Source: Arenibacter latericius DSM 15913
GTDB taxonomy: Bacteria > Bacteroidota > Bacteroidia > Flavobacteriales > Flavobacteriaceae
Reading direction: 5' to 3'
NCBI RefSeq assembly: GCF_000424985.1
Contig: NZ_AUKX01000016.1
Location: 1 to 64,000 of the forward strand
DNA length: 64,000 nt
The position numbers and the translations under genes are program-made. Shown here one piece after another: positions 1 through 64,000 of this stretch (positions are counted from its first letter, which is position 1; every line of letters begins with the position of its first letter). Below the pieces are notes generated by a model. The model searched no databases, was not told the DNA's origin, and was given only the letters and a program-made list of their open reading frames with translations.

Positions 1-1
1 G

Positions 2-355
2 ATATTGTGCAGTGATGCATCGGTAATCTACAAAGGTTTTGCAATGGATCGAAAACTGGAACACCATGCCCTGAAGGGAATTATAAAACAACGGGTAAAG
101 CAAGGCGTTTACCATATACAACATGTGAATTCCACGCACAATAGACTAAAGAAATGGATAGACGGCACTTTTTGGGGCGTTTCGACCAAATATCTTCAGC
201 AGTATCTGAATTGGTTTAGGGTAAAGGAGCACCTCAAGGGTAGTAAGGACATGCTCCAGGCCTTTGTTCCCAAGACCGTTGAAGACATTGGAACCTATGC
301 CAGATACAGAAATATAGACACTAGGTATGAAAAACTAATATCAACGCAAACTTAA
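2..355 (+). CDS. IS1595-family transposase, C-terminal part (cut by window start)
   Basis: The reading frame is open from the window edge and encodes the last ~117 residues of a DDE transposase of the IS1595 (ISXO2-like) type. The recognisable part is the C-terminal block with HVNSTHNRLKKWIDGTFWGV followed by STKYLQQYLNWF, the usual end of this family, including the terminal catalytic-region NSxHxxxKxW pattern. The N-terminal zinc ribbon and first catalytic aspartate lie outside the window, so intactness cannot be judged. The stop is a clean TAA. It fits the IS-rich first 2 kb. Family assignment is from memory of the conserved block. Confidence 0.75.
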   Translation: MLCSDASVIYKGFAMDRKLEHHALKGIIKQRVKQGVYHIQHVNSTHNRLKKWIDGTFWGVSTKYLQQYLNWFRVKEHLKGSKDMLQAFVPKTVEDIGTYARYRNIDTRYEKLISTQT

Positions 356-436
356 ACTAGAGCCCGTCGGATTTGATAAGTCATTGATAATCAATACTTG
401 AATTTTTACGTTAGTTGGAATTAAAACAAAAACAGA

Positions 437-1075
437 ATGAAAAAAATAGCATTATTTATCTTTTTATTTATCATTAGTTATACTCTGAAAGCCCAAACAG
501 AAAAGTACCCGCAAGGAATTTATATGAGTTTTCAAGAGGTGATAGATAATTACCCTTCTGAAAACTATACCGTTGAGTTGGAAAAAAGAACCAAAGGAAA
601 AATAAAAATGAACGGAGGAAATGATTATCAACTAAATCCAGTTGATAAAAATGTCAAAAGGAAAATTTTAAAAAAAGAAGTCTATGCCTACTCTGATGGA
701 AATGATTTGTTTTTAAATGGTTTCAAACACGAATTACAATTTTGGTATAGCAAAGTTGAGGGAGAAAATGAAAATTATTTCGTTTTTAATGCAGGAATAC
801 CAATGAATATGAAAAAATATGGAATGGAATCTTCTGATATTTCATATATGTTCGGAGGAATTATTTCTGCCTTTAGTGCAGCAAAAAGAGCATTAATACG
901 ATTACCTTACGTAATGGACAAACACACACAAGAAGTAATTTTGGTGTCTGAAAAAAACATCAGAGATTTAATTGGAGAATCATCTGATTTGATTAAGGAA
1001 TATGAAAAAGAACCGGAAAAAGACGATGTTGAGATGTTGACCAAATACCTTTCAAAGTGGATAAGTGAAAAATAA
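437..1075 (+). CDS. hypothetical secreted protein
   Basis: This 212-residue protein is not confidently recognised. It begins with a lysine pair and a hydrophobic stretch ending in LKAQ, a typical Bacteroidota signal peptide (cleavage about residue 20), so it is probably periplasmic or surface-exposed. The rest is soluble, rich in Lys/Glu/Asn, with motifs such as QGIYMSFQEV and FNAGIPMNMKKYGMES and no further membrane segment except a small Gly/Ala-rich stretch around residues 137-150. It resembles the many lineage-specific secreted proteins of Flavobacteria. It lies between IS remnants, has no operon partner, and starts at the only ATG that gives a complete signal peptide. Confidence 0.7.
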   Translation: MKKIALFIFLFIISYTLKAQTEKYPQGIYMSFQEVIDNYPSENYTVELEKRTKGKIKMNGGNDYQLNPVDKNVKRKILKKEVYAYSDGNDLFLNGFKHELQFWYSKVEGENENYFVFNAGIPMNMKKYGMESSDISYMFGGIISAFSAAKRALIRLPYVMDKHTQEVILVSEKNIRDLIGESSDLIKEYEKEPEKDDVEMLTKYLSKWISEK

Positions 1076-1244
1076 TTACTGGTGCCAACAAAGAACTAAA
1101 GTATAAAAACAACACTTTTTTTCATTAATTTTTGACATTATTATTCAAGGCTTATAGATACCAAAATAGATCTGTGAGCTACTTTTACATTTGAAATTCG
1201 ATTATTTTAATGTAGGCTGTGAAACAATTTTCGGATCATACGGC

Positions 1245-1640
1245 AGTACCTATAATGCAATGGCAAAACATTATTTTAGCAGCTTGTAGGCCACCGCAAT
1301 AAGCGCCAACTTCTTACTTTTTCCTTTGTTACCAATCCGCTCATAGAGTTCTCGACAAGCTTAATTATGTTTACAGGCAATGAAGGCGTAAAGAAATAAT
1401 AGATTGCGGAGTTTCGTATGGCCAACCTTGCTGATCCTGCTATGACCACGTAAACTGTTTCCAGACACCCAAATAGTGGGACTTATGCCCACATAACTAA
1501 AAGCTGTGCTCCCGTCTCGAATTTAGTAAAACCATTGGTTAACACAATTAAAAACTATGCAGTCTTTGTTTATTATCCTGGAACGGTGGTTAAAAGAGTG
1601 AGCTGCAATTGTTGCACCTTATTAAGAAACGAGAGCAGTC
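1245..1640 (-). pseudogene. IS110-family transposase, decayed C-terminal half
   Basis: Read on the minus strand, this stretch gives pieces of an IS110 (transposase_20) C-terminus: LQLTLLTTVPG, FLIVLTNGFTKF, then DGSTAFSYVGISPTIWVSG, GHSRISKVGHTKLRNLLFLY and CRELYERIGNKGKSKKLALI. The pieces are in two frames and interrupted by stops (after the VPG block, after ACKHN and near the end), so the gene is dead. The RuvC-like N-terminal catalytic part is missing. The remaining bases up to about 1880 hold no other gene that I can see. Confidence 0.75.
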
Positions 1641-1888
1641 ATTCATCGACACTGGATAGTTGCCTGTGAACTTTTACTCCTAGGCCGATAGCCAAGATAT
1701 TCATCATTTTTATTCCGGTTATTTCTACTTTTAATATTGGAGTTCCCTTATGCTTTATGGAGCGTTTATCTAAAAAGGCTACAAGTTAATTTCAAAAATT
1801 GTATTTTGTAGATGGTTATGATTTTCGCAATTTTCTATCACGTATATTGTGGAGTGAATACCAACCTAATCAATTTAAACATCATCTT

Positions 1889-2248
1889 ATGAGAAGAATT
1901 AATAAAGAGGATGAAGTCACTTACCATGAATTTTTAGAAGCATTAGCCGTGGTGAAGGCGTTTAGGAAGCAAATTTCAGAACTTTTTAGAGAAGTAGATG
2001 GAGAAGTTGGTTCTCTATCAAAATTCATTGGAGTCAATAAGGACACTAAAATCTACCGTTTACCATTGTCAACCCGTGCAATGAACGTTTTAAAAGCAAT
2101 GGATGGCATAGATGTACTAGAGGGTACTACCGAAGATCTAGCAAAGATTTCTTTACGGGATCTTTTAAAAACTCCTCATGCCGGTCACAAAACTATCGAT
2201 GAGTTCCAAGAGCTTTGTTTGTTTGTAAACCTTCCAATGAAAAGGTAG
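1889..2248 (+). CDS. small protein with RNA polymerase alpha C-terminal-domain-like fold
   Basis: With the ATG at 1889 this is a 119-residue protein; the frame extends 30 codons further upstream but the second copy of the gene loses similarity there. The N-terminal half (TYHEFLEALAVVKAFRKQIS) looks helical. The C-terminal half contains LSTRAMNVLKAMDGIDVLEG then TTEDLAKISLRDLLKTPHAG and KTIDEFQELC, which follows the helix-hairpin-helix pattern of the alpha subunit CTD (LSvRalNvLk...lsedeLlk...fGkkSleEI). Alpha-CTDs contact DNA and activators; a free-standing version could bind DNA or modulate transcription, but that is inference. A close, broken copy lies at 11148-11496. Confidence 0.65.
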   Translation: MRRINKEDEVTYHEFLEALAVVKAFRKQISELFREVDGEVGSLSKFIGVNKDTKIYRLPLSTRAMNVLKAMDGIDVLEGTTEDLAKISLRDLLKTPHAGHKTIDEFQELCLFVNLPMKR

Positions 2249-2310
2249 AGGAAATTAATTATCTTTTTTAAATTAGTGAAACTTGAATTACGACAAGAGA
2301 AGTTGACTTT

Positions 2311-3660
2311 TTATGTTAAACGTATTACGTTTTGTAAGCTTGGTCTAGTGTTTTTAAAGTATTGATCTAATATTCTTGCTGTAAAATAATTATGTGGATA
2401 AAACTTTATAAAGCTTTCAATATCCGCTATGGAATTTATGTTTGACTCTTTATCAATATATCCGAAACCTTGATAAATTCCATTTTTTACCAAAACAAGG
2501 CTTTCCTCAAATGTAGTGCGACCTCTTAATTTTAAAATATAACTTGGTCGCTGCGCAAAAATATAATCCAGCGCTTTCTGAACTCGTTGATTATATGTTT
2601 GTTTATCTTCCTTGCCTTCACAAATTCCCTTACAAAAAACAGGGTCGTTACATTTTTTAGCTGTTCGCTCAATACCAGCGTATCTTTTACATAAATTAAA
2701 TTTTTGCTGTACCTCCTTAACTTTCTGCAAAACAGAGGTTCTGTTGTAATAGAATTCGTTTTGATTATCGGAATATGATTTCTGAATAAGTTGAATCCTT
2801 AGAATACCTTTAGAATCCATTTTAGAGGTAATAATATAGGGATCAATAATTTCTTTTTGAAGCGTATTGTATTTTGGCATTAAAGAATGTATATAATAAG
2901 CTTCCAAAAGTAGAGCGATAACTTCACTCCCCGTTTCTTCAAAATCAATACTCGTGGTCTGTCTGCACAAATCTAACTCAAATTTTAATTTGCTGGTAAA
3001 ATGACTTCTAACCCGTTTAGAAATGTTCTTAGCTTTTCCTATATAGATTGTTTGGTCGTTATGATCTCGAAAAAAATAAACCCCAGGAGATTTTGGTAGG
3101 TTGCTGAAGTCAATTTCATTTCCGTCAGAACGTTCGTGTTCCGTGCTAGATAAAACGAAATTATTATCAGGGCCTACTGTATTTAATGTGTCCAATATTT
3201 TCTCCATTGCCAGACAAGTGTCCCTTAAAGAATTTAGGGGCTGTTCTATTTTTAAAAGTTCCATAGCATGGTACAAGCTAAAAGGAGATGTGGACTTTAT
3301 ATAATTTTTATAAACTTTATCTAATATAATGTTCGCACTCCCAGCTGGATATCCAATTTCTCTAAAAGCTTTTTTGAAGATCGAAGAAGAAAATTGATCT
3401 ATGAAAACTGTAGAAGTGTTTTCGATTATCTCAATAATTTCTGGAGCAATATCACTTAAAGTTGGGGCGGATCTTATTGTTGAATAATCTAAGTTAATCG
3501 CTGCTCTTTCTGCCTTAGATAAACGAGGTACAACTTTTACAAAGCTCTCAAATTCTGAAATAATATTCCCCTCTTCAATAATAATAATGGCTAACCCTAT
3601 CAATTTTGAAATTCTTAAATTGTTACTTGAGCAGATTATTGAAATATAAGAAAACCTCAT
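2311..3660 (-). CDS. GIY-YIG nuclease fused to a degenerate DnaQ-like exonuclease domain
   Basis: The 449-residue protein has the layout of Bacteroidota exonuclease-UvrC-like fusions. Residues 1-160 align by pattern with a DEDDh exonuclease (GLAIIIIEEGNIISEFESFV, then FREIGYP), but the catalytic DxE is replaced by ICSSN near residues 9-13, and the HNxxFD motif reads IDQFSSSIF, so proofreading-type activity should be lost. Residues 190-265 form an apparently intact GIY-YIG domain: GVY at 193-195, YIG at 206-208, arginines at 216/218 and the metal-binding Glu at 253 (LLLEAYYIHSLMPKYN). The C-terminal third has conserved cysteines (CKRYAG, CNDPVFCKGICEG), as in UvrC-linked proteins. It is divergent from a dead helicase gene that starts 90 bp away. 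Confidence 0.75.
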   Translation of the reverse strand: MRFSYISIICSSNNLRISKLIGLAIIIIEEGNIISEFESFVKVVPRLSKAERAAINLDYSTIRSAPTLSDIAPEIIEIIENTSTVFIDQFSSSIFKKAFREIGYPAGSANIILDKVYKNYIKSTSPFSLYHAMELLKIEQPLNSLRDTCLAMEKILDTLNTVGPDNNFVLSSTEHERSDGNEIDFSNLPKSPGVYFFRDHNDQTIYIGKAKNISKRVRSHFTSKLKFELDLCRQTTSIDFEETGSEVIALLLEAYYIHSLMPKYNTLQKEIIDPYIITSKMDSKGILRIQLIQKSYSDNQNEFYYNRTSVLQKVKEVQQKFNLCKRYAGIERTAKKCNDPVFCKGICEGKEDKQTYNQRVQKALDYIFAQRPSYILKLRGRTTFEESLVLVKNGIYQGFGYIDKESNINSIADIESFIKFYPHNYFTARILDQYFKNTRPSLQNVIRLT

Positions 3661-3750
3661 TCGTGAATTTTTATTGGAAATAATACAAAAATATGGAATA
3701 TTTCCATAAGAGAAATATTGTTTTTATCTTTAAACCGAAAATATATTATT

Positions 3751-4115
3751 TTGGAGCAATACAATAAGGAGCAAAAAGAAGCTATTACTTTTAAGGGAAA
3801 ACACCTTTTACTCTTGGCCGGCGCTGGTATTTAATAAACTATAACGATCGTAGGGAGGGCTGCACATTTAATAGAGAGTAGGGTACTGGCGGAGAAAATC
3901 TAGATCTCTACATTTACTAAAAAGTCCGCAAGTGAAATTGTAGAATGATTAAAAGGTTGTAATTTCTGAAAATGCCTGGGCATTAAATGGATTTACATTT
4001 CATAGTTGATCTAATCACTTAATTTCCAATTTCCCAAATCTATTTGGTGCGTCTAATCTTAAGGTCGTAAATGCCGATGTTCAATAGTCTTTAATGAAAA
4101 TTGCATGTATATGAT
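3751..4115 (+). pseudogene. UvrD/Rep-like helicase, N-terminal remnant
   Basis: From a TTG at 3751 the frame reads QYNKEQKEAITFKGKHLLLL followed by AGAG, the Q-motif and start of a UvrD-type Walker A (AGAGTGKT). It is then cut by TAA TAA, continuing in the same frame as TIVGRAAHLIESRVLAEKI, STFTKKSASEIVE, and in another frame as ENAWALNGFTFHS and NLFGASNLKVVNADVQ. These match motif Ia and the TFHS region of superfamily 1A helicases. At least five stops and one frameshift show it is dead and lacks everything after roughly residue 120. It may once have worked with the adjacent GIY-YIG/exonuclease gene. Confidence 0.75.
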
Positions 4116-4204
4116 AGGCTGTAAGAAATTGGATTATATAATCGTATAGCACTATTTTCAAAATAAATATTGACGTGAGCTATGTAAGACACTCCATTAT
4201 ATAT

Positions 4205-7200
4205 TCATTCATCGTTCTCCACCACAGTTTGTGTTTTACTAACGATATCCCTAATAATTATGTCAAATTCTGTTGCCGAATCATAAATGTGGTCCAATAG
4301 CTCCATTTTTTCTTGTTCTGTCACCAATTCATCCCTAATCAAACCTACGAGCCCCATCAATCGGGCTAAAGGAGCCCTTACAATATGGGACTGGGTCCAA
4401 GCTATTTCTCTAAGTTTTTTATTTTGTGTTTCAATGTTTTGTGCCCGTTCTTCCAATTCGCAATTGAGCTTTTCCAGTGATTTTTCATAGGTCTTTCTAA
4501 AGGATATATCGGTCATGGCTCCAACAACCCTAGTGGCAATGCCATTCTGATCACGAATTACGGTCCCTTTATCCCAGACATATGCGTATTCCCCTGTAGC
4601 TTTTAAAAAGCGATATTCTGACTCCCATAGATTCGTTTTAACATCTTCTATTACTTTGTAAAAAGAGTCCACTACCTGAACTTTATCATCCGGATGCAAC
4701 TGATCTATCCAAAAATTTAAATTTTTAGAATTTACATTGATCTCATGTCCAAAGAGGGTTTTATAAGTATCGCTCAGGAACAAGGTGTTATCTACAATCT
4801 CCCAATCCCAAATTGCATCCGTGCTTGCCTGTACTACTCTGGTGAAACGTTCATTTACAAGTCTAATCTCCTTCTCCGCCTTTAAACGCTCGCTCACATC
4901 TTTGATATAGATAGAATGACCGTTACTAGAAGGATAAGCATTTATCTCGTACCATTTATTGGAACTGGGGAAATACTCCACAAAAGTAAATTGGCTATTG
5001 CTCTTGACGGACTTAATTATTTTCACAAAAATCTCGTGTTCGATTATTTTAGGAAACACCTTTTCTATGTGCTTTTCCAAAACTTTTTCCCTGTCTATTC
5101 CAAAAGAGTCTTCCGCCTTTTTGTTCCAATAGGTAATTACCCCTTCTTTTGTCAAGGAGATAAAGGCATCGCCGATACTTTCCAAGACTGCATTTTTTTC
5201 ATCGTTCGTCCTTATATAGTCTAACTGACTTGTCTTAAGTTCATGGATATCCTGAAAGCTCCCATATATCCTAATACATTGACCGCTTAGAAACTCTGGA
5301 TTTCCAATTACCCGTACCCATCTTTCCTTTCCTTTTGCTGTTATAATCGGCATTTCAAGATCAAATGTTCCATCTTGGTGAAACGCATTATCTATAGCCT
5401 CAGAAAATTTACTGGTATTCTCCGGACCCTTATAAAATCCAAGAATACTTTGAAGATTGGGTTTATAGCTATTATCCACCTCATGAATTTTTTTGGTCAT
5501 CTCCGACCAGTAAACGGTCCCATTCTCAAAGTTGATTTCCCATGCTCCGATTCGAGACAAATTGGAAACATCCTTAAGCAATTCCTTCATTTCTTTTTTC
5601 TCAGTGATATCTTTTGCAACTGCGTAGGTTATTCCTTTTTCATGGGTAAGGTTTGCAGTCCAGCTGAGCCATTTGGTCTGGCCACCCTTTGTAATGTATC
5701 GATTTTCATAGTAATTGAGGGGATGCCCTAGATATAACCGTTTTAATTGTTTCAAAGTTTTCTCTCTGTCTTTGGGGTGTACGAATTCGATTATTTTTTT
5801 GGATAGCAATTCTTTTTCAGAATAGCCTAAAAGTTTTGTAGCAGCTGGATTAATTTTTTTAAAAAAACCATCCTCACCAATTTTGCATATGATATCAGGG
5901 GTAAATTTAAAAATTTGATCAAGCTCGGTCTCTAATCGCTTACGTTTGATAGTTTCTGCAAGTTTAGTTTGCAATTGTTTGAACAGCTTGCTATAAAATA
6001 TTGGACTCTGATAACATTTATTCATACCAAGAATCAGAATTCCTTTAACTTTTCCGTTATATATTAAGGGAAATCCTGTAAAGGCCTGACTACAGGAAGT
6101 ATCTGAGACAGTGCTTCCTGCAAAAACCTTTTCTTTTTCTATACTTTCCCATATTATTATTTCTTGGTTTTTCCATACCGTACCGGGAAGTGCTTCACCA
6201 AAATAGCACGTTGTCAGTGTTCTGCATCCCTTAATCAGGGATTTCTTCGTTCCAGGGGCAGAATAACTGGCAGCAAGGGTCAAGTTTTTTTTATCTGAAC
6301 TTGGCAACCAAATTTGTCCTATGTTATAGTTTAGCCTATCAATTAAATGAGTTACTACATTTTCCAGACAAAACTCCAATGAATGATCACTATTGAATAA
6401 ATTCCCAATATGGTCCAATACCTCCTTTTGTAACTGGGAATTCTTTTTAACGGTTATGTCCCGCTCATAGAAAACCCAATGGGTTGGTTTGCCATTTTCG
6501 TCCTTTAACGGATTTGCTGTCAGGTTGACCCAATACTGCTCTCCGATTTTATTTTTTCTTATAAGGTTTACATCAAAGACCTTTCCAGTATTTAGCAACT
6601 TCTCCATTCCATTTAGTACTAAAGGAACTGTATTGGGGCCGTTGAGCATTGCTGTGGTTTTACCAAGCACTTCATGGGAAGCATACCCTGTCATGGTCGT
6701 AAATGTTTGATTGACATAAATGATTCTTCGTCCAGAAAGATCAATAGGTTCCGCTTCAATGATCATTACGGCATCCTTGGAATCAGAGATTGCCGACTCG
6801 ATCAATCTAAGGTGCTGTTCATTTTCTTTCTGTTCTGTTACATCCTGTACAGTACCTTCCATAATATTCGCAAGACCGTCATTACACAGAACTAGTTGAG
6901 ATATTTCATGTACCCTCCGTGTAGATCCATCTGGCAATATAATCCTATAAGTAAGGTCGTAATTCTGATTTTTATAAGATATGACCCCATCCCTTTTCGA
7001 GAATAGGAAACGGTCATCAGGATGAACGGTGGTTAGAAAATTATCCCGATCAGGTTTGAAAGTTTCATTGTTTCTTCCCCAGATAGTATACATCTCTTCT
7101 GACCAAGAAATTGAATTATCATTCAGTTCCATGCTCCAATAGCCAAATTTGGCAATAGCGGCCGCTTTTTTTAGCTGGCGTTCTGATCTTTTCAAACCGT

Positions 7201-8818
7201 TTAAATATAACTCGCGCTCTGAAACATCGATACAACTGATCAAAATGCAGTCACGATTCCTAACTGTTAAGGAATAGCCTACTAGTTCCAATTGGGATAG
7301 TTCACCGGTCTTGCTCTGGTGCGTAAATAGACCATATCGATTTGTTCCTTTTTTAGATTTGGCGGTTTCTATAGCATCGATGAATACCGATGAATCAGTT
7401 TTCGGCTTAAGTCGTATAGGATCCATCCCTATTAACTCTTGTCTACTATAACCAAAACACTTTACCATCGTATCGTTGACCTCTAAAATCTTATAGGTCC
7501 CAAGATCCAAGAGGTATTTGGGCAATGGGCTGGAATTGAATAGTAGTCTTTGGTTCTCCTGTGAAGATTTTAAATTATGGCTCAAGGATATTTTATCGGT
7601 AATTTCTCTGGCGATTACAACAATACCTTGTATTTCCGGGTCGTTAGATAAATTGAACAGTAATACTTCAATCCATCTACAACTTCCGTCCTTATGTTTA
7701 AATCTAAATGGCCTTGACGCAAAGGGTGCACCTTTAATAAATTTATTGAAATTATACAACGCCTTCTCGCGCTCTTCATTATGTATAAAATTAAAATAGT
7801 TTTTACCGTATAGATCTTCCGAGGGAAAGCCCATAGCCAGACCGGAACTCGTACTTACATAGGTGAAATATCCTTTATTATCAATAATACTGAGCCAGTT
7901 GTATCCTGATTGGATCACTGAAGTCAACTTGGGCGAAACAAAATCGATCTGATCCCAAACCTTTTTTTGAGACGTAACCTCAAAAATTTCACCTTCCACG
8001 AAAACGGGGAGACCTGATTCATTCCTCAAAACTTTTTTGGCAGAAAAATGTATCCAGATTATCTGACCGTTTTTATGGAACATTCGAAACTCTAGCTCTT
8101 TATAAACCTGGTTGTTTTGGCACCATAGTTCTAGCTCAGTACTAAATTTATGACTGTCCCATGGGTAGATAAGCTCCATCCAATTGTTTAATGATCTCAT
8201 ATCCAATTCAGCGGGGGTATACCCGAGAATATGTGAGAATTTAGGGGTGACATAAAAATTGTCTGTACCAATTTCTAATTTCCAAAATGAAATATTATTG
8301 GTTTCTACACCCTCATTTACTGAGAAGTTGTCTAACGCAATATTGCTATTTATTTCGTTCGGATTTTGCTTGTGATTTTCAACTGTAATAGAAGAAGCAA
8401 TAAGATTGGTCAATGTTTTGATTGATCGCAATATTTCCGGACCAACATGTCTACTGTGAGTATCGGAAAAATAAAGAAAACCTTGACATTGACCTTTGCC
8501 ATCTATTAAAGGAGCTATGGCAATAAAGGGGGGAGAGGTATCATTTAAATCAACACATAAATCCTTTGTTCTTTCGTCCTGGTAGACGTTTTCAATGATT
8601 AATATATCATTTGGAGATTGGGATTGGAAATTGTTGATAAGGTGTGCTATTAAAAACAATGGTTCTGGAACATCTTCCAGGCAATTATGTTTCTTCTTAG
8701 ATGCTTCCAATAGGGCAACCATAGTTGTTGGAACATCCAGTAATATGGAAGCCATGTGACATACATCATTATAGAGTTTATGTGGAATTGCTAAGTAATG
8801 GTAGGATTGTGGGGACAA
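4205..8818 (-). CDS. multi-PAS/GAF sensor protein ending in a DHp-like phosphoacceptor, no ATPase domain
   Basis: This 1537-residue soluble protein starts with a GAF-like domain (about 1-140) and then carries about nine PAS/PAC units, with a second GAF-like domain between the fifth and sixth (about 820-970). PAC endings are easy to see: VTSQKK, REITDKISL, DVSERELY, VQDVTEQKE, ERDITVKK, AKDITEKKE, IKDVSERLK and MTDISFRKT. The last 90 residues form a coiled coil plus WTQSHIVRAPLARLMGLVGL, a histidine-kinase H-box, followed by two helices and then the stop. No N, G1 or G2 boxes follow, so it cannot bind ATP like a normal histidine kinase. This architecture recurs in Bacteroidota; it may be phosphorylated in trans or act by protein contact. 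No adjacent response regulator exists. Confidence 0.85.
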   Translation of the reverse strand: MSPQSYHYLAIPHKLYNDVCHMASILLDVPTTMVALLEASKKKHNCLEDVPEPLFLIAHLINNFQSQSPNDILIIENVYQDERTKDLCVDLNDTSPPFIAIAPLIDGKGQCQGFLYFSDTHSRHVGPEILRSIKTLTNLIASSITVENHKQNPNEINSNIALDNFSVNEGVETNNISFWKLEIGTDNFYVTPKFSHILGYTPAELDMRSLNNWMELIYPWDSHKFSTELELWCQNNQVYKELEFRMFHKNGQIIWIHFSAKKVLRNESGLPVFVEGEIFEVTSQKKVWDQIDFVSPKLTSVIQSGYNWLSIIDNKGYFTYVSTSSGLAMGFPSEDLYGKNYFNFIHNEEREKALYNFNKFIKGAPFASRPFRFKHKDGSCRWIEVLLFNLSNDPEIQGIVVIAREITDKISLSHNLKSSQENQRLLFNSSPLPKYLLDLGTYKILEVNDTMVKCFGYSRQELIGMDPIRLKPKTDSSVFIDAIETAKSKKGTNRYGLFTHQSKTGELSQLELVGYSLTVRNRDCILISCIDVSERELYLNGLKRSERQLKKAAAIAKFGYWSMELNDNSISWSEEMYTIWGRNNETFKPDRDNFLTTVHPDDRFLFSKRDGVISYKNQNYDLTYRIILPDGSTRRVHEISQLVLCNDGLANIMEGTVQDVTEQKENEQHLRLIESAISDSKDAVMIIEAEPIDLSGRRIIYVNQTFTTMTGYASHEVLGKTTAMLNGPNTVPLVLNGMEKLLNTGKVFDVNLIRKNKIGEQYWVNLTANPLKDENGKPTHWVFYERDITVKKNSQLQKEVLDHIGNLFNSDHSLEFCLENVVTHLIDRLNYNIGQIWLPSSDKKNLTLAASYSAPGTKKSLIKGCRTLTTCYFGEALPGTVWKNQEIIIWESIEKEKVFAGSTVSDTSCSQAFTGFPLIYNGKVKGILILGMNKCYQSPIFYSKLFKQLQTKLAETIKRKRLETELDQIFKFTPDIICKIGEDGFFKKINPAATKLLGYSEKELLSKKIIEFVHPKDREKTLKQLKRLYLGHPLNYYENRYITKGGQTKWLSWTANLTHEKGITYAVAKDITEKKEMKELLKDVSNLSRIGAWEINFENGTVYWSEMTKKIHEVDNSYKPNLQSILGFYKGPENTSKFSEAIDNAFHQDGTFDLEMPIITAKGKERWVRVIGNPEFLSGQCIRIYGSFQDIHELKTSQLDYIRTNDEKNAVLESIGDAFISLTKEGVITYWNKKAEDSFGIDREKVLEKHIEKVFPKIIEHEIFVKIIKSVKSNSQFTFVEYFPSSNKWYEINAYPSSNGHSIYIKDVSERLKAEKEIRLVNERFTRVVQASTDAIWDWEIVDNTLFLSDTYKTLFGHEINVNSKNLNFWIDQLHPDDKVQVVDSFYKVIEDVKTNLWESEYRFLKATGEYAYVWDKGTVIRDQNGIATRVVGAMTDISFRKTYEKSLEKLNCELEERAQNIETQNKKLREIAWTQSHIVRAPLARLMGLVGLIRDELVTEQEKMELLDHIYDSATEFDIIIRDIVSKTQTVVENDE

Positions 8819-9395
8819 AACGTTTAATTAGGTTTTACTGTTTAATCAATGTTTCTGACTTCTGCTCTAATTTCATCAATAGGTTTTATAGCGGTTCACT
8901 TACTATTATGAAGACATAAAATATAAACATGGATTTTTCATAATTTATGGGGTGTTAAATAGTTCAGATAATTAATTCTTTAATTAAACTTAGTTTTTTT
9001 GTTATAAGGTAAAGATGTTATATTCGTTCTGCCTCAGTTTTATTTTTAATCTGTATTCTCTCTTCATAATAATTCTTTACTTACTTCATCATTGATGTGA
9101 TTAAATGGACGATTATGGATATTTCGATGCAACAATGCCCTTAAAAAGACTTTATTAAATCTGATAAATATAGACTAAATATCTAGTTTTAAAAATAGTT
9201 TAAGTGAAGGTGGTTAGAAATTCTTTGCTTTACTTACCTAGCCAATGTACATAGGTAAATTTCTATAAAACTTGAGAATTATGAAGAATGCTTTTAAGCG
9301 AATTGAATTTATATATGGTAGTCAGCTCGATGTCTTACTAAATTATTACTTCCTTAGTCCTTTTTAAACCGCTTTTTTCTTGTAATTAGATATAT
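8819..9395. other. intergenic region, no gene seen
   Basis: AT-rich sequence between the start of the multi-PAS gene and the end of the PepSY-TM pseudogene. I see no coding frame, RNA or repeat that I can support. The promoter of the PAS gene should lie in the first 150 bases. Confidence 0.5.
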
Positions 9396-10331
9396 TCAAA
9401 AACCCGTTATATAAAGCGTTATCCGCACCAACCCAGAAATTAAAACCAAAAGCCTTCCAAATATCCCAGGAATTTTTCCAGTGTGAACTGGATAAAATTG
9501 GGCTGCAATCTTATTGCTATTTAGATCAGTGTGAAATTCAGTTAAACTTAATACTTCGTCGGTTTTAGTTATTTTTAATTCTTTGCTTCTTCTAAATCTT
9601 GGTTCTATAAAACGATCTTGGATATATCTAAAGTGAAAATCCTTATTATTTTTACAAGGGAAATATATAGCTCTTAAAGTATAAATAGAGTCAGGTTTCC
9701 TTATCAACTCGGTAAACTTTGGCTGTATATCAGAATTGTTGCTTTGTGTCCTCTTGGAACTATCTAGTAGGGTGAAGGCAGCCTTGTAATAACTATTATA
9801 AGTAAAATACGCACCCGAAAAGACAATTAAGGCTAGTGGAATAAAAAAGCTAGCTCCCAGTACTTTATGTAGGTCATAATTAAGTTTCTTTTTCTTGGCT
9901 TTCCATTTTATTGCAAAGCCCCTTTTTAAATTGTTTCCATAGGCTTTCCACCATATATAATATAGATCCTGGTACACAATTTGGATAAAAGAAAAATAAT
10001 GGTACTACTGCCCATTAAATATTTGCCAATTTTTTGGAACATCCAGAGTACGGTGAATATTTAACAAATCTTCAAAAAACTGTATCGAGATTGATTTTGT
10101 ACCTAGATAGCTTGCGGTCCGTGGATGGTGGTAATGAGTTTCCCCGTTTTCAAAAATTAAGGATACGGTCTGTTGTTCTCTATAAGGCAGATTAATTCTT
10201 ATTAAACTATCCTTATGCCTTTTCATTAAATAAGAGGCCGTTTGCAACAATGTTTCTTCATATGTGGTAACTATCCGATAAACTGTTGATAAATTCGAGG
10301 TAAATGCAGATGCAGTTGGTGTATATAACAT
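9396..10331 (-). pseudogene. PepSY-associated membrane protein, split and truncated
   Basis: Two minus-strand frames together resemble a PepSY-TM (iron-regulated membrane) protein. The upstream part (10331-10005) gives a PepSY-like segment ending in FFEDLLNIHRTLDVPKNW, where the family has the conserved LHRW element. The downstream part (9977-9396) gives IWWKAYGNNLKRGFAIKWKA then LNYDLHKVLGASFFIPLALI, a following transmembrane segment, and FYPVHTGKIPGIFGRLLVLI. The first transmembrane helix, the helix between the two parts and the C-terminal helix are missing, and a stop plus frame change separate the halves. These proteins normally work with TonB-dependent siderophore receptors; none is adjacent. 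Confidence 0.65.
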
Positions 10332-11147
10332 AAATTAACCGAAAAGGGAACAATTAGAACTGAATCGTAATGTAAGAAAAGATTAAAGTAAAGGAATAAT
10401 TTCAGATAATCTGGCTAGCTTAACAAAATGTCACCTTGTTTCAGTTATCAATAACTTGTCCGAGATTGATTTTTCAATCGGTTTCTGATCATTTTTCTAG
10501 TTCCCAGATATCTACAACATTGTTCACGATTTTCCTTGAACTTGATAAAAAAAACACATTCTTTCAAAATTTTTAACGGAAAACACTTTACCGAATTCTT
10601 TATTTTGCGTCTCTGAAAATCCTTTTTAAAGCTCTTACCCATATTTTACTCGTTCAATTCCTCCTTGTTGTTCTACCAACATTTTCCGATTTCGGAATAG
10701 GTCGATACTATTAATTGGTTAACGGTGCAAACAACTATATTTCTTGCAACTTGTAATAAATCTTCAATTTGAGAATACAGTTTTTAATTTGATGGTTTGT
10801 TTGTCATATTATTAAGTGTTCTTAAGTTAGGGTAGAAAACTCTTTTGAGAACTTTGATTTTGGATGTTTTAAAAATGAATTTTAATATTTTTTCAATAAG
10901 GGCTATTTATTTTACGACGGAATCGAACCCTCTCAAAATGATTTGAGTTCTTCCAAACATCAATGGTAGGTTCCTGTCTGAATATTCATTTTTCATACTT
11001 ATGGGCAATTTGATCAAGCGGCATTTGACTGTCAAAGAAGTATTTGAAAAAATGGAATATACCTAGCCACCGCAATTTTTTAAAATCTCTGGAGGGTAAA
11101 ATCCCCATCGTTGCATTCCCCTTGGATAATCTTAAAAACTTATAATT
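10332..11147. other. intergenic region without supported genes
   Basis: About 800 bases between two pseudogenes. A 64-codon minus-strand frame around 10448-10642 is Lys/Arg/Phe-rich and looks like chance. A short plus-strand stretch near 11000-11056 (MGNLIKRHLTVKEVFEKMEY) faintly recalls the N-terminus of an aldehyde dehydrogenase but stops after 19 codons. I see no RNA gene. Confidence 0.4.
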
Positions 11148-11496
11148 ATGAAAAAAAAGACCTACTCACTTACCATGAATTTTTAGAAGCATTAGCCGTT
11201 GTGAAGGCTTTTAGGAAGCAAATTTCTGAACTTTTCCGCGAAGTAGATGGAGAAGTTGTTTCCCTATCAAAATTCATTGGAGTTAGTAAGGATACTAAAA
11301 TCTACCGTTTGCCATTATCTACCCGCGCAATGAATGTGTTAAAAGCTATGGATGGTATAGATGTGTTAGAAGGTACTACCGAAGATCTAGCAAAGACTTC
11401 ACTACGGGATCTTTTAAAACTCCACATGCCGGACTTAAAACTATAGATGAATTCCAAGAGCTTTGTTTGTTTGTAAACCTTCCAATGAAAAGGTAG
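11148..11496 (+). pseudogene. second copy of the alpha-CTD-like gene, two frameshifts
   Basis: This is a near duplicate of the gene at 1889-2248; similarity begins at the codons for TYHEFLEAL and ends exactly at the shared stop after LPMKR. Relative to an intact frame it lacks one A in the A8 run just after the ATG (11151-11158) and one A in the A4 run at 11416-11419, where the first copy has A5. The second lesion truncates the protein after LRDLLK with an aberrant LHMPDLKL tail. Adding one A at each place restores MKKKDLLTYHEF and LLKTPHAGLKTIDEFQELC. Both lesions are homopolymer indels, so sequencing error is a real alternative to decay. Confidence 0.7.
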
Positions 11497-11983
11497 AGAT
11501 AGCTGGGGGGATTCCTTAGTTATGGGATCTTATTACATAGCTTTTTTTACTATTTGCCTTTTGCAGTTACTTGATAACGAGCGTCAAATTTTTACTATTG
11601 TACTAGATTATGAATTGATATCCCAACATTTTTTGTATCTTTTTAAATTGGAAAACGCGATTTACCTCGCTTTTCTATGTTTTATAAAGTTTTTTATGTG
11701 GTCTGTAGCTTAAGCTTCCCCTTACTTTTTCAGCGGACTTTTTTAGTTATGTTATTGGAATAATCTGAATTGATTTTCCATGTTCCCTCCTTAACTATTT
11801 TGTTTTTAAATAGTATTTTAATTTATTATAATCCTTACCAATTATATAGATACAAATTCTGTATGATTTTTAGGGTATAGTTTGCCTTATATCATTTGGT
11901 TCCGATTTGTAAACCATTTAGGAGTCAAGCTATTCTGGTAGGTTTTTAATCTATTTTGGAATGGTGCACTTTAAATGCAGTAA
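11497..11983. other. leader region upstream of the peptide-export cassette
   Basis: AT-rich intergenic DNA preceding the ABC exporter. A 63-codon plus frame (11522-11713) is hydrophobic and Phe/Cys-rich but has no family resemblance and is likely chance. No double-glycine peptide was found here. The exporter promoter is expected in the last 150 bases; no clear Bacteroidota TTTG/TAnnTTTG pair could be placed. Confidence 0.4.
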
Positions 11984-14158
11984 ATGTTTGAGACCATAAC
12001 ATTTCCGAATTATCGTCAGCTCGATCAAATGGATTGCGGTCCCACATGTCTAAAAATCATTGCTAAACATTACGGTAAAGATTTAAATCTAGAATATTTA
12101 AGAGAAATATCTTCTTTAACAAGTGGAGGAGTATCATTGGGTGCTTTATCCCAAGCTATGGATGTAATAGGTATAAGCTCAATTGGGATTAAATCCAATA
12201 TGGGTGAGCTAGTAAACGATATTCCTCTACCTGCTGTTGCTCATTGGGACAATAGTCATTTCCTAGTAGTTTATAAAACAACTAAGAGGTCTATTTATGT
12301 ATCAGATCCTGCAATAGGGTTGGTGAAATATAGGCATAATGAATTTATGGAAAAGTGGGCAGCTAAAAACGGAAAGGGTATTCTTTTGTTGGCGGAACCC
12401 ACCCGCATATTTAAGGAACTAGATGATGATGAGGGATCCAATGGTAATATGTCGTTTCTGTATAACTACTTGTTACCCTTCAAGGATTATATGGGGCAAT
12501 TATGTTTAGGACTTTTTCTTGCTGCTATCATTCAAATCTTACTTCCTTTTTTAACCCAGAGCCTTGTTGATTATGGTATAGACTATGAAGACCTCAATTT
12601 TATTCACCTAATAGTTATTGCTCAGGTTTTTCTTTTTTTAACACGTATTGCGTCAGAAGTTATACGGGATTGGTTACTAATGCACATGTCTACCCAAATT
12701 AATATTTCCATGATATCTGATTTCTTAGATAAATTACTGTTGTTACCTATTGCTTTTTTTGATTCCAAATCTACAGGGGATTTTATGCAACGGATTTATG
12801 ATCACCAACGCATAGAAGATTTTTTAGGCGGACGCTCACTATCTATTGCTTTCGATCTGTTTAGTATTTTAATATTTGCGGTGGTTCTAGGTTATTTCAG
12901 TACAGAAATTTTAATGATTTTTTTGATTGGGACTATATTTTTTATGGCGTGGACATTGCTTTTTTTAAAACGAAAAGCCTTTTTGGATCATCAGCTTTTT
13001 AATTTGAATCGTAAAGAACAATCCTTATTGCTTCAAATGATTAGTGCAATCCGAGAAATAAGATTAAATGGATCGGAACAACGTCGTAAAATAGAATGGA
13101 AGAAGGTTCAAATAAGTTTATATCGCCTAAAATCTACTTTTTTGCGTACAGATCAGATACAGTTAAAAGGAGGTTCTCTTTTTAATGAAATGACCAATAT
13201 ATTCATAATCTTTTGGTCTGCTAAAGCAGTAGTGTATGGTGATATTACGTTAGGTGCTATGTTAGCGATCCAATTCATTGTGGGAAGCCTTTCTGTTCCA
13301 ATTTCCAATATTTTGGATTTTATTGTCGGGTTACAACGTGCTGGACTTTCCTTAAAACGGCTCTCTGAAATACATTCTAAGGAACAGGAGGATAGCATAA
13401 ATGTTCAACCCAATGATATGGAGTTTGGGGATATCAAAATATCTAATTTAAATTTTAGATATGGAGAAATCACTAAAAACAATGTATTGGAAAACATTAA
13501 TATAATTATTCCTCAAAATAAGATTACCGCAATAGTTGGTCCTAGCGGTTCTGGAAAGACCACGTTATTAAAAATTCTACTAAAAATTTATACTCCCAAC
13601 AAGGGAAAAATAGTTTTAGGAAATGAGGAGTTAAAATATGTAAATGCCAAAATGTGGAGAGCGAGATGCGGCGTCGTTCTCCAAGATAGTGTGTTATTTA
13701 ATGATACCCTGGAACGAAATATAACAGAATCAAACTCTAATGAACCCACCAATAGGAACTGGTTAGGTGAGGCTGTGGAAATGGTGAATCTAACGGAGTT
13801 AGTTGATAGGCTTCCACTGGGCTACAATACAAGAATAGGGGAGTGGGGAAACATTCTTAGTGGGGGTGAAAAACAGCGATTATTGATCGCAAGAGCTATC
13901 TATAAAAATCCTCAGTACCTTTTCTTCGATGAAGCTACCAGTGCACTGGACGCTAAAAATGAATTGTCGATAACTCAAAAATTAATTTCCTTTTATTCTG
14001 GTAAAACCGTAATTAAAGTTGCTCATAGATTGTCCACTATCCGAAATGCAGATCAGATTATAGTGATGGATAAAGGTAAAATCGTTGAGCAAGGTAACCA
14101 TCAAGTTTTGGTGAATCATAAAGGACTTTATTATGACTTAATTTTAAACCAACTATAA
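11984..14158 (+). CDS. peptidase-containing ABC transporter (PCAT), C39 type
   Basis: The 724-residue protein is an inner-membrane exporter that cleaves double-glycine leader peptides and exports the mature part. Residues 1-130 are a C39 cysteine peptidase: Gln12 (oxyanion), Cys18 in QMDCGPTCL, His92 in NSHFLVV and Asp108 in VSDPAIG, so the catalytic set is complete. Residues 165-450 are the six-helix ABC membrane domain. The nucleotide-binding domain follows with Walker A GPSGSGKTTLL, signature LSGGEKQRL, Walker B YLFFDEATSALD and the H-loop KVAHRLSTI. The length is normal for PCATs. It is five bases upstream of an HlyD-type adaptor and shares a cassette with a double-glycine peptide at 17283, its likely substrate. 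An outer-membrane TolC-like partner is not in the window. Confidence 0.92.
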   Translation: MFETITFPNYRQLDQMDCGPTCLKIIAKHYGKDLNLEYLREISSLTSGGVSLGALSQAMDVIGISSIGIKSNMGELVNDIPLPAVAHWDNSHFLVVYKTTKRSIYVSDPAIGLVKYRHNEFMEKWAAKNGKGILLLAEPTRIFKELDDDEGSNGNMSFLYNYLLPFKDYMGQLCLGLFLAAIIQILLPFLTQSLVDYGIDYEDLNFIHLIVIAQVFLFLTRIASEVIRDWLLMHMSTQINISMISDFLDKLLLLPIAFFDSKSTGDFMQRIYDHQRIEDFLGGRSLSIAFDLFSILIFAVVLGYFSTEILMIFLIGTIFFMAWTLLFLKRKAFLDHQLFNLNRKEQSLLLQMISAIREIRLNGSEQRRKIEWKKVQISLYRLKSTFLRTDQIQLKGGSLFNEMTNIFIIFWSAKAVVYGDITLGAMLAIQFIVGSLSVPISNILDFIVGLQRAGLSLKRLSEIHSKEQEDSINVQPNDMEFGDIKISNLNFRYGEITKNNVLENINIIIPQNKITAIVGPSGSGKTTLLKILLKIYTPNKGKIVLGNEELKYVNAKMWRARCGVVLQDSVLFNDTLERNITESNSNEPTNRNWLGEAVEMVNLTELVDRLPLGYNTRIGEWGNILSGGEKQRLLIARAIYKNPQYLFFDEATSALDAKNELSITQKLISFYSGKTVIKVAHRLSTIRNADQIIVMDKGKIVEQGNHQVLVNHKGLYYDLILNQL

Positions 14159-14163
14159 GCGCA

Positions 14164-15459
14164 ATGAAAGACAAGGATATATGGCTTTATGATGAAAGCG
14201 CTTATATAAAAAGAAAACCAACATGGATGCTAAGATGGGGTGTGTTATTGTTATTTGGGTTTTTCGTTATGGTTTTGGTGTTTGCTTCATTTTTTAGTTA
14301 CAACGAGAATTTAAATGCTTCTCTGGTATTAACTACCGAAACTCCACCTGCACATATTATGTCTAAGCATACCGGTAGAATTCTAGATATTAATAATCTG
14401 CATAATGATACTGTTATTTCAGGAGATATTTTGGCGGTAATGGAAAGCACTGGAAACTTACAAGATATTATGTCACTAAAAAATAAGTTGACTTTAAATA
14501 CCACTTTACTATCGGATTTAACGATTCTCAATAAACACTACCCCAGTAATTTAGAATTGGGGAATAAGATTAGACCTATTTATAATGGGTTTTTAGATGC
14601 ATATAGAAACCTAATATTATATCATAATCTAAATGATAAAGAGTTAAAAGAAGTAGACTTAAAACGCCAATATGTAGGGAAGAATCTTACCATACAAAAT
14701 AAGAAGAATGAGATTTTAATACTTCAACGTAATCTTGAAATAAATAAAACTGATTATGATCGTTATGTGGAGTTGTTTGAAAAAGGTGTAGTGTCCTTAA
14801 AGGAATTGGAAAGAGTAGAGAAGGGGTATTTAAGTATTCAAAGACAATATTCCAATGTAACTAAAGAACTATACGAATTAAACACTGAACTTTTCAAGAT
14901 TAAGAATAATGATTTGTTATTTAAGAACTCTGGAATAAGAAATAAAAGTGTCCATGCTTCTACGTTAGAGTTTGAAAAGCAAAAGCTATTGGCGTTTTTA
15001 AAGGAGTGGGAAGAGATGTTCGTTCTAAAAAGCCCTATCTCTGGTCGCATTTCCTATTCCAACATTTGGGTAAAGAATCAAAATTTAAAGAAGGGACAAG
15101 TAATCTTCACAGTTGTTCCACTTGGAAATCAAAAACTCCTGGGAAGGTGCCGTGTGCCTATTCGTAACTCGGGTAAAATTAGGCATGGACAGCGTGTTAT
15201 TATAAAGCTAGATAATTACCCTTACCGGGAATGGGGCGCTCTCAATGGTACCGTAAAAACTATTTCAGAGGTTCCATATCCGGGAGATAATGGAGGTTAT
15301 GATGTTTTAGTAGAAGTTGAGGATCTAATTACTACCTATGGGAAAACATTAGTTTTTAAACAAGAAATGCAGGGGAATGCAAAAATTATACTAGCTAAAG
15401 TATCACTTTTAAAACGTGTATTTTATCAATTTCGGGAAATATGGGAATTTGAAGAGTAG
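14164..15459 (+). CDS. HlyD-family periplasmic adaptor (membrane fusion protein)
   Basis: This 431-residue protein has a short cytoplasmic N-terminus, one transmembrane helix (about residues 22-46), a first half of a lipoyl/barrel-sandwich domain (HIMSKHTGRILDINN), a long coiled-coil hairpin (about 150-270) and the second half of the sandwich (LKSPISGRISYSN), followed by a beta-barrel segment (PYREWGALNGTVKTISEVPY). This is the standard layout of type I secretion adaptors, which link an ABC exporter to an outer-membrane channel. It is translated with the PCAT (5-bp gap) and its stop overlaps the start of the next gene by one base, so the three genes form one operon. Confidence 0.88.
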   Translation: MKDKDIWLYDESAYIKRKPTWMLRWGVLLLFGFFVMVLVFASFFSYNENLNASLVLTTETPPAHIMSKHTGRILDINNLHNDTVISGDILAVMESTGNLQDIMSLKNKLTLNTTLLSDLTILNKHYPSNLELGNKIRPIYNGFLDAYRNLILYHNLNDKELKEVDLKRQYVGKNLTIQNKKNEILILQRNLEINKTDYDRYVELFEKGVVSLKELERVEKGYLSIQRQYSNVTKELYELNTELFKIKNNDLLFKNSGIRNKSVHASTLEFEKQKLLAFLKEWEEMFVLKSPISGRISYSNIWVKNQNLKKGQVIFTVVPLGNQKLLGRCRVPIRNSGKIRHGQRVIIKLDNYPYREWGALNGTVKTISEVPYPGDNGGYDVLVEVEDLITTYGKTLVFKQEMQGNAKIILAKVSLLKRVFYQFREIWEFEE

Positions 15460-17195
15460 TGGGATGTTATTCAATTAAATATCGCGTTAAGGCATTAAGG
15501 CTTATAATTAGGGCCTCATTTCTCTGTTTTGTAATAGTGAGCGGTGTTGCACAGAAAGTTGAACCTTCAACAGATAGTTTAAAATTTAATTTTGAAAAGT
15601 TCCTTCATCAAGATTATGAGTTTATAATGGACCAGGAGGATGAAGCATATGAGAGTAGCGATTATGATAAACTTAGAAAACTAACCGATATACATATCCA
15701 TAAAGCTAAGCTAGAGGACAATGCCTTAGAGATGGTTAATGGGTATTATTATAGAACAATCATTGAAGAGCCTATAATGGCTATTGCGTATTCGGACTCT
15801 ATCATTTCAGCGACTAAAGATAGTAATCACCCAGAGCACCCAACATTCGGCTATATTCTTAAGGCTATAATTTACTATGATATGGCTGATTATCAGCAAG
15901 CGTTAGAGAATTATATAGTTGCATATAATCTGGCCGTAGAAAAGAAGAATTTAACAGATCAATTTACGAGCTCTATGGCTATAGCTGCTATAAGAAATTT
16001 GAATGGGCAACCGCACGCAGCAGCAGATATTTACACCAGATCATTAAAGCTTTTGCAAAAGGAGAAAGATTATAAAAATAGATACGATAGGGATTATTTA
16101 ATGTTGATGTACAATCTTTCTCTTGCACATTTAAGGTTATCCCAATTGGATTCTTCACGTTACTATTTGAATAAAGGTATAAGTAAAGCTATTTCGGTAA
16201 ATGACACAGTAGAGTACCGTGATTTAGTATTAGTTGGTGCTCAGTTGGATTATTATGAAAATAAGTTTCAGAGCGCCAAGGATACCCTTATGAAATATAC
16301 CGATGAGTTAGAGGAGAATAGTAAAGCCACCAAGTATTATTATTTAGGTAAAATTGCTCAAAATTCCGGGGACAACTCTCTGGCCATTGACTACTTTAAG
16401 CAGATAGATTTAATTGTAGAGAAAACAAAAAGACCATTTGAAAATATTAAAGACGTTTATCAGCAATTGGTTTTGCATTATGGACTCCAAGGAGATCAGG
16501 AACGAGAAATAGAATCAATTGAAAAATTAATCTTTTATGATAGCTTAATTTCCACGGAAAATAAAGGGGTCATAAAACAGGCGATTGTTGCTTATGATAT
16601 TCCATATCTTAAATTTCAAAAAAAGAAAGTAGAGGAGGAGCTCAAATCTAAAAGTATATGGATACTAATTTTTGGTGTTATAGCAGGTATTGGTTTACTA
16701 ATAGCATTTTACTTCTACATAAGAGCTCGGAAAACTAAAATGAAAGTAAAACAAATGTTGGATGGCTCCATTCCATTTAAAAAATCCAACAGAGGGGTGG
16801 GAACTCATCCTGAGTCTGTACCTGAAGGGATTCGAAATGAATTGTTGATGAAATTAGAGGCATTTGAGAAGTCAGACCTCTATCTACAAAAAGATTTGGA
16901 TATGGCTCAGTTGGCCCAAGAGATGGATACTAATACTTCTTATTTATCAACTATTATTAATCACTATAAACAAAAGAGTTTTCCTAGATACATTAAAGAT
17001 TTAAAAATTACTAAAGCAATAGAAAGGCTTTCTAATGATCCAGATCTATTAAAATATAACTATCAAGGGTTAGCAGAAACTTTTGGATTTAAAACCGGAG
17101 AATCATTTTCAAAGGCATTCTATTCTCGGACTGGAGTATATCCTTCCAAATTATTAAAAGAACTAAAGAGTAGAGAGAATGCCCGTCATTTATAA
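15459..17195 (+). CDS. membrane TPR protein with cytoplasmic AraC-type DNA-binding domain
   Basis: The 578-residue protein starts with a GTG overlapping the previous stop. It has an N-terminal signal sequence (about residues 10-31), a helical TPR region (about 40-380, with repeats such as YILKAIIYYDMADYQQALEN), one transmembrane helix at about 400-421 (WILIFGVIAGIGLLIAFYFY) and an AraC/XylS helix-turn-helix domain at about 480-570 (LAQEMDTNTSYLSTIINHY; LAETFGFKTGESFSKAFYSR). The TPR part should therefore be periplasmic and the DNA-binding part cytoplasmic. Proteins of this layout are common one-component regulators in Bacteroidota. Being co-transcribed with a peptide exporter and next to its peptide, it is a candidate sensor of that peptide (inference). 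Its stop codon lies inside an 18-bp palindrome. Confidence 0.85.
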   Translation: MGCYSIKYRVKALRLIIRASFLCFVIVSGVAQKVEPSTDSLKFNFEKFLHQDYEFIMDQEDEAYESSDYDKLRKLTDIHIHKAKLEDNALEMVNGYYYRTIIEEPIMAIAYSDSIISATKDSNHPEHPTFGYILKAIIYYDMADYQQALENYIVAYNLAVEKKNLTDQFTSSMAIAAIRNLNGQPHAAADIYTRSLKLLQKEKDYKNRYDRDYLMLMYNLSLAHLRLSQLDSSRYYLNKGISKAISVNDTVEYRDLVLVGAQLDYYENKFQSAKDTLMKYTDELEENSKATKYYYLGKIAQNSGDNSLAIDYFKQIDLIVEKTKRPFENIKDVYQQLVLHYGLQGDQEREIESIEKLIFYDSLISTENKGVIKQAIVAYDIPYLKFQKKKVEEELKSKSIWILIFGVIAGIGLLIAFYFYIRARKTKMKVKQMLDGSIPFKKSNRGVGTHPESVPEGIRNELLMKLEAFEKSDLYLQKDLDMAQLAQEMDTNTSYLSTIINHYKQKSFPRYIKDLKITKAIERLSNDPDLLKYNYQGLAETFGFKTGESFSKAFYSRTGVYPSKLLKELKSRENARHL

Positions 17196-17201
17196 ATGAC
17201 G
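17184..17201. promoter_or_regulatory. 18-bp perfect palindrome, core ATTTATAAAT
   Basis: The sequence CGTCATTTATAAATGACG is a perfect inverted repeat that covers the stop codon of the TPR/AraC gene, about 80 bp before the peptide start codon. The same core recurs at 19691-19700 and 19711-19720. No run of T follows, so a terminator is unlikely; an operator or other protein-binding site is more plausible. Confidence 0.5.
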
Positions 17202-17282
17202 ACCTAATTGTCAATGGAGGTTTTAGTAATTAATGCTAAATTATACTATTAAGAATATCGCAAACCTTAAATAGATACGATC

Positions 17283-17411
17283 ATGAAGAAAAAAATGGAA
17301 GAGTTTAAAAGTAGAGCTTTAAAGGACCTGACCAAAATAAAAGGTGGAGGTGATGATGGACCCATAGATAGGGATAAGATAAAAAGGCCTAAACGGAGAC
17401 GTAGAGAATAA
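17283..17411 (+). CDS. double-glycine-leader peptide precursor, candidate PCAT substrate
   Basis: A 43-codon frame (ATG to TAA) encodes a 42-residue peptide: a charged amphipathic leader (FKSRALKDLTKIKGG, ending at Gly22) followed by a 20-residue core starting GDDGP and ending in RPKRRRRE. Leaders ending in hydrophobic-x-x-hydrophobic-x-Gly-Gly are the recognition sequence of C39 peptidases; here Leu16 and Ile19 precede Gly21-Gly22. The core is very basic and contains two prolines, with no cysteines, so it is not a classical lantibiotic or disulfide bacteriocin. It sits 88 bp after the TPR/AraC gene and 57 bp before a prolyl-oligopeptidase gene. It is too short for ordinary ORF calling. Whether it is a signal, a bacteriocin or a modified natural product is not known. 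Confidence 0.72.
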   Translation: MKKKMEEFKSRALKDLTKIKGGGDDGPIDRDKIKRPKRRRRE

Positions 17412-17468
17412 TCAGATTTATAAATTCAATCATTTGGAGTTAATTTTGATTAAATACGGATTATAATT

Positions 17469-19628
17469 ATGGTAAAAAACATAAGCTTAGTGTGTGGTGC
17501 ACTTATTACTCTTATGTCTTGTAATCATTATAAGACAGAAGAGGTGTGGACCTATCCAAAACTAGAACCTAGTCCTAAAACTATAGAATATTTCGGGACT
17601 AAGGTTTTAGATGATTACCATCAATTATCGAATTTACAAGATACAGCAGTTCAAGATTGGTTTAGTGCGCAAGATTCGTTGGCGGAAGCTTACTTTTTGA
17701 ATAATGGACTTTTAGAACAATATAGAGATCGTTTTTACGGCCTGCAAAACAGAATTGTAGGAGATTTTAGTATGGTGAGAGTCAGTGAATCAGGTAGTTA
17801 TTTCTATTTGAAATATGATGAGCTGAAAGAAGTTGATGTATTATTTTATAAGAAAAATTTTTCTGAGCAAGAGATGGAAATTTTTGATCCTTCTAAAAGG
17901 TACCCTGATAATCCAATCATTTCTTATCTAGAGCCTTCTTATGACGGAAAGAAGATAGCTATTGGCTTTGATTCTATGGGAGACTTTACTACAAAAGTGA
18001 TTATTTATGACTTAGAGGAGAAAACTATTTTAAAAGAAGAAATTTCCAATATTAATCCAGACTTTGGGGGAATTGAATGGTTGCCAGATAGTTCAGGGTT
18101 TATATATCTGTATTTTCCTAACATAGATCTAACAAAATCTAATTATAAGCAAAACTCCTATTCTGTAATCCATTTTCTAGGGGATAATCCCAATAGAAGA
18201 ACAGTGATATTTGGTAAGGAAGAATCCTATAAGATTCCTTCGGATTCTTATCCAAAAATAAAGACTGGTTCTAGTTTAGATAACTATATTGTTGCATATG
18301 CTGCAAAATCTGGAGATTTTTATGATAGTTTTATAGCTAATACTATTGATGTCCTTTCAGGTATTCCCAATTGGAAACCTTTTTTTACTACTACCGATAA
18401 GATATATTATAATCAAGGCGAAATTAGAGGTAAGCACTTTATTTACAGAAGGGCTACTCCCGATGGAAATGAAATTTGCCTAGTTGATATCGAGGATGCT
18501 AACTTTTCTAATCCATTGATTCTGGCGAAAGGAAGTCGGGATAACCCCATAACTAAATTTGAGGTAACTAAGGATTACATATACTTTGTAAAAGAAAAAT
18601 ATGGAGTTGAAATATCATTATTTAAAATTGATGAAAATGATATTGAGGGTCAGCTTACTCTTCCATTTGTTCCTGGTTATGCTTCCTTTTTTGGGGAGTC
18701 TATAACGCATAATGATATTGGTTTGGGTTTGGATGGTTGGACTTCTGATTATGTAAGATATTGTATTGACTCTATAGGTAATATAGCTAAGGAGGGCTTA
18801 TATAAAACAGCATCAATTCCCGACTATGAAAATTTAGTCTATAAGCAAGTAATGGTTGTTTCTCATGATGGAGAAGAAGTGCCACTTTCTTTAATTTATC
18901 GAAATGATTTGGAGTTGGACTCCAATAATGAGGTTTTTATAAATGTTTACGGCGCTTATGGTGTAAGTATGAATCCCTTTTTTTCTCCTATATTTTTGGA
19001 TTGGGTAGAACAAGGGGGGATACTCGCTTTCCCACATGTACGAGGGGGAGGGGAAAAAGGAAGGGAATGGCACCTGCAAGGAATGAAGGGTATGAAAAGT
19101 AATTCATGGAAAGATCTCATCTCTTGTACAGAATACCTTATTGAAAACGGATATGCTAAAAAAGGATTATTGTCCTTATATACCAATAGTGCGGGGGGAA
19201 TTACTGGAGGAATGGCTGTTAATGAACGTCCAGAACTATTTTCTTCCTTTATAGCTGAGGTGCCTAGAATGCACCCGTTGGGCCTTGAATCCTCGACTAG
19301 TAGTAGCAGTACTAGCTATATGGAATATGGTACAGTAAAAGATAGTCTAGAATTTCTTGGACTTTTAAAGATGGACCCCTATTTAAATCTTAAATCAGAT
19401 ACCGAATATCCAGCGACTTTATTAATGCCTAGCAGCAGTGATGATCGTATCCCTCTATGGGATAGCGCAAAATATATTGCTAAACTTCAGGCTAACAACA
19501 CTGCTAATACTCCTGTTTTAATGGATATAGATTATGATTCTGGACATGAGAACTCAGCGGGTTACGACGCGGAGATTGAAATCTATGCACGTATCTTTAG
19601 CTTCGCAAAAACGAATATGCAGCACTAG
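17469..19628 (+). CDS. prolyl-oligopeptidase family (S9) serine peptidase, probable lipoprotein
   Basis: The 719-residue protein has a lipoprotein-type signal (LMSCN, lipid-attached Cys about residue 18), an N-terminal POP segment (YFGTKVLDDYHQL), a beta-propeller (about 80-430) and a C-terminal alpha/beta-hydrolase. The probable triad is Ser574 (YTNSAGG), Asp658/659 (SDDRIPLW) and His693 (SGHEN). The region GGGEKGREWH also matches the family. The usual GGSxGG around the nucleophile reads TNSAGG, a variation that may alter activity. POPs cut after proline in peptides shorter than about 30 residues, because the propeller filters substrate size. Immediate proximity to a 20-residue Pro-containing exported peptide suggests the enzyme matures, inactivates or clears it; this is inference. 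Confidence 0.85.
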   Translation: MVKNISLVCGALITLMSCNHYKTEEVWTYPKLEPSPKTIEYFGTKVLDDYHQLSNLQDTAVQDWFSAQDSLAEAYFLNNGLLEQYRDRFYGLQNRIVGDFSMVRVSESGSYFYLKYDELKEVDVLFYKKNFSEQEMEIFDPSKRYPDNPIISYLEPSYDGKKIAIGFDSMGDFTTKVIIYDLEEKTILKEEISNINPDFGGIEWLPDSSGFIYLYFPNIDLTKSNYKQNSYSVIHFLGDNPNRRTVIFGKEESYKIPSDSYPKIKTGSSLDNYIVAYAAKSGDFYDSFIANTIDVLSGIPNWKPFFTTTDKIYYNQGEIRGKHFIYRRATPDGNEICLVDIEDANFSNPLILAKGSRDNPITKFEVTKDYIYFVKEKYGVEISLFKIDENDIEGQLTLPFVPGYASFFGESITHNDIGLGLDGWTSDYVRYCIDSIGNIAKEGLYKTASIPDYENLVYKQVMVVSHDGEEVPLSLIYRNDLELDSNNEVFINVYGAYGVSMNPFFSPIFLDWVEQGGILAFPHVRGGGEKGREWHLQGMKGMKSNSWKDLISCTEYLIENGYAKKGLLSLYTNSAGGITGGMAVNERPELFSSFIAEVPRMHPLGLESSTSSSSTSYMEYGTVKDSLEFLGLLKMDPYLNLKSDTEYPATLLMPSSSDDRIPLWDSAKYIAKLQANNTANTPVLMDIDYDSGHENSAGYDAEIEIYARIFSFAKTNMQH

Positions 19629-19687
19629 AATTATAATATATTAATATTAAACTCCATTTATATACAATTCTTTCCAATCAAATGGTC

Positions 19688-19723
19688 GTCATTTATAAAT
19701 AGCCCCCTTCATTTATAAATGAC
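19688..19723. promoter_or_regulatory. tandem palindromes with the ATTTATAAAT core
   Basis: Two further copies of the element at 17184 lie 60-95 bp after the peptidase stop and about 110-140 bp before rteC: GTCATTTATAAAT at 19688 and TCATTTATAAATGA at 19709. The cores start exactly 20 bp apart, about two helical turns, as expected for cooperative binding of a dimeric regulator. Together with the copy before the peptide gene they bracket the peptide-peptidase pair. Which protein binds is unknown; the TPR/AraC protein or RteC are candidates. Confidence 0.45.
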
Positions 19724-19827
19724 TTCCTATCAGATTTTTTATTCTTTCCTTTTCTATTGATATTTAGAATGACAACAAAAATGGATGGTTTTAAATAGAA
19801 TAAAGCGGTTCATTGGAAAGAAAGAAA

Positions 19828-20643
19828 ATGAATTGGTTATTATCACATGAAAAAATTGAATCAGAATTAATTCAGATAGAGCAATCGTTCCTAAATACCA
19901 TTGTAGCTTACAACAATGCCATTTCTTATTGTCAACGTATTTTGGAGCAATATCGCTCAAAAGTTGTATCTAAGGGTTTTCCTGATGAAGCATCTGAAAT
20001 TAAATTTTTTAAAAAAGAAAAACCATTTCTTTTTGGACAACTTTTACGGTATATACATCAATTGAATTTTGAACTTGAATATGCGAAAATTGCTTATGAT
20101 GCTAACGAGAGGATTATTCCCCAAAAGATTCTAGAAGTAAACACCTACCTGTTCAATCATAGAGACATAGTGCTATATGTCGAACTTGGAAATGATAGTT
20201 TAGATCAACAGTATTTTTTACGAAAAAATAGGGGATTTTGTATTTCTCCCAGTTCTAATGGATTTAGTTTTGACCCAGACTTTAGTTCCTCCCATGATGT
20301 GCTTCTAGCTAATATATTTGGTTACCAGGGATTTCTTCAATTTTTACAACAGAAATTAGGTTCTGCTAGTCTCAATCCAGATTTTACCATTCCTCAAATT
20401 AACTGGACAAAATCTAAGACTGCCCTTATCGAATTAGGGTTCGCCTTGTTCTATAGCGGTGTTATAAATCATGGAAATGCTAGTTTGAAATCTATAATGC
20501 AATTTTTGGAAGAGGTAACAGGGATGGATCTGGGAAATTATCATCATACCGCAATCCGGATCAGAAACCGTTCCAACCCCACAAAATTCATGGATAAACT
20601 TAGAGATTCCTTACAGGATTGGGTGGCCGATCTAGACGATTAA
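19828..20643 (+). CDS. rteC: RteC-family regulator of conjugative element excision/transfer
   Basis: A protein of about 271 residues with the pattern of RteC of CTnDOT: helical N-terminus, central GNDSLDQQYFLRKN block, FDPDFSSSHDVLLANIFGYQ, and the C-terminal INWTKSKTALIELGFALFYS, INHGNASLKSIMQFLEEVTG, DLGNYHHTAIRIRNRSNPTK region. RteC activates excision genes in Bacteroides conjugative transposons. The ATG at 19828 is preferred over an upstream TTG because it follows a purine-rich stretch and the conserved helices start there. It opens the plus-strand transfer block and is preceded by two palindromes. Its target genes (xis/exc, integrase) are not in the window. Confidence 0.8.
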   Translation: MNWLLSHEKIESELIQIEQSFLNTIVAYNNAISYCQRILEQYRSKVVSKGFPDEASEIKFFKKEKPFLFGQLLRYIHQLNFELEYAKIAYDANERIIPQKILEVNTYLFNHRDIVLYVELGNDSLDQQYFLRKNRGFCISPSSNGFSFDPDFSSSHDVLLANIFGYQGFLQFLQQKLGSASLNPDFTIPQINWTKSKTALIELGFALFYSGVINHGNASLKSIMQFLEEVTGMDLGNYHHTAIRIRNRSNPTKFMDKLRDSLQDWVADLDD

Positions 20644-20657
20644 AAAAATGTAGAGTG

Positions 20658-20793
20658 AATGTCAATTGACATTTTAATACTTTACGTAGGAATCAACCAA
20701 ATTATGCCAATTTCCACCTTGATTTAGGTTTTTATTCTACAATATTCTTCTAATTTAATGCAATTTTTAGTTTTGTCAAGGGAATGTCAATTG
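20658..20793. promoter_or_regulatory. palindrome AATGTCAATTGACATT plus a half-repeat upstream of the DnaD-like gene
   Basis: A perfect 16-bp palindrome lies at 20658-20673, 15 bp after the rteC stop, and the half-copy AATGTCAATTG recurs at 20783-20793, about 85 bp before the next start codon. Two copies in a 235-bp gap upstream of an operon suggest an operator for the tra-proximal genes, either for RteC or another element-encoded regulator. Confidence 0.4.
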
Positions 20794-20877
20794 GCTGTTT
20801 ATTCCAAAACTCTTTTTCATTTTTGTGTTGTAATCATAGACTAATGCAATTCTGCTGGTCTCACTAAAATTAAAGAG

Positions 20878-21549
20878 ATGAATTATATTAGACATTTAAA
20901 TTCCATTTTAGCCCTGTTCACAAAGGATCAAAGATTGAATCCTACTCACATTAGTACTTATATCGCTTTGTTCCAACTGTGGAATATTAATCGTTTTACA
21001 GATACTTTCTATTTGAACCGAGAGGAAGTAATGCGCATAGCAAAGGTAGGCTCAAAGAACACTTATCATCGCTGTCTTAAGGAATTGGATCATTGGAAAT
21101 ATATCCGGTATTTACCATCTCATAATCCGTACAAAGGAAGTCGGGTACACATGCTCAATTTTGATATATCTAGTGGTGCTAGTTCTGAGTCAACTAATGG
21201 TGCAGGTGGAGACCAAGTAATGGGACAAGCATTAGTACCTTTTATAAACAGTAATAAACAAAATAAAAACATTAATAAACTTAAGCTACCCAAAAGTGAA
21301 AATGAAGTTTTAATTTTTTTTAAAAAAGAAAAATGGCCTGTTATAGAAGGGAAAAAGTTTTATAACCATTACACTTCAATAAGTTGGAAATTGGGAGGAA
21401 AAATCATGATAGAGGATTGGCACTCTACCGCCAGGAATTGGATGTTAAAAGCCGATGAAATAAATAAAGAAAATGTGGTTAATGGACCATCCCAAAAACG
21501 AGACAACCTAAAAGTATCTAAAAATAAGGATTATGGACAACCCCTCTAA
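20878..21549 (+). CDS. winged-helix replication-type protein (DnaD/initiator-like) of the conjugative element
   Basis: The 223-residue protein has an N-terminal winged-helix-like domain (HISTYIALFQLWNINRF; REEVMRIAKVGSKNTYHRCL; YIRYLPSHNPYKGSR), a low-complexity Ser/Asn linker and a C-terminal segment (FFKKEKWPVIEGKKFYNHYT; IEDWHSTARNWMLKA) that resembles the DnaD/replisome-organiser C-terminus found in phage and plasmid initiators. Its 3' end overlaps the next gene, a DnaC-like ATPase, by 17 bases. A DnaD-like plus DnaC-like pair suggests element-encoded helicase loading, i.e. autonomous or rolling replication of the excised element. Function is inferred from fold pattern and pairing. Confidence 0.6.
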   Translation: MNYIRHLNSILALFTKDQRLNPTHISTYIALFQLWNINRFTDTFYLNREEVMRIAKVGSKNTYHRCLKELDHWKYIRYLPSHNPYKGSRVHMLNFDISSGASSESTNGAGGDQVMGQALVPFINSNKQNKNINKLKLPKSENEVLIFFKKEKWPVIEGKKFYNHYTSISWKLGGKIMIEDWHSTARNWMLKADEINKENVVNGPSQKRDNLKVSKNKDYGQPL

Positions 21550-22195
21550 AATAATTGAGAATGGTATTGAATATTCCCTTGGGATATTTGACGGTCATGA
21601 GGTGTTATATGATTTTGATAAGATTCTTATCTACCTGAACGCGAAAGGGAAACTGCTTTTTGGAAATCAGTTTAAAATTTACGACCAAGACCGAGACATC
21701 GTATTTAAACTCTGCAATTACTTTATCAAAGATAGGGTGTATTGCGAAAAAGAGCATATTGATATTCAAAAGGGAGTGATGCTGACTGGCCCTGTGGGCT
21801 GTGGTAAGACAAGTTTGATGAAGCTGATACGCCATATTGTCCCAATGCAACGTCCATACGTGGTAATCCCCTCAAGAAATATAACCTTCAGTTTTAATCA
21901 TTTAGGCTATAAAACCATTGAGGACTTTGGGAACAGTAAATCCTACTGTTTTGATGACCTAGGTATAGAACCAATGGGTCGCTATTATGGCCATGACTGC
22001 AACGTATTGGGCGAAGTGCTTCTCTCCCGATATGAATTGTTCCTACAAACTAAGGGCAAGGTAAAGACCTATGCCACTACCAACTTGAATGCAGGGGAAT
22101 TGGAAGAACTTTACGGGAATCGTGTCCGCAGCCGTATGCGCGACCTTTTTAACCTGATCGCATTTGATAAGAAAACAAACGATAAACGTAAGTAA
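21533..22195 (+). CDS. DnaC-like AAA+ ATPase (helicase-loader type)
   Basis: The 220-residue protein has a Walker A motif GPVGCGKTSLMKLI (about residue 85), Walker B CFDDLGIEP (about 142) followed by a sensor-type segment KVKTYATTNLNAGELEELYG and an arginine-rich RVRSRMRDLFNLIAF end, as in DnaC/IstB-type loaders. It lacks an obvious IS21 partner, so IstB is unlikely. It overlaps the winged-helix gene upstream and is followed two bases later by an EEP nuclease gene, so the three are translationally linked. Likely role: loading a replicative helicase onto element DNA. Confidence 0.75.
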   Translation: MDNPSKIIENGIEYSLGIFDGHEVLYDFDKILIYLNAKGKLLFGNQFKIYDQDRDIVFKLCNYFIKDRVYCEKEHIDIQKGVMLTGPVGCGKTSLMKLIRHIVPMQRPYVVIPSRNITFSFNHLGYKTIEDFGNSKSYCFDDLGIEPMGRYYGHDCNVLGEVLLSRYELFLQTKGKVKTYATTNLNAGELEELYGNRVRSRMRDLFNLIAFDKKTNDKRK

Positions 22196-22197
22196 TT

Positions 22198-23325
22198 ATG
22201 AAAATTGCCACTTTTAATATTCAAAACCTTTTTCATAGGGATCGGAGCAATTCTAAAAAAGCCTTCGGGAAATGCATGTCCGATTGGGTAAAAGAACTCG
22301 ATGATCTTTTAATTAAAAATACTCAGAACAGCTCGAATTCCGACCGCATTCAAGAGTTGACCTTTTTGCTAGGGTTCGATAAGACCTTCCACCAGCCCTA
22401 TGCTGTAATGCGCCGACGGGCGGGATTTCTTTTTTTAAAGGGTAAGAATTACTCTAAGGAGCTGGCTGCTAATGAAATTACTGATTGGAATGGCTGGGTA
22501 TCCCTTCAGACCGTTCCCATTCAAAGACTAACCACAGTAAATAAAGCGAAGGTAATCGCCGATATGGATCCTGATATTTTATTATTGCAGGAAGTTGAGG
22601 ACAGAGGGTCGTTGGAAGAGTTTAATGAAGAGTTTCTGCCGGAAATGGGCTGTAGCCCATTTGATCAAATATTCGTGGTGCAAGGAAATGATTATCGTGG
22701 ACAGGAAATGGCAATTATGACCAAAAGGGGATTTGAGCTTAAGGCGATTCGAAGCCATGTTCACGATCGTGATCGATTGGGAAACCCGCTCTTTAAAAAG
22801 GATCTTTTGGAATATGAAGTCAAGAACCCTTCCGGGACTACATGCCACATTATCTCAGCATATTTTCAGGAACGTACAACAGATATTAATAGCACCGATT
22901 TGGTGCGAAAGGCCCAAGCAATAAAAACCGCAGAAATATATTACAACCTACAAGAGGATGGGAAGCAAAACATTGCTATCGTAGGGACCCTTAACAACGT
23001 TCCCTATAGTGACTGCCTCTCTCCTCTACTCCGAGAGACCGATCTTCAGGATATTACCAAACATGCATCGTTCAACGTAGATATAGACCAGGGAAAAGAT
23101 GCCACTTACTTTCGTATGGGAGCATATCGAATGGGGGTCAACATAAAGCAGAAAGATTATCTGCTGTTATCTCCAGAACTTTATAAAAAAGTTAATGTAT
23201 GTGGACTTAATCGTAAAGCCCTTTGGCCCGCCATGAAACCAATGTGGTCTGTTTATTCCACGGTTTATGACAAAACGTTGCAGGCTAGTGAGCACCCTGC
23301 ATTGTGGGCAGACATTAGAATTTAA
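22198..23325 (+). CDS. endonuclease/exonuclease/phosphatase-fold protein
   Basis: This 375-residue protein starts MKIATFNIQNLF, the metal-site Asn motif of the EEP superfamily, and continues with the catalytic Glu in DILLLQEVED (about residue 130), the Tyr/Asp region IISAYFQERTTD and a C-terminal SEHPALWADI, equivalent to SDHxPV. The motif normally reading GDFN is GTLNNVPYSD here, so the expected Asp is Thr, although the Asn is kept. It may be a natural variant of a Bacteroidota subfamily. Its position directly after the DnaC-like gene suggests a role in element DNA processing; substrate is unknown. Confidence 0.75.
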   Translation: MKIATFNIQNLFHRDRSNSKKAFGKCMSDWVKELDDLLIKNTQNSSNSDRIQELTFLLGFDKTFHQPYAVMRRRAGFLFLKGKNYSKELAANEITDWNGWVSLQTVPIQRLTTVNKAKVIADMDPDILLLQEVEDRGSLEEFNEEFLPEMGCSPFDQIFVVQGNDYRGQEMAIMTKRGFELKAIRSHVHDRDRLGNPLFKKDLLEYEVKNPSGTTCHIISAYFQERTTDINSTDLVRKAQAIKTAEIYYNLQEDGKQNIAIVGTLNNVPYSDCLSPLLRETDLQDITKHASFNVDIDQGKDATYFRMGAYRMGVNIKQKDYLLLSPELYKKVNVCGLNRKALWPAMKPMWSVYSTVYDKTLQASEHPALWADIRI

Positions 23326-23422
23326 ATTTTTTAAAACTTTTAATGACAACTTGAAATCCTAAAGCTACAGTAACTAGGACTTCTCTAATATTCTGAAATA
23401 CGGCTGTAAAAATTTCTTTCAT
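23315..23422 (-). CDS. possible 35-residue membrane peptide
   Basis: A short minus-strand frame encodes MKEIFTAVFQNIREVLVTVA and then a hydrophobic, Lys-rich end. It overlaps the 3' end of the EEP gene and lies 55 bp downstream of the amidase gene in the same direction. One amphipathic/hydrophobic helix is plausible. No family is recognised; this may be chance. Confidence 0.2.
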   Translation of the reverse strand: MKEIFTAVFQNIREVLVTVALGFQVVIKSFKKFKF

Positions 23423-23476
23423 TTTTTTCTGTTTGATTTACTGTGGGATGTAATTTCAAATTAAAACTTTGGATTA

Positions 23477-24148
23477 TTATTGCGGGTTAATTTCAACCAT
23501 TTTGTAATGCTTTAGACTCTGAAGGATGGTCAATGCAATTGCCTGAATATTTTCTTCCTTATCCATAAACATGGCTTCATCTTGATTGGATAAATAACCT
23601 AGTTCAATTAAAACAGAGGGAACCTGATCGATTGTTCCCCTGAGTACTTGAAAGTTGGCAAACTTAACACCGCGACTTTCATAGCCTATATTTTTACTCA
23701 GGGCTTTTTGAAGGGAGTAGGCCAAGAATATAGCTTCGTTAGCATGTTGACTATCACTTTCTGTAATATACACCTCAATCCCCTTGACACTATGGTTTGC
23801 TGAATGATTAACATGCAAGGAGATAAAGAGATCTGCATTCAGTTTATTTATCAGATTTACCCTATCGCATAGGGAGATCAAGGTGTCTGTACTTCTAGTG
23901 AGATATATTTCAAAAGCATTATTAGGGAAGTATCGATTGTAGTAGACCATCTTTTTGGCAATTTTAAATACCACATCCTTTTCCACTATCCTATTTACTC
24001 CAGTAGTTCCAGAATCGATTCCGCCATGTCCTGGGTCAATGATAATTACCTTTTTCAGGTGTTGTACTATTTGAGGATATAAGGTGAAAGGATACCCGAC
24101 AATTAGAATTGTGATTAAAAATGAGAATGTAAGGTTAGGTCTGAACAT
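23477..24148 (-). CDS. N-acetylmuramoyl-L-alanine amidase (Amidase_3)
   Basis: A 223-residue protein with an N-terminal hydrophobic signal and one zinc amidase domain: DPGHGGIDSG (zinc His), EKDVVFKIAKKMVY (zinc Glu), LFISLHVNHS (zinc His) and VLIELGYLSN (catalytic Glu) are all present. It cleaves the amide between MurNAc and L-Ala in peptidoglycan in the periplasm. It is transcribed against the neighbouring transfer genes, between the EEP gene and traE. Conjugative elements often encode a wall hydrolase to let the secretion channel pass, which is its likely role here. No binding domain or second catalytic module follows. Confidence 0.88.
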   Translation of the reverse strand: MFRPNLTFSFLITILIVGYPFTLYPQIVQHLKKVIIIDPGHGGIDSGTTGVNRIVEKDVVFKIAKKMVYYNRYFPNNAFEIYLTRSTDTLISLCDRVNLINKLNADLFISLHVNHSANHSVKGIEVYITESDSQHANEAIFLAYSLQKALSKNIGYESRGVKFANFQVLRGTIDQVPSVLIELGYLSNQDEAMFMDKEENIQAIALTILQSLKHYKMVEINPQ

Positions 24149-24283
24149 TGATTCTGGTTTTTAAACAATGTGCAATGTTTTTCTGCTATTCTTGATTATT
24201 ATTTAAAGTTTAACAGGTTTTTGAGTTAAAGTTTAGGGATTTTTCATATTGAGCCACATTATGCAATAGATTTCATAAAGTTT

Positions 24284-24316
24284 AGTCGACATAGCCTGTG
24301 TAGATGGCTAGCGACT
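24284..24316 (+). promoter_or_regulatory. imperfect hairpin in the traE leader
   Basis: AGTCG-acat-AGCC, a 9-base loop, then GGCT-ag-CGACT can fold into a two-part stem ending 30 bp before the traE start codon. It lies in a 198-bp divergent gap. Attenuation by RNA structure is known in CTnDOT-type elements; here the role is only a suggestion. Confidence 0.3.
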
Positions 24317-24346
24317 TAGGGAATTAATAACTAAAATCAACCAGTT

Positions 24347-24634
24347 ATGAAAAAATCACTTTATATGTTAACGGTAATACTGCTCATGATAACTCCCGCT
24401 TTTGGACAGATCGGTGGAATCGAAGATTCTGTAAACGATGTTTCGGATACCATTAGAACCATCTTCCCAATAATTCTAGGAGTAATTTTTCTAGTTGGAT
24501 TTTTATTTAATGCAGGGCATTTCTTTGGGGAGAATTCCGATCTCAAAAAGGGAATTACTCGTGTACTTGTCTTTGTACTAATTGCGGGAGCAGTTGTAGG
24601 AATATTTACTTACCTGATCACGATTGTAGTTTAA
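24347..24634 (+). CDS. traE: TraE-like conjugation protein (DUF4134, pilin/VirB2-like position)
   Basis: A 95-residue protein with a signal peptide ending in FGQ (about residue 21) followed by a short soluble part and two transmembrane helices (about 40-60 and 70-93, FPIILGVIFLVGFLFNAGHF and the Val-rich C-terminus). Size, order and hydrophobicity match TraE of Bacteroides conjugative transposons, the small VirB2-like subunit. It is the first gene of the plus-strand tra operon and is followed by TraF-like and TraG-like genes in the canonical order. Confidence 0.75.
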   Translation: MKKSLYMLTVILLMITPAFGQIGGIEDSVNDVSDTIRTIFPIILGVIFLVGFLFNAGHFFGENSDLKKGITRVLVFVLIAGAVVGIFTYLITIVV

Positions 24635-24668
24635 AAAATCTGGATGTTAGAATTTTATCAAAAGAAGT

Positions 24669-24953
24669 ATGAAAAAATTTGAAGTGTATAGAAACATAAG
24701 AAAACGGGCAGTCATATTTGGTCTTCCAATATCACTATTTGCCTTAATTATAGTTTCTATAGTGGTATCGCTAATGGTCATTATTTTTTCTTTCAGTTTA
24801 GGGTTGATTGTAGGTGCTGTGATTTTTAATATCCTTCTATACATCACCTTGATCCGTGTGGCCAATAATTTTCGGTTTCAGCCAATTATAAAAATATTCC
24901 CAGATATCATTAGTAATAAAAGAAACTCCGGTATTGATTATGAAGAAGATTAA
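24669..24953 (+). CDS. traF: TraF-like conjugation protein (DUF4133, VirB3-like)
   Basis: This 94-residue protein begins with a charged segment (KKFEVYRNIRKRAVIFGLPI) and has a long hydrophobic stretch that forms two transmembrane helices (about 17-65), then a short cytoplasmic tail ending in DYEED. This is the layout of TraF/VirB3, the inner-membrane partner of the VirB4 ATPase. Its last 14 bases overlap the start of the TraG-type ATPase gene, indicating translational coupling. Confidence 0.75.
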   Translation: MKKFEVYRNIRKRAVIFGLPISLFALIIVSIVVSLMVIIFSFSLGLIVGAVIFNILLYITLIRVANNFRFQPIIKIFPDIISNKRNSGIDYEED

Positions 24954-27342
24954 CCTGTCAGCATATCGCCCTATTATAGATATTCAGGATAATATCATCT
25001 TTGCCAATAATGGTAATGTGTTGTTGTGCTATGAGGGATTATTGCCAGAGATTCACTCTCTTTCAGAAAAAGATTATGAGGATATACATGGAGAATGGTT
25101 CCAAGCACTAAAATCTCTTCCTACAGGATGTGTTATACACAAACAGGATATTTATCTTAAAAAACTATATTCTTCTAATAAACTGCCTAAAAGTACCTTC
25201 CTAGAAAAAGTAACCCATGATTATTTTAAGGGGCGTGAATATATTGAGCATCGTTGTCTTTTATTTTTTACGCTAACTAAGAATAGAGCTTTAAACAATC
25301 CAAAGTATGTAAATCCTTTCCGAAAAATTTCCAAGGACTTGGTACAACAGTTGGATGATCAAGCAAGTGGTTTTATTGCTGCGGTTAGAGATTCAATTTC
25401 TTATATCAATAATAGTCGAAAAATGGAATTCATTTCACTTAAACCTAATGAGATACAAGACTTAACCACCGATTATTTTAATGGTTTCAGTGAAGGATTT
25501 GATACTGATATAATCCTGGATAAATCACATATTAATATTGGTGAAAACTACTTTGATGTATTGGCCGTAAATAACGAGCTCTGCTTCAATGAAAATGTGC
25601 AGAGCAGTAAGAACAATGAGCAGTACACTTCCAATGAATTTGTATTCCACCAAGGTTTTATCGATGGTCTTGGTTTGACCCTGAATGAAAATCATATCGT
25701 GAACCAGATTCTCTACCTGGACGATAAGCAGAAATGGCGAAAGTTGCTGGATTACAAAATTGAGGAGTTGAACAAAAGCTCCAATTTTGGTTCCCAGAAC
25801 AAGGTTGTTCTTGGGAAAATCCAGCATATTTTGGAACAGATTAATTCAGATGATAGTTCACGGGTAATCCGTGGCCATTTGAACATTATCTTTTGGGCCA
25901 AGGAGGCTAGGGAATTGAGAAAAATAACTTCCAAGGTAAAAACAGCGTTTAAGGAACTGGATATCTTTCCTTATTATCCAAGGGGGGAGGAACGCAAAAA
26001 TTACATACTGAACAGCTACTGTTGCTTTTCGTCCAATTTTTCCAATTCCGATCTATATGTAACAGATTTGAAACATGCGCTCTGTCTGTTTTTAAATAGC
26101 ACTAATTATAAATCTGATGAAACAGGAATTATCTTTAACGACCGATCTTATAATATTCCGGTAATTAAAGATGTCTGGGATGACCATAAAGTGCGTATCA
26201 AGGCACGAAACTTTGCCATATTTGCTCCTACAGGTGAGGGGAAATCGTTCTTGGCAAATAATATCCTGCGTCAATATTTTGAAAGTGGGGTCCGTTTGGT
26301 CATCATTGATTTAGGTGGTTCTTACACAAAATTTGCCAAGTTGTATCCTGGTAAGTATACAATCCTGCGATATGAGAGCGGGAAGAGTTTAGGTATTAAC
26401 CCCTTTTACATTAGCGATAAAAAGGACCTTTTGCCAGAACATTTGGAGGATTTGTCGGTGTTTCTTTTTGAACTCTTCGGGGCTGACAGGAAGGTTACGA
26501 AGGCACAATCGGTTTCGGTCAAAAAGATATTGATATATTATTATAATACTCTTTCTGAGGGTCACTCTTTAGATAGTTTCTATTGTTTTATCGAGGATAA
26601 CAAGCACGAACTCTTGGGTAAGTTAAATATCCATCCAGATTATTTTAACGTTAATAATTTCCTTCACATCATGTCCGAATATGTGGGTAATGGGCTCTAT
26701 AGCTTCCTTTTTGAAATGAGCGAGGACCAATCCTACAAAATAGAAGATAAGCGTTTAATCGTGTTTGAACTGGACGAGGTGAGGGACAATAAGGAGATCC
26801 TATCCGTAATGTTAAAGCTGATTAAGACGGCCATACAGCGTACGATTTGGAAAAATCGTTCCGAAAAAGGGATTATTCTTTTTGATGAGTTTGCTAAACA
26901 ATTGAAGTTCGACAACGTACTGGAAAGTGTAGAGTTCTATTATCAGGCAATACGAAAGCAGAATGGTGCTATCGGTATAATTCTGCAGACTATCAATCAG
27001 CTTCCGAACAACTCAATCTCTGCTAGTCTATTGGAAAACACCCAAGTCATTTATAGTCTAAATAATGAGAAAGGGTATGATGACTTGGTTAAACGGCTTA
27101 ATCTAACCGACCACGACCTGAACCAGTTAAAGTCAATAAAGAACAATTTTACGGGACCTCGCAAATACACAGAAATGTTTATCAAGATAGGGAAGGAGAG
27201 TAACATATTTCGCCTCGAGGTTCCTAAAGAAGTATATGCCGCCTATCTCACTGATGGGTTGGAGAATGATGAAATAATGCAGTTATACGAGCAGCATCAA
27301 GATATGGAAAAAGCAATTATTGAATACACTTCTAAAACCTAA
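24940..27342 (+). CDS. traG: TraG-family conjugation ATPase (VirB4-like)
   Basis: With the ATG at 24940 the protein is 800 residues long, typical for CTnDOT-type TraG. The N-terminal half is the VirB4 TraG-N region; the C-terminal half has a P-loop APTGEGKSFLANNILRQYF (about residue 430), a RecA-fold segment LVIIDLGGSYTKFAKLYPGK and a Walker B GIILFDEFAKQL. VirB4 ATPases energise pilus assembly and substrate transfer from the inner membrane. It overlaps traF by 14 bases and is followed five bases later by the TraI-like gene. Nothing suggests loss of function. Confidence 0.88.
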   Translation: MKKINLSAYRPIIDIQDNIIFANNGNVLLCYEGLLPEIHSLSEKDYEDIHGEWFQALKSLPTGCVIHKQDIYLKKLYSSNKLPKSTFLEKVTHDYFKGREYIEHRCLLFFTLTKNRALNNPKYVNPFRKISKDLVQQLDDQASGFIAAVRDSISYINNSRKMEFISLKPNEIQDLTTDYFNGFSEGFDTDIILDKSHINIGENYFDVLAVNNELCFNENVQSSKNNEQYTSNEFVFHQGFIDGLGLTLNENHIVNQILYLDDKQKWRKLLDYKIEELNKSSNFGSQNKVVLGKIQHILEQINSDDSSRVIRGHLNIIFWAKEARELRKITSKVKTAFKELDIFPYYPRGEERKNYILNSYCCFSSNFSNSDLYVTDLKHALCLFLNSTNYKSDETGIIFNDRSYNIPVIKDVWDDHKVRIKARNFAIFAPTGEGKSFLANNILRQYFESGVRLVIIDLGGSYTKFAKLYPGKYTILRYESGKSLGINPFYISDKKDLLPEHLEDLSVFLFELFGADRKVTKAQSVSVKKILIYYYNTLSEGHSLDSFYCFIEDNKHELLGKLNIHPDYFNVNNFLHIMSEYVGNGLYSFLFEMSEDQSYKIEDKRLIVFELDEVRDNKEILSVMLKLIKTAIQRTIWKNRSEKGIILFDEFAKQLKFDNVLESVEFYYQAIRKQNGAIGIILQTINQLPNNSISASLLENTQVIYSLNNEKGYDDLVKRLNLTDHDLNQLKSIKNNFTGPRKYTEMFIKIGKESNIFRLEVPKEVYAAYLTDGLENDEIMQLYEQHQDMEKAIIEYTSKT

Positions 27343-27346
27343 GATA

Positions 27347-27919
27347 ATGAGAAAAACTCTGGTACTATTCACATTGGCATTAATACTATTTGGCTTTAAT
27401 ACAACTGCCCAGGGCTTGCCCGTTTATGACAACACTAATTTCATCAGTTTGGTAAAACAGCTATTGGAATCTGGTAAGCAGACGGCCAACCTTCTTAAGA
27501 CCGTCAATTTTTTAAAGGAACAAAAAGAGAATTTGGAGAAGGTAAATAGTGTAGTTCGGCAATTGAAAGCGGTTCGGGAAATCGGTAGGAATAACCAACG
27601 TCTTATAAATGTGATGCAAAACGACCTAAGGGACATTCTAAATTCCCCCTATATCAAACCAGGTGAAGTATCAAGGGTAACGGAGTCTTTTAACAGTATT
27701 GTCAAAAACTCCTTGGTGACCATGGATTTCATAGAGCAAATCCTATCAAATGATTATTTAAAAATGAGCGATTCCGAACGAACTGAAATTCTCAAAGAAA
27801 TGGAAGTGCAGTCTAAAGTAATGGTAACAGACATTCACTACAAAACCAAACGCTATAATGACATCATATCATTTAGGACTATGCAGGATAAAGTAAATAA
27901 CAGGAGAACCAATTATTAG
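27347..27919 (+). CDS. traI: TraI-like secreted conjugation protein (DUF4141, VirB5-like position)
   Basis: The ATG at 27347 (not the codons upstream, which lie inside traG) gives a 190-residue protein with a clean signal peptide ending NTTAQG. The rest is almost entirely helical, with a coiled coil over about residues 35-80 (LLKTVNFLKEQKENLEKVNS) and a conserved-looking end YKTKRYNDIISFRTMQDKVN. Position between the VirB4 ATPase and the TraJ membrane protein and the size fit TraI of Bacteroidota conjugative transposons. A periplasmic, channel-associated role is expected from the family. Confidence 0.7.
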   Translation: MRKTLVLFTLALILFGFNTTAQGLPVYDNTNFISLVKQLLESGKQTANLLKTVNFLKEQKENLEKVNSVVRQLKAVREIGRNNQRLINVMQNDLRDILNSPYIKPGEVSRVTESFNSIVKNSLVTMDFIEQILSNDYLKMSDSERTEILKEMEVQSKVMVTDIHYKTKRYNDIISFRTMQDKVNNRRTNY

Positions 27920-27922
27920 GCT

Positions 27923-28762
27923 ATGAACTCAAATATTATTTTAGGGATAGGGTTGGAGTACATAGACGCCGTCTTCCAAACCATACAGAACAGTGATTTT
28001 TCGCAGTATACAATTGCAGGGATAAAAGTACTTGCCGTGTTATTCTTTTTAATAAATATCCTTAAAAAATATAATGAAGGTATCGCGGACAGGTACGGCT
28101 ATACTTGGGGGTTGAGCCCAGGAGAACTGGCCAAGAATTTTGCAGTGGTAATCTTAGTTATTTTTTCTACTCAGATACTTGGTTTTTTCGATGGGATTTT
28201 AACCGCAGTAGAAAGTCAATACCGAAATACTGCTCCAGCGTTATTACCCTTACAAATGCAAGATTTCCCCCTTGAAGAGGACATAAATCTTTTAGATTCA
28301 GCAAAGATGGCTATGGTTCTATTATATGAAGCTTTGATTACACCGATGTATAGCTTTAGAATACTCGCTTTTGTCATAAGCCTATTTCTTTGGATTTTAG
28401 ATTTATTTATCTATCCCCTATTTCTTGCAGAGCGTTATTTTCTATTGGGAATAATGCAAGCATTTTTCCCTTTGGTCATCAGTTTGGCCGTGTTTGAAAA
28501 GTTCCGATCCATGGCATACAACTTTTTTAAGTTATATGCTGCAGTCTACATGTTGGTCCCAGCTTTCTTTTTGGTCAATGTATTTATTAACGCAATCTAT
28601 ACGGAGATCAATACCACTTTTTGGGTTAACCTCTTTGGGACCAATCTAGGCAACTCTTTATTTGCCCCAGTGGTGGATTTGGGGTCCATTGGTTTTATCG
28701 TATTTCTCAAGTTTAAACTGTACAAACGTGCTACTTCGTTCACATTAAGATTATTCACCTAA
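27923..28762 (+). CDS. traJ: TraJ-like polytopic inner-membrane protein (VirB6-like)
   Basis: A 279-residue protein with at least five transmembrane segments, for example IAGIKVLAVLFFLINILKKY, AKNFAVVILVIFSTQILGFF, FRILAFVISLFLWILDLFIY and YAAVYMLVPAFFLVNVFINA, plus a short basic C-terminus. VirB6-type proteins form part of the inner-membrane DNA channel. The gene is three bases after traI and its stop overlaps the start of traK by one base, so it belongs to the same operon. It is somewhat shorter than CTnDOT TraJ. Confidence 0.75.
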   Translation: MNSNIILGIGLEYIDAVFQTIQNSDFSQYTIAGIKVLAVLFFLINILKKYNEGIADRYGYTWGLSPGELAKNFAVVILVIFSTQILGFFDGILTAVESQYRNTAPALLPLQMQDFPLEEDINLLDSAKMAMVLLYEALITPMYSFRILAFVISLFLWILDLFIYPLFLAERYFLLGIMQAFFPLVISLAVFEKFRSMAYNFFKLYAAVYMLVPAFFLVNVFINAIYTEINTTFWVNLFGTNLGNSLFAPVVDLGSIGFIVFLKFKLYKRATSFTLRLFT

Positions 28763-29376
28763 TGAAAACGCCTTATAAAGACATATACTCCGTTCTTAAG
28801 ATCAATCGATTTATCGTGCTCGCTATAGTCGTTTGCACTACAATATCGAGCGTATTTTCCGTTTGGATGGCATTCCACATCAACAATAAATCAATGAACA
28901 GTGCATTCGCCATAAATACGGATGGATCTATTATTCCTTTAAAGTTGATGGTTCAAAAAGAGAATTTTAAAGTTGAAGTTCTCGCACACTTGGAATTGTT
29001 CCACACCTATTTCTACAATATTGATGCAAGTAATTATAAGAGCAATTTAGAGAAAGCATTATGGGTAGGGGATAGCTCGGTGGATAATCTGTATCGCCAG
29101 AAGAAGGCCGATGGCGTTTACAACCGTCTATTACAATATTCTCTTGTACAGAAGGTGTTGAGCATCGATTCTCAAATTCAGGAAGAGAATGGTGTTTATA
29201 GTTTTAGGACCACCACAATTTTCGAGATCAATAGGGGCACGATCGTCGATACTTATGAGTTGGTTTCTACTGGAAACCTGATCAACGTGGACAGGAACTT
29301 TCCGAACAACCCCCATGGTTTGTTAATCACTAACTTTTTTGAAAATAGTTTAAGGAAGTTAAGCGAGAGCCCATAG
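28762..29376 (+). CDS. traK: TraK-like conjugation protein (VirB8-like)
   Basis: The 204-residue protein has a cytoplasmic N-terminus (KTPYKDIYSVLKINRFIVLA), one transmembrane helix (about 17-40) and a periplasmic domain with LHLE-type motifs ELFHTYFYNIDASNYKSNLE and the NNPHGLLITNFFE end typical of Bacteroidota TraK. VirB8-like proteins are inner-membrane scaffold components of type IV secretion. Start and stop overlap or abut the neighbouring tra genes. Assignment rests on order, topology and these motifs. Confidence 0.82.
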   Translation: MKTPYKDIYSVLKINRFIVLAIVVCTTISSVFSVWMAFHINNKSMNSAFAINTDGSIIPLKLMVQKENFKVEVLAHLELFHTYFYNIDASNYKSNLEKALWVGDSSVDNLYRQKKADGVYNRLLQYSLVQKVLSIDSQIQEENGVYSFRTTTIFEINRGTIVDTYELVSTGNLINVDRNFPNNPHGLLITNFFENSLRKLSESP

Positions 29377-29400
29377 TGACACATATCAAAACCACTAGAA

Positions 29401-30330
29401 ATGAAAATAGAAAAAAACAAAATTGTATTTGCCTCGGTTCTCACGATGATATTGGCATTCTTAATTTCCTATTCCCTACTGATTATGGGCGAAGGAGAGG
29501 AGGATAATATGAACCTAAAACAGACAATGGTTCCTCAACTGGCAGGAGAACAAAAAGAGTACGATTCAAAATTGGATGCAATAAACGATCTAAAAGAAGT
29601 TCGTGAAACCAACGCTCCCAGCATATATGATGAAAAACTAATTGATTCCCTTGGCAACTATGATCCCCATTTACCAGAAAAGGAAAAGGAACGGATTGTG
29701 GACAGTATCTATAAAGCAGGAAGGATTAGATATTCAGAAAAGACCACTCCACGTGGTGGGCGTAATAAAGTTACAACTAACGAACCTATTGAAAAGGATT
29801 CAACAGAATATATAAATGATCAAAAACTAAAAGCCAAAGAGATGGGATTGGAACACCAGCTCTTCTTTGCTTCGGATCCTCTAGAAAATGATTCTTCAGT
29901 CCCTGGCACACCGGAGACAATAATTTATGCGGTTGTAGATGGGGATCAAGTGGTTCATGTAAATTCCCGTTTACGGATGCGATTGGCCCAAACAACGATC
30001 ATAAATGGTACAGAAATCCCTAAGCATACCCCGGTTTTCGGTTTTATAAAAATTCGGCCGAACCGTGCCTTGATCGAAATCGAAAATATCGGTCATCAGC
30101 TCACTAACTTAAAGGCTTATGATCTTCAGGATGGGAGCGAGGGGATTTATGTAGAAAACGGTTTTAGGGAAGAAGTAACCAATGAGGTACTAGACGATAT
30201 TATAGAAGACATTAATATCCCTAGCGTGCCTCAATTGAGTGGTGTGACCAAGGTGCTTCGGCGTAAGAACAAAAACATAAAGGTTACTGTGCTGAATAAT
30301 TATAAACTAATTCTAAAGCCCAAACCCTAA
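29401..30330 (+). CDS. traM: TraM-like conjugation protein (VirB10-like)
   Basis: This 309-residue protein has one N-terminal transmembrane helix (FASVLTMILAFLISYSLLIM), a long charged and Pro/Glu-containing linker (about 40-175), and a C-terminal beta-rich domain with TIIYAVVDGDQVVHVNSRLR, MRLAQTTIINGTEIPKHTPV and FGFIKIRPNRALIEIENI, which match conjugative-transposon TraM. VirB10-like proteins span the periplasm and link inner and outer membrane parts of the channel. It is 24 bp after traK and 29 bp before traN. Confidence 0.85.
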   Translation: MKIEKNKIVFASVLTMILAFLISYSLLIMGEGEEDNMNLKQTMVPQLAGEQKEYDSKLDAINDLKEVRETNAPSIYDEKLIDSLGNYDPHLPEKEKERIVDSIYKAGRIRYSEKTTPRGGRNKVTTNEPIEKDSTEYINDQKLKAKEMGLEHQLFFASDPLENDSSVPGTPETIIYAVVDGDQVVHVNSRLRMRLAQTTIINGTEIPKHTPVFGFIKIRPNRALIEIENIGHQLTNLKAYDLQDGSEGIYVENGFREEVTNEVLDDIIEDINIPSVPQLSGVTKVLRRKNKNIKVTVLNNYKLILKPKP

Positions 30331-30359
30331 TATTGGAGGGGCATTTAAAATCTAATCTC

Positions 30360-31211
30360 ATGAAAAACTATGCTATAATTTTTGGTTGTCTATTTCTTTC
30401 TGCCTTACGAATTTGTACAGCACAGACGCCAGAACAACCGCAAATAGCACTTGACACTATATATGCTAACGATAAAAAAAATGTGGCTCTATTCTTCCCT
30501 GAGGCAATTCGACAAGGAATTACTGGTTCTAATAACTACATTTTTACCTATAATAGGGAACGGGAACAATATTATGGTTTGCTACAGGCAACCCCGGGGG
30601 AAGAGAGCAACTTGCTCGTAGTCAGTTCAAACGGTTCAATTTTTTCGTATATTGTAAAGTATAATAAGGAGCTTACCAAACTTAATTATTTCATAACTGA
30701 CTCTAATAGCATTGGTAAGGAAAATGAAATTGGCACTGTAGTTTCAAACAGGGCTCAATTTTTGGATACGATTGACAGTGAGGTTCCCTACTACAAAAGA
30801 TTTTGTAAATACCTTTTACAGGAAAAGAAGAAAATAGGAAGGATTAAAAAGCGGAACCAAGGCATTGTTTTAAGTTTAGATAATATTGTCTTTAACAAGA
30901 AAGAACTTTATTTCGTAATCAAGTTAGTGAACAACTCTTCTTTAGATTATGATTTGAATTTTTTGGATCTATCACTTGAAACGAGGCAAAAGGGGAAAAG
31001 AAAATCATTGCAAAAATTAATTAAAGAGCCCGTTTTTAAATATAATCTACCAAATAGAGTTGTAAAAGGAGGGATGGTAAGGTTGGTTTATGTTGTTCCT
31101 AAATTTTCTTTGAGCAATGATCGCAGGATGACCTTTAACCTAAATGAAAAGAACGGGCAACGAGATATAGAATTGAAGGTATCACACCGATTTATTAATA
31201 ATCCAAATTGA
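30360..31211 (+). CDS. traN: TraN-like conjugation protein (DUF4138, VirB9-like)
   Basis: With the ATG at 30360 the 283-residue protein has a signal peptide (ending about CTAQT), a beta-rich first half with NVALFFPEAIRQGITGSNNY and YGLLQATPGEESNLLVVSSN, then a Cys/Lys region RFCKYLLQEKKKIGRIKKRN and a second beta domain (LYFVIKLVNNSSLDYDLNFL). This matches the conjugative transposon TraN family, the outer-membrane-proximal VirB9-like component. The longer frame from 30333 is rejected because it would destroy the signal peptide. No TraO, TraP or TraQ homologue was recognised after it. Confidence 0.82.
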   Translation: MKNYAIIFGCLFLSALRICTAQTPEQPQIALDTIYANDKKNVALFFPEAIRQGITGSNNYIFTYNREREQYYGLLQATPGEESNLLVVSSNGSIFSYIVKYNKELTKLNYFITDSNSIGKENEIGTVVSNRAQFLDTIDSEVPYYKRFCKYLLQEKKKIGRIKKRNQGIVLSLDNIVFNKKELYFVIKLVNNSSLDYDLNFLDLSLETRQKGKRKSLQKLIKEPVFKYNLPNRVVKGGMVRLVYVVPKFSLSNDRRMTFNLNEKNGQRDIELKVSHRFINNPN

Positions 31212-31217
31212 ACTAGT

Positions 31218-31583
31218 ATGAAAGCATTGATTATACCTTTGATGGCACTCTTGTTGATTAGCTGTACTACTAAGCAGGACTTGTCCCATACCGAAACAGC
31301 AAAAATCGTTATAGAAAGTTTTTACAATGGCGATAAAACAACCTTAGAAAAACATACCACCCCTGAAAGTTATACCAACTTTATTAGCCTGCAAGGAATG
31401 TTTGTTGAGGATGAAAATTCAGCTTCCGATTTTAAGGTAATTGATGAATTAGTTGATGGGAGTGTAGCTTGGGTTAAGTATTCCACTGCTTATGAACAAA
31501 AGCCGGGCGTATTTAAGTTAGTAAAGGAAGATGAGCAGTGGAAGGTTACCGAAAGAAGGCCTAGGGAAAAGGTGCCTTTTTGA
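31218..31583 (+). CDS. small NTF2-like lipoprotein (DUF4878-type)
   Basis: A 121-residue protein with a lipoprotein signal (LLLISCTT, lipid Cys about residue 16) and a cone-shaped NTF2-like domain: AKIVIESFYNGDKTTLEKHT at the start, VDGSVAWVKYSTAYEQKPGV and LVKEDEQWKVTERRPRE at the end. This resembles DUF4878 lipoproteins, whose role is unknown. It follows traN by six bases and is the last gene of the tra operon; an envelope role in transfer, such as exclusion or channel support, is possible but unproven. Confidence 0.65.
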   Translation: MKALIIPLMALLLISCTTKQDLSHTETAKIVIESFYNGDKTTLEKHTTPESYTNFISLQGMFVEDENSASDFKVIDELVDGSVAWVKYSTAYEQKPGVFKLVKEDEQWKVTERRPREKVPF

Positions 31584-31827
31584 AGTCAGTTACAAATTAT
31601 TAAAAAGGATTGTTTTTTAGAAATTTTGAATTTAAATTTCATTGAATCCTCACCATACCACAACAGATGAGGTTTTATGCGTTGTAGGGGGATAGTATTA
31701 TTGTAATAACTTCAAGGTTACCAGATGATTGTTAATTACTTATTTAAGTACTATCTTGATTAAGATAAAAAAAGATGTTGTTAAAAGGTACTTTGACAAC
31801 TCGTTTGCAACCATTAAAACCAACCAT

Positions 31828-32627
31828 ATGAAAAATGTACTATTATTTATTTTATCATTAATTGTGATTAACCTTAACGCTCAAACTGAAATTGAAAAAG
31901 GTAGTTATCAATTTACTACAAACATTATTGAAGATTTCTCAGAAATGAAAGTAAAGGGTACTAAGGATTCAACAGAAATTTTTCAAGGTAGTAAAATAAC
32001 CGTTGTAGGAATGTCTGTCGATTTAAAAACAGTTTATATAAAATACTGGGAATATTATCCGACTAAAATAACTAAAAATCATCTTTTTGGTAAAAAAAGG
32101 GTTTCACCTAATGAAAAAGCAGATGTTTATAACGAGAAGGTTTTTGAGCTTCCATCAGAAACATTCAAAAAAATAACACAACCTCTTTACCAAAGATATA
32201 AAGGGACAAGTGTTGGTGTTTATACTATTCCATTTAGATTAAGAGGAAGTGGGGGGATTTTGATTTTGAATCAAGTTTATCGTTACAGGCAAATCTAGTG
32301 GCTGGGTTTGGAACACGAACTAAGGAGTATTCTTGGATTGATATCTCTTTAGGAATTGGTTTAACAGGGGTTAATTTAAACTCTGATAATAGCAATATTT
32401 CTGGCCAAAGAACTGCATCGGCATTTACGATATCCAGTGGGATAGTAGTAAAACCTTCTAAATTTGCTAACCTTGGATTATTTATAGGAAGTGATACTTT
32501 AGGTGCAAATGATAGAGATGTTCAATGGATTTATAATAGAGATTTATGGATAGGATTAGGATTAAATGTAAGCTTTAATGCTATTACAACGAATCAGAGT
32601 CCCGATGGTGAAAATAAGAAGCAATAA
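31828..32627 (+). pseudogene. secreted protein gene interrupted at a G6 tract
   Basis: The ATG at 31828 starts a protein with a signal peptide (ending NLNAQTE). The frame runs to 32298, but the last 15 codons after the G6 run at 32251-32256 look out of frame. Adding one G restores FRLRGSGGDFDFESSLSLQA and then VAGFGTRTKEYSWIDISLGI, continuing to a stop at 32627, about 266 residues in all. The restored C-terminus has alternating Gly/aromatic beta strands typical of a small outer-membrane barrel, ending NRDLWIGLGLNVSFN. Either the gene is broken, the run is a phase-variable switch, or the base is a sequencing error. The first 240 bases before the gene hold nothing I can name. Confidence 0.65.
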
Positions 32628-32861
32628 GGTTAGGCACTAACCAAATATTCAATTCGATGATATTACACAATCAGTTGTAGCTGTTTAGTGGTAAATTGAA
32701 CAACTACAGTATTATCAGGTTGTTATATCAATTGAGCATTGGGCATAGTAATTAATTGAGTCATATTTAAATTAGTGCTATCTTACTATACTTATGGTAT
32801 AAGCATAGTCAAGAGGTATTAAATACACTTGTATTGTGTCATATAGAAAATATATTATTAA

Positions 32862-33551
32862 GTGAAAAACATCGAGCAAATTTTACTTTTAAATAAATAT
32901 TTATCTACTAGATATTTAATATTTAACAAGTTTAACTGGAGAGTAAAGGTTCTCATCTACATAATACTTGCTGGAATTTTATCGCTTTTTAGCGTTTTTG
33001 TTTATAACAGTTTTCCGTCACCAAAAATACTGCCTTTATTGCTTATTATTCCGATATTTCTATTAGGGATAATTTATTCTATCGTATATAATTTAAATAC
33101 TCAAAAGGTCATCAAAAGATATTATTCCTATGCCTTGGATGATGATGAAAACTGGACAGATGTAACGATACTTAAAATAAGAAAAAAAGAACTAAAAAAA
33201 TACTTAAATAATAAGGATTTGTTCAAAAAAGAAAACCTTATCTTTTTGATAGAATCGGTCAAATTCCATTCGGAAAATAAATATAAGTTAGGATTCTTGT
33301 GGAATACGATTATCATATTGATTAGTGTCTATTTTGGAGGGCTTATAAGTGGTCAATCTGGTTTTTATGAAAATTTCGAAGAATTTGAAAAACACTATAA
33401 GAATATTGCAATTGGAATGGTTGGAATCGTAATATTCGTTTGGCTTTTCGATAATTCAGTTTTAAGAGAAATTATAAATATGAGACTAAAATCGAAACAC
33501 AGACTTTTAATGACGCTGGAGAATATTTATATCCAAAAATATGGTACATAA
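32862..33551 (+). CDS. hypothetical membrane protein
   Basis: A 229-residue protein from a GTG start (KNIEQILLLNKYLSTRYLIF). Two transmembrane helices lie at about residues 29-50 and 54-75, a charged cytoplasmic-type segment follows (DDDENWTDVTILKIRKKELK), then two more helices at about 143-163 and 180-202 and a basic tail. The pattern resembles uncharacterised accessory membrane proteins of Flavobacteria; I do not recognise a family. It stands alone between two broken genes in the element's cargo region. No signal of function is seen. Confidence 0.6.
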   Translation: MKNIEQILLLNKYLSTRYLIFNKFNWRVKVLIYIILAGILSLFSVFVYNSFPSPKILPLLLIIPIFLLGIIYSIVYNLNTQKVIKRYYSYALDDDENWTDVTILKIRKKELKKYLNNKDLFKKENLIFLIESVKFHSENKYKLGFLWNTIIILISVYFGGLISGQSGFYENFEEFEKHYKNIAIGMVGIVIFVWLFDNSVLREIINMRLKSKHRLLMTLENIYIQKYGT

Positions 33552-33667
33552 TATTTGTTATAACAAGTTGGGGATAAAGCATTAAATTTAAAGCCTTAGG
33601 CGTGTTTGTCAAGTCCACCAAGTCTTTCGGTTTTGGATAAAAAAAGATAATATCCAATAAATAAATG

Positions 33668-33900
33668 TCTGAAAAGAAAAACTCTACTTTAAACCTTCTA
33701 TAAGAATTAATACCTTTAGTTAATATTTTTTTAGTTTGCCTTGGTTACTTTAATAAAAGCCTGTATTTCGATAAGTTCGGAGTAGACATTTTATATTACC
33801 TTACAGTACAAGAACTAGCTTTTTCTTTTATACCAGTAGGCTCTTTATTTGTAGTGGTGTTGCTTTTTATAATTATAATATTAGCTCCAAGTGTAAACTG
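33668..33900 (+). pseudogene. truncated membrane-protein gene, disrupted by IS256
   Basis: An ATG at 33668 opens SEKKNSTLNLL, then an in-frame TAA, and the same frame continues as ELIPLVNIFLVCLGYFNKSL and LAFSFIPVGSLFVVVLLFII with two hydrophobic helices. The frame ends exactly where the left end of the IS256-type element begins (33891), so the gene was probably cut by that insertion and already carried a nonsense mutation. The original product was a multipass membrane protein of unknown type. Confidence 0.5.
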
Positions 33901-35269
33901 AACTCTGTCTGATTAAAAATTTTATTTACTTTAATCAGATATTATGACTACACAAGAACTACAAGAGTTAGAGAAAAAGGCACTGGAATAATTTATGTCC
34001 GGCAAGAGCCTTTTCGGCAGGGACGGTGCATTCGTTCCTATGCTGAAGAATTTTATAGAGAAAGCCCTTGAATCAGAGATGGAAGGTCATCTGGACGAGC
34101 AAGAGCGATCCAAGGGGAATAAGCACAATGACAAGGGCAAGAAAACCGTCAAGAGCGGTTTTGGCACCTTCGATATAGAGACTCCCCAGGATCGCCACAG
34201 CAGCTTTGAGCCCGAGCTAGTCAAAAAGCGCCAGAGTATCCTAGCCGAAAACCTATCGGATAAGATTATAGGTCTTTACGGACTTGGTGTGAGCTATCGT
34301 GACATCTCGTCGCACATAAAGGAAAGGTATGATACCGAGATCTCCTACACGGTCCTGAGCCCGATCACCGATCGCATAATACCAGATGTGAAGGCTTGGC
34401 AAAATCGACCATTGGAGTCTCTTTACTGCATCGTTTGGTTGGATGCAATGAATTATTAAGTAAAGGTAGATGGAAAAATTGTCCATAAGGCACTCTACAA
34501 TATATTGGGTATTAATACAGAGGGCAGAAAAGAGATTCTCGGAATCTATCTGTCCGAAAGCGAAGAGGCCAACTTCTGGCTACAGGTCCTCACCGATCTC
34601 AACAACAGGTGACTAAAGGGCATCCCGATTGCCTGCACCGACAACCTCAAGGGGTTTACCAGTGCGATACTGAGTTTCTTTCCAAAGGCCGAGGTCCAGT
34701 TGTGCATCGTCCACCAGATTCGCAACTCGCTAAAGTATGTGGCATCTAAGGATCAGAAGGAATTTATGAGAGACCTTAAGAAAGTGTACAGAGCCACTTG
34801 CAAGGAGTTGGCTGAGGACGCCCTATTGGAACTTGAGGACAAATGGGGAGACAGGTATCCGGTAGTGATCCAGAGCTGGCAAAACGACTGGGAACACCTC
34901 TCACAGTATTTTTAGTACACCGAGTCCATACGAAAGATCATTTATACAACAAATGCAGTTGGGTTACCATAGCCAGGTGCGTAAGGTCACCAAGACCAAG
35001 GGCGCGTTTACCAGCGACATGGCTCTGCTAAAGCTTGTATACCTAGCTACAATGAACATCTAGAAAAAATGGACAAGCCCACTCCACAATTGGAGTTTGA
35101 CAATCCAACAACTTTATATTAGATTTGGGAACAGGATTGATCTCGACATCAACCGGAACCAATCACTAGGGGTCGCTGATGCTAGGTCTCATTCCAAAAT
35201 CGATCAAATACAGGATTTGACCAATTTTGAAACGAAGAAAAAATAAATTGGACAGAGTTTAATTTACAC
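33891..35269 (+). mobile_element. decayed IS256-family insertion sequence
   Basis: The ends form an imperfect terminal inverted repeat: the left end GTGTAAACTGAACTCTGTCT matches the complement of the right end GTGTAAATTAAACTCTGTCC, each followed by a similar GATT/AATT. Length about 1.38 kb is right for IS256. The single gene inside is a Mutator-type transposase with several stops. No clear 8-9 bp target duplication could be found at the flanks, which suggests later change at one side. Confidence 0.75.
33944..35160 (+). pseudogene. IS256-family (Mutator) transposase, inactivated
   Basis: From MTTQELQELEKKALE a TAA follows at once; the frame resumes with SGKSLFGRDGAFVPMLKNFI, EKALESEMEGHLDEQERSKG and FGTFDIETPQDRHSSFEPEL, the typical N-terminus. 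The catalytic block reads WLDAMNY then TAA in place of DAIHYKV, later NLKGFTSAILSFFPKAEVQL, CIVHQIRNSLKYVA (intact CIVHQIRN) and RKIIYTTNAV, then a frame change before QVRKVTKTKGAF. At least four nonsense mutations plus a frameshift make it inactive. Its G+C content is visibly higher than its surroundings, showing foreign origin. Confidence 0.85.
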
Positions 35270-35343
35270 AACCCTCTAATAATTAACCATTATTCTCGAA
35301 ATAGCCTATTAATTCATGGCGTATTAAAGCTTTAAAGACAATT

Positions 35344-37209
35344 TTATTCATTAGCTTTATTAATATCTTTCACTATAGTACTTATTACTTTTTGTAGCTC
35401 ATCACTTTCTATCACAAACCCATTTTGAACAATTTTTTCGGCTACCCTTATTTTATCAATTTGGTTATAGTTTTTCCTTGTTTTCTCTAAACTAAGTTTT
35501 ATTTCCTGTCTTAGTTCCTTAGCTTTTATGCCAGTAAGGGAGCCATCTCTGTTTTTTTGAATCTTACTGAATAAGCTATTACTTAGTTTTATGCTTGGTC
35601 TAAAAGTTGGTTTTGCGTCTAAATTGACATATTTACATCGATCACCAAAATCACCGGTTTCAATTTCAATATTTTTAACCTTGTGAACCGCTTTCACGGC
35701 AGCTTCAAAATGATTATATGGAATGTAATTTTCAATTTCCCTTAATTTTGTTAACCAACAAAATGCTTTATTTTTTCTAAACAAGGTGACTATCTCTTTC
35801 TTCTTCAAATTGTATCTCTGCCCAGATTTCGTTCTGTCACTATCCATAATTAGTGCGTAATTTTGATTCAGAGATTTGATGAATTCTAAATTTAAATCGC
35901 CATTATTCATTAAAAAATGTTTGTAAGAACTACCTCCATAAAACATTATACTGTAGTCCTCTCCTTCTATTAGGGAATCATCGATTACTTTTATTAAATA
36001 GTTGAGATAAATCTTATCGCTTTGTCCCTCGACCCACAAAAGGTAGTTTGTTTGAAATAAATCATTTGGTTTATATCCAAGATCTTTCAATATTGAAATT
36101 TTTTCTGTTTTAATATCAGAATGAAGAATATGGGTTTTCCCTTTTTTCTTGGAAATGATAAATATTGAATTTTCAGGGGAGTTGATGAAAACTGAGGAAT
36201 GTGTAGATAAGAAATAATGGTGTTTTTCAAATAGACATATTGATCTGTATAAAAGTCTTTGCCACTTCGGATGAAGGTGTGTTTCAGGCTCTTCAATAAA
36301 TACTAAATGAGGTCTTTCTCGGTTTATGAATATTGGAAATAGAATAACGATTAGAGTCTGGAGACCATCACCAAGTTTGTAAATAGGGAACTGCAAATCA
36401 TCTCCAATTTTGATGTGTAGAACATCATCGTCGTATTTGGGTATTAAGTTTATTTTCTTTTTAAAAACATTATCTTCTAAAAAACTTTCAAATAGCATTA
36501 TTTCCTTCCTTTCAGATTCATCTCCCAATAGAAGTTTCTTTATCCATTCATAAATGGATAAACCGGTAAAAATCAGACCCTTCGTAATCGAGTTCTTAAA
36601 ATAATCATGCTTAGTTCTATTTAAATAAATATCTGTATTCGAAAAACTTTCTGTTTCTTGAGCTATTGGTCGTAGACCTCTTAAGATTGGAATATATATT
36701 TTATCCACCTTACTATTTTCAATTCCCAAACTATCAACAGTTGTTCCAAATGAAGTTGTAAGCGTATGAACTTGAGAAATCACACTAGTAATTTTGTATG
36801 TCATTGAATCGTTTGTCAAATCAAATTCTTGCTCTTTAATTGTGCTTAAAAAGCAATACAAACTTAGAATACTGTTTATGATATTATCGTTATTCTCATA
36901 AATATCTCTTGCATAGGTGTTTAAGATGCTTCGATATTTGTATGTAACCCCATAATTATTTAAACTATCAAGTTGCGTAAATATCTGTGTTAAATGCGTT
37001 TTTAATGTTTCCTTAGTATTTTCATCAACGCTAAAAATGAATTTTATATTATTCTCATCAGAAAAAATTGTTCTTAAAAATCTACTTTTACCGGAATTGT
37101 TAACACCCACGAAAGTATTTACCTGCTTTATGTTATTGATGATTCCAAAATATTTAGTGCCACTAAAAGACCCTTCCAAGTTTTTTTTAAGTTTAATTCC
37201 TTTGAGCAT
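35344..37209 (-). CDS. OLD-family nuclease: AAA ATPase with TOPRIM domain
   Basis: The 621-residue protein has an ABC-type ATPase N-terminus with Walker A FVGVNNSGKSRFLRTIF (about residue 37), signature-like LGDGLQTL, Walker B LVFIEEPETHLHPKWQRLLY (about 305), a His switch LSTHSSVFI, and a TOPRIM domain with the acidic YLLWVEGQSDKIYLNYL (about 395) and the DxD YALIMDSDRTKSGQ (about 455). This is the full set of an OLD-type DNA endonuclease. OLD proteins act in anti-phage or anti-plasmid defence. No UvrD-like GajB partner follows, so it is not a canonical Gabija pair. It lies 11 bp downstream of a serine recombinase gene and is probably co-transcribed with it. Confidence 0.85.
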   Translation of the reverse strand: MLKGIKLKKNLEGSFSGTKYFGIINNIKQVNTFVGVNNSGKSRFLRTIFSDENNIKFIFSVDENTKETLKTHLTQIFTQLDSLNNYGVTYKYRSILNTYARDIYENNDNIINSILSLYCFLSTIKEQEFDLTNDSMTYKITSVISQVHTLTTSFGTTVDSLGIENSKVDKIYIPILRGLRPIAQETESFSNTDIYLNRTKHDYFKNSITKGLIFTGLSIYEWIKKLLLGDESERKEIMLFESFLEDNVFKKKINLIPKYDDDVLHIKIGDDLQFPIYKLGDGLQTLIVILFPIFINRERPHLVFIEEPETHLHPKWQRLLYRSICLFEKHHYFLSTHSSVFINSPENSIFIISKKKGKTHILHSDIKTEKISILKDLGYKPNDLFQTNYLLWVEGQSDKIYLNYLIKVIDDSLIEGEDYSIMFYGGSSYKHFLMNNGDLNLEFIKSLNQNYALIMDSDRTKSGQRYNLKKKEIVTLFRKNKAFCWLTKLREIENYIPYNHFEAAVKAVHKVKNIEIETGDFGDRCKYVNLDAKPTFRPSIKLSNSLFSKIQKNRDGSLTGIKAKELRQEIKLSLEKTRKNYNQIDKIRVAEKIVQNGFVIESDELQKVISTIVKDINKANE

Positions 37210-37220
37210 ATAATTAGTTT

Positions 37221-37892
37221 TTAATAAGCCTTTAGATTGACATGTAGTTTACAATATGAATTTTCAATTTCCTGCTTCTCATCCCAAAAAACCACCCCAC
37301 ATTCTTTACAGTTCCTTCTTCCTTGGATAGCCAAATATTTATATAAGGTGGGCTTAGATTTTATTCCAACCAATTTCATTATATCAGCAATCGAATGTTT
37401 GTTTTCTTGGTAATATGAAGCAGCTAACCTTGCTTTCTGTTTGGCCTCTTTTCCTAACCCCTTCTTCCGGCCTAATTGTATTCCTCTTCTGCGTGCACTA
37501 TCGAGACCAGCAGTTGTCCGTTCAATAATAATATCACGTTCCAATTGGGCAACGGCTCCAAAGAGTGTGATGACAAATTTACCATGTGCAGAAGTAGTAT
37601 CAATAAAGGGATCATTAATACTTTTGAATTTTACCCCAAGGTTTTCAAATTGATCTACAAGTTTCAAGAGATGGGAAATACTCCTGGCAATACGGTCTAG
37701 TTTCCAAACAATAACAGTATCACCCTCCCGAAGCCTTGATATCATTAAATTCAAGTTATGGCGTTCTGCCTTGGCCCCAGAAGAAACATCTCGGTAGATG
37801 TTTTTCTCAGAAACTCCTTCTTTCAAAAGAGCATCAATTTGTAAATTGGGATTTTGGGTTTTAGTACTTACCCTTACATATCCAAATTGCAT
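37221..37892 (-). CDS. serine recombinase (resolvase/invertase) with a C-terminal zinc-ribbon-like tail
   Basis: A 223-residue recombinase. The N-terminal catalytic domain starts FGYVRVSTKTQNPNLQIDAL with the nucleophile Ser9, followed by the arginine cluster (SRLREGDTVIVWKLDRIARS) and GAVAQLERDIIIERTTAGL. A helix-turn-helix (HSIADIMKLVGIKSKPTLYK) follows at about 170-192. The end carries CKECGVVFWDEKQEIENSYC and a following His, a CxxC...CxxxH set that could bind zinc and is not usual in small resolvases. A palindrome and a long direct repeat lie just upstream, where resolvases have their crossover sites. It precedes the OLD gene by 11 bp. Confidence 0.88.
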   Translation of the reverse strand: MQFGYVRVSTKTQNPNLQIDALLKEGVSEKNIYRDVSSGAKAERHNLNLMISRLREGDTVIVWKLDRIARSISHLLKLVDQFENLGVKFKSINDPFIDTTSAHGKFVITLFGAVAQLERDIIIERTTAGLDSARRRGIQLGRKKGLGKEAKQKARLAASYYQENKHSIADIMKLVGIKSKPTLYKYLAIQGRRNCKECGVVFWDEKQEIENSYCKLHVNLKAY

Positions 37893-37895
37893 GAT

Positions 37896-37909
37896 GGTAT
37901 AATTATACC
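37896..37909. promoter_or_regulatory. palindrome GGTATAATTATACC before the recombinase start
   Basis: A perfect 14-bp inverted repeat begins four bases upstream of the recombinase start codon (at 37892, minus strand). AT-centred palindromes of this size are typical of serine-recombinase binding or autorepression sites. It is separated by about 26 bp from the direct repeat at 37936. Confidence 0.45.
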
Positions 37910-37935
37910 TATAAAAATAAACTAAGTTAATATAC

Positions 37936-38011
37936 CGAAAAAATGAATTTATTAGGAGTTATTAACCTGATAGTGTGAGAGTTTAAATAAACGGTAGATT
38001 TAATATACTTT
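37936..38011 (+). repeat. direct repeat, copy A, upstream of the serine recombinase
   Basis: About 76 bp (CGAAAAAATGAATTTATTAG to TTTAATATACTTT) match 53549-53627 in the same orientation with roughly eight mismatches and a small A-run length difference. The strongest block is AGTTTAAATAAACGGT. Its place, 44-119 bp upstream of the recombinase start, is where a res or attachment site would be. Confidence 0.75.
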
Positions 38012-38147
38012 AACAGTTTTGAAAAGGTGATCTTCCTGAAATATGGCCAGCCCCCTCCCTTTCTCCATTTGTGTCAAACTTTCAGGCGATAGGTGCAACA
38101 TGGTCTTTTGCAATAAACTATATTGTGGTTCTACCAAAGCCAAGAAG

Positions 38148-38612
38148 ATGATGCATCTAAACATCGACAATGAATATGAGGCAAAATTAGCAATCCTATT
38201 GCATGGCGTAATCCTGAAGAACAAAGAATCGGAAAGTGCCTATTGCAAAGCTATGGAAAGGGCGGTCAGTGCCGACCTTAAGGCCCATTTTCAGGACAAA
38301 TTTACGAAACATAAAAGATTTGACGAAACCTTGACCCGCGAGGTGTCTGTCGCATTTTCCCAACTCCCTCCCGTTGCTTGGAGGAACAGCAATAAGGACC
38401 TTTGGATCGATACCGAGACCATTGTCCGCTTGTCGGATGATGCTTCCATGTTGAAAGTATGCATTCAAGGTGATAGGGCGGCGGTGAGGGAATATGCTGT
38501 CTTGTTGGAAAAATACTCGCTACCATTTGACGTGTACCATGTCATTAGAAAACATAAAATGTTTATAGAACTGGATCTGCACAAGGCGAGTAAAATCAAG
38601 GATCTACATTGA
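38148..38612 (+). CDS. DUF2383-type four-helix-bundle (ferritin-like) protein
   Basis: Starting at the ATG 38148, where similarity to the family begins, the protein is 154 residues. It reads as four helices: NEYEAKLAILLHGVILKNKE, AYCKAMERAVSADLKAHFQD, FTKHKRFDETLTREV and DRAAVREYAVLLEKYSLPFD. This is the DUF2383/PA2169-like ferritin-like fold, whose members are linked to stress responses and have no proven enzyme activity. The frame extends to 38043 but those codons are Cys-rich and look noncoding. It lies just inside the direct repeat, away from any operon, with two response-regulator genes following. Confidence 0.65.
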   Translation: MMHLNIDNEYEAKLAILLHGVILKNKESESAYCKAMERAVSADLKAHFQDKFTKHKRFDETLTREVSVAFSQLPPVAWRNSNKDLWIDTETIVRLSDDASMLKVCIQGDRAAVREYAVLLEKYSLPFDVYHVIRKHKMFIELDLHKASKIKDLH

Positions 38613-38968
38613 TAATGGGTCGTTCCAGTTCCAATGGTGACTACATCCCAGCAAAATATCCTTGTAATCAAGTCTATTGTCCGGACCTAATAATATACAG
38701 CGCCATCAGCATGTAATTGTGGCTTTTCATTAAATCGATCATGAAATATAGCGCCGTGGTTATGCAAAAAAATAGAGGTTTTCGGCAACGGCCCAGATTG
38801 CTTGAATATCCTTTGTTCGTTCTGCAAATGGATAATTGCCAGAACTTCCATAAAAAACGTTTGCCTGATCGGTAGGCACCGATTAACCCGACTCGAATAC
38901 CTGTTGACGAAATAGTAAGGAGAGGTCGATTGGCGGTCTTATTTTTGCGCCAAGATTATACCCTTATT

Positions 38969-39139
38969 ATGAAAACAGCAGTACTTTTTATAAAGATTTA
39001 TGCAGATGGTATTATAAACATAGGGAATTTGATAGTTTAAAAATACTTCAAGACCCTTGCATGGTTCAGTTTCATCATGTATACAATAGGGTTATATGCT
39101 TTTATCTATATAGTAACTACTGGTTTTGCATTTGATTGA
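38969..39139 (+). pseudogene. small membrane protein with an in-frame stop
   Basis: ATG at 38969 gives KTAVLFIKIYADGIINIGNL then IV and a TAA; the same frame then reads KYFKTLAWFSFIMYTIGLYA followed by FIYIVTTGFAFD and a stop. The two parts form a plausible ~55-residue membrane peptide if the stop is read through, so this is probably a nonsense-mutated gene. No family is recognised. Bases 38613-38968 hold no other gene that I can support. Confidence 0.4.
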
Positions 39140-39262
39140 GTCAAAGTAGCCATGGCCCTGACTAATGTTCTTTTTAAGTTTTATTGGTTTAAATTATTGA
39201 TTTTATTTTTTGAGTAATGAGCAGCTCATTCCATAAAATCCCATCTTATAATGTAGGTATAT

Positions 39263-39670
39263 ATGGAAGAGAATACTGTTTGGATTATCGATGATGATAT
39301 GGTATCACAATTTGCTATGGTGTATAAAATAGAACAGTCATACCCAAACAACCGAGTCATTGGTTTTTATACTGTGGAAGAAGCTTTGACCATGATTAAA
39401 GAGTCTTCGGAAACTCAATGCCGCTTACCCAACATAATATTATTAGATCTTGTACTTCCCGAAATGAACGGGTGGCACTTTCTAAGTGAGTTGGAAAAGC
39501 TTCGAGGTCATATCAACAGCGTAAACATCTATATTTATATTGTTTCTGCCTTTTCCAATAAAACGGACCGTAAATTGGCCAAGGAACATCCTATGGTTAA
39601 GGATTATTTCGATAAGCCTATAAGTAAAGGTAGCGTGGACAAGATATTTAAAAAGGGCAAAAAAGAATAA
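39263..39670 (+). CDS. single-domain response regulator (CheY-like receiver)
   Basis: A 135-residue receiver with the acidic pocket WIIDDDMVS, the phosphoacceptor Asp in NIILLDLVLPEMNGW, the conserved Ser in IVSAFS and the Lys in YFDKPIS, so the active site is complete. There is no output domain. Such regulators in Flavobacteria usually relay phosphate between hybrid kinases. No kinase is adjacent; the ATPase-less multi-PAS protein at 4205 is a theoretical partner in the window. A DUF2383 gene lies upstream and a LytTR regulator is convergent 400 bp away. Confidence 0.88.
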   Translation: MEENTVWIIDDDMVSQFAMVYKIEQSYPNNRVIGFYTVEEALTMIKESSETQCRLPNIILLDLVLPEMNGWHFLSELEKLRGHINSVNIYIYIVSAFSNKTDRKLAKEHPMVKDYFDKPISKGSVDKIFKKGKKE

Positions 39671-40069
39671 GCCGGCGATATAGACCTCGAAATAATTTTA
39701 TGTTATGCTTTATCAAAATGCACCCGGCCATTCTTGAGAATGAAATATATTTCCCCGTCTATTAAAAGTACGGGACAACCATTTCTTTAAAGGATATATA
39801 ACGAAAACCTTAGGTTTATGCTATAGGTAGCCATAATTCAAGAGAAATCCTGATAATTTTTTATCTGGTATACAATTCACCGAATTTTTAACCCAACCCA
39901 ATTTATAAATTTAGGAATATAGGTCGGAGACCCATAAAACCGATCCATGCCCAATACCAAAAATCACTTCGGCAGGATAGAGAAATCCTCTAATGTTATT
40001 TCCAAATTAAAGCGGCATATATGGTTGCCCTTCAAAGGAGACTGTATATATTAGGTACTCGAATAATCC
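39671..40069. other. convergent intergenic region, no supported gene
   Basis: About 400 bases between two convergent response-regulator genes. A 35-codon plus frame from 39947 (MPNTKNHFGRIEKSSNVISK) exists but has no support. No terminator hairpin with a T-run was found. Confidence 0.4.
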
Positions 40070-40762
40070 CTAAATACTATTCACCGCCTCGGCCAACTCT
40101 GTTTTTTTGTTTCGGCTTAATGGAATCTGTCTTCCTGCAACTTCAACATTTCTACTATTGAACTTCTCGATCTTTTCCAGGTTTACGATAAAGGATTTGT
40201 GGATTCTTAGGAACTTGTTCTCCGGTAACTGTTGTATGATGGATTTCATGGTAGATAGTGTGACGATATTGGCTTCATCCGTGACGAATTTAATATAGTC
40301 GCCAAGGGCTTCGATCCATTTTATGTCGTCAAGAAAGACTATTTGCTTTCTCTTGTTGCTTTTTACGAAAATATGCTCTTCATCTTGGTTAACGTTATTT
40401 ATCTGTTCATATTTGGTTATAGCTCTCTCGATAGAGACATTAAAACGGCCCGTGGTGAGGGGTTTGTGAAGGTAATCCGTTACATCGTAATCAAAGGCCT
40501 TAAGGGCATAATCGGCTATGCCGGTGATCAAGATTATCTGCGGTCGGTCGTCCATGGACTCCAAAAGATCGAAACCATTGATAATCGGCATTTCAATATC
40601 CAGAAACACAAGGTCTATCCCATTGTTTGCGATACCTTTCCTTGCTACAATGGCGTTGCCGTACTCCGGTACCAGTGCTAAGTTTGGATGATCGTTCACT
40701 AAATTGGCCACGGCCATGCGCAGCATGGACCAATCGTCTACGATTACACTTCTTAATTTCAT
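40070..40762 (-). CDS. LytTR-family response regulator
   Basis: The ATG at 40762 gives a 230-residue protein (11 more codons exist upstream but the receiver starts here). Residues 1-115 are a receiver: VIVDDWSM, phosphoacceptor Asp in LVFLDIEMPIINGFD, Thr in ILITGIADYALKAFD and Lys in YLHKPLT. Residues 135-230 are a LytTR DNA-binding domain: DDIKWIEALGDYIKFVTDEA, KFLRIHKSFIVNLEKIEKFN and QIPLSRNKKTELAEAV. The usual partner, a LytS-like histidine kinase encoded next to it, is absent, so it is an orphan here. Targets are unknown. Confidence 0.88.
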   Translation of the reverse strand: MKLRSVIVDDWSMLRMAVANLVNDHPNLALVPEYGNAIVARKGIANNGIDLVFLDIEMPIINGFDLLESMDDRPQIILITGIADYALKAFDYDVTDYLHKPLTTGRFNVSIERAITKYEQINNVNQDEEHIFVKSNKRKQIVFLDDIKWIEALGDYIKFVTDEANIVTLSTMKSIIQQLPENKFLRIHKSFIVNLEKIEKFNSRNVEVAGRQIPLSRNKKTELAEAVNSI

Positions 40763-41078
40763 AAGGGCAGATTTGGGGATTGAAATCATCGACAAAGTAC
40801 GTAAACAACATTATTCACCACACTCCAAGTTGTGAAAGTGGCATTAACTGTGGTGTAGATAGAGGTAATTATGGTTCTAAAGTTTTCGTCAAGTTAATTT
40901 CTTTTTTTGGGTAAGTCATCGTATAGACTTCCCCAAAAGCCGGAATTTGTACTTGACGTGTAGTGCTGGCAAAGTTAGAACATCCAGATAGCTCATTTTC
41001 TAAGGCTTAGAATATTAAATTCTTTTTAAGAGTAAAATAGTCTTGCCATATTTATTTTGTGGGTCTTCCAAGAGTATG

Positions 41079-41600
41079 TTAGTTTTCTATGTCACTATCC
41101 ATATAATATCTTCTTTCAATTTCTTTCCCATCTACACTCTCTTTGAGGTTAGATTTATCACTTACTTCTTTAAATATCTCCTCATAGTCTTTGGTGTAAA
41201 GTGCGTCGGGAACAATATTGATATCAAATATTACTTCCTTCTTATCTATTGAGTCAAAATTTCCGTACAAAGTAACATAATATTTAGCATAGCCAATGTT
41301 GCTTATAGCCGTATAATTTAACCTTAAAAAACCCTCTCTGCCAACAGGAATGCTTTTAATGGATGATTTTTTTGAAAGTTGTAAACAACTACAGGAGGTG
41401 AATATGTCATTTAATACGAAGGGATTTTTTCCCGTGTTTTTAATTCTAAAGACAATTTCTTTCTCTTGTCCTCTTAAAATTGGGTAATAATGTCTGTTAT
41501 TATCTACAATTTCAATAGTGGTCTTTCTGTCTTTAATATTGCAGCTTTTTAAACTTATGGAAAGTAGTAATATAAGTAAAAGATAGAATTTATATTTCAT
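41079..41600 (-). CDS. DUF1573 lipoprotein, last gene of the polysaccharide-type cluster
   Basis: A 173-residue protein with a lipoprotein signal (LKSCN, lipid Cys about residue 20) and an Ig/ASPM-like DUF1573 domain recognised by IVFRIKNTGKNPFVLNDIFT followed by SCSCLQL and a final LYGNFD strand. The CxC pair is typical of the family, whose function is unknown. It lies 9 bp after the DUF4838 gene in the same direction, so it closes the five-gene set running from 49259 to 41079. The C-terminal 50 residues are charged and specific to this protein. Confidence 0.75.
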   Translation of the reverse strand: MKYKFYLLLILLLSISLKSCNIKDRKTTIEIVDNNRHYYPILRGQEKEIVFRIKNTGKNPFVLNDIFTSCSCLQLSKKSSIKSIPVGREGFLRLNYTAISNIGYAKYYVTLYGNFDSIDKKEVIFDINIVPDALYTKDYEEIFKEVSDKSNLKESVDGKEIERRYYMDSDIEN

Positions 41601-41609
41601 CGGTTTAAC

Positions 41610-43757
41610 TTAAAATATTTGGATCTCGTCGCAGGCAATTTTGATGTTGGGCCCTAATTTTCGAATAAAATGGAATTCAATTTGTTGTCCTTTTTTCAAA
41701 TCCAAGCTAAAAGAAAAGTTAGTGGTATACTTATTGGGCTTTAACTCATTGCTCAAAATTGTATGTATAATTTGGCCGTCAGCTTTAATTTCAATTTTAT
41801 CTGGAGGATAAAAACCGTGGGATGAATCGGTTAAAAATCGTATTCTGACTTCTTTTTCACCAATTGTATCTGGTAGGGTAAAACCAATTTTTAAATCTTT
41901 AGAGCTTATGTACCAACCTTGGTGATAGTCTGGCGTAAATCCTAGTATTCCATTATTTAACAAGTGGGAGCTTTCAAAGCCTTCATCGGGTGCTGAATGA
42001 ATGGTAATGGGGATATCTAAAAGTAAATTTGTAAACTCTTTTTTAGAAATTAAATTTTTCCACTGCTGAATGTAGATAGCTAAATCTCCTGAAGATTCCC
42101 GATATTGATATAAGTTTTTATAGGTGGTATATTGTTCTAAATTTGTGATCCATTTTTTTACTTCGGGTAGTACGGTTAAAGTTTTATTTTCTTGTTCAAT
42201 GAAGCCTTGTGCATTAGACCCATTTTCATATGCGATTTGTAATCGGGTAAAAGACAGTGCTGTAAATAACTTATGAAGACGTTTTTTTTCTGCTCCTTTT
42301 GTCTTTGTTAAAGCCTGCTCTAACTGATGGTAAAATTGGATAAAATCATCTTTATCCAAATAAGTTTCTAGGATTTCATTTGCTCCACCGTATAGTGGAT
42401 ATCCTTGTGATTTCTTTGCGAAATCGCGTTCTAATTTTATATAATATTCCGTTAGGAGTTGATGGGTTTCAGGGTAATAGTTTTTAAAATAGCGTTGAAC
42501 TAAGGCATCAATAGATTGCTGATTGTCAATCATTAAGCTTGCGGAGACAAAGGTTTTTAAACCGTCAAAAGTAGCATACTCATACCCTGATGCATTTAGA
42601 AAGATCCCTTTTATATTATGTTCCTTGTAAAATCGCAATTGCTGCTGTAAACTATATAAAACTGGAATAGGGGTAAGGTAATCATCAAAATTTGAAGCGT
42701 AATCCCATAGGTAAATAGTAGAGGTTTTGGCTTTCCAATCGTTTATCAAGTTTAGAAACGTTTGAGTTTTTGATTGAATTGGATCTAGGGCTACTCCTTT
42801 TGGTAAATCTATAGTACTTAAAAACACACCAGCATTGTCTGGTAATTTCTCGGTGGGAGCAGTAAGCGTTGTTAGGTATGCAATAGTGAAGAATTGATGT
42901 TTTGGATACCGCTTGGCTAATTTTCTTATCAAATAGGTAACTGCAGGAGTAGCGTTTGTTATAGAGTTGCCTAACTGCAGACACGTTGAACCCTGGCACA
43001 CTAAATTATTGTCTTGGGGTGCAATCATAAATTGATATCCTTGCGCTAGTCCGTCTCCAAAATTATCTAAAATGTAATTAGATATATTGTGGTATAATTC
43101 AGTTGAAGAAAAGCATAATTGTTCCCTGATTCGTTTCCGATCAACCAGCGCATATAAGGTCGAATCTTTTTCGTTTGCAAAAAGCTTTTTTAAATTATGT
43201 CCCCATATTCCCCAGTCGATGTCTATACTATTAGTAACGAATAATTCCGTGTTTCCTGGTTTGAGATTGGGTGCATAAAAAGGTTCACGATATTTAAAAT
43301 CAAACCCGTGACAACCTTCCTTGAACGAAAGGATACTTGGAGGAGTATCGGCTGAAGTAAATCTCAGGTCCTGATGAGTAATTTTAAGTATAAGCTGCTC
43401 TATAATTTTTTGGTTTAGCTTCCCATTTTCTTTAAGCTGTAATTGCAAGGTGTTCCGTTCTCTACTTACACAGTAGTTTTGTTCAATATTTCCGGAAACG
43501 TTTATAGAGATAATCCTATGATTTTGAGTCCACTTTTTCTGGTGACTAATTTGTGCTGATTTAACCAAATTAGGTTCTGTGGCTCGGTTGGAAAGTTGCT
43601 TAAAAACATAGTTTGCCCATTGTTCACTTGCTTCGTTTTGAGCCGAAGAAATGATATAAGTATCCCATTTGTCATTGTGCATGCCTTTTGTTACGTAGCT
43701 GATTAACAGTGATATAACAAGTGTAATGCTTATGCATTTATTATTAGAAAGCAACAT
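41610..43757 (-). CDS. DUF4838 glycoside-hydrolase-like secreted protein
   Basis: A 715-residue protein with an N-terminal signal/anchor segment. The N-terminal quarter resembles the alpha-glucuronidase-type preceding domain. A TIM-barrel-like DUF4838 region follows: YQFMIAPQDNNLVCQG, FFTIAYLTT, TIYLWDYASNFDDYLTPIPV and KGIFLNASGYEYATFDGLKT. A C-terminal beta-sandwich (about 580-715) may bind carbohydrate. It overlaps the next upstream gene, the TPR outer-membrane protein, by 14 bases. By position it could play the part of PgaB in PNAG systems, trimming or modifying the exported glycan; that is inference, and no deacetylase motif is seen. Confidence 0.7.
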   Translation of the reverse strand: MLLSNNKCISITLVISLLISYVTKGMHNDKWDTYIISSAQNEASEQWANYVFKQLSNRATEPNLVKSAQISHQKKWTQNHRIISINVSGNIEQNYCVSRERNTLQLQLKENGKLNQKIIEQLILKITHQDLRFTSADTPPSILSFKEGCHGFDFKYREPFYAPNLKPGNTELFVTNSIDIDWGIWGHNLKKLFANEKDSTLYALVDRKRIREQLCFSSTELYHNISNYILDNFGDGLAQGYQFMIAPQDNNLVCQGSTCLQLGNSITNATPAVTYLIRKLAKRYPKHQFFTIAYLTTLTAPTEKLPDNAGVFLSTIDLPKGVALDPIQSKTQTFLNLINDWKAKTSTIYLWDYASNFDDYLTPIPVLYSLQQQLRFYKEHNIKGIFLNASGYEYATFDGLKTFVSASLMIDNQQSIDALVQRYFKNYYPETHQLLTEYYIKLERDFAKKSQGYPLYGGANEILETYLDKDDFIQFYHQLEQALTKTKGAEKKRLHKLFTALSFTRLQIAYENGSNAQGFIEQENKTLTVLPEVKKWITNLEQYTTYKNLYQYRESSGDLAIYIQQWKNLISKKEFTNLLLDIPITIHSAPDEGFESSHLLNNGILGFTPDYHQGWYISSKDLKIGFTLPDTIGEKEVRIRFLTDSSHGFYPPDKIEIKADGQIIHTILSNELKPNKYTTNFSFSLDLKKGQQIEFHFIRKLGPNIKIACDEIQIF

Positions 43758-46599
43758 GGAGCTGGAGATAAATATTATATAAATTATTATAATTCTCGAG
43801 ATTTTGTGTTGGAGAGGTGTTGGCTTTATAATTGTACCAACTTCCTAGAATTCCAATAGATATATTTTCATACAGCATATGACCAAAACCACCACCTACC
43901 ATAGTATTCAAAATATCAAAACCGTCATAAAGTTGATAATCGACCAATTCTACCTCGGGAGAAGTTCCGATAGAGCCTACTGCCATAATATAAGTGTTGG
44001 GGGATGACAAGAAATAACGATGGTCAAACGATAAATTAAACATATAAGTTTCATGCAGTAAAAAGTTGTTGAATTTGGCACTTAATCTATAGCTATTTAT
44101 ATTTTTTGTTGCTCCTACAACAACATTATACATGGCTGAACTTTCAAAAACTAACTGCATTTCTTTTTTATAGAATTCTCTATATCCTAAACCAACCTCA
44201 AATTGCATACCGCCTGCAAAGTCAACATATCTAAAAATAGATCCGTTGAGGTTCCAATGTGGGAAAAATCTATTTGCCCAGGCCACATTAATCATGGTAT
44301 ATGTTTCTTTGTTCCATTTATGGGACCACTCTCCTTGAATTTGTATTCCTTTACCTAAGGGGCGCCCCGTATAATTGACTCTTCCAGTATACGTGTTGTT
44401 ATCCTCAAATCGGGTATACTCAAGTGTAGAAGCAGAACTGATGGAGTGGTTATCCCCGTGACGACTCAGCAGATGAATTATACCTACCTGATTGGCCTTG
44501 CTTTTAAAGCCAAGATATTGCAGATGTTGTTTAAAACTGTTGTATTCCATTATCTCAGGCTCATAGAAAGATTGATAATAATAAGCTGAATCATATTGAT
44601 GTAGCTGCTCAAATGCCAATCCTTTGGTGTATTTTAAAGCCTTATTGTCTGGGGCGTAATAAAGTGCTGTATCAATTTTTTCAATTGCTTCTTGACTTTG
44701 TTTGTGCTTAAGTAGATTGCTTCCGTATTTAGAGGTCAAACTAATTAAAGCATCAATTAATTCCTGATTATGGGGGTATTTGTTTAATTCCCTATACAGA
44801 TTATGAAATATCTGATTATAATATAAATCAGAGGCCTCACTCTTTATTTCTGCTAGTTTAATGGTGAAATAAATGTTTTCGGGATAAAGACTGTTTCCTA
44901 TTTCGGCATATTTTTTTTTGGCCTGATGATCACCAGTTAAATGGGCCAGATTAAAAGCATAATGAAGTGCCAAGCTATTGGTAGGGGCCAGATCTATCCA
45001 ACGCTTAACTAGTTCATAGGACACATCATATTTGTATTGCTCATTAAGGGTTTTAATAATTTTAGCCATCATATCCGCATAACCGGATAGGTGTCGTTCC
45101 TTAACACTTGGTTCTGCTAATTGGATGGTCCTTTCATAAGCAGTGAGTGCTTGGTTATATTGTTCTTGTTTATAATAAATAGAGGCTCTTTTAACGTGTA
45201 AATTTATATTTTCTGGTTGCTCCTCAATAAGTTGGCTTAGAATATTACTGGCCTTATCAAATTCGTCTAATTGTAAATAAGCGTCATAAACAGCATTTTT
45301 ACCCAAGAGTTGTACGTCTTGTTCTCCATATCTTATTACTTCCTTCCAATCTCGAATGGCACTTTCATATTCTTTGGCATTTATTTTATCTTTCGCCTCT
45401 TTCATTTTAACCTCAACATATGCTTGTCTTATATCGGAGTCGTCAGGAAATTGATTAAAAAGCTGAAGGATAAGCGCATCAGCTCTGGAGGTATTTCCCA
45501 TTTTTTGATACACCTCAAGTTCCATCACTGCAAGATCCTTAGTATTCCCTCCTATTTGGCGGTAGGTGTTTAAAATATTAAGTGCTTCCTGATATTGATG
45601 TCTACTTAGTGCATCCCCAAAAACGTGAGAGAAAGCTTCATAATTACCTGGGTTACGAGCAAATATTTTACCATATATAACGGTTGCCTCCTGGTTCTTG
45701 GCTGCTTGTGCTGCTTGTAATTGATAGTAATCGTATTGGTCCATTATTCCCTCTTGTAGTAAAAAGGGGAGTAATTCGCTATATCTGTTCTGCTCGGATA
45801 GGATTCCTGCTTTTTTAAGAATTAGATCTTCATTATTTGGGAACTGTTTTAAACCCTGTTCCGTATATATCAGAGCATTGTAAAGGTCTCCAATTTTCGT
45901 ATATTCATTAATTAGGTAGAAATAATTTTTAATTTCATTTGGTTGCTTATTAACAATGTCTTTGTAAATTTTAATAGCCTCGTCAACTTTCCCTTCTTTT
46001 GCTTTTTCACGGGCTTGGCCACCAGCATAATAAAAATAATCATCTTGGATGCTTTTGTCCCCTGGATAGATTTCAAAAATTCTTTTTCTCAAACGGGCTG
46101 CCTCTTCTTTATTTCCCTGTTTTTCATATAACTCTATTTTCTTTTGCCATAATCCTTTCCAATAAGGGGTTACTTCTAAAAGATCATTGACATAACCAAT
46201 TGCGCTAGAATAGCGTTGCGTTTGCTCTTCAACATTAACCAATATATGTTTAGCTTCTACATTGTTTTGATTATATTCTAGGGCTTTGTGTAACGAATAA
46301 CGGGCTTTGTCATATTCTTTATAGTTTAAATAATACTTGCCTGCCAACATATGAAAGTCAGAATATTTGGGATATTGTGCCAAGCCTTCATCTAAGATTT
46401 CTTTTCCAGATTCCCATTCTCCCTTTATAAATTCATTGTTGGCAAGAATCACATAATTATCATTTTTATCGGATGCAGGATCTAATACAATGGGCGCTGC
46501 ATTTTGTGGTGAAGTAGTCTCTTGAGCGCTAACACTGAGGTTTATTAATAAAAGCGGAACAAATAGAATCCCTATTATGGCGTTGTATACCTTAATCAT
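43744..46599 (-). CDS. TPR-rich protein with C-terminal YaiO-type outer-membrane beta-barrel
   Basis: A 951-residue protein: signal peptide ending VSAQE, about 700 residues of TPR-type helical repeats (DFHMLAGKYYLNYKEYDKAR; NLHVKRASIYYKQEQYNQAL), then about 230 residues of aromatic-alternating strands (ASTLEYTRFEDNNTYTGRVN; AGGMQFEVGLGYREFYKKEM) ending in LQLHVAF, a terminal-Phe barrel signature of the YaiO family. TPR plus outer-membrane barrel is the architecture of PgaA and BcsC, which export glycans. It lies 66 bp after the glycosyltransferase gene and overlaps the DUF4838 gene, so it is the probable outer-membrane export step of this cluster. Confidence 0.8.
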   Translation of the reverse strand: MIKVYNAIIGILFVPLLLINLSVSAQETTSPQNAAPIVLDPASDKNDNYVILANNEFIKGEWESGKEILDEGLAQYPKYSDFHMLAGKYYLNYKEYDKARYSLHKALEYNQNNVEAKHILVNVEEQTQRYSSAIGYVNDLLEVTPYWKGLWQKKIELYEKQGNKEEAARLRKRIFEIYPGDKSIQDDYFYYAGGQAREKAKEGKVDEAIKIYKDIVNKQPNEIKNYFYLINEYTKIGDLYNALIYTEQGLKQFPNNEDLILKKAGILSEQNRYSELLPFLLQEGIMDQYDYYQLQAAQAAKNQEATVIYGKIFARNPGNYEAFSHVFGDALSRHQYQEALNILNTYRQIGGNTKDLAVMELEVYQKMGNTSRADALILQLFNQFPDDSDIRQAYVEVKMKEAKDKINAKEYESAIRDWKEVIRYGEQDVQLLGKNAVYDAYLQLDEFDKASNILSQLIEEQPENINLHVKRASIYYKQEQYNQALTAYERTIQLAEPSVKERHLSGYADMMAKIIKTLNEQYKYDVSYELVKRWIDLAPTNSLALHYAFNLAHLTGDHQAKKKYAEIGNSLYPENIYFTIKLAEIKSEASDLYYNQIFHNLYRELNKYPHNQELIDALISLTSKYGSNLLKHKQSQEAIEKIDTALYYAPDNKALKYTKGLAFEQLHQYDSAYYYQSFYEPEIMEYNSFKQHLQYLGFKSKANQVGIIHLLSRHGDNHSISSASTLEYTRFEDNNTYTGRVNYTGRPLGKGIQIQGEWSHKWNKETYTMINVAWANRFFPHWNLNGSIFRYVDFAGGMQFEVGLGYREFYKKEMQLVFESSAMYNVVVGATKNINSYRLSAKFNNFLLHETYMFNLSFDHRYFLSSPNTYIMAVGSIGTSPEVELVDYQLYDGFDILNTMVGGGFGHMLYENISIGILGSWYNYKANTSPTQNLENYNNLYNIYLQLHVAF

Positions 46600-46665
46600 A
46601 ATGTATTTAAATTGGAAATGATAGTTTCGATTGTTATTACCCTAACAATAAATTCAATAATGCTT

Positions 46666-48102
46666 CTAATTAGAAGATTCTTCTTCTATGTTTCGGGTAT
46701 ATCCCTGACGGGTCATACTGGTCCATTTAAATTCTCGGTTAGATAAAAATTGTCCATAACCAATTACGTAGAAAATGGTGTTGAAAGGTTGATACGCAAT
46801 CACTTCAAATAGACTGTATAGAATTAACTTTCCATACTCCGAATAGTTTTTGTACAATTTCTTATTGGCCAAATCTGAAGTGATAGCTACCAACGACATA
46901 CTTACTCCTATCATATAAACAAAGAATAAAAGCAGCCAAAAGGTTTCAAAATTGACCTGGTTGTTGAGTAATAAATATATAAGCATGAAAAGCCCTGTTA
47001 CTGTTAAAATAGGTGCCAAAAGGTCGAATAGGAGTGAATAGGGCAATAGTATTATGCCCATCCTTCCATATTTAGGATTAAATAAATAGCGACGATGAAC
47101 AAAGAATATCTGTAAAAGCCCTCTGCCCCATCGTGTTCTCTGCCTGTACAAAAGCCTTAGATTAGAGGGACCTTCTGTCCAACAACAAGTGTCCGGAATT
47201 TGTCTAATTAGGTATTTCTTTTTACTGTGATGCATATAGGCAATCATTCGTAAAGTCATATCCATATCTTCGGCATGCGATAGGGGATCAAATCCTCCAG
47301 CACCAATAACAACGTTTTTGTCAAACAAGCCAAAACCTCCAGAGACATTAGGGATCATATTTAAAGTAGACCATCCCATTTTTCCAATCAAATACGAACG
47401 CAGATATTCCGTTTCTTGAAAAATTGGAATCATATGATTAGGTGGCCTCACGCGCGTAATGCTACCTTTATCCACTTCGCATGCATTTACCATTCGTAAA
47501 GTAGCACCAACAGCAATGACATGGGTTTCAGAGTCTAATACGGGCACAATCATTTTCGCCAAAGTATTAGGGTCTAATAACCCATCGATGTCAGTATTAA
47601 TAAAATAATCAAATTTAGCAATATTGACTCCGGCATTCATGGCATCGGCCTTGGTTCCTCCATTTTCCTTATCAACAATGGTAAGATTAGAATAGCGTGG
47701 ATTTGTCGACTTAAAAATATGTCTAACGGGTTGGGAACGAATTTTTTCTATATATGGGTAAGGTATAGTCTCGAGTTCAAACTCTTTTATCAACGTTTCT
47801 AGGGTGTCGTCTGTACTACCATCATTTACAATAATAACTTCAAAATTGGGGTAGTTTAAATTTAATAAAGAGTGTGCGCTATCTATAATAATGAGATCTT
47901 CATTATAAGCTGGAGTAACTACAGAAATACCTGGGGCTTCTTCAGGAAAACTATTGAGTAGATTGTCTTCTATCTCAGTATAGATAGATTTTTTATTATT
48001 TATGTTGAAATATCCCAGAATAGCTAGGCTGACATATCCGAATGTGATGACGGCAGAATAGAAGAAAATGGTATATTGATAAAAGTGAAATATCTGTTCC
48101 AT
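46666..48102 (-). CDS. processive GT2 glycosyltransferase (PgaC/hyaluronan/cellulose-synthase-like)
   Basis: A 478-residue membrane enzyme. An N-terminal helix (about 12-33) precedes the GT-A domain: ISVVTPAYNEDLIII, VIIVNDGSTDDTLE, the DxD in YFINTDIDGLLDP (about residue 170), the catalytic ED in SHAEDMDMTLR and the QxxRW in YRQRTRWGRGLLQI. Four more transmembrane helices follow. These are the hallmarks of synthases that polymerise and extrude a beta-linked glycan from UDP-sugars. It starts 12 bp after the HEAT gene upstream and precedes the TPR/YaiO gene. No PilZ domain is present, so c-di-GMP control is not apparent. Confidence 0.88.
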   Translation of the reverse strand: MEQIFHFYQYTIFFYSAVITFGYVSLAILGYFNINNKKSIYTEIEDNLLNSFPEEAPGISVVTPAYNEDLIIIDSAHSLLNLNYPNFEVIIVNDGSTDDTLETLIKEFELETIPYPYIEKIRSQPVRHIFKSTNPRYSNLTIVDKENGGTKADAMNAGVNIAKFDYFINTDIDGLLDPNTLAKMIVPVLDSETHVIAVGATLRMVNACEVDKGSITRVRPPNHMIPIFQETEYLRSYLIGKMGWSTLNMIPNVSGGFGLFDKNVVIGAGGFDPLSHAEDMDMTLRMIAYMHHSKKKYLIRQIPDTCCWTEGPSNLRLLYRQRTRWGRGLLQIFFVHRRYLFNPKYGRMGIILLPYSLLFDLLAPILTVTGLFMLIYLLLNNQVNFETFWLLLFFVYMIGVSMSLVAITSDLANKKLYKNYSEYGKLILYSLFEVIAYQPFNTIFYVIGYGQFLSNREFKWTSMTRQGYTRNIEEESSN

Positions 48103-48113
48103 TGTAGTTGGGA

Positions 48114-49259
48114 TTATTTTAAAGCAAAATCAAATAAATTGGCTTCAAATTCAGAATTGCTATCTGTTGAGAGTGAAGTCAAAATTGTTACACCGTCTTT
48201 ATTAAATTCTTGTAGCAATTCAACTATTCGAATTTTATTTTCGTTGAATTGACTACTGTGATAAGCCTCTTTCAAAAATGGAAGGCATTTTTTAGATTTT
48301 AATCGCTTTAATCCTTTAAGCATGCTTGCTTGTAATGATTGAGAAGCAAATCTAAAATCTTCTTTTACCAAATTAATCAGGGGCTCATATTTCAATTCTC
48401 CCAGAGTTTCCATAATTTGACTCTGAATGGGAATGCTCGGCTCGGTTTTAAAGAGCTCAACTAAATAAGGAATAGCCTCTTCTTGTCTAAAAAATCCAAT
48501 CTCTCTAATAAGGAAGCACTTATAATTTTTCTTTTTTGAATTGTTTATCCATTTTGATAAAGGTGGAATGGTATAGTCCTTGCTTATTTCGATTAGGGTG
48601 TAGTGCAATCGCTTTTCATCAAACTTATTGAAGTGTACGTCAAAACCTTGCTCTAAGAATTTATAGGGGTCGTGATCGTCAAATCGTGAAAAGGTCATGC
48701 GAGCAAACTTTCTCAGATATCGGTTTTGATGATGAACGACACGTGAAAAAGCTGATCCACTGATGCCTTCTCCAATTTCATTGACCATTCTTAACGCTTT
48801 TATAGCTTTATTGGAGTTTGTAGATGAAATATTTTTCACCCAGAAATCAAACAATTTGGTGTAGGACATTAGATTGTAATAATTGCTGTTTTGAAACACA
48901 CCTCCGTTCATTTCATATGATTTGTCGGATTTAATTTTCAAAATAAGCTCAGTAAGCATCTCGTTTTGCCAACTTTTTCTGGGTATTGGAAAATCTTTTC
49001 CTTCTTTTAGATCCGTCACGTTTACTTCTCGAAAAGAAAAATATAGTAGGTCTATCAACTTTTCCTTATACTTATCTTCAATTTTTATTTTACGCTTTTC
49101 TGCTAAAAGTTGTTTTCGACGAATATGAAAAAAGCGATATAAGCTCATAAGGGATAGAATGAGTAGGATGAGAATGATGAAAATAGCAATCTTAATGACG
49201 ATTGGGTATCCTGCAAATACTGAGGAATAATAATAAAAATAATAATCTAATATACTCAT
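48114..49259 (-). CDS. membrane-anchored HEAT-repeat protein of the polysaccharide cluster
   Basis: A 381-residue protein with one transmembrane helix near the N-terminus (about 20-42, VIKIAIFIILILLILSLMSL), a basic juxtamembrane stretch (FHIRRKQLLAEKRKIKIEDK) and then a helical HEAT/Armadillo-type scaffold: IREIGFFRQEEAIPYLVELF, IQSQIMETLGELKYEPLINL and MLKGLKRLKSKKCLPFLKEA. HEAT arrays are protein-binding platforms. As first gene of the operon and 12 bp ahead of the GT2 gene, it probably binds and controls the synthase at the inner membrane, a place occupied by PgaD or BcsB-like helpers elsewhere. Confidence 0.75.
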   Translation of the reverse strand: MSILDYYFYYYSSVFAGYPIVIKIAIFIILILLILSLMSLYRFFHIRRKQLLAEKRKIKIEDKYKEKLIDLLYFSFREVNVTDLKEGKDFPIPRKSWQNEMLTELILKIKSDKSYEMNGGVFQNSNYYNLMSYTKLFDFWVKNISSTNSNKAIKALRMVNEIGEGISGSAFSRVVHHQNRYLRKFARMTFSRFDDHDPYKFLEQGFDVHFNKFDEKRLHYTLIEISKDYTIPPLSKWINNSKKKNYKCFLIREIGFFRQEEAIPYLVELFKTEPSIPIQSQIMETLGELKYEPLINLVKEDFRFASQSLQASMLKGLKRLKSKKCLPFLKEAYHSSQFNENKIRIVELLQEFNKDGVTILTSLSTDSNSEFEANLFDFALK

Positions 49260-49427
49260 GAGACCCCTATTGGTGTAGTTCTGAACTCTAGCCTCTATTA
49301 TATTAAATGTTTAGCAGAAAGAATAGGCTTAGTGCTAAAACACCTATAAAAAATGAAGAGTGATCGTACTTGGTTAATAAAATTTTAATTTGTTAATTAT
49401 CCTTCAGGTTAGAAGGACACTGATATA

Positions 49428-51161
49428 TTATACAGCTTTTAGTCTTTGTTCATTTTTACAAGCTTCTTTCAGTTGAGTAATAATTTTTGAATAATTTGGC
49501 TGGGATATCAAGTAACGTGTCAAGATACCTTTTAAATAATTATCCCAAAATGCGTCAAAATCACCTTCAAAATTCCTTAATTTAAGAAAATAGGTTGGGC
49601 CTATATGATAATGCTCGTTGAGTCCTGGTATTGAATCTATCTTTTTGTTGATAGTGGTCATTATTTCATACGCTTTATCTTTATATTCAGGGATCACTTC
49701 ATCCCACATGGCAATCCTATCCTCAGCTTTTATTTGTTTCCAGGTGAATTTGCTTATGGTATTATAGCTGATGATTTTATTCTCTGTGTCAGCATCATTT
49801 ATAGTGCCAATGATATAGACATTTTCAGGTACAAAAAAGCCCTTGTGAAATAAATCATTTTCAGGGATAAAGTGTGAATACTGTGTAGTGGTTTTGCCAT
49901 TAAGTCCTCGATTACTTGGTTGTATTGCGGTGAATACTTCCCCTAAAACATTGGTGATATTGGCTTTGTTCATTTCATCAATAATGAAAACGTAATCTTT
50001 TCTTTTAACAACCTCTGCATTTATCCTTACCAAATTATCCTCCATAAACTTGTCGAAAGCTTTTAAAAACAAGAGATAAACATTGTGATGATTATGTACC
50101 TTTAATTTTTTTTCGATTTCTAATAGGGACCAATTTATATTTTTGTGTTTTTTATATATATTATATTTCGAGGCCATATTTATCCAGGGGATGGTTATGC
50201 TACCACCCTGGATAGAGGTTACGGTAATTGTTGCTTCGTTTAAGTCTGTAATAGATATATCTAAAAAACTATTATCCTTATTTAATAAATACTTTCCATC
50301 TTCAAAGATTTTATTCCCAATTGTTTTGATAAAATGGGTCATGGTTTGTTGAATAGAATTATCCTCTTCAAGCTCTTCTTTCGTTTTTTTACTGTCTATC
50401 AGGTTTTGTAAAGCTTCCTTACAAAATGCTGTAAAATCTCCATCGTTAAATGATTCCTTACGTTCGTTGTTATTTTCCCACCAAGTTATTGGTCGTAACC
50501 CGCCAATAAATTCTGAATAAGAATAGGCAGCATGGAATCTAACTAGTTTTGTTTCAGCTTGCATTTTTTCAGCTATTCTTTTAGCTAAATAGGTTTTTCC
50601 CGTTCCAATAATTCCAGTAAGTACCAAGTTCTTGCTGAATTTTAATAGTTCAACATACTTTTCAATAGAAAAGTTGGTTTTGGCGTTGTTTTCAGTAGTT
50701 TGTTGAAACGAATTAGTGTCTTTTTGAATCGTATTTAACTGTTTTGAGGTTCTTACTTTAGAAGGATCACCATGAACATAAAGGGTTTCCATTGCGGCAA
50801 TTAATTCAGGTCTAATTACCCATTCCAATACATTATTGTTAAGTTGTCCATACATAGGAATTACCCAGTTTGTCAGCTGTTTGTCCGAGCCGATAATTTT
50901 AAATCGGTTGAGTTTACCTTGTACTAACTTGCCCAATGCAGAAACGCTTTCATGGATAACACTAGGTTGAATTTTGTGTTTTAAACCTAACTCACGACAA
51001 GTGCTCCGATGTCTGGGTTCAAGATAAAATTTATAGAGAGTGGAGATTAACTCTTCATTAATTAAATATTTATCTTGTAAAATTGATATCCATTCCTCTT
51101 TGGTTATATCATTATCCCAAGAGTATAAATCATCGATCAATTCGGCTTTTTTAATTTCCAT
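49428..51161 (-). CDS. McrB-like AAA+ ATPase without an McrC partner
   Basis: A 577-residue protein. The N-terminal 150 residues form an unrecognised helical domain (KYLINEELISTLYKFYLEPR; LEWVIRPELIAAMETLYVHG). The C-terminal AAA+ domain has Walker A LVLTGIIGTGKTYLAKRI (about residue 190), FHAAYSYSEFIGGLRP, Walker B YVFIIDEMNKANITNVLGEV (about 405) and VYIIGTINDADTENKII, the pattern of McrB/Lon-like restriction ATPases. McrB needs the nuclease McrC, but no such gene follows; instead the exopolysaccharide-type cluster begins 170 bp downstream in the same direction. It may be a solitary defence remnant or a control protein for that cluster. Confidence 0.75.
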   Translation of the reverse strand: MEIKKAELIDDLYSWDNDITKEEWISILQDKYLINEELISTLYKFYLEPRHRSTCRELGLKHKIQPSVIHESVSALGKLVQGKLNRFKIIGSDKQLTNWVIPMYGQLNNNVLEWVIRPELIAAMETLYVHGDPSKVRTSKQLNTIQKDTNSFQQTTENNAKTNFSIEKYVELLKFSKNLVLTGIIGTGKTYLAKRIAEKMQAETKLVRFHAAYSYSEFIGGLRPITWWENNNERKESFNDGDFTAFCKEALQNLIDSKKTKEELEEDNSIQQTMTHFIKTIGNKIFEDGKYLLNKDNSFLDISITDLNEATITVTSIQGGSITIPWINMASKYNIYKKHKNINWSLLEIEKKLKVHNHHNVYLLFLKAFDKFMEDNLVRINAEVVKRKDYVFIIDEMNKANITNVLGEVFTAIQPSNRGLNGKTTTQYSHFIPENDLFHKGFFVPENVYIIGTINDADTENKIISYNTISKFTWKQIKAEDRIAMWDEVIPEYKDKAYEIMTTINKKIDSIPGLNEHYHIGPTYFLKLRNFEGDFDAFWDNYLKGILTRYLISQPNYSKIITQLKEACKNEQRLKAV

Positions 51162-52392
51162 GCTGATGTCCTTTTAATTTTAGATTTAACGAATTATTCA
51201 GGCCCTATTTCTTTGGCTATTATTAAATGTTAATGCTATTATGTTTCCTAACATTTCTAAGATCTTATTTTTATTAATCTGAGTTTTTTTATATCGTCTT
51301 AGTTTTTCTAAGTAGTACATTGTATATTTTGCTCCGATGAATGCTAAAGTTTTCTGAATCCTCGCTTACCTATAACTTGCGAAATTTACCGTTTCTAGGT
51401 CATCTGTATTTCGGGGAATGATTGGGAGTAAATTAGCTAAGGTGATGTTCACTATTGTTTAAGTGAATTCTTGGCCCTGAACTTGGTTAGTTTTATTTTT
51501 AAATACTTCATGAGTTGTCATTGTATTAACAATTGAATTTTTTGAATATCGATTAATGGATTATTTTTAGCTCCTATTGCGTTTTAAAAAGCTGTAAACA
51601 TAGCTGGAACTTTTAATAACTTGTGTAGTATATATTGTGGATTCTTGTAGTAAATCAACTACAAGGTGTTCACTGTGACCTGGTGATGTTAGCTTTGTTA
51701 AAATCCAGAATATCATAAACTGGGACGTCATAGTGCGTAATCCCCTCAAATCGGACAGGTCTCCCTTTAAAATTAATATTGCAATTTAAAGGATATAGTT
51801 CCTGGGGTGGATACCTTCTCACAGGATATATCTAAATGGGGAGTCGTCGAGAAATGGCAGTTTAAAAATAGATTATCGTTAATGTTTTATATCCTTGTAT
51901 AATCTTCCAAAGTGGTACGGTTTGCTCCGATGTCATTAGTATGGTAAAAAATGTTCGGAACAGGATTTTTTCCCTATATCCTAGTCCATAAAAGGATTAA
52001 AGGGAAAAAGGAAGGAGAAGGGACGAATTTCTTGAAAAGCTATAGAAATTAGCGATCAATAAAGCTTTCTAAAATTGTTCAGTATCTTCTACTCCTTCTA
52101 TAATTAACGTCTTTTGCTAAAAGACAGTGGAATTTGTGAATTAGCATATTATGCAAATCGGTAAATGTGATTAAAATTCACGTCATTATTGCTGCTACCA
52201 TTATCGTCGCTGGCTAATGTGTTGATATATAGCTGATCAATGAATTATGTGTTTCAGTAGTTTATTATCTAATTTCACTAGTGTCTACTAAAAGTTAATG
52301 TATGTTCTTTGAGAGTATTGTAATCATTGGTTTCCGGCGCTTTTTTATGGCGTGACGATTTGAATTACTTTGATCATGTTTTTTCTTAATCT
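51162..52392. other. gene-poor region
   Basis: About 1.2 kb with no supported gene. On the minus strand around 51690-51775 a frame reads FKGRPVRFEGITHYDVPVYD and then ILDFNKANITRS before a stop, which may be a fragment of a coding region I cannot name. The rest is AT-rich and stop-filled. Confidence 0.4.
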
Positions 52393-53150
52393 ATGAACAA
52401 AGGCAAATATGTTTTTTCACAACTGACAGAATTTCTTCCACGGCGTATTTTTGACCGTATGGTGTTTTGCTGGGCTAAGTTCCTTAAGACCAAAGAGGGC
52501 ATCAAGCTTCACACGCATTTCAAAAAACCACCCAGATCCCGGTATTTATCCACATTACGGCCGCAACGGTAAATGACATGAATGCCATGGATGTCATGCC
52601 ATATGAAGCATTGGCCCATTACGTCTTTGACCGTGGGTATGTAGACTATCAAAGACTGCGCAAAATAGCAAGGCTTCAAGCCTACTTTGTGGTTCGAGCC
52701 AAATCTAACCTAAAGTTTAGGCGGATGTATTCCCCAAAATAAACCGGTAGATCGACCGGAGTTCTATTTGACCAATTGGGCAAACTAACAGGGTTCTATG
52801 TTTCCAAAGACTATCCGGACAAGTTGCACAGGGTTAAATTCCATGATCAAGAAACTGGACGTACTTTCGTTTTCTTGACCAACAACAACGAATTATCCAC
52901 CCTAGATATAGCCCTTTTATATAAAACCGTTGACAGGTAGAGCTCTTCTTTATAAATGGATCAAACAGCATTTAAAGATCAAATCCTTTTGGAGAACATC
53001 GGAAAATGCAGTCCGAATGCAAATTTACCGCCATCATTATATATTGCCTTGAAGCAATTGTACGGCACGACCGGAAAATTGAACGTTCAACCTACGAAAT
53101 ATTAGAGGTCTGGGAATATCCCTACTGGACAAAACCCCTGTAAGTGAGCT
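52393..53150 (+). pseudogene. IS4-family transposase remnant with internal deletion
   Basis: An ATG at 52393 gives MNKGKYVFSQLTEFLPRRIF followed by DRMV, the standard N-terminus of Bacteroidota IS4-type transposases. After a deletion the frame continues with KTKEGIKLHTHFK; in another frame come FIHITAATVNDMNAMDVMPY, EALAHYVFDRGYVDYQRLRK (conserved DRGY block), IARLQAYFVVRAKSNLKFRR and later FHDQETGRTFVFLTNNNEL and YKWIKQHLKIKSFWRTSENA, with several stops between. The first catalytic Asp region is lost, so it is dead. The 200 bases after it hold nothing clear. Confidence 0.8.
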
Positions 53151-53346
53151 GTTAATCAATGTATATTACAATAATATCAAAGAGCTTGAATATAATCAAC
53201 TGAAATCAGTCTATTTTAAGTGGACACTAGTGATGTGTTTTATTTATTTAAATTTATTGATACCTTCATTAATTAACAATACTTATTAATAGGTATATTT
53301 TTAAATTGGGTGGTTTCTAATAATTAGGATTTTTCTCAGAGTCACA

Positions 53347-53556
53347 TTAATAGGCCTTATTTTCGCTCAGAAAGTTCCAATCAAATATAGATTTAGCCTC
53401 TTTATAAATCTTCTCAAAATTTGCTTCTAGATCTGCTTTGGAAAATTCTAACGCAGTAGTAGGAAGCTCACGATTGATCTCCTGTAATTTATATTGCACT
53501 TTTTTGTTCTTCTCTTTGGTATATGAAACGGACTCTTCTTGCTTTAAGCGAAAAAA
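53347..53556 (-). pseudogene. duplicated C-terminal tail of a TraG/VirD4-type coupling protein
   Basis: On the minus strand this reads FFRLKQEESVSYTKEKNKKV, QYKLQEINRELPTTALEFS, KADLEANFEKIYKEAKSIF and ends DWNFLSENKAY with a TAA. It corresponds to the last ~60 residues of the intact coupling protein encoded just to the right (FFRLKQGEFVTYADGNDKKV to YREARSIFK) but differs at about a third of the positions. So it comes from a related element rather than a recent copy. Its upstream side joins the direct repeat exactly at the FF codons. Confidence 0.8.
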
Positions 53557-53627
53557 AAATGAACTTATTAGGAGATATTAACTTGATAATCTGCGAGTTT
53601 AAATAAACGGTGGATTTAATATACTTT
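53549..53627 (+). repeat. direct repeat, copy B, at the coupling-protein tail
   Basis: Second copy of the repeat found at 37936-38011, same orientation, with the shared core AGTTTAAATAAACGGT and the shared end GGATTTAATATACTTT (one mismatch). It directly abuts the truncated coupling-protein tail and lies 93 bp from the 3' end of the intact coupling-protein gene. The two copies bracket about 15.6 kb of cargo. Confidence 0.75.
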
Positions 53628-53719
53628 CTTGATTCCATAAATAGCGATTTAATGAAACTGAAAATGCTATTAGTTTAACTACTCAATTAATACGCTTCCT
53701 TAAGTATTATCAGAAAATC

Positions 53720-55291
53720 TCACTTAAAAATGGACCTAGCCTCCCTATAAATCCTCTCAAAATTAGCTTCCAGATCAGCTATGGAAAATGCTTTGGAAGG
53801 TTCAGGTAGCCCTCTCTGTATCTTCTGTAATTTAAATTGCACTTTTTTATCATTTCCATCAGCATAGGTTACGAATTCTCCCTGCTTTAGCCTAAAGAAT
53901 GAATTAGCCCTAATTTTTGAGATTTCCCGTTCCCCAGTTATTTCCCTGGTGTCAAAGTTAAGATTATGGCCTCGGCTGATTGATTTTGTTGGGTCTTTAA
54001 TAATTTCAAAGAAACGTTCGTAGTATTGAGCAGTGTCCGGATCATTGACCTTACCGAAGAATTGGTAGGACAAGTTAGATAATATAGCCCGACTAGCCTT
54101 ATCGCCGTACATCATATCGTTTTGAATCTTGTCCTGCATTACATAGACCGTAGCAATGTCATAACTTCTAAGTGTTGCTGGAATACGATGCATGTTTAAG
54201 AGCTTAATCGTTGGTGCTTCTTCCATCAATAGAAAAGAAGGTTCTGAATGTCTAACACTCATCTGTTTGGTAATGGTGTGGATAATTGTGGCAATTATGG
54301 GGGAGTAGGAGGTTTCATATCTAGGGTTGTTAACCACTGAAATAACGGAAGGGTTATCTTTATGGTTAATGTTAAGCGGCACTTCATCTGCGGAAAGGGC
54401 CATAAATATTCTTGGGGTACTTATTCTTTTTAATGCATTACTAAGTGTGCCTTTCACTCCTGCAGTCTGCCTGTCAGAATCCATCCCACTAATAAACGCA
54501 TCTGCCATTCCCTTTGAGACTGTATTGGATTTCAAAAATCTAATAAGGCTCTCTGTATCTAGGTAATGATAAATGGCGATTACATGAGGTAAAGTGCAAT
54601 ATTGGGGATAGGAAGATTTAAGTCTCCATATTAATCCACCTATTAAACCTTCTGCTGCATCGTGGAAAAACTTGGTTGCACCAACAGAAACGGAATCTTT
54701 CTGTTCCAAAAGGTTTTCTATCAACACCCTTGAAACTTCGTTTACACTTTCTGGACTCTCCAAATATCGGGGTGCTATGGGGTTCACTCGATGAATTATT
54801 TTATCAAAGGAGATTATTTTAAAAGTCACTTTGGAATTTTTGAATAGAGGATAGGCCATTTCGGTAATCTCAAAATCTTTATAATCATGAATAATCCCAC
54901 AAAACCCATGCTTTTTAAAGTGTTGTAAAAATCCATAGACCACACTTTCCGTCTTTCCACTTCCGGCAGATCCGATAATGGAAACCCCACGTTTGATGTT
55001 ATTGATCTTAAAGTTTCCCTTTGTGGTTTTAAAGTTGACTTGATATTTTTTATTGATATCGACCGATATATCCGGTTTATGAAAGAAAACTAGAAATACG
55101 GTATTAATCAGTAATAAGGGACAGGCTAGATATAGTATCCCGTAGACCAACGGCATTAAAGAGGTAATGTCCACCAATATCCAAAATACAAGAAAGTTGT
55201 TCAATGGAAATGCATATTTAGTAATCTTGAACAATACATAGAATACCACGCTAGCCATTCCGATTGTTGAAATTATCATTAGAGGATCCAT
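53720..55291 (-). CDS. type IV coupling protein (TraG/VirD4 family)
   Basis: The 523-residue protein has two or three N-terminal transmembrane helices (about residues 5-25, 32-52 and 56-70), then a P-loop GVSIIGSAGSGKTESVVYGF (about residue 112), Walker B FLLMEEAPTIKLLNMHRIP (about 335) and VYVMQDKIQNDMMYGDKASR with a QxxY-type ending NLSYQFFGKVNDPDTAQYYE. These are features of conjugative coupling ATPases, which bring the relaxase-DNA complex to the secretion channel. It is slightly shorter than CTnDOT TraG-type coupling proteins. It lies 14 bp after the relaxase gene, forming a mob operon with it. Confidence 0.88.
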   Translation of the reverse strand: MDPLMIISTIGMASVVFYVLFKITKYAFPLNNFLVFWILVDITSLMPLVYGILYLACPLLLINTVFLVFFHKPDISVDINKKYQVNFKTTKGNFKINNIKRGVSIIGSAGSGKTESVVYGFLQHFKKHGFCGIIHDYKDFEITEMAYPLFKNSKVTFKIISFDKIIHRVNPIAPRYLESPESVNEVSRVLIENLLEQKDSVSVGATKFFHDAAEGLIGGLIWRLKSSYPQYCTLPHVIAIYHYLDTESLIRFLKSNTVSKGMADAFISGMDSDRQTAGVKGTLSNALKRISTPRIFMALSADEVPLNINHKDNPSVISVVNNPRYETSYSPIIATIIHTITKQMSVRHSEPSFLLMEEAPTIKLLNMHRIPATLRSYDIATVYVMQDKIQNDMMYGDKASRAILSNLSYQFFGKVNDPDTAQYYERFFEIIKDPTKSISRGHNLNFDTREITGEREISKIRANSFFRLKQGEFVTYADGNDKKVQFKLQKIQRGLPEPSKAFSIADLEANFERIYREARSIFK

Positions 55292-55304
55292 TATTTCTAT
55301 TTAA

Positions 55305-56351
55305 TTAGATTCCTATAGAACTCGATTTGATGGCTATTTCTACTCCTTGTCGCAATTTATTGAATGCTTTCAATGCTATTTGTACTTTATTTACCGGGAT
55401 ACTGCCCATAATAGGAAGGCCAGTTTCTCGCAATACTTTGAGTGCAATGGCCCTTTCGTTCGTAGGTAATCGGATTATGGAATTAAAATACATTCTGGGA
55501 TTATTGATAAACTCCTTTCGGGAACTGTACTTTTCTGTAAAGCTTCTTTGATACCCAAAGGTTCTATCAAAGGTCTTTTCAGCCTTGTCAAAAAAAAGGT
55601 CTCTATTGAAACCTCTTCTAACTATCTGTCCATTTAACTCTGTGTCAGATGCTTTGTACTTGCTCCCTGGAGACAAACTATAAGAATTGGATGCATCTTT
55701 TCTACTCATTACGATATGTATGTGGCTTTGACTCCCAGCTTTAACCATATCTTGTACAATCCGTTGCCCATTTTGTTGGTGAGGTGCCTGTCGTTCTAAT
55801 TTTTTAATTCGTCGTTCCATTTTTTTTATACTTCCCTTTAGGGTACCGTTTTCCACTTTTTCAATATTGTGTTTTAGTTGAAGTATTTTGGTTGCATAAG
55901 GTTGATTCTCTCGGATTTGTTTATCCGTTCCTTTAAACGTCCGTTGATGTTCAATTTTGGCATAGTACTTTATATCATCTATAGACACGGCCCGTCCATT
56001 TATTTTCCGATTAAAGGATGCCACATAATCTTTCATCAGTTCTCGAGTGTATAGTTTCAGATCGACATTTGGATTATTCAATGCTTTAAGTTCGTATTTG
56101 GAAGGGTTAATCGTGATGGAATAAAACCTAGGCTCTGATTTTTCCAATTTTGCAGTATTGCCATCGATTTCCCTTACAACCTCTTCCGCAGAAATTTGAT
56201 CATTATACTGGTTGAAAAAATATTCCATGTTTTCGTCTCCTTCTTCCATACCTTGATTTTCTTTTCCCAGATAATCCACAAAATCAGCTGAACTTGGGGA
56301 AAAGGTGTTTCCTAGTTTTTGGGCTGTAATAGTGATATACATAATATTCAT
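55305..56351 (-). CDS. MobB-type relaxase (DUF5712 family)
   Basis: With the ATG at 56351, one base after the preceding stop, the protein has 348 residues and starts NIMYITITAQKLGNTFSPSS. Typical parts of the Bacteroidota MobB/DUF5712 family are FVDYLGKEN, PRFYSITINPSKYELKALNN, the basic coiled segment KIEHQRTFKGTDK to KKMERRIKKLERQ, the His motif GSQSHIHIVMSRKDASNSYS followed by LSPGSKYK, and FNRDLFFDKAEKTFDRTFGY. The HIHIV motif likely holds the metal site for nicking at oriT. Coupling protein downstream and BfmA/BtgA protein upstream complete the mobilization operon. Confidence 0.85.
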   Translation of the reverse strand: MNIMYITITAQKLGNTFSPSSADFVDYLGKENQGMEEGDENMEYFFNQYNDQISAEEVVREIDGNTAKLEKSEPRFYSITINPSKYELKALNNPNVDLKLYTRELMKDYVASFNRKINGRAVSIDDIKYYAKIEHQRTFKGTDKQIRENQPYATKILQLKHNIEKVENGTLKGSIKKMERRIKKLERQAPHQQNGQRIVQDMVKAGSQSHIHIVMSRKDASNSYSLSPGSKYKASDTELNGQIVRRGFNRDLFFDKAEKTFDRTFGYQRSFTEKYSSRKEFINNPRMYFNSIIRLPTNERAIALKVLRETGLPIMGSIPVNKVQIALKAFNKLRQGVEIAIKSSSIGI

Positions 56352-56352
56352 T

Positions 56353-56724
56353 TTAATGGTTTGGATTTCTACGTTCGTGAAACTTTGGTTGAACCTCCTC
56401 AATTTCCTTCTTTTCTAAAATTAAAGGCCTTTTTGTTGGCTCCTCCATTTCAAATAATGAATGTATCATGGCCAGTGTAGGTTTGGTCTGGCTCTTTTCC
56501 ATATCGCGTAAAATGGCAATGATTGCACTTGTACGTTTTTTAAAAACCTGTTCAAGGGTTCTACCAGTAGGTCCAAGAATTTGTTTTGGGGAGATTTCAT
56601 TATATAAGAAAAAATCTAGCATAGTCTCCATGGCTTCTGTATGGGACTTGAAATGAGTGCGCGAAAACGACTGAAAGCGCTTAGCAGTTTTACGCTTTAT
56701 TCTGATTGTTATAAAGGAGTCCAT
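56353..56724 (-). CDS. BfmA/BtgA-type mobilization accessory protein
   Basis: A 123-residue protein that starts MDSFITIRIKRKTAKRFQSF, a ribbon-helix-helix-like N-terminus, followed by HTEAMETMLDFFLYNEISPK and LEQVFKKRTSAIIAILRDME. This corresponds to the BfmA/BtgA family that acts with MobB relaxases at oriT of Bacteroidota elements. The charged C-terminal 30 residues are variable. Its stop precedes the relaxase start directly, so both are translationally coupled. The origin of transfer should lie just upstream, where a strong hairpin is present. Confidence 0.82.
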   Translation of the reverse strand: MDSFITIRIKRKTAKRFQSFSRTHFKSHTEAMETMLDFFLYNEISPKQILGPTGRTLEQVFKKRTSAIIAILRDMEKSQTKPTLAMIHSLFEMEEPTKRPLILEKKEIEEVQPKFHERRNPNH

Positions 56725-56908
56725 TTTTTTTAGATTTTAAGGGGTTATGACGCAATTTCATCCCTATTTATGGGCTGTTTGAGGGCATTTGACGCAAATC
56801 GTAAAATCATAAAATCCTCAACTATTTGTAAGCACTTAGTTATCAGCTATTTAATGATAGGTAAAAATATGTAACGTGGCTTTGCCCGTTACCCTCTTGC
56901 TTCTCCTT

Positions 56909-56929
56909 TTTGTCCGCCGAGCGGACAAA
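56909..56929. other. perfect 9-bp hairpin, candidate origin-of-transfer element
   Basis: TTTGTCCGC, a three-base loop CGA, and GCGGACAAA form a perfect stem about 190 bp upstream of the mobilization operon start (56724). It is followed by a short inverted TTTCGAA stretch. Relaxase recognition sites are inverted repeats in this position, so it is a reasonable oriT candidate. The wider gap 56725-57229 holds no gene I can support. Confidence 0.45.
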
Positions 56930-57229
56930 CTTTCGAACCGTTCAATAGTAATTTAATGGCTCCTTTTGGATACGGAAAGCAGAATGGATTATTTAAGATT
57001 TAAAAAAGTAAAACTCTCTTGAATCAGTATTAAAATGATAAAATCTTTGCGAATCCTTTAAGACGATAGTAAAAAATGCCCTTGAAAAGTCAAGGACATT
57101 ATCAGTTGAATCGGTCGTGAATTTCCTTCTAAATAATACACTTTATGGATTATTTAAATTTTGCAGAAAAGTGCCTTTTTTTTTCCTATCTAATCTGTGT
57201 GATTCGCGAACGAATATTAATCTTGAATT

Positions 57230-57610
57230 CTAATATTCACTCGGTAGCATCAACGTATTGTTTACATAAAAAAGGCGAAGTTCGTTTAATGGAAAATCTG
57301 TCACTCGGTACCTATGAGATTGAAAGATGTTGTCATTGCCATCCCCATAGATAACTTCTGCTTCATAGCCAATATAATCTTGTTTTTCTTTGGATAACCT
57401 TTTATAGTCTATGGTAATAAAGCTGCTTTGCTTCATCAAGCTTATGGCCATGATCGAAGCATCGGTGATCAGCCAATAGCATTCCGCAACATTGGCAAGA
57501 TATTTTATTCCTTCGGTATATCTGGTACCCGTCAATGGGATAATGTATAGTATTTCCGAACCGTGAAAATGTTGTAATCCCCTTAATATTTCATTGCTAT
57601 GTGCTCTCAT
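57230..57610 (-). CDS. DUF6876-type protein of the conjugative element
   Basis: A 126-residue soluble protein: EILRGLQHFHGSEILYIIPL, GTRYTEGIKYLANVAECYWL, ITDASIMAI and at the end YRVTDFPLNELRLFYVNNTL with a terminal LPSEY. This matches a family found beside SSB genes in Bacteroidota conjugative elements (recalled as DUF6876). Function is unknown. It lies downstream of ssb on the same strand, with a probable terminator between them, so it has its own promoter within the 70-bp gap or reads through. Confidence 0.65.
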   Translation of the reverse strand: MRAHSNEILRGLQHFHGSEILYIIPLTGTRYTEGIKYLANVAECYWLITDASIMAISLMKQSSFITIDYKRLSKEKQDYIGYEAEVIYGDGNDNIFQSHRYRVTDFPLNELRLFYVNNTLMLPSEY

Positions 57611-57638
57611 TGTGATTTCATTTTAGAGGTTGATAATG

Positions 57639-57675
57639 AAAAAAGGGCGCAACTTTCTACAGATACGCCCTCTTT
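57639..57675 (-). terminator. probable intrinsic terminator after ssb
   Basis: Read on the minus strand, AGGGCG, a 16-base loop, then CGCCCT is followed directly by a run of six T. The stem is short with a long loop, but the G+C-rich stem and T-run lie immediately after the ssb stop codon (57684), the expected place. Confidence 0.5.
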
Positions 57676-57683
57676 AATACATT

Positions 57684-58037
57684 TTAACCGGCATCATTGC
57701 CGTTCTTGGATCCCAACAACAGGATTTCCTTAGCTTCCACTTCGGTGATGTACCGTTGGTTTCCGTCGTCCGTTGTGTAAGTACGGGTCTTTAATTTCCC
57801 TGCCACACCAATTTCCTGTCCTTTACCGGCATATTTCTCAATGATCTCGGCGGTCTTTCCCCAGGCAATGATGGTATGCCATTCCGTACTCTGGGTTTTC
57901 TCACCTTTTTCATTTTTATAAAATTCATTGGTGGCGAGCGAAAAACGGGCTACTTTTCTCCCGTTTTCCAAAATGGTTACTTTTGGGTCCTCCCCAAGGT
58001 TTCCGATTAACTGAACATGATTTCTGATAGTACTCAT
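57684..58037 (-). CDS. ssb: single-stranded DNA-binding protein
   Basis: A 117-residue SSB with the complete OB-fold: HVQLIGNLGEDPKVTILENG, KVARFSLATNEFY, EWHTIIAWGKTAEIIEKYAG and KGQEIGVAGKLKTRTYTTDD. The acidic C-terminal tail of chromosomal SSBs (DDIPF) is missing; the end is EILLLGSKNGNDAG, typical of element-borne SSBs. It should protect the transferred strand during conjugation. It is read in the same direction as the mob genes. Confidence 0.92.
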   Translation of the reverse strand: MSTIRNHVQLIGNLGEDPKVTILENGRKVARFSLATNEFYKNEKGEKTQSTEWHTIIAWGKTAEIIEKYAGKGQEIGVAGKLKTRTYTTDDGNQRYITEVEAKEILLLGSKNGNDAG

Positions 58038-58075
58038 AATACAAGATTTAAAGCCTGCCTTGTCGGCAGACAGGA

Positions 58076-58273
58076 TTAATAATTGCCTACCCGAACCCCG
58101 CCATAATGAAATGTCGGACCGGCCTTCGGATGGTTTGCGTTTATTTTACTTTTAATTGATTTACTTATTATATCCGGAGCGTTTTCCTTTTTTTGTCTTT
58201 TTAACTTTGGTTCCGCGTTTTTATTGATGATTTCGTAAGATTTCATAAGATTCGTTTTAGATTTACTTCCCAT
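58076..58273 (-). CDS. small basic hypothetical protein upstream of ssb
   Basis: A 65-residue frame rich in Lys (GSKSKTNLMKSYEIINKNAE; DIISKSIKSKINANHPKAGP) ending FHYGGVRVGNY. Base composition and the non-random C-terminus make it somewhat credible, and it precedes ssb by 39 bp on the same strand. No family is recognised and a chance ORF cannot be excluded. Confidence 0.35.
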   Translation of the reverse strand: MGSKSKTNLMKSYEIINKNAEPKLKRQKKENAPDIISKSIKSKINANHPKAGPTFHYGGVRVGNY

Positions 58274-59104
58274 AGAGCCGTTGCTGTTACCTTTTTTTGT
58301 TGCTTTCGGAGGTTCAATATTCAGGCTAGGTAAGGCGTATAAGAAGTGGAACGTGGGGAAACGCTTTATGCCGTCGTCCTAGAATGAATGTTGTTGTTTT
58401 GCTGTCAAAAAAAGATAGGGTCAGTGACGGTTCGGGAAGTGTGACTAAAAGCTCTTGTGAAGTAGGAAAATTTTGGAAGCGGGACCAAATGCAAAAATGA
58501 TTTTCTGATCAAGCGGACTCCGTTTCCGGTTTCGTCTTGAAGAGTAGTGTGCTTCCCGGCAGAGCGGGAAGGGCTAACGAAACGGAAAGATGAAATTGGG
58601 GATGGTGTCCAAGACTTTTGTAGGGAAGCTCTTTGCCCGTAATGGAGTGGAACGAAATGAAGCGGCTATGTGCTGAACGGGATAGGGAAAAGGATTGTTC
58701 TCTCTGGGTTAGAACTATAACGGATTTTACTTTAAAGATTGAGCTTGTGTATCCGCTTGTTGAATTCATAATATTAAAGCTGTCAATACCTTATCTGTTA
58801 TTCACCAATATAGTAATCGAAATCTTTAGAGTTGTTTGAAAAGCTTTTGCCTGTAGCTCATTTTGGTTAAAAGAGCTCTTCAGTGGGATGAAATGAGAAA
58901 GGGCTGAAAGGGTGCTAATAGAGTAATAGTAATTAGAATATAGGAGAGATAAAATTTAATAATTGGATTTAAAGATGTTTTATCATTAAACTTTCATTTT
59001 ATATTACTGTTATCATTTCAATTATTGGTCAATAAATATGGTGTTTAGAGGAATTGAATAAAATGATTTAGATTATTTAATAACAATAAAGTTTTATTTT
59101 TAAA
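58274..59104. other. noncoding region between the conjugative element and the sugar/nutrient locus
   Basis: About 830 bases without a supported gene. It contains a hairpin CTTCCCG, six-base loop, CGGGAAG at 58552-58571. The left 500 bases are G+C-richer and the right 250 very AT-rich, so a boundary between element and chromosome may fall here. No tRNA or integrase is visible. Confidence 0.4.
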
Positions 59105-59956
59105 TTATGAGTTGATAAAGGAACTTGGTGTATATCCAGTAAACTTTTTAAAAGTAGTGGCAAAATATTGAGAAGAACTAAAGCCAAGATCAAAGGCGAC
59201 CTTGGTTATTGAATTGCTGTTTTGTAAGTCCACCTTAGCCTGTTCAATCTTTAGTCGGTTTACATATTCTTTTGGAGGCATACCTGTTTTTTCCTTAAAC
59301 CAAGCTTTGAAATAGCCAGTGGACATAGATACGATTTCTGCTAATTCATCTACATAAATAATCCTATGTAGATTTTGTACAATGTAGGAGTTAAGTATAT
59401 TTATCTTCTTTGAAGGGGAGAGCTGCATTTTCTTTTGAGATAAAAGTACAGTTTCCAAGAGCAATTCAGTAATTAATTGATTTACCATTATACGAGTGAG
59501 AATGGAATCTTCCTTTTTAAACAGTAAGACCAGTCTTTCTAAAATTAGTTTCAATTGAAAAGCGCCTTTAAATATATACTCTGACCTTTCCAATAGCTCC
59601 TTAAGTAAAAACTCTGAATGTAGGTTTGGTAAATTACAGAGCTTTCCATGCGAAGGGTTTATCAAAATTTGGATCCAAAACAGCTCCCCTTTATCTTCTG
59701 GATACTCCCCAGTACTATGGACGGTATTTGGTGGAACCACTATAATATCATCCCCCTTTAATTCATACATATTATCTCCAATTTTATAATGTTGTAGCCC
59801 CTTCATGCAGTAACAAATCTCCAAAGCGCCTTGGTGTTGGTGACTTTCCAGTCCAGGTTTTACTTCATTGTATCGATAATGCCCAAATGATAAACCTCTT
59901 TTTACATCGTATTCTTGAAGGTTTATTACAATTCTTTCAGTTGTATTTAGATCCAT
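59105..59956 (-). CDS. AraC-family regulator with N-terminal cupin
   Basis: The 283-residue protein has an AraC-type ligand-binding cupin (about 20-110; LESHQHQGALEICYCMKGLQ, DDIIVVPPNTVHSTG) and a C-terminal pair of helix-turn-helix motifs (about 185-283; VDELAEIVSMSTGYFKAWFK, ITKVAFDLGFSSSQYFATTF, KKFTGYTPSSF). Regulators of this kind bind a small sugar or acid and control nearby catabolic genes. It is divergently oriented to the dioxygenase and SusC genes with a 91-bp gap, which is where its operator should lie. Confidence 0.88.
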   Translation of the reverse strand: MDLNTTERIVINLQEYDVKRGLSFGHYRYNEVKPGLESHQHQGALEICYCMKGLQHYKIGDNMYELKGDDIIVVPPNTVHSTGEYPEDKGELFWIQILINPSHGKLCNLPNLHSEFLLKELLERSEYIFKGAFQLKLILERLVLLFKKEDSILTRIMVNQLITELLLETVLLSQKKMQLSPSKKINILNSYIVQNLHRIIYVDELAEIVSMSTGYFKAWFKEKTGMPPKEYVNRLKIEQAKVDLQNSNSITKVAFDLGFSSSQYFATTFKKFTGYTPSSFINS

Positions 59957-60047
59957 TTATTCTTGTATAAAAAAGTAATATAGTACAAAATCGAAAGACA
60001 TTCAATTATTTATAAACCAAATTTGGAAACTTAATGAATAAAAGGAA

Positions 60048-60794
60048 ATGGAAAACATACGTTTAGAATTTATTAAAGATGGGTTTATCAAAATTGACGA
60101 ATTACTTCCCTCCAAGGAGGTTGAGAGTTTGCGAACAATTTATGATGAATTACTCATAGAGAAAGATAAGACTAAACATCTGCGAAGTGATCTTGCCGGT
60201 GTTGATAAGTCTAAACCTAGAAAGGTTGAAAGAATTACACAAATTATGAGGCCAAGCACGGTTTTTCCAAATTTGCTAAAACATAAGACTTATGAAGTAG
60301 CACTAAAATGGGCGAAAAAATTGCTAGGTGAGGACATGGAGCTCGATTTTGATATGATGATAAATAAAGCACCCCATACCAATGCAGAAACCCCATGGCA
60401 TCAAGATGCAGCTTATTGGATAGATATGCCAGATAAAAGGTCGGCTAGTTGTTGGATAGCATTAGATGAAGTGTTTGAGGAGAATGGTTGTATGTGGTTT
60501 ATACCAAAGCAAAATGGAGATGATATTCTACCACATAAAAATCTACCTAATGGAGGAGCACTATATTGTAATACGAAAACAGATAATGCACAAAGTATCC
60601 CTTTATCTCCTGGTGGATGCACTTTTCACGATGGATATACGCTTCATTTTAGTAAAGGTAATAGTACCGATTCCCAAAGAAGGGCGTTAATTCTAAACTT
60701 CAGACCTAAAACAATGATAGAATTAGAAAGGGAGAAAGGAGTAGACCATACAGGGGAAAGAAAAAATAACAATCCTAAACGAGATATTTTGTAA
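60048..60794 (+). CDS. phytanoyl-CoA dioxygenase (PhyH) family oxygenase
   Basis: A 248-residue Fe(II)/2-oxoglutarate oxygenase. The metal triad is His-x-Asp in TPWHQDAAYW (about residue 125) and the distal His in DGYTLHFSKGNSTDSQRRAL (about 204), followed by the Arg that binds 2-oxoglutarate. The double-stranded beta-helix frame is recognisable by SASCWIALDEVFEENGCMWF and LSPGGCTFHDG. Substrates in the family range from lipids to small osmolytes and sugars; nothing here defines it. It is divergent from an AraC regulator and 98 bp upstream of a SusC gene, suggesting oxidative breakdown of the compound that SusC takes up. Confidence 0.85.
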   Translation: MENIRLEFIKDGFIKIDELLPSKEVESLRTIYDELLIEKDKTKHLRSDLAGVDKSKPRKVERITQIMRPSTVFPNLLKHKTYEVALKWAKKLLGEDMELDFDMMINKAPHTNAETPWHQDAAYWIDMPDKRSASCWIALDEVFEENGCMWFIPKQNGDDILPHKNLPNGGALYCNTKTDNAQSIPLSPGGCTFHDGYTLHFSKGNSTDSQRRALILNFRPKTMIELEREKGVDHTGERKNNNPKRDIL

Positions 60795-60892
60795 AATGTT
60801 TAAAGAACATAAAAAATAAATGTGAATGGAACCTATATGAATTTTAAATATTAAAGTACATCAACTAAACCATAATTAAGTTACTGAAAACC

Positions 60893-63800
60893 ATGAAAAA
60901 GAATAATAAGAACTATTCATTTAAAGAAGGAGAGAAATTGTTAGCATTAAAATCAATAATATTATGTATTTCTCTTATATCTGTTATGATTGCATCAGCA
61001 AAACCATTTAAAACTCATTTGGCAGATAAGGATGAGATTCTCCCCCTTAAAATTCATGCCCAAATGACCATATCAGGTACTGTTTCTGATAGAGAAGGTG
61101 CCCCTTTACCAGGAGCTAGTATAGTAGAAAAAGGAACTACCAATGGTACCCAAACCGATTTTGATGGTAATTATGATTTAAATATATCCAATGAAAATGC
61201 CATTATAGTTATATCCTATATAGGATATGCTTCCCAGGAGATTGCAGTAAATGGACAAGCGGTTATATCCATAAATTTAGAAGAAAGTGCTGCAGGATTG
61301 GATGAAGTAGTCGTGGTTGGGTATGGAACGCAAAGGAAAATTAATTTAACGGGCGCGGTGGATGTCGTTAATTCGGAAGAAATCGCAAACCGTTCCGTTA
61401 CCAATGTTACTGAAGCTCTTCAAGGTATTTCTCCCAATCTAAATATTACTTCAAATGGCTGGGATGGAGAGCCTGGTGGAAGTAAGAATATTAATATTCG
61501 CGGAATGGGTTCTTTAAATGGTAACGATGGACCTTATATCTTAGTTGATGGGGTGCCTATGGATTTAAATTCTGTTAATCCGAATGACATAGAATCATTT
61601 TCCATATTAAAGGATGCTGCGGCATCAGCAATTTATGGTTCTAGAGCGGCCTTCGGAGTAATCTTAATTACAACTAAAAGAGGAGAAAAAAATAAGTTAA
61701 AAGTAAATTATTCTAATAATTTTTCTTTTTCAAGTCCTATTGGATTACCACATATGGCTAATTCTATAGAGTACATGACGGCCCATGATCAAGCTCAAAT
61801 TAATGCTGGTTTATCTCGAACCTTTACTACTGAAAACTATGATAGGGTTAAGCAATATATGGAAGGGAATATTACAGACGAAACTTGGTTAAGAGACGAT
61901 GAAAATAATTGGCATGGAAATGATATTTGGAGTTTATCAGGAAATGGAAATAATGATTGGATGTATATTTATTATGATAATATGGTTCTTAGGCAAAAGC
62001 ATGATGTCAGTTTTAGTGGAGGCTCAGATAAAGTAAACTTTTTTGTAGGAGGAGGTTTTTTTGACCAACCAGATGAACTAAAATTTGGAGATCAATTTTA
62101 TAAAAGATTTAACGTTACTGCAAATCTCAATGCAGAAATTACGAATTGGTTATCCTTTAATTTTAACTCGAAGTTTATCAATGAAAGAAAGCAATATTTT
62201 AATCCTGGGCAGGGATGGAGTAGAGATGTTCAGTATCATAATTTCTATAGAACAAATCCATTTAGGCCATTATATTTACCTAATGGAGAGTATTCTGCCA
62301 TCTCTTATATTAATGAGATGATTGATGGTGGAAAAGAAAAGCATTATGATAATCAATATATAGCTACGGTAGGTTTTAACCTAAAGTTGTTAGATGGATG
62401 GGATACTAAAATTCAATATAGTTATAAGAACAATTCCTATAGAATGGATAACACAAGAAAGGAAGTTGTTGGGCATTTGCCTGATGGTTCTGCATATCCA
62501 ATTGCTAATGGAGGCTCAACTAGTTACTTTGCTAGCCAGTTTGCGCGAAATGACTATCAATTATTCACTGCAACTACTTCGTATTTACACAGTATTAAAA
62601 AACATAATTTAAATCTTTTACTTGGCTATGAGTTTGATTTGAATCAATACAATAGTTTATATGGAAGGAAAACAAATCTATTAAATTCTAATCTTCCAGC
62701 CATAAGCACTTCAACAGGTGAACAGTTCTTGGACGATACTAAAAATCATTGGGGGACACAAGGTGTGTTTGGAAGATTTACCTATAATTATGATGAAAAG
62801 TATTTATTTGAAGCAAATGTGCGATATGATGCTTCGTCAAGGTTTTCTAAGGATTCTAGGTGGGGATTTTTTCCATCAGTTTCGGCAGGGTACAATATTT
62901 CTAAAGAGGATTTTTGGTCTCCTTTACAGTCGATAATTAATACCTTAAAAATAAGGGGATCATGGGGGTCATTAGGGAATCAAAATGTTGACAACTATCT
63001 TTACCTATCGACTTTGGGAATCAATACCAATTTATATTGGTTAATGAATGGTGAAAGACCAGACTACATCACTTCTCCAGGCTTAGTTAGCGGAAGTTTG
63101 ACCTGGGAAACATCTTCTACTTTGGATATTGGTTTTGAAGCATCTTTCTTAAATAATAGACTAACCTCAACGTTTGATTATTTTAGGCGTACAACTACTG
63201 ATATGTTTGGCCCAGCTAATGCCTTACCTAGACTTTTAGGGACCGGCGTTCCTAAATTAAATAACGCTAGCTTGGAAACTAATGGATTCGAATTGTCGTT
63301 GGCTTGGAGGGACTATATAGGTGAAGAGTTTTCCTATAATTTGAGATTTAATCTATCCGATAATATTTCAAAAATTAAGAAATATAATAATCCTACCAAC
63401 ACACTAACCACTTGGTACGAAGGTAAGACAGTAGGAGAAATATGGGGTTTAGATACAAATGGATTATATCAAACTCAGTCCGAGGCTGACACTGGCGCTG
63501 ATCAGACCCTGTTTTGGCCAACATGGGGACCAGGAGACATAGCCTATAGAGATTTGGATGGTGATAATGTTATTTCAAGAGGAACTTGGACTAAAGGTGA
63601 CTCAGGTGATTACCGTGTTATTGGAAATAATACCCCTCGATTTAATTATGGACTAGCTGCCAGCGCAGATTGGAATGGTTTTGATATTAGTTTTCTTTTA
63701 CAGGGAGTCGGAAAAAGAGATTATGCATTTGCAGCTAATGATGCTAATTTCTATGGATTTAACGCCAACTTTTGGTGGGACATGAATGTCTACAGGCAAA

Positions 63801-64000
63801 CTGTGGATTATTGGAGACCAGCGGATGAATCTAATTATTTAGGTCCAAATATTAATGGGTACTATCCAAAACCTTATTTGTCACTTGAAGACAAAAAAAA
63901 TAAGGAAATTAGCACACGATATATGCAAGACGCTTCTTATTTACGTCTTAAAAGCTTGACTTTTGGATACACCTTACCTTCAAATATTACAGAAAATATA
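60893..64000 (+). CDS. SusC/RagA-family TonB-linked outer-membrane receptor (3' end outside window)
   Basis: An ATG at 60893 opens a frame that remains open to the window end, over 1035 codons. It has an unusually long basic N-terminus before the signal helix (ILCISLISVMIASA), a carboxypeptidase-regulatory-like domain (ISGTVSDREGAPLPGASIVE), the TonB box region LDEVVVVGYGTQRKINLTGA, the plug (NINIRGMGSLNGNDGPYILV; DIESFSILKDAAASAIYGSR) and barrel strands including LKIRGSWGSLGNQ. These are SusC hallmarks; such proteins import oligosaccharides or peptides with a SusD lipoprotein, which would lie beyond 64000. Regulated, presumably, by the divergent AraC protein. Confidence 0.92.
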   Translation, partial: MKKNNKNYSFKEGEKLLALKSIILCISLISVMIASAKPFKTHLADKDEILPLKIHAQMTISGTVSDREGAPLPGASIVEKGTTNGTQTDFDGNYDLNISNENAIIVISYIGYASQEIAVNGQAVISINLEESAAGLDEVVVVGYGTQRKINLTGAVDVVNSEEIANRSVTNVTEALQGISPNLNITSNGWDGEPGGSKNINIRGMGSLNGNDGPYILVDGVPMDLNSVNPNDIESFSILKDAAASAIYGSRAAFGVILITTKRGEKNKLKVNYSNNFSFSSPIGLPHMANSIEYMTAHDQAQINAGLSRTFTTENYDRVKQYMEGNITDETWLRDDENNWHGNDIWSLSGNGNNDWMYIYYDNMVLRQKHDVSFSGGSDKVNFFVGGGFFDQPDELKFGDQFYKRFNVTANLNAEITNWLSFNFNSKFINERKQYFNPGQGWSRDVQYHNFYRTNPFRPLYLPNGEYSAISYINEMIDGGKEKHYDNQYIATVGFNLKLLDGWDTKIQYSYKNNSYRMDNTRKEVVGHLPDGSAYPIANGGSTSYFASQFARNDYQLFTATTSYLHSIKKHNLNLLLGYEFDLNQYNSLYGRKTNLLNSNLPAISTSTGEQFLDDTKNHWGTQGVFGRFTYNYDEKYLFEANVRYDASSRFSKDSRWGFFPSVSAGYNISKEDFWSPLQSIINTLKIRGSWGSLGNQNVDNYLYLSTLGINTNLYWLMNGERPDYITSPGLVSGSLTWETSSTLDIGFEASFLNNRLTSTFDYFRRTTTDMFGPANALPRLLGTGVPKLNNASLETNGFELSLAWRDYIGEEFSYNLRFNLSDNISKIKKYNNPTNTLTTWYEGKTVGEIWGLDTNGLYQTQSEADTGADQTLFWPTWGPGDIAYRDLDGDNVISRGTWTKGDSGDYRVIGNNTPRFNYGLAASADWNGFDISFLLQGVGKRDYAFAANDANFYGFNANFWWDMNVYRQTVDYWRPADESNYLGPNINGYYPKPYLSLEDKKNKEISTRYMQDASYLRLKSLTFGYTLPSNITENI

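What the first reader, a model, noticed from the sequence alone, without database searches (positions are those of the whole stretch)
11984..19628. Peptide export-sensing-processing cassette: PCAT, HlyD, TPR/AraC, double-glycine peptide, prolyl oligopeptidase
Seen: an intact C39 exporter and adaptor, a membrane TPR regulator with AraC output, a hidden 42-residue double-glycine peptide, and a lipoprotein S9 peptidase, all on one strand within 7.7 kb. Known: PCATs cleave GG leaders; POP enzymes cut after proline in short peptides; TPR domains bind peptides in Gram-positive quorum systems. Inferred: the 20-residue core is exported, sensed by the periplasmic TPR domain and cleaved or cleared by the peptidase, making a Gram-negative peptide-signal circuit or a self-limiting bacteriocin.
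Basis: partly seen in the sequence, partly recalled or inferred. Interest (0 to 1): 0.85.

Follow-up and report, generated by a model that had tools for sequence, protein, structure and literature searches.

The report
Peptide-signal circuit on conjugative elements
A mobile DNA element in a marine bacterium carries a complete set of genes for making, exporting and sensing a tiny peptide, and shared DNA switch sites connect that set to the gene that should turn on the element's own transfer, so these elements may talk to each other before they jump.

Summary
In detail: C39 exporter, HlyD adaptor, periplasmic TPR–membrane–AraC regulator, 42-aa GG peptide and S9 peptidase lie on one strand at 11984–19628. 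Of 80 exporter loci fetched, 19 carry regulator and S9 in this order; all 19 have the GG peptide between them and rteC behind. Six divergent systems (regulator 29–36% identical) keep a GPIDRDK-like core although leaders differ. A palindrome, TCATTTATAAATGA, precedes the peptide gene (20 of 20), rteC (19 of 20; a second copy 20–21 bp away in 14) and the exporter operon (16 of 19, weaker; degenerate in the window). It is absent before rteC in 12 of 12 scored elements without the cassette. Two elements that lost peptide, exporter and peptidase keep regulator, rteC and boxes. Best reading: an autoinducing peptide circuit that gates conjugation through RteC. Shown: gene content, conservation, shared promoter sites. 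Inferred: peptide–TPR binding, activation, transfer control. Post-proline cleavage is not supported; the bacteriocin reading is weak. The main steps can be tested by gene deletion, a reporter and a synthetic 20-mer.

The parts
11903..11916 (+). degenerate copy of the operator box at the expected distance before the exporter gene
   Evidence: read by eye; 9 of 14 matches only, no better than another 9-of-14 place in the same stretch; 16 of 19 measured cassettes have at least 11 of 14 at about -80 to -85
11984..14158 (+). PCAT: C39 peptidase-ABC exporter
   Evidence: Pfam PF03412, PF00664, PF00005
14164..15459 (+). HlyD-type periplasmic adaptor
   Evidence: Pfam PF13437; type_I_hlyD below its cut-off
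15459..17195 (+). signal peptide - periplasmic TPR superhelix - TM helix (about 401-421) - cytoplasmic AraC HTH regulator
   Evidence: AF2 model pLDDT 79; alignment A2; signal peptide and topology read from the sequence, not predicted by a program
17186..17199 (+). operator box TCATTTATAAATGA before the peptide gene (overlaps the end of the regulator gene)
17283..17348 (+). GG leader (22 aa) of the signal peptide precursor
   Evidence: alignments A1, A5
17349..17411 (+). core GDDGPIDRDKIKRPKRRRRE and stop
17469..19628 (+). S9 family peptidase with lipoprotein-like signal
   Evidence: Pfam; alignment A3; PDB sequence search
19689..19702 (+). operator box, distal copy before rteC (12 of 14)
19709..19722 (+). 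operator box, proximal copy before rteC (14 of 14), 20 bp from the distal copy
19813..20643 (+). RteC, family of the CTnDOT transfer/excision activator
   Evidence: Pfam PF09357 2.8e-46; follows S9 in 19 of 19 relatives
20878..22195 (+). two genes that follow rteC in relatives (223 aa; AAA ATPase, weakly DnaI-like)
   Evidence: NCBIfam matches far below their cut-offs
24347..31211 (+). conjugation genes TraE, F, G, I, J, K, M, N of the element (letters E, F, I, J, K given by order only)
   Evidence: Pfam for TraG PF19044, TraM PF12508, DUF4138; order conserved in relatives
53720..56402 (-). coupling protein (TraG/TraD type) and DUF5712 protein, taken as the relaxase by place only
   Evidence: on the same contig near the cassette in G002-G006

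Best explanation
An element-encoded autoinducing peptide circuit that controls conjugative transfer in Flavobacteriaceae. The precursor is cut after GG and exported by PCAT/HlyD (inferred from families). The core, conserved as (D)GPIDRDKIKRPK, is sensed in the periplasm by the TPR domain of the membrane-spanning AraC regulator (inferred). The regulator, probably as a dimer, binds the palindrome TCATTTATAAATGA just upstream of three promoters (the shared boxes are shown, the binding is inferred): peptide gene, exporter-adaptor-regulator operon (positive feedback) and rteC (often paired boxes). RteC then switches on transfer, as reported for CTnDOT (inferred by homology). The S9 peptidase shares the compartment with the peptide and probably removes or trims it, which sets the threshold and resets the circuit (inferred).
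For: PCAT-HlyD-TPR/AraC-peptide-S9-rteC in 19 of 80 exporter loci; all 19 with regulator and S9 have peptide and rteC. TraG, or coupling protein plus DUF5712, on the same contig in 18 of 21 cassettes incl. the window. Tyrosine integrase about 290-560 nt upstream of PCAT in 8 of the 21 loci of this type. Boxes: peptide 20/20 and rteC 19/20 at >=12 of 14, PCAT 16/19 at >=11; random windows of the same loci reach >=12 in 178 of 4000; before rteC of cassette-less elements 0 of 12 reach 12. In the 4.48-Mb genome the exact 13-mer occurs at three places: peptide promoter, rteC promoter, and inside a 1087-aa ORF. A -7-like TAnnTT element 33-39 nt after the box in 19 of 21 peptide, 12 of 12 PCAT and 10 of 17 rteC rows, against 1863 of 10000 letter shuffles. 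Divergent systems keep core and, in 5 of 6, a box at 11-13 of 14. Elements without peptide, exporter and S9 keep regulator, boxes and rteC. The TPR model resembles peptide-binding TPRs.
Against: No experiment shows that the peptide is made, secreted or bound. In the window itself the PCAT box is degenerate (9 of 14). Single-mismatch boxes are common: 45 matches of the 13-mer with up to one mismatch in the genome against 16 for the reversed pattern; those elsewhere were not examined. 11 of 14, the score of G236 and G372, is reached by 388 of 4000 random windows. 7 of 17 rteC rows lack the -7-like element at the expected offset. That the TPR-AraC protein and not RteC binds the box is inferred. 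The Foldseek match is generic for TPR (Rap-pheromone complexes at ranks 38, 46 and 50). No box at the peptide of G163, and G163 and G372 have no transfer genes in the 50-80 kb read, so the circuit is not always about conjugation. Direction (activation or repression) is deduced from promoter geometry only.
Confidence: 0.6

Rival explanations
1. Same circuit, opposite sign: the peptide reports that neighbours already carry the element and shuts transfer down (ICEBs1 PhrI logic, recalled), with the S9 enzyme relieving the block.
For: Genes and operators are the same for either sign. Elements that lost peptide, exporter and peptidase keep regulator, boxes and rteC, as expected if the regulator can work without ligand.
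Against: Boxes lie upstream of the likely promoter elements, including the peptide's own, the place of an activator, which suggests positive feedback.
Confidence: 0.2
2. An element-borne bacteriocin with regulated production, like bacteroidetocin B on a 96-kb ICE; the operator at rteC only coordinates killing with transfer.
For: PCAT plus a mostly cationic GG peptide on an ICE; bacteroidetocin B is on an ICE (PMC6671954, passages seen).
Against: 0 of 20 aligned cores has Cys; no immunity-like gene or thiol oxidoreductase in the conserved unit; a 16-24-aa core with a conserved GPIDRDK half and a linked sensor looks like a ligand.
Confidence: 0.12
3. The boxes are RteC sites: RteC autoregulates and feeds back on the peptide operon, and the TPR-AraC regulator acts elsewhere.
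For: A palindromic site suits a symmetric dimer; rteC follows S9 in all 19 relatives. The RteC tree does not exclude one origin of cassette RteCs. That CTnDOT RteC binds inverted repeats is recalled, not read.
Against: RteC homologues of 12 scored cassette-less elements have no box at 12 or more of 14. Divergent cassettes have boxes although their RteCs group with the box-less ones (91/95, not starred). G372 has box-like sites (11 of 14) before regulator and peptide with no rteC match in the 80 kb read.
Confidence: 0.18
4. The peptide is an envelope or export reporter sensed by the same cell (private autocrine check), not a signal between cells.
For: Signal, exporter and sensor would sit in one cell's periplasm; nothing shows that the core crosses the outer membrane.
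Against: None tested here: no outer-membrane partner was sought. HlyD-type adaptors normally dock on a TolC-like duct (recalled).
Confidence: 0.2

Closest known systems
Peptide-pheromone control of conjugation in Gram-positives (pCF10, ICEBs1 Rap-Phr; recalled)
   Same: element-encoded short peptide, element-encoded receptor, presumed output on transfer genes; TPR receptors in Rap
   Different: Gram-negative host; GG leader and C39 exporter; periplasmic TPR joined through a TM helix to an AraC HTH, no import; RteC as presumed output; S9 peptidase
CTnDOT regulation (rteA, rteB, RteC under tetracycline; PMC10865816, passages seen)
   Same: RteC family protein with Bacteroidota tra genes
   Different: a peptide cassette lies directly before rteC
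Bacteroidetocins (PMC6671954, passages seen)
   Same: GG peptide and C39 ABC exporter, once on an ICE
   Different: core without Cys, no thiol oxidoreductase or multi-TM protein in the unit; own sensor and S9 enzyme
ComC/ComAB competence peptides of streptococci (recalled)
   Same: GG leader, C39 exporter, extracytoplasmic sensing, positive feedback
   Different: one-component membrane TPR-AraC sensor, not a histidine kinase; output on an ICE
Prolyl oligopeptidase / oligopeptidase B (S9A)
   Same: Pfam domains and PDB sequence matches, triad residues invariant in the alignment
   Different: exported; neither the POP Trp nor the OpB Glu pair in S1 (recalled motifs), Ser616 invariant instead

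Membership tests
Peptidase-containing ABC transporter (PCAT) | C39 peptidase + ABC membrane + ABC ATPase in one chain | tested here: met
Peptidase-containing ABC transporter (PCAT) | cleaves after GG of a linked precursor | not testable with these tools
   linked GG precursor present in 19 of 19 relatives with regulator and S9; cleavage not shown
Pheromone-controlled conjugative elements | peptide, exporter and receptor encoded on the element | tested here: met
   element ends were not mapped
Pheromone-controlled conjugative elements | receptor controls transfer genes in response to the peptide | not testable with these tools
   shared operator before rteC is indirect support
CTnDOT-type elements | RteC-family protein and tra genes | tested here: met
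CTnDOT-type elements | RteA/RteB two-component pair feeding rteC | tested here: inconclusive
   the genes directly before rteC are the peptide cassette; response regulators at 39263-40795 (for the LytTR one) were not compared with RteA/RteB
Bacteroidetocins | core with at least two Cys | tested here: not met
   0 of 20 aligned cores
Bacteroidetocins | linked TM protein and usually thiol oxidoreductase | tested here: not met
   neither among the genes from 11984 to 20643
Prolyl oligopeptidase | Ser-Asp-His triad in an S9 fold | tested here: met
   S574, D658/D659, H693 invariant in 17 of 17 aligned (L009, L012 and the frameshifted L015 were left out); which Asp is catalytic is recalled; fold not modelled
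Prolyl oligopeptidase | S1 Trp that stacks on proline (porcine Trp595, recalled) | tested here: not met
   Ser616 invariant in 17 of 17 aligned (register judged by eye)
Oligopeptidase B | S1 Glu-x-Glu (recalled) | tested here: not met
   Ser616-x-Met/Leu/Ile618 (register judged by eye)

The most novel reading that the evidence does not exclude
Flavobacterial conjugative elements carry exchangeable sensing modules in a slot beside rteC. One type is the first Gram-negative ribosomal-peptide pheromone system for conjugation, with a GPIDRDK-core peptide family read by periplasmic TPR-AraC receptors. Elements that kept only the receptor may listen in on the signal of others.
Probability: 0.4. Interest if true: 0.92.

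Novelty: new variant of a known kind. Interest (0 to 1): 0.82.

Why it matters
How Bacteroidota elements decide when to transfer is known mainly for the tetracycline switch of CTnDOT (recalled; PMC10865816 passages). A peptide pheromone in this phylum would move a mechanism thought of as Gram-positive into Gram-negatives, give a new receptor type (periplasmic TPR joined through the membrane to an AraC HTH), and make transfer of these elements testable with a synthetic 20-mer and a reporter.

Tried and rejected
Bacteriocin: kept only as a rival (no Cys, no immunity-like gene). Post-proline cleavage of the core: rejected as a general rule (L059 peptides without Pro; S1 Trp absent). Box as terminator of the upstream gene: rejected, since the distance to the downstream start is nearly constant, it is repeated before rteC, and it lacks a G+C stem. 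The profile missed the peptides of G236 and G372, so it does not exclude further divergent ones. Profile A5 hit 7 of 395 genomes of the class; apart from the window none reaches past position 28 of 39. Plasmids: no match of the regulator at 1e-20 in 72,556 records. RteC tree: one origin of cassette RteCs cannot be excluded and long branches meet, so it is weak evidence on who binds the box. L236 (G018:C46): PCAT-HlyD-TPR/AraC beside tra genes but no GG peptide in the about 400 nt read behind it. TPR-AraC paralogues without S9 in the other loci read have no peptide of this family (for L202 only 342 nt lay behind the gene). Literature: searches listed no report of a peptide circuit on Bacteroidota elements; I saw listings only, and passages of two papers; the library holds open-access papers only.
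Full report
WHAT IS THERE. The unit does not end there. The next gene, 19813-20643, is RteC (PF09357, 2.8e-46), followed by a 223-aa protein, a weakly DnaI-like ATPase, and from 24347 the conjugation genes of a Bacteroidota element (TraG PF19044, TraM PF12508, DUF4138/TraN). A coupling protein and a DUF5712 protein lie at 53720-56402. The window is contig 15 of a 4.48-Mb assembly; its nearest relative among the fetched loci is Arenibacter certesii (95% in PCAT).

CONSERVATION OF THE CASSETTE. A search with PCAT kept the best 80 of 319 confirmed loci. Of these 80, 19 carry regulator and S9 behind PCAT-HlyD on the same strand, two more (L019, L021) are cut by contig ends, and the remaining 59 have the exporter without this set. 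In all 19 the gap between regulator and peptidase holds a homologous GG peptide (L059 has two), and in all 19 rteC follows S9. Genera by record title: Arenibacter, Christiangramia/Gramella, Gillisia, Salegentibacter, Cerina and one Flavobacteriaceae MAG. A further complete cassette was found in G392. The peptide is under purifying selection (pN/pS 0.23 leader, 0.24 for nine core codons; 12 sequences, uncorrected and near saturation).

THE CORE IS KEPT, THE LEADER IS NOT. A regulator search of 397 family genomes found 22 with a match at 1e-60. I read 20-40 kb at 17 sites of these and the short flanks of the others. In six the regulator (29-36% identical) is followed by an S9 gene: G129, G341, G340, G163, G236, G372. 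All six have a GG peptide in that gap (for G340 I count from an internal Met); leaders differ strongly, cores read DGPIDRDKIR, NGPIDRDKIK, GGPIIDKDKIR, KGPIRRDKLK, LGPIDKRKLN and DDPVDKDKTR. Loci of such regulators without S9 had no peptide of this family. Four of the six lie beside tra genes; for G163 and G372 no tra gene appeared in the 50-80 kb read.

IT BELONGS TO A CONJUGATIVE ELEMENT. Of 21 main-type cassettes (19 relatives, G392, window), 16 have TraG on the same contig within about 60 kb. In G007 that TraG stands behind a second, cassette-less rteC and may belong to another element, and in several (G003, G005, G006, G017) TraG is on the other strand. Two (G002, G004) have coupling protein and DUF5712 near the cassette, and G018 has SSB and the rteC-linked genes on a 17-kb contig. 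G010's contig ends about 1 kb behind rteC. G012, a 2.4-Mb MAG with no TraG match at all, ends 3.8 kb behind rteC and was not read further. A tyrosine integrase lies about 290-560 nt upstream of PCAT in L011, L012, L013, L015 and L018-L021 and directly upstream of the regulator in two reduced elements (four integrase queries; for L011 a 28% partial match). None was found upstream in the window itself. The ends of the element were not mapped.

SHARED OPERATOR. TCATTTATAAATGA lies before the peptide gene in 20 of 20 (at least 12 of 14 matches, start at -88 to -100; L059 counted from an internal Met), before rteC in 19 of 20, and before PCAT in 16 of 19 at 11 or more, at -80 to -85 (the window, L005 and L059 have only 9 before PCAT). 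Random 259-nt windows of the same loci reach 12 or more in 178 of 4000 and 11 or more in 388, real boxes included. Before rteC a second copy (10-13 of 14) lies 20-21 bp away in 14 of 20, 16 bp in two, and not so in four. A -7-like TAnnTT element lies 33-39 nt behind the box in 19 of 21 peptide rows, 12 of 12 PCAT rows and 10 of 17 rteC rows, against 1863 of 10000 letter shuffles (three rows below 11 of 14 were dropped: window PCAT, L005 PCAT, L027 rteC). In the whole own genome the exact 13-mer is found at three places: the peptide promoter, the rteC promoter, and inside a 1087-aa ORF. With one mismatch it has 45 matches (16 for the reversed pattern), so loose copies elsewhere are common and were not examined.

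WHO READS THE BOX. Of 20 stretches of other TraG copies in the same genomes, 13 show rteC without the regulator; 12 of these could be scored and none reaches 12 of 14 before rteC (best 8-11; L237 had too little upstream sequence). Two elements (G231; G005 contig 28) lost peptide, exporter and S9 but keep regulator, paired boxes and rteC; G231 has no PCAT match at 1e-80 in its genome. Divergent cassettes have a box (13, 13, 12, 11 and 11 of 14 at the peptide; G163 none) although their RteCs group with box-less RteCs (91/95, not a starred branch; long branches, so weak). G372 has box-like sites before regulator and peptide with no rteC match in 80 kb.

RECEPTOR. The AF2 model (18 sequences, pLDDT 79.1, pTM 0.53) shows helical repeats 45-378, a long helix 382-434 and an HTH region. 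Foldseek's best hits are peptide-bound LGN TPR domains (4wnd, 6e-7); Rap-pheromone complexes come at ranks 38, 46 and 50. This is a fold-level hint only. Residues H79, E103, N180, D255, Y266 and Y294 are conserved in 18 or 19 of 20 cassette-type receptors and in 1 to 4 of 15 other TPR-AraC proteins; the 20 are not independent and include G231, which has no peptide.

PEPTIDASE. The S9 enzyme matches prolyl endopeptidases best and oligopeptidase B next; in NCBIfam only oligopeptidase B shows, far below its cut-off. Triad residues are invariant in 17 aligned enzymes, but the position of the POP S1 Trp (recalled numbering, register by eye) is an invariant Ser, and the OpB Glu pair is absent. Two peptides (L059) contain no Pro. 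Its substrate is therefore open; its co-occurrence with the peptide in every locus read suggests the peptide.

VERDICT. Shown: the cassette, its conservation, its place on the element, the shared box. Inferred: export, binding, activation, transfer control. Known RteC function is from CTnDOT (PMC10865816, passages only). Bacteroidetocin B shows that GG peptides ride on ICEs as toxins (PMC6671954, passages only), but the features here differ. I rate this a new variant of peptide-controlled conjugation, in a phylum and with a receptor where my searches listed none.

Noticed in passing
L231, L232, L235, L240, L241, L244 (elements without the cassette): Directly upstream of rteC lies a ~805-aa protein (in L244 the frame is split) with a divergent ~300-aa and a ~125-aa gene. 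Pfam of the L232 set: aminotransferase class I/II + GNAT, AraC HTH/PAS, DUF7793. A different sensing module in the same slot?
   Followed up: partly
L225, L228, L229: Another set upstream of rteC: ~160-aa and ~305-aa genes; Pfam of the L225 pair: asparaginase N-terminal domain, and a hydrophobic protein with LuxR-type HTH.
   Followed up: partly
L205 (G231) and L230 (G005:C28): Receiver-only elements: regulator, paired boxes and rteC without peptide, exporter or S9; G005 also carries a full cassette on contig 22.
   Followed up: yes
L221 and L223 (G307): Other TPR-AraC genes followed by unrelated GG-leader ORFs (53 and 73 aa) 100-125 nt downstream: the sensor type may serve more peptide families.
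   Followed up: no
L216 (G096): Seven TPR-AraC matches in a row on one strand.
   Followed up: no
L048, L051-L053, L055, L056, L058 (Kordia): Exporter-adaptor pairs with one or two TPR-AraC genes on the opposite strand, no S9 match.
   Followed up: no
window 35344-37892, - strand: AriA/OLD-like ATPase beside a resolvase, between the tra genes and the coupling protein: possible defence cargo.
   Followed up: partly
window 40070-51161: Likely cargo block: LytTR response regulator, DUF1573, DUF4838, TPR/YaiO, glycosyltransferase, HEAT and AAA proteins.
   Followed up: no
window 4205-8818, - strand: 1537-aa multi-PAS/GAF protein.
   Followed up: no
L015 S9 gene, L024 regulator gene, G013:C44 TraG: Frameshifted or interrupted copies; real decay or sequencing error not decided.
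   Followed up: no
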